Source: Priapulus caudatus (taxonomy: Eukaryota > Priapulida > Priapulimorpha > Priapulimorphida > Priapulidae). Taken from it: a stretch of 29,865 bases of DNA. Position numbers and translations under genes: made by a program. Positions 1 through 29,865 of this stretch are shown one piece after another. The DNA lies in contig NW_014578553.1 of NCBI RefSeq assembly GCF_000485595.1, positions 39,097 to 68,961 of the forward strand, in the 5' to 3' direction. The notes beneath the pieces are model-generated. The model did not search any database and was not told the origin of the DNA. It worked only from the letters and a program-made list of their open reading frames with translations. Every line of letters begins with the position of its first letter. The first letter of the stretch is position 1.

Positions 1-35
1 TTTATTGCCAGTCAAAGTACAATCGTGACCAAACC

Positions 36-240
36 AACGACCATCCTGGTCACGGCACCAATGTAATTTTGTTGATTACTTTTACTGACTATCAAGTCCT
101 GACTATCAAGTGCGGACTATCAAGTCCTGACTATCAAGTACTGACCATCAAGTGACTGAGTTGATTACTTTTACTGACCATCAAGTCAACCAACGACCAT
201 CCTGGTCACGGCACCAATGCAATTTTGTTGATTACTTTTC
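36..240. repeat. Short tandem and direct repeats (GACTATCAAGT family)
   Basis: The motif GACTATCAAGT or GACCATCAAGT recurs about six times between 88 and 186. A longer block of about 50 bases, with CCAACGACCATCCTGGTCACG followed by TTTTGTTGATTACTTTT, occurs at 35-87 and again at 188-240. The second copy runs into the left inverted arm of the element beginning at 221. This looks like local tandem amplification of the element's end. Confidence 0.7.
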
Positions 241-1352
241 CCAGCTCAGTGTGATACGTCGGGAGATGCCCGACTGTGTGTAGACCCGGCGAACAGAATA
301 CGTCTACTGCATTTTCTGCAAGTCGTACAAGGCAACTAAAAGGAGTTTCATACACCCTAATATGGATCGATTGTTTTTTTCTTACTGTTACACGCAGTCG
401 GTTCATGTTAGGCAAGTATGTCATAAAGAAAAAAATTGTTTGATGTGCGTTAATTAGTTATGGTGAAATGTTCGTTAATCGTTCATGTTAAATGTTGTAT
501 GTTTATATGTTTGCTGTGTTTTAGAACTACACTTTGTGCCATCAAGGCACGAAAGTAATTTGCCGTGGGAGTGGTGTCACAGAGCTCCGTTGATATGTAG
601 AGTAGGTAATTACAGAAAACTATCATTAGTAAACTATAATGAGCCAACACTCCGGATAACATTTCGGACGTTAGTTGGGAAGAACACCGGGGTGGAAGCT
701 CTTAGAATACAGGAAGTACGCATGTGAAATCTACACGCGAGTAGAACGTGATTGGTAAAATTCCATTTCAATATTATACGGTTAACCCGACACCTTGGTG
801 ACAGCTTAAGCACGTGCAGACTGAATGGTCTTGCACATGCAGGAAATAAGATGACGTCACCTAGCAGTTGTATATATACGACACACCTCGGAAGAGGAAA
901 GGGTTGGTCGTTGGCTGTGTCATTCTCTCTCTGTGCACGCATGCATATCGACGAGGTTGAAAGAAATGACAGACGGACAAAAAGACTGACTGACAGACTC
1001 AGAGACTGACAGATGGATGGACGGACGGACGGGAAGAAGTATATATATTGGTAACACCCTTATCTGGACTCTTGCCCAGGATTGTACTGTGACTGGCAAT
1101 AAAATTAACATGCGTGGAAAACTTCACTCATCGGTTTGTGTTTGATCATTGATGTTACCTCCGCCACGACGCTGCATCAAACACAGAGCATTACCTGACA
1201 TCTCCTTCAAGCTTCACCGCAAACACGAAACAAGCAGAACAGTTAATAACACAACGCAAGAAGAATAACAATACCTACGATCACGTGCCTACATACAGTC
1301 GAGCATCTCCCGACGTATCACACCGAACTGGGAAAAGTAATCAACAAAATTA
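221..1352. mobile_element. Inverted-repeat-flanked element of about 1.1 kb
   Basis: Bases 221-281 and the reverse complement of 1291-1352 are nearly identical, with about 57 of 61 positions matching; both arms contain TTGATTACTTTTCCCAG and GATACGTCGGGAGATG. This gives long imperfect terminal inverted repeats around an interior with no credible ORF. The right arm ends only 15 bases from the splice donor of the last unc-18 exon, so the element sits at the start of that intron. I did not find a clean target-site duplication. It may be a non-autonomous DNA transposon or foldback element. Confidence 0.55.
730..1205 (+). other. Possible LTR-like segment (TATA box plus poly(A) signal)
   Basis: The interior of the inverted-repeat element has a TATA-like stretch at about 869-877, a second TATATATA run at about 1040, and an AATAAA at about 1099 followed by a TG-rich stretch. 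That order, promoter then poly(A) signal within a few hundred bases without coding capacity, is what a solo LTR looks like. I could not define TG...CA ends or a target-site duplication, so this remains a suggestion. A GACAGACTGACGGACGG-like simple repeat lies at about 963-1035. Confidence 0.25.
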
Positions 1353-1367
1353 CACATGTACACTCAC

Positions 1368-1506
1368 CGTTCTTCTGTATGATGTAGAGTAGTATGATGC
1401 GGATCTTGTCGCTGAAGCTGACGTTCTGGTCGAGCAGGATCGGCACGATGTTTCGCATGTGATCTTTGATCTTCTCTCCCTCCGAGTCGGTGCCCATCGC
1501 CAGATC
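1368..1506 (-). CDS. unc-18: unc-18 exon: end of domain 3a (DLAMGTD...[11 protein letters not shown])
   Basis: Acceptor AG at 1508-1507 follows a pyrimidine-poor but usable tract, and the donor GTGAGT begins at 1367. The exon holds 46 codons plus one base and starts on a codon boundary with Asp-Leu-Ala-Met. It encodes the segment after the CRVEQ motif, including [10 protein letters not shown] and KNG, matching about residues 371-417 of mammalian Munc18-1. It splices from the exon ending at 1923. The next exon, expected to begin ITEENLNKL-like, is not found in the remaining 1.3 kb, where the inverted-repeat element sits. Confidence 0.96.
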
Positions 1507-2984
1507 CTGCCGATTCACACACGCGCGCACACGCAGATATAGAACACGCAGCAATACAACACACGCAACAGAGCGCATACAACACACGCAACAACGCCCA
1601 CAGATACAACACGCATATACAACACGCGCAACAACCCCCACAGATACACCACACATATACAACATGATACACCATGCATATAACAAACACAACAATTCAG
1701 ACGGATTCACTCCGGATTTTTCCGGGACTCTCCGGATTTTTCCGGAACTCTCCAGATTTTTCCAGAACTCTCCGTATTTTTCCGGAATGCTCCGGATTTT
1801 TCCACGACTCTCAGGATTTTTCCGGTACTCTCCAGATTTTCCGCGACTCTCCGGATTTTTCCGCGACTCTCCGGAAAACACTACCGGAACGCGCGAGAGC
1901 GTGCTCGCGCGGCCGCATGTACCTGTTCGACCCTGCAGAGCTTGTCGGCTCCCCTCTGGTAGGACTTCATGCAGTCCTCCGCGAGATTGAGGTGAGTCGA
2001 GTACTTGCTGAGCTCCTTCTGGTACTGCGGCATCTTCTTCAGCATCTGGGAAAGGTCTCGCATGGTCGTCTTCTCCGTGCCTCCGCTCGTCGTCATGCGC
2101 TTGTTGTCGGCAAATCTCTTCAGTTGCTTCGTCACCTGCCTGTAGTGTAGTGGGGGGGGGGAGGGAGGGGTAAGGTAAGCGAGGGTCTCTACACACGCAC
2201 CTCCGTTGTCTCCCAGTAAGTGTCACACGTCACTGTCACATCTCCGTTGTCTCCCAGTAAGTGTCACGCGTCACTGTCACATCTCCGTCGTCTCCCAGTA
2301 AGTGTCACGCGTTGACCACTGCCACGCGTCACTGCCACGCGTCAGTGTCACATCGCGGTCGTCTCCCAGTAAGTGTCACGCGTCACTGTCACATTGCGGT
2401 CGTCTCCCAGTAAGTGTCACGTGTCACTGTCACATCGCGGTCGTCTCCCAGTAAGTGTCACGCGTCACTGCCACGCGTCACTGTCACATCGCCGTAGTCG
2501 TCTCCCAGTAAGTGTCACGCGTCACTGCCACGCATCACTGTCACATCATCGTTGTCCTCTTGACATCGCATCTTCAATGCTGCGTGCGTGTGTGTGTGCG
2601 TGCGTGCGTGCGTGCGTGCGCAATGTGACAGTGACGCGTGACACTTACTGGGAAACGACGGCGATGTGACAGTGACGCGTGACACTTACTGGGAGACGAC
2701 GGAGATGTGACAGTGACGCGTGACACTTACTGGGAGACGACCGCGATGTGACAGTGACGCGTGACACTTACTGGGAGACGACCGCGATGTGACAGTGACG
2801 CGTGACACTTACTGGGAGACGACCGCGATGTGACAGTGACGCAGCTCGGTCCACAGATCGTCGTTCTCATCCAGCAGCACCTCCTTGTCATGCAGACCTT
2901 CCCCAGACATCACCGACTGTGAGGTCGAATACCTGAGCACACAACGACGAGTTAGTACACACGCCACGTACACCTAGCATGGTG

Positions 2985-3028
<44 letters not shown>

Positions 3029-3137
3029 AACAAAAATAGCAGCAACAACAGCAGCAGCAACAAAAACAATAGCAACAACACCAACAACAATAACAGCAGC
3101 AACAGCAGCAGCAGGAGCATAAACAATAGAAACAACG

Positions 3138-3181
<44 letters not shown>

Positions 3182-3220
3182 AACAGCAGTAACAACAGCA
3201 GCAGCAGCAGAAACAATAGC

Positions 3221-3255
<35 letters not shown>

Positions 3256-5869
3256 AAATAGCAGCAACAACAGCAGCAGCAACAAAAACAATAGAAAAAA
3301 CAACAACAGAAGCAGCAGCAACAACAGAAACAATAGCAACAACAACAACAACAACAACAGCAGCAACAGCAGCACCAGAAACAACAGCAGCAGCAACACC
3401 AACAACAACAACAGCACGCCGAAAAACAAAACAACAAAACAACGACAGCCGAAACGCGACCGCCGAAACAATCGACGACCGTCGCCGCCGCGACGCGCGG
3501 ATAGATGGCGCCACTACTCACTTGTAGACATCGTTCTCTATGGGCAGCAGGTCGTGAGCCATGGCTTGGAAGGTGAGCTCATGCAGCAACGGCGTCACCG
3601 CGTCAAACCCTCGCTCCAGGATGAGCAGCTGCGAGCGAGCTTTGTCGATACCCTGCATGCACGCAGCACGACACGTCAGGCTGAGGCGGAGCCGGGAGCA
3701 GTGCGGCGGAGCAGGGTAGAGAAGCGAACGAGGCGAGCAGACATTTTTGTCGGGCGAGTTTTTCGTTTTTCGAGCGCGAGAGTTTAAGCGGGAAATTTTC
3801 CGCGCTCGCGAGATTTCGGCAGAATACAATTGCCCGCCGTGCATTCGCCGATTGCTGAACGGAATCGCGCGTTCCATCGCCCCCGTCGAACATTTTTTCG
3901 AGCAAGTTCTTCATGCACGAGATATCAAAACCTTCGGACTTAAGTTTAAAAAAAAACTATTTAAGCTCTCTGATAGTAAGTGACAACAAGGAAAGTGATA
4001 AGAAGGATACAGATCGACGAAGGCGCGGCAATATTAACCATACCCCCTAATTTTCCGTAATGGATCTACACGATTCACAGAAATGGTCAATTTTGCATCA
4101 GAAAAGGTCGGAATTCCGACTAAAGTTAGAAAATTCTCGTCCCTGGGCGAGTTTTTCGCCCTCACGAGATTTCAGCTGAATACACTCGCCGGACGTGCAT
4201 CGTACAGTCGCCGATCGTTGAACGAAATCACACGTCCCATCACCCCTTCTTATCGTCTCTACTAGACAAGGTACACGTTAGGCTCAAGTTAAGGACATTC
4301 TCAAACCGAAAATATTAACAACAATAACGACCGCTCGTTTTTTTCAGCACGTTCCAAGAACCGCAGCGGCTTTCCCCGAGACTTTCCGGACCAGAAAAAT
4401 ACTACTTCTAGATTGCGGGAGTTTTTCGGGTTCCGGTCCGAATCCGGCACGGTCCACACGAGGGCGCCACGAGGAGGGAGCGCACGGGGGGAGGGGGTGA
4501 GTTGTGCTTACCTCGCCCATGGTTGGATCATCTGCTCTGTAGGCATTCAACTTCTGCTGCACAAGCTGGGCCAACTCCACGTTGCGGTCGAAATCGCTGC
4601 AAAATCACGCGGTTGCCGCGGCAACGTCAGAGTCGGGAGAACATCGGACGGGAAATTTCCCTCCTTTAGGGAATTCCCTCCCACCTCATCTCGTCTACTC
4701 CGCATCCAAATGCCAGTTCTCGGGGGCATCACACTACCCGAGGGGTTTACACTACCCGACTTTATGTTGGCGAATTGGCGAATTGGACCAATTTCGCAAT
4801 TCGGCAACTCCGAGTTGGAGAAAATAGAACATGTTCTAATCTCCCAACTAGTTGCTATCGATCGGTTGCTCGCGCGACTTTCGCATTTACACTGCCGATT
4901 GTCGGTTGCATAGTTGGGAAGTTAGTCCAATTCACAAATTTGACAACATAAAGTCAGTAGTGTAAACCCAGTTTAGGTTTCCTGTCGTTCTATTGTCTGC
5001 TGGGCCGCTTTCTCGTCCCGCGTTAGGAAACCTGAATGTCATTGCTTCGCCGTTCCTGCCGTTCGTTCGTCCGACCGAGCGCGTGTACGTGAGCTGACGC
5101 TACTCCAGGCATCGAAGCTTCCATTCCGAACATAATTTTCAACCAGTGTCGTGTCTTTCAAAGTCTCGTGATTTCGTCAATTTTACGACACTTACCGTTA
5201 TTGCTTGAGTTATAGCGACTGGCTAGAGTCATGTTGAAAAGTCTTAGAACCTTTGTACCTAGCTATATTCTCAAAAAAAATGCACGCTCCGAGTTTCGAT
5301 TTCCGCCGCCATTTCATGCGAGTGTCAGACTATCTTGCGATAGCGCGAGATATCGGCCAATTTTTAAAGTAGAAACAGAGTCAACTACACACAATTAGAT
5401 GCCCTTTTGTTTGAATTAGGTGCAGAATCAGTGCACTTGTAACCTGTTGGTGCACAACAAGTCATTAGTGCATTAATTCTGACTAAGGCGCCATTTGCAA
5501 ATTGATTGTCGCTATAATCAAATATATGCTACAATGTCACGATGTATTCAAATCCAATTTTCTATGCTATAACTGCATAAATTCTTAGTTTTTAAAATTG
5601 GTGTAATCCTGTAATCAGTGATATATCCGCTGTGAGATTTCGCCATATTTTTTTTAGATTGTGCATTTCTGATAGTTTCGATATAAGCTTTAATTCACGC
5701 ACACATACACTCACCTGCGGTATCTGATGTTGGGATATTCACCGAGCGTCGCACGCACGCACACACACACACGCACGCACACATACATACACCACGCACG
5801 CACGCACGCACACACGCACGCACGCACACACACACACACACACATGCACACACACACATAGACCACACA

Positions 5870-5900
<31 letters not shown>

Positions 5901-8520
5901 GCGCACGCACACACACACATAGACTCACCTGCGGTATCTGACGTTGGGATATTCGCCGAGCGTCGCACACAGCGTGGCTATCTGCTCAGCAATGCGCTCC
6001 ATGTTGGTCATTCGGCCGCCCTGCCGCGCCGGATTGTAGAAGAACTGGAACGTCTCAGGCGAGTCGAGCGAAAACACCTAAACAACAGAGGAGAGCCTGA
6101 TCACTGCTCTATCATGTAACCTGCTGTTGTTGATTGATTTTCTACCCCGAGAGTTCTACTCTGAGACTAAAATTTCACGAATGGACCGACAATCCATGAC
6201 GTGTCTGCCCCTCCTATTCGTAGTGGGTCCTCTGGCCCCCGAAAATACCTGTATAAACCCAACACAACCGTTACCTTGCCCCTGACGAATCAAAACCAGA
6301 ATCCGAAAACCTATTTCGACCCCCGTTCACCGATATTCCTTCTGAACAACGTGGTTGCTGCTTCTGCAGGGAGCGGCAATGACGAAGCCTTCCTAACACA
6401 TACCTGTGACTCGTAGGGCAGGAATGCAATGTTGATTTCCTTCAAGGTCTTGATGTACTTTCCGACGTGCGACTTGCATAAGTCGTTGAAGAGTTCGTCG
6501 GGGCAGGCTGAAAAACATATGCGGCATGATAGTCCGACTCACGCACCCACGCACACTCACACACACGCACGCACGCACGCACGCACGCATTCTCACGCAC
6601 GCACGCATTCTCACGCACGCACGCACGCACACGCACGCACGCACGCACGCACACGCACGCACGCACACCCACTCACGCGTGCATGAACGTACGCACGCAC
6701 GCACGCACGCACGCATGCACTCACACACGCACACACACCCACGCGTGCATGAACGTACGCACGCACACTCACGCATGCATGCACACACGTACGCACGCAC
6801 TCACACACGCACGCAAATGCAAACACACACGCCACACCCATAATAATGAAACCATCACACATCAAACCGTTCATACTAATGCAATTCTGGCCCAGCATTA
6901 ACCACTAGCATCGTACGTAGACGAATCGCAACGCATCGCACCTCGCACAACAATCTATAATTCAGCACGAGCGTACCTTCGGTGAAGAACAAGTGAATTG
7001 ATCGATACAGGTTGGTTCCGGTGAAATCCTGCATTAGTTGTTTAACGGACTGAAACGAAGAGACAAAGTCAATTTCAGCAGAAATATACGCTTGAACGCC
7101 GGTCGGTGGTTAGCGCCGAATGTTTTCCTAGACCACAGATAGTCTGGTGCGGATGTCCTGCGCAAACAATCCTGATTAGTGACGTCCCGATGATCGATTA
7201 TAATCGAAAGTCAGTCGTTTGCAGCAACCGATTAAGCGCACGATTCTAAAAATAAATAATCAATTATCAAAAAAAAAAATTCAGTTGAAATTTTTTTTTT
7301 TAAAGATGTGCAAACATTGATGAAATGACTCTTTATTTTATTTTTGTGTTTTTTTGGTTACTTTACAGCTTAAATCTAACCTACACCAAACATGAGCATG
7401 TATAAATACTGTTACATAGCTTTTAGAATATTGTATTATAAAAAATACTATATTATATGATATATGGTATATTTCAATATCTGGTGGCCGCGATCAATAA
7501 CATTCAACCGATTATCTTCGATCATCGATCGGTTGGGTGCAACCGATGATCGATGATGAAATTCCAACTGATTCCCATCACTAATCGTAATAATAATTAA
7601 TAGATGACAGATGAAATCCGGCCACCGTCATCCTGACTGTAACTAATGGAGGATGTCCGGTGATTGCCATTCTCTGTTTCTAGCCACGATATAAGGCCCA
7701 ACCTATACGCCTCTTCTAACATTTTCTCAGCATATATAGACGTTCAGCTTGTACTATAAAGCAAAGGAAATGCATAGCTTCCGGATTCGGAACGCGATGT
7801 TCACCAACGACCTCAGAAAAAATGTCGTGAATCTGCACGCCATATTGAAACAAGAGGCTACTAGGGGTGGGTGTGTGGGTGGGCGTACGTACGTACGTCG
7901 TGCGTGCGTGCGTGCATGTGTGCATGTGTGGGTGTGCGTACGTACGTGCGTGCATGCATGTGTGGGTGTGCGTGCGTGCATGTGTGGGTGTGCGTACGTG
8001 TGTGGGTGTGCGTGCGTGCGTGCGTGCATGCGTGCGTGATTGCATGTGTGGGTGTACGTACGTGCGTACGTGCATGCGTGCATGTGTGGGTGTGCGTACG
8101 TACGTGCGTGCATGCGTGCGTGATTGCATGTGTGGGTGTGTGCGTCGTGCGAGGAATGTCCTTGGGTGTGTACGTACATGCGGGGTGTGGCGTACGGCTG
8201 CAAGCGTGCATCGTGTGGGTGTGCGTACGTGTGTGGCGTGCGTGCGTGCCATGTGTGGGTGTGTCGCGTGCGTGCCGTGCAGCATGTGTGGCTGTTGCGC
8301 GTACGTTCGTGCGTGTTGTGCAGTGCATGGGTCGGGTGTGCGCTACGTGAACGTGCGTGCATGTGTGGGCTGTTGCGTACGTACTGCATGTGTGGGTGTG
8401 CGTACGTGTGGGGTGCTACGACGTGCGTGCAGTGTTGGTGTGCGTACGTACGTGCGTGCATGTGTTGGTGTGCGTACATACGTGCGTGCGTGGGTGGGAG
8501 GGTGAATGGGGTGTGTGGTG

Positions 8521-8551
<31 letters not shown>

Positions 8552-8843
8552 TGTGTGTGTGTGTTGGCGGGAGGGTGAATGGGGCGTGTGTGTGTGTGTG
8601 TGTCACTGTGTGGGCGATTTCATTGCATTAACCTGCGTGGCCTCGGCACAAACGGTGTTTGCATGCCCGACGTTTAGCGGCACCCTGGTGAAAAGAACGC
8701 CTTTCAAGGTGTGCGCGTGTCACAAGTCTCTCACTTGGCAGCGCATTACGACACTGCCTATCTCACCTTTCTCTGTGGGCGTGATGAGTAGATGCAATCC
8801 AAGAGTGGCAGCGGCTCCCTGTTCTTACTGATGTCTTCCACAA
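1368..8843 (-). CDS. unc-18: unc-18/STXBP1 (Munc18) gene, partial, nine exons
   Basis: This is a Sec1/Munc18 (SM) family gene. Such proteins bind syntaxin and assembled SNARE complexes and are needed for synaptic vesicle priming and fusion at the plasma membrane. Exons on the minus strand are 8843-8767, 7049-6977, 6507-6404, 6077-5929, 4596-4512, 3652-3522, 2932-2813, 2139-1923 and 1506-1368. All eight internal introns are GT-AG and every junction keeps phase, giving 1095 nt with no stop. Diagnostic strings include [59 protein letters not shown] and [10 protein letters not shown]. The protein matches the neuronal Munc18-1/UNC-18 branch better than Sly1, Vps45 or Vps33. About 55 N-terminal and about 180 C-terminal residues are missing, because those exons fall outside the window or were not recognised. 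Family and orthology are known by similarity; expression and splicing are inferred. Confidence 0.95.
1712..1876. repeat. 20-bp minisatellite in an unc-18 intron
   Basis: About eight copies of a 20-bp unit, TCCGGATTTTTCCGGGACTC with variants, fill part of intron 1507-1922. Units differ by one to four bases, and one unit is 19 bases. The apparent Ser/Phe/Arg- or Pro/Glu/Ser-rich ORFs across it on both strands come from the repeat. CA-rich sequence at about 1515-1680 lies between it and the exon. Confidence 0.9.
1923..2139 (-). CDS. unc-18: unc-18 exon: domain 3a helical hairpin
   Basis: Acceptor AG at 2141-2140 follows a run of nine C/T-rich bases, and the donor GTACAT begins at 1922. The exon starts with one base completing a Gln codon and ends on CAG, 72 further codons. 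It encodes [14 protein letters not shown], then [20 protein letters not shown] and [15 protein letters not shown], ending KLCRVEQ. This is the domain 3a region that contacts SNAREs. Pro in KKMPQ and Leu in YSTHL correspond to P335 and L348 of rat Munc18-1. Relative to vertebrates there is a small Gly-rich insertion before EKTTMRD. Confidence 0.97.
2200..2546 (+). repeat. Inverted array of unc-18 exon-end/5' splice-site units (antisense to the gene)
   Basis: Seven copies of a unit with core TCTCCCAGTAAGTGTCAC, near 2209, 2250, 2291, 2362, 2403, 2444 and 2509, lie on the plus strand. The spacing is mostly about 41 bases with some longer steps. The unit is the last 30 or so bases of the exon at 2813-2932 plus its splice donor, turned round. 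In the unc-18 transcript it is therefore complementary to the exon end and donor. Units vary at a few positions (TCTCCGT, TCGCGGT, TTGCGGT). Confidence 0.93.
2577..2622. repeat. (TGCG)n spacer between inverted arrays
   Basis: A short TGCG/TG microsatellite separates the plus-oriented and minus-oriented arrays. It would be the loop if the two arrays fold back on each other. Confidence 0.85.
2623..2845 (-). repeat. Sense array of unc-18 exon-end/5' splice-site units
   Basis: Five copies at an exact 41-base spacing (starting near 2641, 2682, 2723, 2764 and 2805) of the same unit, in the gene's orientation. On the minus strand each reads CACATCGCGGTCGTCTCC then CAGTAAGTG. The copy closest to the coding exon (2806-2845) is the real exon end and donor. 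The four farther copies lie in the intron, and each carries an intact CA/GTAAGTG donor. The unit length of 41 is not a multiple of three, and TAA in the donor would stop translation if a copy were retained. Confidence 0.94.
2813..2932 (-). CDS. unc-18: unc-18 exon: [17 protein letters not shown]...VVSQ
   Basis: Acceptor AG at 2934-2933; donor GTAAGTG begins at 2812. The exon starts with the third base of a Lys codon and ends with the first two bases (CA) of a Gln codon. It encodes [12 protein letters not shown], then [17 protein letters not shown] and CHIAVVSQ, aligning with the KEVLLDEDDDLW...HIAEVSQ segment of animal Munc18 proteins. Its 3' end is part of the 41-bp array. I chose the donor at 2812 because the chain then reads [11 protein letters not shown] without a break. 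Any of the four further identical donors would add an in-frame TAA. Confidence 0.95.
2982..3415. repeat. (CAA/CAG)n trinucleotide repeat in an unc-18 intron
   Basis: About 430 bases of ACAACAACA with interspersed AGC and AAT triplets occupy most of intron 2933-3521. On the coding strand this is TTG/CTG. Long poly-Val, poly-Cys and poly-Leu reading frames on the minus strand are a by-product. Confidence 0.96.
3522..3652 (-). CDS. unc-18: unc-18 exon: start of domain 3 ([15 protein letters not shown]...ENDVYK)
   Basis: Acceptor AG at 3654-3653; donor GTGAGT begins at 3521. The exon is 43 codons plus AA, completed by G of the next exon to give Lys. It encodes [17 protein letters not shown], then [31 protein letters not shown] and LLPIENDVY are among the most conserved strings of SM proteins. 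The Arg-Gly-Phe-Asp motif and the FQAM segment are intact. Confidence 0.97.
3750..4250. repeat. Diverged direct repeat pair in intron 3653-4511
   Basis: Bases about 3755-3890 and 4135-4250 share an ordered series of matches: GCGAGTTTTTCG, CGAGATTTC, then GCTGAATACA-like, CGTGCAT, TCGCCGAT and a C-rich end. The copies differ by substitutions and short gaps. This looks like an old dispersed repeat present twice. Nothing else identifiable is in the intron. Confidence 0.55.
4512..4596 (-). CDS. unc-18: unc-18 exon: [22 protein letters not shown]
   Basis: Acceptor AG at 4598-4597; donor GTAAGC begins at 4511. One leading base completes a Ser codon, followed by 28 codons ending at Glu. The sequence [14 protein letters not shown] and [14 protein letters not shown] matches the domain 2 end of Munc18-1. 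The next exon begins GID, so the junction reads TMGEGIDKAR as in the family. Confidence 0.96.
4743..4973. mobile_element. MITE-like element of about 230 bp in an unc-18 intron
   Basis: The left end GGGTTTACACTACCCGACTT and the reverse complement of the right end (GGGTTTACACTACTGACTTT) agree over about 50 bases with a few changes, continuing through ATGTTG and GAATTGGACCAA/ACTAA. The interior is short and non-coding. A partial extra copy of ACACTACCCG lies just before the left end. I saw no clear target-site duplication. Confidence 0.65.
4974..5700. other. Unc-18 intron sequence without recognisable features
   Basis: This is ordinary A+T-moderate intron DNA between the small inverted-repeat element and the duplicated exon end at 5709. 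I see no ORF, RNA gene or repeat that I can support here. Confidence 0.6.
5709..5754 (-). repeat. Duplicate of an unc-18 exon end plus splice donor
   Basis: These 46 bases match 5923-5968 at 44 positions. They contain the last 39 or so bases of the exon ([12 protein letters not shown]) and an intact CAG/GTGAGT donor at 5714. In the gene direction the copy lies about 170 bases beyond the real donor, after a GCGT/GT microsatellite. One change would be Val to Ile and the other silent. No acceptor lies directly before it, so it is a decoy or alternative donor rather than a complete exon. Confidence 0.93.
5755..5922. repeat. (ACGC)n/(AC)n microsatellite in an unc-18 intron
   Basis: A run of ACGC and AC units with short interruptions begins right after the true splice donor in gene direction and ends at the duplicated exon end. 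Cys/Val/Arg-rich reading frames across it are artefacts of the repeat. Confidence 0.96.
5929..6077 (-). CDS. unc-18: unc-18 exon: [14 protein letters not shown]...EYPNVRYR
   Basis: Acceptor AG at 6079-6078; donor GTGAGT begins at 5928. The exon is 49 codons plus AG, completed to Ser by the next exon. It encodes [18 protein letters not shown], then [20 protein letters not shown] and VRYR, matching domain 1/2 of Munc18. [10 protein letters not shown] and the P.VRYR string are nearly invariant in animal UNC-18. The middle (QGGRMTN) is the usual variable loop. Confidence 0.97.
6404..6507 (-). CDS. unc-18: unc-18 exon: CPDELFNDL...[11 protein letters not shown]
   Basis: Acceptor AG at 6509-6508 after TGTTTTTC; donor GTATGT begins at 6403. 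Two leading bases complete an Ala codon, then 34 codons follow. It encodes [20 protein letters not shown] and [14 protein letters not shown], equivalent to the CPDALFNEL...[12 protein letters not shown] segment in domain 1. The next exon begins VFSLD, giving YESQVFSLD as expected. Confidence 0.97.
6536..6836. repeat. (ACGC)n microsatellite in an unc-18 intron
   Basis: About 300 bases of ACGC/AC units with ATTCTCACGC and GCGTGCATGAACGT interruptions, the latter as a repeated block at about 6676-6692 and 6742-6758. It fills much of intron 6508-6976, next to the acceptor. Confidence 0.95.
6977..7049 (-). CDS. unc-18: unc-18 exon: SVKQLMQDF...HLFFTE
   Basis: Acceptor AG at 7051-7050 (CGTTTCAG); donor GTACGC begins at 6976. 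The exon holds 24 codons plus one base. It encodes [20 protein letters not shown] then FFTE, matching the SV..LI.DF......Y..AHVFFTD segment of Munc18 domain 1. It joins to CPDELF via an Ala codon. Confidence 0.94.
7175..7585. mobile_element. Non-autonomous hAT-like element, about 410 bp
   Basis: The ends read ATTAGTGACG and, reversed, ATTAGTGATGGG. Inside both ends are sets of ATCGATTATAATCG or GATCATCGATCGG motifs that pair with one another. TAGTGATGGGA-like ends with ATCGATTATCG-type subterminal motifs are known from hAT-derived MITEs. The interior is AT-rich and non-coding. A precise 8-base target duplication is not evident. Confidence 0.5.
7866..8612. repeat. Large GTGCGTAC/GT microsatellite block in an unc-18 intron
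   Basis: About 740 bases built from GTGCGTGC, GTACGTAC, GCATGTGTGGGTGTGCGTAC and, towards the right, pure GT. A block GGGAGGGTGAATGGGG occurs twice (about 8497-8512 and 8568-8583). All long reading frames here, rich in Cys/Val on one strand and Thr/His on the other, come from the repeat. Confidence 0.96.
8767..8843 (-). CDS. unc-18: unc-18 exon: [12 protein letters not shown]... with shifted end
   Basis: Acceptor AG at 8845-8844 after TTGTTTGAC; donor GTGAGA begins at 8766. Two leading bases then 25 codons read [18 protein letters not shown] and SSRPQRK. The family reads [25 protein letters not shown] here. The last seven residues look like the same DNA read one base out of frame, restored at the splice site. 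The exon still joins in phase to SVKQL. It is the most 5' exon I can identify; the preceding N-terminal exons were not found. Confidence 0.9.
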
Positions 8844-9040
8844 CTGTCAAACAACAACGGTTCTCTATTAAAGTGATCGCGTCGCCTTGAACAGTAAACG
8901 TAACCAAATTATGTCGACTTTTTCACAAAATGTAAGCGATTCTGTTCACTTCTTATATGCTTAAATTGCTGCATTATACTTCCTATTTTTCTATTCTGTT
9001 CGATGTGAACAAACACTCGACAATAGCAAGAAATGTAGTG
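8844..9040. other. Intron or 5' flank, no recognisable feature
   Basis: About 200 bases of plain sequence between the most 5' recognised unc-18 exon and the minisatellite. It is presumably intron, since the exon's first two bases require an upstream donor. Confidence 0.6.
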
Positions 9041-9042
9041 AT

Positions 9043-11250
9043 CATACAGCATTCGTTAGCGAGGTAACGCGGACTAGCTACTCACTGGTACAGCATTCGT
9101 TAGCGAGGTAACGCGGACTAGCTACTCACTGGTACAGCATTCGTTAGCGAGGTAACGCGGACTAGCTAGCTACTCACTGATGTACAATGCATTCGTTAGG
9201 CGGAGGAACGCGGACTAGCTAGCTACTCACTGTACAGCATTCGTAGCGAGGTAACGCGGAGCTAGTCTATTACTCCAACTTGGTACAGCATTCGTTTACG
9301 AGGTAACGCGGACAGTCTACTCACTGGCTACACATTGCGTTAGCGAGGTAACGCGGACTAGCTAGCTACTCACTGGTACAGCATTCGTTAGCGAGGTAAC
9401 GCGGACTAGCTAGCTACTCACTGGTACAGCATTCGTTAGCGAGGTACGCGACTGCTACTCCACTGGTACATCATTCTGTTAGCGAGGGTAACGCGGAACT
9501 AAGCTAGCTTACTCACTGGTAACAGCATTCGTTAGCGAGGTAACGCGGACTAGCTAGCTACTCACTGGTACAGCATTCGTTAGCGAGGTAACGCGGACTA
9601 GCTAGCTACTCACTGGTACAGCATTCGTTAGCGAGGTAACGCGGACTAGCTGCTATCACTGGTGACCTTCCGTTTAGCGAGGTAAGCGGACTAGCGTACT
9701 ACTACACTGGTACAAGCATTGTCGTTAGCGAGGTAACGCGGTACTGCTAGGCTACTCACTGGGTACAGCATTTCGTAGCGAGAGGTAATGCGGACTAGCC
9801 TTACTCACTGCGTACACGGCATTCGTTAGGAGGTAACGCGGTCCTAGTTACTCACTGGTACAGCATTCAGTTAGCGCAGGTGAAGCGGACAGGGCTATCA
9901 CTGGTAATGCTTCGTTAGCGACGGTAACGCGGGAAGCTAGCTACTCACTGGTAGCCAGCATTCGTTAGCGAGTAACGCGGCACTAGTAGCTACTTCACTG
10001 GTAAGGCATTACGTTTAGCGAGGTAACGCGGATAGTAGCTACTCACTGGTACAGCATTCGTTAAAGCGAGGGTAACCGCGGACTAGATACTCACTGGTGA
10101 GCACTTCGTTAGCGACCGGTAGACGCTTAGCTAGCTATCACTGTACAGCATTTCGTTAGCGGAGGTTAACGCGGAACTAAGCTACTCACTGGTACAGCAT
10201 TCGTTAGCGAGGTAACGCGGCTAGCTTAGCTACTTCACGGTACAGCATTCGGTTAGCGCAGGTAACGCGGATTACTAGCTACTCACTGGTACAGCATTCG
10301 TTAGCGAGCGCTTAACGCGGACTAGTATCACTGGTACAGCATTCGTTAGCCGGGTAACAGCGGAACTAGCTTACTAGCTTCAGCATCTTACCCGGAGCTA
10401 TCCTAGCAGCATTCGTAGCGAGGTAACGCGGTCTGCTAGCCTACTCACTGGTACGCGATTCGTTAGCGAGGTAACGCCAGGACTAGCTACTCACTAGTAA
10501 GCATCCGCTTGTTAGGTCGAAGGTTAAACGCGGACTGATAGCTATCACTGTACAGCATTCGTTAGCGAGGTAACGCGGATAGCTAGCTTACTCACTGTAC
10601 AGCATTCGTTAGCAAGGTTTTAAAACGCGGACTAGCTTACTCACTAGCTACAGCATTCGTTAGCGAGGTACGCGGCTAGCTAGCTACTCACTGGGTACAA
10701 GCATTCGTTAAGCAAGAGTAACGCGCGTACTAGCTACTCACTGGTACAGCATTCGTTAGCGAGGGTGTTTTTTTTAACGCCGGACTAGCTAGCTACTCAC
10801 TGGTGACGCATTCCGGTTAGCGATGGTAACGTCCGGCTACGCTAGCCTCTCACTGGCTTACAGCATTCGTTTAGCGAGTAACGCCGGACTTAGCTAGCTA
10901 CTCACTGGTACAGCACTTCAGTTAGCAACGTAACGCGGACTTAGATAGCTACTCACTGGTACAGCCATTCGTAGCGAGCCCGGGGTAACGCGGATAGCTA
11001 GAGCTACTCACTGGTACAGCATTCGTTAGCGAGAACGCACTAGCAGCACCCTCGCACGCAGTTAGCAAGTAACGCGGACTAGCTAGCTACTCACTGGTAC
11101 AGCATTCGTTAGCGAGGGTAACGCGGACTAGCTACTACTCACTTGGTTAAGCATTCGTTTAGCGAGGGTAACTGCGGACTAGCTTACTCACTGGTGATGC
11201 CTTCTTTGCGAGTAACGTAAACTAGCTACTCACTGGTGATGCCTTCGTTT
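9043..11250. repeat. 44-48 bp minisatellite, about 45-50 copies
   Basis: The unit reads GGTACAGCATTCGTTAGCGA then GGTAACGCGGACTAGCTAGC then TACTCACT. Some units have one AGCT less, which gives 44 rather than 48 bases. The array starts cleanly near 9043. Some blocks are perfect for several units, and others carry single-base insertions, deletions and homopolymer additions in nearly every unit. Such a mixture suggests raw long-read sequence. The right end merges into the duplicated segment at about 11240. There is no spacer diversity, so it is not a CRISPR array. Confidence 0.97.
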
Positions 11251-13910
11251 AGCGAGGTCATGCATCTTGCAGCATGACGAGACGATACGCCATGCTCAGC
11301 TTGCGTCGCACGACCATGGGTCTTCCACTCTCCCTCTTCGCTCCACGTCTCACGACCTCCTCGACCACCTCTGCAACTCGGAAACACTACACCGTGTAAT
11401 GCGATGTCACGGCGAGCGGACAAACGCTGTGAATGGACAACAAGTGTAAGTGCACTAATAAGTGCATCATAGCATAGTACAGTGCGTTCCTCCATGTAAG
11501 TAAGTGCAGGGTGCGAAATTAACTGCGATCCGGAGTCAAAACTCCTGATTTACTGCGACTCCCCCCTGATTTGACATATGCAGGAGTCCGTGCTGAACTC
11601 CCTGAAAACTTTCTGTTATACTAAACTAGTTTCGTTTCCAGAGCATGGCCCTAGCGGAATTTGCCGTATTTTTTCAGCAAATGTCAAGCAATTTGGCAGC
11701 GGCAACCACATGAATCTTCAAAAAATAAGCACGATGCCGTTTTGTTAATATCTTTAGTTTTTGAAAACCTCAGACTGCAGACCTCCCTGCATTTTGCTGC
11801 GGACTCCTTCTTTTTGAGGGTATGGGAGTCCGTTGCGGACTCCCGTGTTCAAAAGTTAATTCTACCTCTGCTGCAGTCGGTTGCGGGCAAGTTAAATATT
11901 TGGCCTCAGGCCTTCAGGTTTAATAAGTACAGGAGGGCTCTAATGACTCCCCTAGAACACCATAGGGGGACTTTTCACGCTCCATATCACACCCTTAAGA
12001 GGACATGATGGAGAGCCTCCATTAAAAAATCACACCCTTAGAGGCATGATGGAACGAGCTCCACTAAAATCACACCCTTATTTAAAAGGTCTGCCATTTG
12101 TTTTAAGATACGACGAAGGCGTGCTATGAAAGCTGCATTCTCATTGGCCTACTGAAACAGAGTTGGGCTAGAATAGATACTCCAAGTCAGGGCTCGCGAT
12201 CCATTGCCAACTCTATGGACAGGGGAAACTTAGCCTAAAAGGCACGCGTGATCGCGGCGGCTTTTGATGTACAACGGATCGATCGATCTGCCGTACTATA
12301 TATACTGCCTGGCCGTAGCTACGGCGGCTACACAACACACACACACTTGCAGCGTCAAATAAACGGCACACACTGCGCAACGTCTGACAATCCAAACAGT
12401 GACTAAGTCCGTGTCTATATTGTAAAAGCAAACTATTTTAGAATGGTATTAAATGAAGGCATCTGGTTAGTTAGGCTGTTGGACTGTAAAATGAAAATTT
12501 TTTGTACAATTCTAACCCCCCTAAAATTTTCTCTCAACCGGATTTAGACGTTTCAACAATCGACCCTGGGACTGTGAAATCAGAGGGGATTTCCGCGGAT
12601 CCGCCGGAAGATTCTTTCATCCCTGCTAAAAATTGGAGCCGGCTATTTCAACATTAATACACAGATTTTGCGTGCGCGATTTCAACCACTTTTATGAGGC
12701 GCGATGATGCGCGCACCATGGCACCAATTTATGGTGCGCGGTTGGACGCCTCCACTCGAGCGCGCATTCGCCGCCCCTTAAAAATGAAAGGCCTTGTGGC
12801 CTAATATTAGAACGAAGACAGGACCTCTGATCAGGAATTTTAGCAATTGTTTAGAATTTTAGTGTTCTCAGAAATGGACGAATATAATAGTATACCAATT
12901 GCTATATACAGGGTGGTCACAACGTAAAATCAAACATGGCTAAAAACTGGGAACTTTTAGAGGAGTACCTTAGATATTAATATAAGTCTGCGGCACATCA
13001 ACAAACGTGGAGCGCGAAGTGGCAGGACTTGTTTAGCCGCGGGGCCAGGGAAGCTCAAGGGGGTTTTAAGATCGCTCTCTGGTGCAATATTAACCTTATT
13101 TTGGAGCATTTTTTTTACAAAATTTATTTACTATATTCAAAATAATTTGGGTTTTGAGTTCAAGAGTCATGAGTGATGATAATTTTTTCATTGTTGTTCA
13201 ATTTTGTATACTAGTGTGAATGTAAGACCAGTCAAAGTTATAAAGCGCGTGTTTGTGAAAAATGCAAATAAATTATAACTTACAAGGTGAAACTATATTT
13301 CGCTATATTTTATTCGGATTGAGCACCGTTATGAGTAGAAAATTCAGTATCGTAATAAAGGCTTTAAATCCCAAGTTTCCTTTTCCTAATTGCGGCCCCG
13401 AGCATTCTGCTGCCTCATAAGCGGGGAAGTTCCTTTGACGGAGGGACTTCCACGGACACCATCATTTACGGGCATTTAGTGTGTTTTCTGATTCTAGTCT
13501 TAGTTAGCAAGGAATCTGATGAAATAGGCCTGGTTATTGCTGCAGTGTTTTTTATTCATTAGCGGACTTGCGAAGCGCTATGATATGTAGGCTCAAGACA
13601 AGGTGAAAGTCCATGTCGACAAAGTTATTCGTTTGGCTAGTTGCCGATTGCGACAAATAAAAAATTCTAGTTGTGTAATTTTCCTAACATCCTTTGAGCC
13701 ATGGCGCATCGCACGGACATTCTCACATTTATTTTTTTCAAAGGTCCTCGCGTCTTCGGCGAAGCGGAAAAAAGCGGGCCCGCGAGGAACGCGTCTGTGG
13801 CTGCTGCACATCACGCTGCGTATACGTGCCTGCTGGCTGGGGGCCGGGCATTTGATTTTAAGATTACGAGGGAGGGGAACATTTGTGTCAGTCGCGTTGG
13901 TGCTAATCAC
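11240..13910. repeat. Duplicated segment, copy 1
   Basis: This segment and 15350-16934 are direct copies. Both begin with ATTCGTTAGCGAGGTCATGC or a one-base variant, both run through the TACAGGGTGGTC, CACCGTTA.TGAGTAGAAAA and CTAACATCCTTTGAGCCA landmarks, and both reach GCCTGCTGGCTGGGG. Copy 1 has an additional 890 bases at 11907-12796. Repeated ACTCC/GGAGTC words lie at about 11530-11850. No ORF is shared between the copies at useful length, so I see no gene. Confidence 0.92.
11907..12796. mobile_element. Transposon-like insertion in copy 1 with matching empty site in copy 2
   Basis: The 890-base block begins CAGGCCTTCA and ends TGAAAGGCCTTG, short imperfect inverted termini. It is flanked on each side by TGGCCT (11901-11906 and 12797-12802). 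Copy 2 has a single TGGCCT at 15965-15970 and no insert. The interior has three copies of ATCACACCCTTA (about 11987, 12029, 12070), a hairpin GCGCACCAT...ATGGTGCGC at about 12711-12740, and no transposase ORF. CAGG ends and a 6-8 base duplication suggest a non-autonomous hAT-type element. Confidence 0.7.
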
Positions 13911-13911
13911 T

Positions 13912-14298
13912 AACTAAAATGTAAGGGGGCACCGGCTGGGCTATGAGCGAGACGATAGGCCAAAAACTCTTTCCGGAATTGAGGGAAAAGGCTACAATCC
14001 GGGAATGACACACGAGTGTGCCGGCACACAAAAATAAACGTGTGAATTTCATTACGATTTTCCATGGATTACCGTTCTATAATCCTACGGGTCTACGTAG
14101 GCACGCCCGCAGGTGCACACGCACACAGGCACGTGCACACGCACGCACACACAGGCACGTGCGCAGGCACGCATACAGGCATGCGTGCATGAATCAGAGC
14201 AAGCAGCTCAGAAAACGTAGACGCACTGTATTATTTGACTGCCCGACAAGTGGGAGCCCATGCACAGAGTAAAACAGTGTAATAGACTGTAATAGGGT
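13912..14298 (+). repeat. Inverted duplication, left copy
   Basis: The sequence from ACTAAAATGTAAGGGGGCACC to GTGTAATAGACTGTAATAG is the reverse complement of 18718-19118 at roughly 85-90 percent by eye. The copies share the GTGCCGGCACAC palindrome, TTCCATGGATTACCGTTCT and GAATCAGAGCAAGCAGCTCAG. A CA/CACG-rich stretch lies inside. It directly follows copy 1 of the duplicated segment. Confidence 0.9.
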
Positions 14299-14504
14299 AT
14301 GCTACAAGCGCGCGATGTGACTACGCGTACATCGTCCCGTTCGACAGTGCAGTACAGTTGCATTTTACTTTGTTTGTGTTGTTTCTTGCTTTGATATTTC
14401 AAACCTGTTGCCCTCAAATCCAAACCTGTCGGCAATTTTCAAACCTATCGGCCCAAAACTCAAATCTGTTGGCCTTACATGTTAAAACCCCTCGTGGACC
14501 ACAC

Positions 14505-14665
14505 TGCTATATAATATAAAAATAAATACAATTAACAATTTTCGAGGTGGTGGGCTTGAATGCTAGTATTTGCCATCATTATTTGTGATGTAATTGAAAA
14601 AATAAATATTATTATTATTAAATCTTTATTGCATGTCATTCATTTACAAACACATGTTCTAAAGA
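14505..14665 (+). repeat. Dispersed repeat, copy 1
   Basis: Matches 20040-20215 in the same orientation. The shared landmarks are GGTGGGCTTGAA, TATTTGCCATCA, a TTATTATTA stretch, TTTATTGCATGT and ACATGTTCT/ACATGTGCT. It is non-coding and AT-rich, possibly the end of a dispersed retroelement family. Confidence 0.75.
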
Positions 14666-14812
14666 AAGTCTCTTTCATGGAGAAACACATGGAAAATCAC
14701 ATATCCCTATTTAGTGTTCTCAGAACAATGTACGCAAGTGCAACATATATATAAACCAGTGAATTACTACAGCCTCTTGCTCTAGCTAGTCTGGCCAAGC
14801 CCAGTAAAAATA

Positions 14813-15218
14813 TGTCTCCACACACGGCACGGCACGACACAGCAAAACGCAGCGCCAGTTGTGATGAAAAAAAATGCATTGTGATTTCGCGCATTGTGTC
14901 TGAGCGCATTGTGTTCACTCTGGTTCAGTGATCAGAAATTATGCACATGTACTTGTTGTCCATTGGCTGATGGTGGTTTGAGTAGAACACGTGATAAAAA
15001 TCAATCGCGTTGATTGGTTCAACTGTCTTTCGCAGCACACGGCTCCGGCAAGTCAAACTCATTTGACTTTTGCCATCGCCGTAAAACCGGGCTAGCACCG
15101 TGCCGTGTCAGTGGAGACTGCGCCATAAGATGTAACACTTAACAGATTTGAACTTTGCCGGTAGGGGTGAACGGCGCCGTTTCCGTGGCGTTCCGTGCCG
15201 CGCCGCGTGTGTGGAGAC
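14813..15218. mobile_element. MITE-like element with GTCTCCACACACGGC ends
   Basis: The left end GTCTCCACACACGGCACGGC matches the reverse complement of 15194-15218 (GTCTCCACACACGCGGCGCG) with a small gap. A third, internal inverted end lies at 15097-15120 (GTGCCGTGTCAGTGGAGAC). This suggests either nested insertion or a duplicated right terminus. No transposase is encoded. Confidence 0.65.
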
Positions 15219-15349
15219 GGGCCTTAAGAATGGTGCTACCAAACTCAAACTATGTATATTACATCAAAAAAGTACTATCTTAATGTAGATAAATAATTAT
15301 AATAAATATTAATAATAATGTTAGCTGTATTTTTAGTAATGTTCATCAT

Positions 15350-16934
15350 TAAGACATTCGTTAGCGAGGTCATGCATCTTGCAGCATGACGAGACGATAC
15401 GCATGCTCAGCTGGTCCACGACCATGGTCTTCCACTCTCCCTTCTTCCTCACGCTCCTCACTACCTCCTCGACCACCTCTGCAACGCAGAAACACACGAC
15501 CGATTAATGCGCATGCCACGGCCGAGCGACAAACGATGTGATGACACAAGTAGTGCACTAATAATGCACATAGCATAGTACAGTGGTCATCCATGTAGTA
15601 AGTGCAGGGTGCGAAATTAACGCGAGTCCGGAGTCAAATACTCCCTGATTTACTGCCGGACTCCCTGATTTGACATATATGCAGGACTCCCTGAAAATTC
15701 GGCTATACTAACTAGATCGTTCCAGAGCACGGCCTCGCAGAATTACCGTATTTTCCAGCTAATGTCCAAAGAAAATTTGGCAGACGTGCAACCGCATGAA
15801 TCTTAAAAATGGGTTATTGTTAATATCTTTAATTTTAAACCTCAGACTGCAGACTCCCTCATTTTGCTGCGGACTCCCTCTTTTTGAGGGTAGGGAGTCC
15901 GTTGGACTCCCGTGTTCAAAAGTTAATTTCTACCCCTGCTGCAGTGGTTGGGGCAAAGTTAATATGGCCTAATATTAAACGAGACAGACCTCTATTCAGA
16001 CTGTTTAGAATTTTAGTGTTCTCAGAAATGACGAATATAATATATATACCAATGCTATATACAGGGTGGTCCACAACGTAAAATTCAAACATGTAAAACT
16101 GGGAACTTTAGAGTACCTTAGATATTAATATAAATCGCGCACATCACAAACGTGGAGCGCGAAGTCACTTGGGGCCGGGGGCCAGGGGAAGCTCAGGGGT
16201 TTTAGATGGTCTCTGGTGCAATCTGAACCTTATTTTGGAGCATTTTTTTTACAAAATTTATTACCTATATTTCAAAATAATTTGGATTGAGTCAAGAGTC
16301 ATGAGTGATGAGCCATTTTTCATTGTTCAATTTGTATACTAGTGTGAATGTAACCAGTCAAATGTTATAAAGCAATGTGTGAAAAATGCAAATAAATATA
16401 CTATAAGGTGAAACTATATTTCGCTATATTTTATTCGGATTGAGCACCGTTACTGAGTAGAAAATCAATAAAGGCTTTAAATTCCCAGTTTCCTTTTACT
16501 AATTGCTGCCCCGGCATCTGCTGCCTCATGGAAGGGGAAGTCCTGAGCTGATGGGCCTTCCACGGACACCATCATAAGGGCATTTAGTGTGTTCTGATTC
16601 AGTCTTAGTTAGAAGGAATCTGATGAAATAGGCTGGTTATTGTGAGCTGTTTTTTATTCATAGCGGATTGCGAAGCGCTATGATATGAGGCTCAAGACAA
16701 GTGAAAGTCTATGTCGGACAAGTTATTCGTTTGGCTAGTGGCCCGATTAGACAAATAAAAAATTTCTAGTTGTGTAATTTTCCTAACATCCTTTGAGCCA
16801 GGGCGCTATCGCACGACATTCTCACATTATATTTTCAAAGGTCGCGGGAAAAAGCGGCCCGCGAGGAACGCGTCTGTGGCTGTGCACATCGACGCTGCGT
16901 ATTTGTGCCTGCTGGCTGGGGCGGGATTGATTGA
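15350..16934. repeat. Duplicated segment, copy 2 (truncated by gap)
   Basis: A direct copy of 11240-13910 that lacks the 890-base insertion and stops at the run of N. Relative to copy 1 it is missing single bases and short words at high frequency across its whole length, a pattern biased to deletions and typical of low-quality sequence rather than of natural divergence. Confidence 0.92.
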
Positions 16935-17358
16935 NNNNNNNNNNNNNNNNNNNNNNNNNNNNNNNNNNNNNNNNNNNNNNNNNNNNNNNNNNNNNNNNNN
17001 NNNNNNNNNNNNNNNNNNNNNNNNNNNNNNNNNNNNNNNNNNNNNNNNNNNNNNNNNNNNNNNNNNNNNNNNNNNNNNNNNNNNNNNNNNNNNNNNNNNN
17101 NNNNNNNNNNNNNNNNNNNNNNNNNNNNNNNNNNNNNNNNNNNNNNNNNNNNNNNNNNNNNNNNNNNNNNNNNNNNNNNNNNNNNNNNNNNNNNNNNNNN
17201 NNNNNNNNNNNNNNNNNNNNNNNNNNNNNNNNNNNNNNNNNNNNNNNNNNNNNNNNNNNNNNNNNNNNNNNNNNNNNNNNNNNNNNNNNNNNNNNNNNNN
17301 NNNNNNNNNNNNNNNNNNNNNNNNNNNNNNNNNNNNNNNNNNNNNNNNNNNNNNNNNN
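16935..17358. other. Assembly gap (424 N)
   Basis: Unsequenced bases. They separate the broken end of copy 2 from a coding fragment on the right, so the join may not reflect the true chromosome. Confidence 0.99.
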
Positions 17359-17488
17359 GGAGATTGACTCTATTCATGTGTTCGACGCCGACATCGAAGT
17401 TTCAACAGCAAATGGCAGGGTTTGGATGGTGCCACAGAATTCCACAATCAACAACAAATACCAAAAAGTGAAGCACCTCTATGGCTGA
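17359..17488 (+). CDS. C-terminal fragment of an unidentified protein
   Basis: Directly after the gap an open frame reads EIDSIHVFDADIEVSTANGR, VWMVPQNSTINNKYQKVK and HLYG, then a stop. Residue composition is ordinary and mixed rather than repeat-like. An AATAAA occurs about 280 bases after the stop (17767-17772), consistent with a 3' UTR. I do not recognise the family. It could be the last exon of a host gene or of a transposable element; the rest would lie in the gap or be lost. Confidence 0.4.
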
Positions 17489-18717
17489 ATGAATTGTAGA
17501 TGTATTTACATTTCATGTAAGAACTGACTTTAGTGATATCCAAATTTCAACATGGCTGCCAACCAGTCGACTGGCGAATGATAGATTGACTGAATTTAAC
17601 TATAACTTTAGTATAAGCCTGTAACTTGTATTGCATTTACAAGTGAATTGGGGCTATTGCTTTTACTTTAAGCTTCCATTTGATCAAGAATGCAAGTTGG
17701 TACTGACAAAACCAAAGGAAATACATGATTTTGTAACAATTTTAATTAGGCAATTTACTTCCATATAATAAAAACTCATGGCAGTTACTGAGTCTTAGAA
17801 CTTTGCAAGACAGGTGTAATGCATTTATTAGTGAATAGGGTCATAGCCCTTAGAACAAGCTTTAATTTAATTGCATATGCAAGTTGATACTTTTGAAAAC
17901 TAGGAAGATACATCATTTTGAAATTCGTCAAATTTCCCAATTTCGCCGATTTTGCGTTTGAAGTTGAAAAGTGGCAAAATAGGCTTGGAACCAATTGAGT
18001 CAAAAAAAAGAAAGAAAAAAAAGAAGAGAATGTGTAGAAAAAAATTGAGTATCTTATATTGACTAGATTGAACATAAAAATGTATTCGTGTATGTCTGTG
18101 AGTGGAGAAAGTCATTTTGTGATTATGTAAATATGGTACTTCATCATGTATTTCACATTACAAATTGGTCATATTTGATATATATTGGATTTTCAGAGGT
18201 AGTAAAATGAAATCCAAACAAGACAGCACTCTGAAACTGTGTAATATGATATTTCATAACTAGTATAAGGATAAAAAAGCAACACTTTGATGATAATTGT
18301 CACTTTATATATTTTATTGCTTCTGCAATATGCATCCCACGTCTGCTTGGATCTACGGCCGGTGACAAAACAGCATATGGTACCATGTTCAGCATCTGTT
18401 AACACAACAAACAAAGCTTTAAATTAGCTTTCTGGTGCACAAAAGCAGAGACTCTAACAAATATATGCACATTAATAATGATTAAGCTATGTATTTGCAC
18501 TTTGCTTGCTATAAATTGACCCAAACTTGACATTTAGCTGTCGGCCATCTTTGTTTTCTAAGTTTTCGGAGGTCCGAAACTTGAAAATTCCATATGTCGG
18601 TAACTAAAAGTGATACACACATAATTTAAATTGCGTTGTTTTGCATTTTTTTAGCTCTACACATTGCAGGGCTTTGTTTTTATGTCAGTTTACTTTCAAA
18701 AAATGGTTTTCAGTACC
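17489..18717. other. AT-rich region without supported genes
   Basis: About 1.2 kb of AT-rich DNA, possibly beginning as the 3' UTR of the preceding coding fragment. The ORFs present are short, overlapping and compositionally AT-driven. Nothing further is recognised. Confidence 0.6.
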
Positions 18718-19118
18718 TACTATTACAGTCTATTTACACTGTTTTACTCTGCTGTGCATGGGCTCCCGACTTGTCGGGGCTATCAATAATACAGTGCGTT
18801 CTTACTGTATTTCTGAGCTGCTTGCTCTGATTCATGGCACCATGCTTGTATCGTGGCCTGCGCACTGTGCCTGTGTGTGCGTGCGTGTGCACGTGCTGGT
18901 GTGGTGTGCACCTGCGGGCGTGCCTACGTACCCGTAAGGATTAAGAACGGTAATCCATGGAAAATCGTAATGAAATTCACATCGTTTTATTTTGTGTGCC
19001 GGCACAGCTCGGTGTCATTCGCGATTGTAGCCTTTCTCAAGTTCGCAGGAAAAAGAGTTTTTTCTATAAGCTCTGGCATCAATAGCCCAAGCGGTGCCCC
19101 CTACATTTTAGTATGATT
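18718..19118 (-). repeat. Inverted duplication, right copy
   Basis: Reverse-complement partner of 13912-14298; see that entry for shared landmarks. This copy ends GTGCCCCCTACATTTTAGTA. The two arms stand about 4.4 kb apart with the gap between them. Confidence 0.9.
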
Positions 19119-20040
19119 TATAGCATGCCACTGACGACTGACACAATCGTGCCCCCCCCCCGTCCCTCCCGGTACTTCAATCAATTCCCGCCGCCGAGGT
19201 AAAAAAAAAAGGGGGGCACAGACCGACGAGGCCACTCACTTCTATGTATGTAAGTGTTCAAAAAGATAGGTGAGATGTCCATGTTGATAGATAAGTGTTA
19301 AAAAGCCCGATCATTTTGCGTTTTGGGGATAAATTTTTGTTAAGACCAGTCCGACCATTTGCTTAGATTACAGCTATGCGCTCATGTGCTATAGCCCTGC
19401 GGCAGCGATCCGCGGGCTATAGTACTAGAGCTAGGGTACGGTGGAAAAATAAATAAGATGGGTAGGGCGACCTTTGAAAATGACGTCGGTAAACGACGTG
19501 CACGGTGCAAGCTAAATAACTAAAAGTTTTTGAAAAGACGATGATCTGTTACTTGATTTTCCCAACCAGAGCTACAAACATCACAAGAAAATCTATGATA
19601 AACTGAGTAATTTACTTTGCCCAACAGCAGCTTTCAATCCTGATAAGGCCATTTTGGTTTCTGTTCTGTTCACTTGTTAATTTATCTGCGGTTTTAATTT
19701 GTTTGTAGAAAGGTTAAACCATGTAATGTTAAATTTGTTATCTTACGTCAAGATTGTTAGAAAATTAATAGTATGGAATATCTATGTCAATAAATGCACT
19801 ATTAACAACTTCATATCGATACGGGCTATGTATATGCTATCGTCATCGTCTCAATAGCAGCTTAGAATAACACGATGCTTACGATACAGTCCCATACCGT
19901 GGCTTGTCTAGGGATACTTTCTTACAAATTTTTAGAGCATCTTGTGATAGTAGGTGCATAACTAATAGCATATACTCACAAACTTATAGAGATCTCTATA
20001 TACGGCCATAGATACTCCGCGGTTTTGCTGCCACCCTGAA
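19119..20040. other. Intergenic sequence with a C/G hairpin
   Basis: At 19149-19219 a GTGCCCCCCCCCC run pairs with an A-run followed by GGGGGGCAC, giving a short inverted repeat of about 70 bases. The rest is AT-rich DNA with only short frames. I see no gene. Confidence 0.55.
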
Positions 20041-20215
20041 AAACCATATAACCATAATAATAAAATTCAACAATTATCAATTTTTGAGAAGGTGGGCTTG
20101 AAGGCCACTATAGTGTTTGCCATCAGTATTTGTAATGTATATGTAAAAATCATCATCATTATTATATGTTTATTGCATGTAATTCAAACATGTGCTGTAC
20201 ATAATATACAAATAC
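20040..20215 (+). repeat. Dispersed repeat, copy 2
   Basis: Direct-orientation partner of 14505-14665. It carries GGTGGGCTTGAAGGCC, TTTGCCATCAGTATTTG, a CATCATTATTAT stretch and TTTATTGCATGTAATTC. Confidence 0.75.
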
Positions 20216-21184
20216 ATGTACTGTAGTATACAAATACACATAAACTGAAGTGTCTGTTATAGAGAAAGAATCTCATAGGTGCAATAGTGTTGAACGATTA
20301 CAATAGTAATTTTTTGAGTATTACTGTACAAAACAGCGCTCTACAATATAAAGATAAAATATAATACAAAAACGACAGCTGCACTTTCTGTACAAGTAAA
20401 ATGCAGTTTTAAATCATTTCAACTCTCATACGTACTCACACGCACGCGCTCACTCTCGTATGACCCCCACTAATATACACATACACATTCACACACATCA
20501 CACACATACGTGCACGCACACACGCACGCACGTGCATATATATATATTTATCCAAAATACATTACAATAAATGTATTATTCTCCTACCTGTTATAATATG
20601 CTGTTAAAATTACCTTTTAACCGTTTTTTAATGTACTAAGTGAAGGGCGCTCTTTTGTGTCTAATGGTAGTATATTTCATACGTGTATTGCCTCCTTAGT
20701 AAGTGAGATGTGACCATACACATGGGCGCAAATGCCATGGGGACACGGGGGACACGTCCCCCCCCCCCACTTTTCGAAGGGTGGGGACACAATATCAAAT
20801 GTCCCCACCCCCAGGTTTTTGAACATGTGCTTCTGCATAATGTTCCAGCCCCTTCTATAATATTATTATTTTGTGTTGTCTCCACTAAATCAAAAAAATA
20901 AAAAGTATAAAAAATGACTCCCGATTGATAGCCTAAACTGAATACAGGAACCGCGACCGTATACTACTGCTAGGTGCCCTAGGTAAGGGATATTGAAATG
21001 ATTTGCTTGTCTCGAGTTCCAGAATCTTGTCACTCCATATCCGATCCTACAAGCATGTACAGGGATTTAACGTAGACTTGTAATATGTAAGGCTAGTACG
21101 CACGCACTCGCTAGTTCTCCAGTAGCTATTGATATCTGTGGTAGATATGTACAATTGTATATACATATTGTATATATTACATAC
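20216..21184. other. Intergenic sequence with CA repeat and G/C hairpins
   Basis: A CA/CACG-rich stretch lies at about 20475-20545. At 20745-20812 GGGGGACACGTCCCCCCC is followed by GGTGGGGACA...TGTCCCCACC, two strong short palindromes of the kind found at transposon ends. No coding sequence is supported. Confidence 0.6.
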
Positions 21185-22146
21185 TATTATTTAGATCGTA
21201 CAGCACGCCTGAAACGGCGCTCGCGCATGCGCACAATCTCCCGAGAAGATTATAATATTTTGCTAAAATTATGAATTTAAAATAAAGGGGGGTCATCCTA
21301 GCATAGATTGATATGATCAATTTTTATAAGTAGACTTCACTTCAGAAATAGGAAGCAGACCTTGCATGAAAGTTCCCTACTTCATATATCAGTCAGTGCA
21401 TAACCTGGCTATGATACTGTTTTAGCGCTTGCACAATATCTCACCAGAAGAGTTATATTTTGTTATGAAAACGCATTTAGTATGGTCAAGGGATATCTCA
21501 ACACAAGTTTCTGTAACAAATTCTGATCGGGAGACCTGTGTTTATAGTTAGGAGAGCTCCCTAGCCTGTAGGGTGCAAAACTCCTACTTTATTCCCGCCC
21601 GCCCTTCTATTTGTCTCCATTGTCGCACCCTCAGCCGCCTTCTCCTTCCACCGCCCCTCGACTGTGTTCCCTGATACCTTCCCTCAGTTTCCCACCCCTC
21701 TCTCCCTCAACAAGCTTTATTTACGTACTTTTCCTTTGGCCGTACCGCGCGTCTGAAACGGTGCTCGCGCATGCGCAATATCTCCCGAGAATAAGAATAT
21801 TTTGCAAACATTCGGAATTTAAAATGAAGAGGGGTTATCCTAGCTTAGATCTGTATGATAAAATTTTATCAGTAGACCTCACTTCAGAAATAGGAAGCAG
21901 CCCTTGCATGTAATCTCCCCGCTGCATATACCATTAAGTACATAACCTGGCTACGTTACTGTTTTAGCGAATGCGCAATATCTCACCAGAGGAGTTTGAT
22001 TTTATGATGAAAATGCATTTAGTATTGTCAGGGGATATCTCAACATAGGTTTCTGTAATTAATTCTTATTAGTAGGCCTCTGTTTATCATAAGGAGAACG
22101 CCCTAGCCTGTAGGGTGCAAAACTCCTACTTTATCCTCGCCCGCCC

Positions 22147-22383
22147 GCGAAATTTTTTTTCCCACTTGAGTTCCGGACCCACCATAGATAGTGTTTTGTA
22201 ATAAATGGTTCTTATATATATGGTTGGATTATAGTTAGTGTTAAGGTTCGTGTACGTGTTAGGATTAGGGTTAGGGTTAGGGATAGGATGTATTTATTTT
22301 ACATTGTTGCTTCGAGGAAGTCGAGTGAATGGAGTGCGCTGATTGGCTGTGGTCCGGAACTCAAGTGGGAAAAAAAATTTTGC
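22147..22383. mobile_element. Inverted-repeat insertion with telomere-like core, copy 1
   Basis: The ends GCGAAATTTTTTTTCCCACT and its partner AAGTGGGAAAAAAAATTTTG form inverted repeats of about 35 bases that also include TTGAGTTCCGGACC. Short units of the array lack it at the same CCGCCCGCC site (about 21597 and 22927), so it is an insertion with paralogous empty sites. The interior includes TTAGGGTTAGGGTTAGGG near 22265-22284. No ORF suggests a transposase. Confidence 0.8.
22265..22290 (+). repeat. Interstitial telomere-like TTAGGG repeats, copy 1
   Basis: Three to four TTAGGG or near-TTAGGG units (GATTAGGGTTAGGGTTAGGG then ATAGG) occur inside the inverted-repeat insertion. TTAGGG is the common animal telomere unit. 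This copy is embedded, not terminal. Confidence 0.85.
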
Positions 22384-23476
22384 CGCCCGCCCTTCCCTTT
22401 GTCTCCATTGTCGCACCTTCAGCCGCCTTCTCTTTCCACCGTCCCTCGAGTGTGTTCACTGCCACCTTCCCTCAGTTTCCCACCCCTCTCTCCCTCAGCA
22501 AGCTTTATTTACGTACTTTTCCTTTGGCCGTATTGCACGTCTGAAACGGTGCTCGCGCATGCGCAATATCTCCTGAGAATAAGAATATTTTGCAAACATT
22601 CGGAATTTAAAATGAAGAGGGGTTATCCTAGCTTAGATCTATATGATAAAATTTTATCAGTAGACCTCACTTCAGAAATAGGAAGCAGCCCTTGTATGTA
22701 ATCTCCCCGTTGCATATACCATTAAGTACATAACCTGGCTACGTTACTGTTTTAGCGCATGCGCATTATCTCACCAGAGGAGTTTTATTTTGTGATGAAA
22801 ATGCATTTAGTATTGTCAGGGGATATCTCAACATAAGTTTCTGTAATTAATTTTTATGAGTAGACCTCTGTTTATAGTTAGGTGAGCGCCCTAGCCTGTA
22901 GGGTGCAAAACTCCTACTTTATCCCCGCCCGCCACTCCCTTTGTCTCCATTGTCGCACCCTCAGCCGCCTTCTCCTTCCACCGTCCCTCGACTGTGTTCC
23001 CTGATATCTTCCCTCAGTTTCCCACCCCTCTCTCCCTCAGCAAGCTATATTGACGTACTTTTCCTTTGGCCGTACCGCGCGTCTGAAACGGTGCTCGTGC
23101 ATGCGCAATATCTCCCGAGAATAAGAATATTTTGCAAACATTCGGAATTTAAAATAAAGAGAAGTTATCATAGCTTAGATCTGTATGATAAAATTTTATC
23201 AGTAGACCTCACTTCAGAAATAGGAAGCAGCCCTTGTATGTAATCTCCCCGCTGCATATACCATTAAGTACATAACCTGGCTACGTTACTGTTTTAGCGA
23301 ATGCGCAATATCTCACCAGAGGAGTTTTATTTTATGATGAAAATGCATTTAGTATTGTCAGGGGATATCTCAACATAGGTTGCTGTAATTAATTCTTATT
23401 AGTAGACCTCTGTTTATCATAAGGAGAGCGCCCTAGCCTGTAGGGTGCAAAACTCCTACTTTATCCTCGCCCGCCC

Positions 23477-23713
23477 GCGAAATTTTTTTTCCCACTTGAG
23501 TTCAGGACCCACCATAGATAGTGTTTTGTAATAAATGGTTCTTATATATATGGTTGGATTATAGTTAGTGTTAGGGTTCGTGTACGTGTTAGGATTAGGG
23601 TTAGGGTTAGGGATAGGGTGTGTTCATTTTACATTGTTGCTTCGAGGAAGTCGAGTGAATGGAGTGCGCTGATTGGCTGTGGTCCAGAACTCAAGTGGGA
23701 AAAAAAATGTTGC
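23477..23713. mobile_element. Inverted-repeat insertion with telomere-like core, copy 2
   Basis: Same element as at 22147-22383, one 1330-base super-unit later, with the same inverted ends and the TTAGGG run near 23595-23614. The right end reads AAAAAAATGTTGC, one or two changes from copy 1. It was probably copied with the super-unit rather than inserted independently. Confidence 0.8.
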
Positions 23714-24195
23714 CGCCCGCCCTTCCCTTTGTCTCCATTGTCGCACCCTCAGCCTCCTTCTCCTTCCACCGCCCCTCGACTCTGTTCCCTGATATCTTCC
23801 CTCAGTTTCCCACCCCTCTCTCCCTCAGCAAGCTATATTTACGTACTTTTCATTTGGCCGTACCGCACGTCTGAAACGGTGCTCGCGCATGCGCAATATC
23901 TCCCGAGAAGAAGAATATTTTGCAAACATTCGGAATTTAAAATGAAGAGGGGTTATCCTAGCATAGATCTATATGATAAAATTTCATCAGTAGACCTCAC
24001 TTCAGAAATAGGAAGCAGCCCTTGCATGTAAGCTCCCTGCTGCATATAACATTAAGTACATAACCTGGCTACGTTACTGGTTTAGCGCATGCGCAATATC
24101 TCACCAGAGGAGTTTTATTTTGTGATGAAAACGCATTTAGTATTGTCAGGGGATATCTCAACATAGGTTTCTGTAATTAATTCTTACCGGTAGAC

Positions 24196-24630
24196 CTGAA
24201 TATGGGGGTGGGTCCTAAGTAAAATGTTGCCAAATGCATTCCTATTGTCAAAAGTGTATTCTCCTTTATATTGACTCTTGTCAATGTTTCGACTCTTGTA
24301 TTGACTCTTGTTTTGAGCTGTCCAGCATTTTCAGTTGTACTGCATATTCCCCAATATTGCATAATCATTGAAAATTGATTGACATCATTGTGAAGGGAAA
24401 TGAACAGGCTTTCCAATGATACCAAATGCAATGATAATAATGCAGGAACAAGAGAAATATCATCGATCAAACCTGAATTTCCGAACTTTTTTAGGAGCGT
24501 ACATGAAAAGTCTCCAAGATCAAAAAAACCCTTCTGCAGTTTACGGGTTAAGAGATACAACGGTCAAGACAGTATTCGTAGTGTCTTTCATTTTAGATAC
24601 AGTGTAAACAAAAGTCTATTACTTTAGATA
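24196..24630. other. Intergenic sequence, no supported gene
   Basis: Short tandem wording TATTGACTCTTG(T) recurs at about 24268-24312. A minus-strand frame of 127 codons spans this stretch but has no recognisable motifs and includes array sequence, so I do not call it. Confidence 0.5.
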
Positions 24631-24631
24631 C

Positions 24632-24898
24632 AGTGCAGTAGCCCTCATTTGCACACTCTCACTTTCCATAAAATTTCGTTTGTAGATGCCAATTGGCATC
24701 AGGATATTTTATTTGAGTTCTTAAGGCGTCTTCCAGTCGCCTTAAGAGGAAAACGTTTAATTTCTCATTTAAATGTCACATTATAACCATAAATCCAATG
24801 CTGTGATATGTTTACTTTGATGAGTCCTAATTTTAAGTTACAATGAGCCTAAATTTGTTCGAGACCTCCCACGATGCTTTGCAAATGAGGGCTACTAC
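24632..24898. mobile_element. Small MITE with AGTAGCCCTCATTTGCA ends
   Basis: AGTAGCCCTCATTTGCA at 24632-24648 and its reverse complement TGCAAATGAGGGCTACT (about 24879-24896) delimit 267 bases. A perfect internal hairpin, CTTAAGGCG...CGCCTTAAG, lies at about 24718-24746. There is no ORF and no clear target duplication. Confidence 0.65.
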
Positions 24899-25309
24899 CT
24901 TTAAAGGAAAAGGGGATTCCAGTCTTTTTTTTATCTCAGACTTTAGTATCCATGAAAAGAAACATGTTTCACTCAGTGAATGGTTGTAATTCCAGTACAT
25001 GTAAAAAGTGTCAAGTTTAAATTAGGTTTTGAGATAAATTTAAGAGATACATAAAGGTATCATAGTTGATGCTACCATACTTTAACACGTTAACTATTAT
25101 TTGCCGCCCATCCTCAAAATGGATCGAAGCCCCTGATAGAATCCAATCAACGATATACACGAAGAAGTCAAAAAAACATAATTTGAAATGGAAAGTTTTG
25201 AAAATTTATCGACCTCTAGTGATCAGATTACCTAGTTTATGGCATGTAAACGATACAAACAATAGTCGATACTTGCAATTAAAATGCGCGAAAATTAACC
25301 TTTTAGATA

Positions 25310-26150
25310 TCAAAAATACGAAAAGTTCCTACCGTTGGAGGGGGGATACCCCCAGCCCCCCTCGGCCGCTTCGGTCCCTTGCAGGCTCTTGAACCACGTC
25401 TGGTCCCCCCCACTTTTTAAAATGGATTTGCGTTCCTGACCATACATATTATTTGTTGTTATTTGTTTTGGTTTCACTGAACTTGAATTTAGTGTAATAT
25501 TTGTCAGGTATGGTGGTGCATTATTACTGAATGGTACGTACATTCTGGTGGATGGATTTGTACATAAATATAAGCGTGTGGTATTTAATAAGTATTAGAG
25601 GCACTTTTAGTTGTTCTCTAATTCTGATAGCTGCGTCTGCCTGTCTATATGATGTAGGATTTTTGGGAATAACCTTTTATTATGCGTAGAGCATATTTCT
25701 GTAGTGTGTTTAGTCTATCAAGAGCTGATTTGAGGAGATGTATTCGTAGTGTCTATTCACATATGATATGCAACGGGCAGGTTGACAAGTTAACAGGTTG
25801 ACAAGTTAACAGGTTGACAAGTATATTTGCAGCCTTCTCGTTGTGTGTAGTTGTCCCCGTATCTGTCTGAGGAAGCCAATACTTGTACTTATCTTGACGT
25901 AGTCAGTATGGCCATCCATTCCGTACTAACTGCTGATCTATTTTCATGCCTAGAAATCTCACTTATCTTGCTTGCGGTATATCGAGATGTTACTTAATTC
26001 AAACCAGATTTTGTTTGTATCCAGAAGTTTATTACTCCTGGGGAAAAACATGAATTTTGTTTTGTTTGGGTTAAATCGCAGGTTATAGTAATCGAACACC
26101 ATGTTTACTGATCAATCGTACTGATACAGGTATTTCTGAATGATCAGAAA
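25310..26150 (-). mobile_element. Decayed non-LTR retrotransposon, reverse transcriptase C-terminal part
   Basis: The minus strand shows, in order and across frameshifts and stops, pieces typical of the end of a Jockey/CR1-type reverse transcriptase. They are DYYNLRFNPNKTKFMFF (about 26095-26045), VRFLGMKIDQQ (25962-25930; the conserved K/R-F-L-G motif), LDRLNTLQKYALRIIKGYSQ (about 25722-25663), and the tail VPLILIKYHTLIFMYK (about 25604-25557). The last is followed by a Leu/Asn/Ser-rich segment like the usual C-terminus. There is no intact frame, so this is a fossil. A 15-base tandem repeat interrupts it, and a G/C hairpin lies at 25337-25365. Confidence 0.75.
25783..25825. repeat. 15-bp tandem repeat (GTTGACAAGTTAACAG)
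   Basis: Just under three copies of AGGTTGACAAGTTAAC lie inside the decayed reverse transcriptase, where the coding match is interrupted. Confidence 0.85.
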
Positions 26151-26504
26151 ACTTTTGCTCAGAAGAGTTGTTGTTGAAGAGTTAATTTGTAGTAAATTTT
26201 TTAAATATTTTCACTTCACTAACAGCTTGGAATGAGACAAATGTGTTAGTATAAATGCTGACAGAAGCAACCTTTTATGTTCTGCAGATAGTGGAGGTGT
26301 GGGGTTACTAAGTTTGCCAATGTCTCAAAATTTTGAATTTAATATGCTCATCGGAAAATAAAAATTCTGACGATTCTTTGGAAAACGGCTTGTCTACATT
26401 ACGTTTGGTAAGAACAGTACATGTGCATGTCGTGTTCTAAACGTGGCCTGCAGAAAAAAATGTAATTGAACCTTAAGTTTGCGAGCGTCAACCCCGCGCG
26501 CGCC

Positions 26505-26515
26505 GCTTTGCGCGC

Positions 26516-26554
<39 letters not shown>

Positions 26555-26632
26555 GCGTGCATGCGTGTTGTGTGTGTGTGTGTGTCGTGTGCGCGCGCCA
26601 GCGCGCGGCGTGTGTGATGTGTGTGTGTCACC
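26505..26632. repeat. GT/GCGC microsatellite
   Basis: CGCGCGCC, a (TG)n run of about 15 units and further TGTG/GCGC blocks. Cys/Val-rich frames over it are artefacts. The surrounding 26150-27260 holds no recognisable gene; a (CTT)n run lies at about 26876-26904. Confidence 0.9.
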
Positions 26633-27266
26633 AGCAGGTTTACGTTGTTTACTCTATCGTAACCACGCCACGCCGCTGCCGTGCACGAAAACCAGGAACA
26701 GTAGCCTAAGTCGGGTAACACTATTATACTAACAAAATAAACTCAACACTCGAGTTGACATGCACATACGCAATGACAAGCCGGTACAACGATTACACTA
26801 ATAAAATGAACACAATACTCGCGATAACAATAACTCAATGTACGTGTGCACGGCGCTCCCTCTCTCGTCTGCTTCCTCTTCCTCTTCTTCTTCTTCTTCT
26901 TCTCTGTCCCGGGACAACTCACGTCGTTTTCAACGCGCTACCCCCCACCCGCTAGATAACAGATTGGTCAATCATATCAATTCTGGCGAATCAAATCACG
27001 CGTACGCAGTAAAAAGCAGCAAGTGTATGGCTGGCCATCGTACTCAGAAATAATAACCTTCACTGCAGTAATGCGTAATCAAACGAATGACAAGGTAATA
27101 TCACAGTTTTGTCCCTACACACTTCCATATTACTATATTACATTAAACTAGATTGTTTCTTTATTTGATTTAAGATTTTCTCTTAGTTTTAGGTGTGACA
27201 GCACTTGTTTGGTTTAACGATGTTATTGGGGCGTTGTGAGTTGATGCTCACGCGCACACGCAGAAC

Positions 27267-27275
27267 TATATAAAT
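27267..27275 (+). promoter_or_regulatory. Candidate TATA box for the GPCR gene
   Basis: TATATAAAT lies about 405 bases before the GPCR start codon in otherwise mixed sequence. If used, transcription would begin near 27297, leaving a 5' UTR of about 380 bases. No other element is confirmed. Confidence 0.4.
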
Positions 27276-27388
27276 ACAAGGGTGCGTAAATGAATTGATA
27301 GTTTGCAACCTGCGAGTCCTTATAGAAGCTTCTAGCTTTTGGTTAAACGTAACAACGCGTTTCAGTTCTTTGTGAACTATCTCTATTT

Positions 27389-27582
27389 AAAACGAGAATA
27401 TATAGCAGCAACAGTGTGAAATTCTGACCCTTGTATCGTCATCAAGAGAAGACAATCTGACTGACTTAGCAATAATCGCCACGCAGATTTCTTCAAGCAG
27501 CAGATAGATTTCACAAAGTTGGACCCAAACAATCCGTTTCCTAGCGTGCCCAACAACCTCTTCAAAACGAGAATATATAGCA
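27389..27582. repeat. Exact 19-bp direct repeat upstream of the GPCR
   Basis: AAAACGAGAATATATAGCA occurs at 27389-27407 and at 27564-27582, 175 bases apart, in the presumed 5' UTR. The surrounding sequence is not repeated. Confidence 0.85.
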
Positions 27583-27621
27583 AGGAACGAGAAAACGGCG
27601 ACGCATTCAATATCAACAACG

Positions 27622-27714
27622 ATGAATGGAACCCGATTAGACAACGACAGCGACCCGATCGGTAGTCAAGAGGACTCGAGATGGCTCGTAGCAAAGCATA
27701 TTTTTATCAAATGA
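27622..27714 (+). CDS. Upstream ORF overlapping the GPCR start (30 codons)
   Basis: The frame starts MNGTRLDNDSDPIGSQEDSR and ends in a TGA that overlaps codons 11-12 of the GPCR frame. It begins 59 bases before the GPCR ATG, so it is out of frame with it. It may be a translated upstream ORF that lowers GPCR output. Its Asn-Gly-Thr glycosylation sequon and acidic, hydrophilic composition instead resemble the extracellular N-terminus of a class A GPCR, which raises the possibility of a one-base error in the assembly. Confidence 0.4.
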   Translation: MNGTRLDNDSDPIGSQEDSRWLVAKHIFIK

Positions 27715-28598
27715 CAACGTTAGTCAAAGCGCTGATATTATTGTTGTTTGTCGCGGTCAGTGCAGTCACACTGGTGGGAAACGGTCTCGTGATTATCATC
27801 ATAGCAAAGATTCGCCGACTGCAGATACCAGCAAACCTCACGATCGTTAATTTGGCTTGTTATGACATTTTGATGGCATGTACACCCGCCATAGTGTTCA
27901 CGCCCCGGGACACTTTACCGCGGTGTCTGGCTTACACGGTCTACGTACTCACTCTTGTTCACGGGAACGTGCTGGGCATCGGACTGTCTACGATCAACAG
28001 GTACGTGGCAATCGTACATCCGTTACGATACAACCAGCTAATGACTGTTAAGCGCACGTGCATTCTCATAGGTTTGTGCTTTCTGTACGCACTTGCTTGG
28101 GGTATTGCAGCAGACATCGATATGACATATAGATGGAGCCCGCCCTCAGTGTGCATCGTCGACATAGAGCTCTCGTCCGGTTTCGTGGCCTTTCTTGTCA
28201 GTCACTATATTATATTATTTATCATCATGACTTACTGCTACACCATCATTGCCAAGATCGCCTGGGACCACACGGTAAGAATGGCGGCAGCAACAGCTGC
28301 AGAGAGAGAGGAATTGTCTTCTTTCGATGCTATAATTAAGAAGTCAAAGATCATACTTACCGTTGTCGGCACTTCATTTGTTCTGTTGTCACCGCATGTG
28401 ATGCACATGATGCTAAGCCACATCTTTCCGTCAAGTCTCAAAACACTCCGCATTATTCGATTCATTGCTCTGATAATGAATTCATTGCTGAATCCATTGA
28501 TTTACTTCTACAAGTACAAAGACTTTCGTCAAGCCACAAAGGAAGTGTTTGGCTGCAAGCCATCCAGCGTTGCACCGTTTCAACCGAACATGGGGTAA
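27681..28598 (+). CDS. Class A (rhodopsin-like) G protein-coupled receptor, intronless
   Basis: The 305-residue protein has seven hydrophobic segments. Conserved marks are Asn34 (GNG, 1.50), Asp62 in LACYD (2.50), Cys82 and Cys158 for the TM3-ECL2 disulfide, Asn-Arg-Tyr at 106-108 in place of DRY, Trp140 (4.50), NPLIY at 271-275, and Cys292 as a likely palmitoylation site. TM6 has LLSP instead of CWxP, and TM5 lacks its usual Pro. Position 3.32 is Val89, which argues against an amine receptor. NRY recalls melatonin-type receptors, but the ligand cannot be assigned. An in-frame TAG 18 bases upstream makes 27681 the first possible ATG in this frame; the N-terminus is very short. It is transcribed opposite to unc-18 and may lie within its 5' intron. 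Confidence 0.93.
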   Translation: MARSKAYFYQMTTLVKALILLLFVAVSAVTLVGNGLVIIIIAKIRRLQIPANLTIVNLACYDILMACTPAIVFTPRDTLPRCLAYTVYVLTLVHGNVLGIGLSTINRYVAIVHPLRYNQLMTVKRTCILIGLCFLYALAWGIAADIDMTYRWSPPSVCIVDIELSSGFVAFLVSHYIILFIIMTYCYTIIAKIAWDHTVRMAAATAAEREELSSFDAIIKKSKIILTVVGTSFVLLSPHVMHMMLSHIFPSSLKTLRIIRFIALIMNSLLNPLIYFYKYKDFRQATKEVFGCKPSSVAPFQPNMG

Positions 28599-29210
28599 AG
28601 CACGAATACAAGATAGCACAGTATCTCTTCAAAGACAAAAGGCCAATAACATTATCTAAAATTTACAAGATAATCCGCCTTTTAAAACCATATGACTGTT
28701 CTTACCCAGTTTCATTTTATGACAAGTCGATGTAATTAACCTGAGAGTAACTGCTATTTTGACAAGTGATGTAGCGGTGTTTGTCAATTCCTCTGATAAT
28801 CTCATATAATACGACGACCTTATTACAAGAACCGCGGTAATCGTTTATTCTTAACTTAATTAAGTGTGTTGTATGGTGTTATTATATGGCGTAATGTAAT
28901 AGCTATATATATAACCTATCCTCGGAACTTACAGACGAGTACGATTACTGTTTATACTATTATGGTTTGTGACGGATAAATGAGACCAGGGGGGAGAGTA
29001 TGACACGATCGTGGGATGATGTATCTTACGTTTCCATAGCTGCACTCCTCTACCCTAATGTAACGGAAAGGGGACGGGATTGGTAGAGAGTGTAAAGGAC
29101 CTTGTGGGATTGACTCGTTATACGGTGTATATTAGCGGGGATAACACATCGCTGCCTGCCTCACGGGCGATATAGTTGTATTGAAACTATTATATTGTTT
29201 TAGAGTTGGA
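28599..29210. other. GPCR 3' flank, no further genes
   Basis: AT-rich sequence, presumably beginning as the GPCR 3' UTR. I see no canonical AATAAA close to the stop and no credible coding frame. Confidence 0.55.
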
Positions 29211-29525
29211 AAGTTTTAATAAGGTTCTAAAATTATCAAAATTAGATTTTTAGCTGCATTAGAGTTAAAATTTGTCTTAGATTTAAAAAGTTGTGTTATG
29301 CATCAGAAGTTGTCTTATTGTGAAAAAGTTGTCATATATTTAGGAAGTTGTCTCGTATTCTGTCTTGTCTTGTATAGTTGAAACGTATTCTGATAATTAA
29401 AAAATCTTACAGTTAAAGAAATTGCATACAATCGTTGATTATTTGTCTTAGAGTTAATATTGCTGTCTATAGTTAAGAAGTTGTCTTAAAGTTATGACGT
29501 TGTCTTAATTGTCTTAGTGTGAAAA
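29200..29525. repeat. Degenerate repeats of GTTGTCTTA(GAGTTAA)
   Basis: The words GTTGTCTTA, TTGTCTTAGA and AGAGTTAAAA recur about eight times at irregular 25-45 base steps. The copies are strongly diverged and form no unit that can be aligned cleanly by eye. Confidence 0.5.
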
Positions 29526-29751
29526 GTGTTTACGTTAATTCTCAGCACCTGTGTCACGTGGCATCGCGACCAGGCAATGAGTCACGATCGCTGTCTTCCT
29601 ACGACTGATGCTTAGAATGGTTCCTTATTAAGATTATTAGCATCATCAGCGTTAGAAACAGCGTCGTCTTCATCGTCGGCAGCGTATTAATCAGCATTGT
29701 CATCGTCGTCGTCATCGTCGGCGTCATCGTCATGGTCATCATCGTCGTCTG

Positions 29752-29797
29752 CTTTATTATTATTATTATTATCATCATCATCATTATTATCTCGATT

Positions 29798-29865
<68 letters not shown>
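29752..29865. repeat. (ATC)n/(ATT)n trinucleotide microsatellite at the window edge
   Basis: TTATTATTATTATTATCATC leads into an uninterrupted ATC run of about 22 units to the last base. GTCATCGTC-rich sequence precedes it from about 29660. A poly-Met frame on the minus strand is an artefact. Confidence 0.97.

Follow-up and report, generated by a model that had tools for sequence, protein, structure and literature searches.

In the unc-18 gene of Priapulus caudatus, the end of a coding exon and its 5' splice site were found to recur in the adjoining intron as one tandem and one inverted array. This is probably a donor-anchored minisatellite of the kind described as 'mirages', most likely passive and mostly tolerated rather than regulatory. 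The copies, their orientation, the frame consequences, the involvement of three donors and the predicted fold were all read from the sequence of the window, i.e. the whole 29.9-kb stretch of DNA analysed. The minus strand of the window carries the unc-18/STXBP1-type (Sec1) gene, of which the following exons were used.

1368-1507, minus strand: unc-18 exon; open frame, Sec1 reading
1923-2139, minus strand: unc-18 exon downstream of the array intron; in-frame junction VVSQ-QVTK, aligned to squid s-Sec1
2813-2932, minus strand: unc-18 exon ending CCCA/GTAAGTG, source of the repeat unit; Sec1 Pfam match and squid s-Sec1 alignment
3522-3652, minus strand: unc-18 exon; open frame, Sec1 reading
4512-4596, minus strand: unc-18 exon; open frame, Sec1 reading
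5929-6077, minus strand: unc-18 exon with donor 5928; open frame, Sec1 reading
6404-6507, minus strand: unc-18 exon; open frame, Sec1 reading
6977-7049, minus strand: unc-18 exon; open frame, Sec1 reading

Spliced together, these eight exons encode a 340-residue Sec1/Munc18 piece (Pfam Sec1, E 1.5e-87). Its best solved relative is squid s-Sec1 (PDB 1epu, E 4.5e-162), and their alignment takes in residues 1-340, interrupted by gaps of 2-4 residues. The junction of 2813 with 2139 reads HIAVVSQ-QVTK; the squid protein is collinear there, and none of 240 aligned relatives has an insertion at this junction. The gene, its strand, the donor and intron 2140-2812 had thus been named correctly in an earlier reading made from the sequence only. 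Neither a cephalochordate nor Priapulus was present among the named unc-18 matches listed (120 of 2736, many of them nameless) or among the few named matches listed in a second search (120 of 726); with so many entries nameless, this absence excludes little. In a midpoint-rooted tree of the query and 37 hand-picked sequences of 120 matches listed, the query stood beside one long-branch transcript, outside the sampled arthropods and spiralians; this placement was given little weight.

Another unc-18 intron contains a 20-nt minisatellite at 1710-1875 (CTCCGGATTTTTCCGGGACT, 8.4 copies), apparently not derived from an exon. A long direct repeat containing TTAGGG-like runs lies in 21177-24197; its two copies, 21177-22867 and 22509-24197, agree at 92.6% over 1691 positions. 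The window also holds a receptor gene with 12 matches: 11 are from Priapulus caudatus, the best at 84%, and the remaining one is a turtle olfactory receptor (E 7.5e-6). On the strength of these matches an amphioxus origin of the window, considered in view of the mirage-like anatomy, was rejected.

27681-28595, plus strand: single-exon rhodopsin-type receptor (Pfam 7tm_1)

The array intron is organized as follows.

2140-2812, minus strand: intron with both arrays; donor 2812, acceptor ACAG before exon base 2139, placed by sequence and frame
2619-2842, minus strand: gene-orientation array of five copies; donors (first G) at 2812, 2771, 2730, 2689 and 2648
2581-2620, no strand assigned: TGCG microsatellite spacer separating the two arrays
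2198-2560, plus strand: reversed array with seven intact donor motifs, extra 13-nt repeats and one donor-less partial unit

The sequence-only reading had described a 41-bp unit made of exon end plus donor, five copies in gene orientation, seven reversed copies and a TGCG spacer between them. The copy numbers were borne out by exact matches to CCCAGTAAGTG, which occurs 12 times in the window, five times on the minus strand (2642-2816) and seven times on the plus strand (about 2212-2514), and the spacer is present. The size of the unit also stood, but the edges given for the span (2200-2845) had to be moved: together the arrays occupy about 2198-2842, and each unit comprises the last 29 nt of the exon and 12 nt of the intron. 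A search with a 31-nt core (up to 3 mismatches) gave 11 matches against a mean of 0 in 100 shuffles, and a chance origin of the matches is excluded. Rfam gave no match above the gathering score in the whole window.

The genuine donor 2812 is the first of the five gene-orientation copies, at the exon edge of their array. These copies follow each other at 41 nt at every step; the first three are the same throughout the 41 nt, the fourth and fifth have 2 differences each, and all five donors are identical from -5 to +12. The donor motifs of the reversed array (first G at 2216, 2257, 2298, 2369, 2410, 2451 and 2508) are spaced by 41, 41, 71, 41, 41 and 57 nt, the 71- and 57-nt intervals holding the extra 13-nt repeats. 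The donor-less partial unit adjoins the spacer (about 2515-2560). Of the seven reversed units, five have 1-3 mismatches to the exon unit, one is displaced by additional bases, and the outermost has diverged in its left part. The inverted arms reach 147 nt with 94% complementarity. Since the unit types GCGG, TCC and GCC are common to both arms, the inversion may have followed diversification, or the arms may have exchanged sequence. In the transcript the reversed donors read CTTAC, which fits YTNAY, the branch-point pattern. On the gene strand CTTACCTTAC is found at 2170-2180, about 32-37 nt upstream of the exon.

Use of donor 2, 3, 4 or 5, or retention of the intron, would yield VVSQ*, with TAA directly after VVSQ; the in-frame TAA that had been ascribed to the four spare donors was thus found for all of them. 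From frame and homology we infer that splicing takes place at the first donor, 2812. All 12 of the 41-nt units counted by motif search have an intact donor motif, a figure that is partly circular because the units were found by searching for that motif. The reversed copies keep the motif as intact as the gene-orientation copies do, though it is useless there as a donor. When variability was counted (8 variable columns of 41, leaving aside the unit at 2508 and the left 14 columns of the unit at 2216), the chance of a change-free donor core was P 0.11 and that of a 16-column run P 0.10. Selection on the donor motif was not accepted as evidence at these values, and the core shows no sign of it.

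The array could also have affected the exon from which it came. Positions 2813-2842 encode RHCHIA, the cysteine being specified by a TGT within the 41-nt unit. TGTCAC is found in the exonic portion and again immediately past the donor; the repeat may therefore have served as template for the TGT codon. In 240 relatives this column is Q in 220, K in 9, H in 6, E in 3, L in 1, M in 1 and C in none. We regard a feedback of repeat turnover on the coding exon as a possibility, one with less than an even chance and compatible with the mirage-like origin proposed above. However, it concerns one codon in one sequence, which ordinary substitution may explain, and the unc-18 of a close relative was not found.

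Ten donors and ten acceptors of the gene were scanned with 38-nt probes against 3 kb on either side, on both strands, and significance was assessed with refined edges and 100 block-shuffles (two acceptors may be off by 1-2 bases). Three of the ten donors (2812, 5928 and 11233) beat all 100 shuffles, each with copies in gene orientation in the downstream intron. The scores were 38 of 38 for 2812, which also had antisense copies, 34 for 5928 and 27 for 11233; shuffle maxima in the donor scan were 13-15 (at most 13 for 5928 and 14 for 11233). None of the ten acceptors was copied within the same limits, and with provisional edges and 60 shuffles the outcome for donors and acceptors was unchanged. 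Three of ten donors against none of ten acceptors is only suggestive of a donor preference. The duplications at 5928 and 11233, absent from the sequence-only reading, are the following.

5696-5757, minus strand: one copy (62-nt alignment) of the terminal part of exon 5929-6077, its donor (5714) intact; real donor 5928
9045-11258, minus strand: 48-nt array (about 46 copies) that begins where the EGIT-encoding exon ends; donor 11233

The copied donor 5714 sits 214 nt into the intron. In the 48-nt array the genuine donor is again the first copy; 29 exact CAGTGAGT and 32 GTGAGT are retained, and agreement with the consensus amounts to 257 of 276 cells in the six donor columns versus 2029 of 2229 overall. 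The spare donors of this array are neither purged nor specially retained. No antisense copy of donor 5928 or 11233 was detected within 3 kb on either side. As three donors of the gene have been copied, a tendency of donors, in this gene or in the genome, to seed repeats is likelier than a special role of one intron. A more far-reaching proposal combines several steps: 5' splice sites of an ecdysozoan would give birth to minisatellites, in this gene at three donors, with one array inverted so that the intron bears antisense to exon end and donor; the long duplex would form in vivo, be edited and compete with U1; and turnover would rewrite the exon (Q-to-C). As a whole this is rather unlikely.

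Mirages are minisatellite-like duplications of exon-intron boundaries, described in amphioxus Adh3 and in the globin genes BflGb6 and BflGb9; they are reported to be unstable in length and not to disturb splicing (PMC3087553). The BflGb9 mirage duplicates the 3' boundary of an exon (PMC3087553; PMC3902484), and the accessible part of PMC3902484 adds TnC and similar repeats in PGBD5. Like these, the tandem unit of unc-18 spans an exon-intron boundary and carries spare splice signals, and the 48-nt array likewise arises from an exon end. The authentic boundary lies at one end of the array for donors 2812 and 11233, and in every array or copy the real donor is at the exon edge, which supports a mirage-like reading. 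Unlike the amphioxus cases in the available accounts, the host is a priapulid and not a cephalochordate (a difference of host range, not of structure), three donors of a single gene are affected, and one long arm is inverted; inverted copies are unmentioned for mirages in those parts of the reports. Among open-licence papers, and hence as weak evidence, no mirage outside cephalochordates was found, nor any work linking priapulids with minisatellites.

A misassembly or a chimeric fold-back read might have produced the reversed arm or the number of copies. Copy numbers of short repeats are readily wrong, and that of the 41-nt array, taken from one assembly, is unproven. Sequence quality is low elsewhere in the window: indels abound from about 8.2 kb onwards (8150-17358); the EGIT exon is frameshifted and has a cleaner second copy at 15.36 kb (near 15.36-15.48 kb); 11244-11895 aligns with 15357-15962 at 82% and 12797-13842 with 15965-16921 at 84%, both with many gaps; and a run of N occupies 16935-17358. 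The stretch 8150-17358 is likely gap-filled or haplotype-duplicated, and the copy number of the 48-nt array within the indel-rich sequence is unsafe. However, the eight exons around the array intron (1368-7049) are all open, the reversed copies have variants of their own (e.g. in columns 0, 5, 14 and 20) besides the 13-nt insertions, and the reversed arm includes no further exon sequence, unlike a simple fold-back. An artefact is therefore considered unlikely.

Folding was predicted, for naked RNA, on 833 nt running from the beginning of the exon through the intron to within the next exon. The predicted fold has -539 kcal/mol, whereas 20 shuffles averaged -320.9 (sd 10.0), giving z -21.9. Across the ensemble, one register dominates the pairing of the five donors with the reversed array (0.93-0.97). 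Averaged over -3 to +6 in the full transcript, the probability of being unpaired is 0.008 at the real donor and no higher than 0.001 at the other four. With transcription stopped before the reversed array the value for the real donor is 0.32; it falls to 0.21-0.23 with transcription to 2500-2460 and to 0.045 at 2400, and stays at 0.22-0.26 in each of 5 versions whose reversed array had been shuffled. The hairpin proposed earlier, pairing with the real splice site, is thus predicted by folding and would cover the genuine donor.

These values could be read as a regulatory RNA switch, in which a race between U1 binding and hairpin closure sets the output of unc-18 mRNA, failure leading to VVSQ* and decay. 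The excess stability, the loss of donor accessibility as the reversed array is transcribed, and the fact that every wrong donor choice yields the same stop would all suit such a device. On the other side, any inverted repeat of this size would fold likewise, the argument depends on a predicted fold, the donor core bears no mark of selection, and the two other duplicated donors have no detected antisense copy. We consider a switch quite improbable. Of the interpretation offered by the sequence-only reading, the complementarity and the predicted hairpin over the donor stand, but nothing here supports regulation of splicing; a tolerated repeat expansion was the closest of its three options, though of a kind already described. 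Pure tolerance has a difficulty as well: in the predicted duplex the real donor is almost fully paired, a state that would have to be overcome.

Insertion of a mobile intron or introner-like element is extremely improbable, for although an inverted repeat makes up most of the intron RNA, which recalls the symmetrical introns of fungi, the unit is built from the exon's own coding end and occurs nowhere else in the 29.9-kb window. Symmetrical stwintrons of Hypoxylaceae also carry inverted repeats with possible double-stranded RNA, but in the available text these are terminal, with arms of 45-55 nt, and proliferate to new positions (PMC8469720); the unc-18 arms are tandem copies of an exon end, and no proliferation was seen in the window. 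As in intron gain by tandem duplication of sequence containing AGGT, splice signals were duplicated inside a gene; unlike such gain, as far as the accounts at hand describe it, the unc-18 copies are confined to the intron, whose position is old or, at the least, an ordinary one in frame. The human UBC gene has dual-specific splice sites in a comparable tandem array of identical sites, but according to the accessible text its repeats are coding and in frame (PMC10809524), whereas each extra unc-18 copy brings a stop. Inverted Alu pairs edited in human pre-mRNA are, in the descriptions available, similarly long intronic inverted repeats, and the unc-18 intron is likewise a candidate editing substrate; here, however, the predicted duplex takes in the exon end and the donor themselves. 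Editing of the four A's in the paired exon end would alter the codons for H, H, I and Q.

The probable course, as a mirage-like minisatellite, would be as follows. The end of the coding exon and the 5' splice site were tandemly duplicated into the intron, and slippage or unequal exchange may have spread variants among the copies. Part of the array would also have been duplicated in inverted form across the TGCG microsatellite by a mode that is conjectural. Choice of the first donor would follow from its place at the border of the coding exon and from its being the earliest transcribed; the array would be removed along with the intron, presumably with neutral effect. The hairpin would be a side effect, perhaps present some of the time in vivo, and could be edited.

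If the three donor-anchored cases in one priapulid gene are true, boundary minisatellites are either convergent or a much more widespread means of intron growth and change. The inverted array amounts to a natural experiment, with five like donors, an immediate stop as the price of a wrong choice, and antisense copies downstream. The donor actually used would show to what extent position and exon definition prevail over the sequence of the donor and the structure of the RNA.
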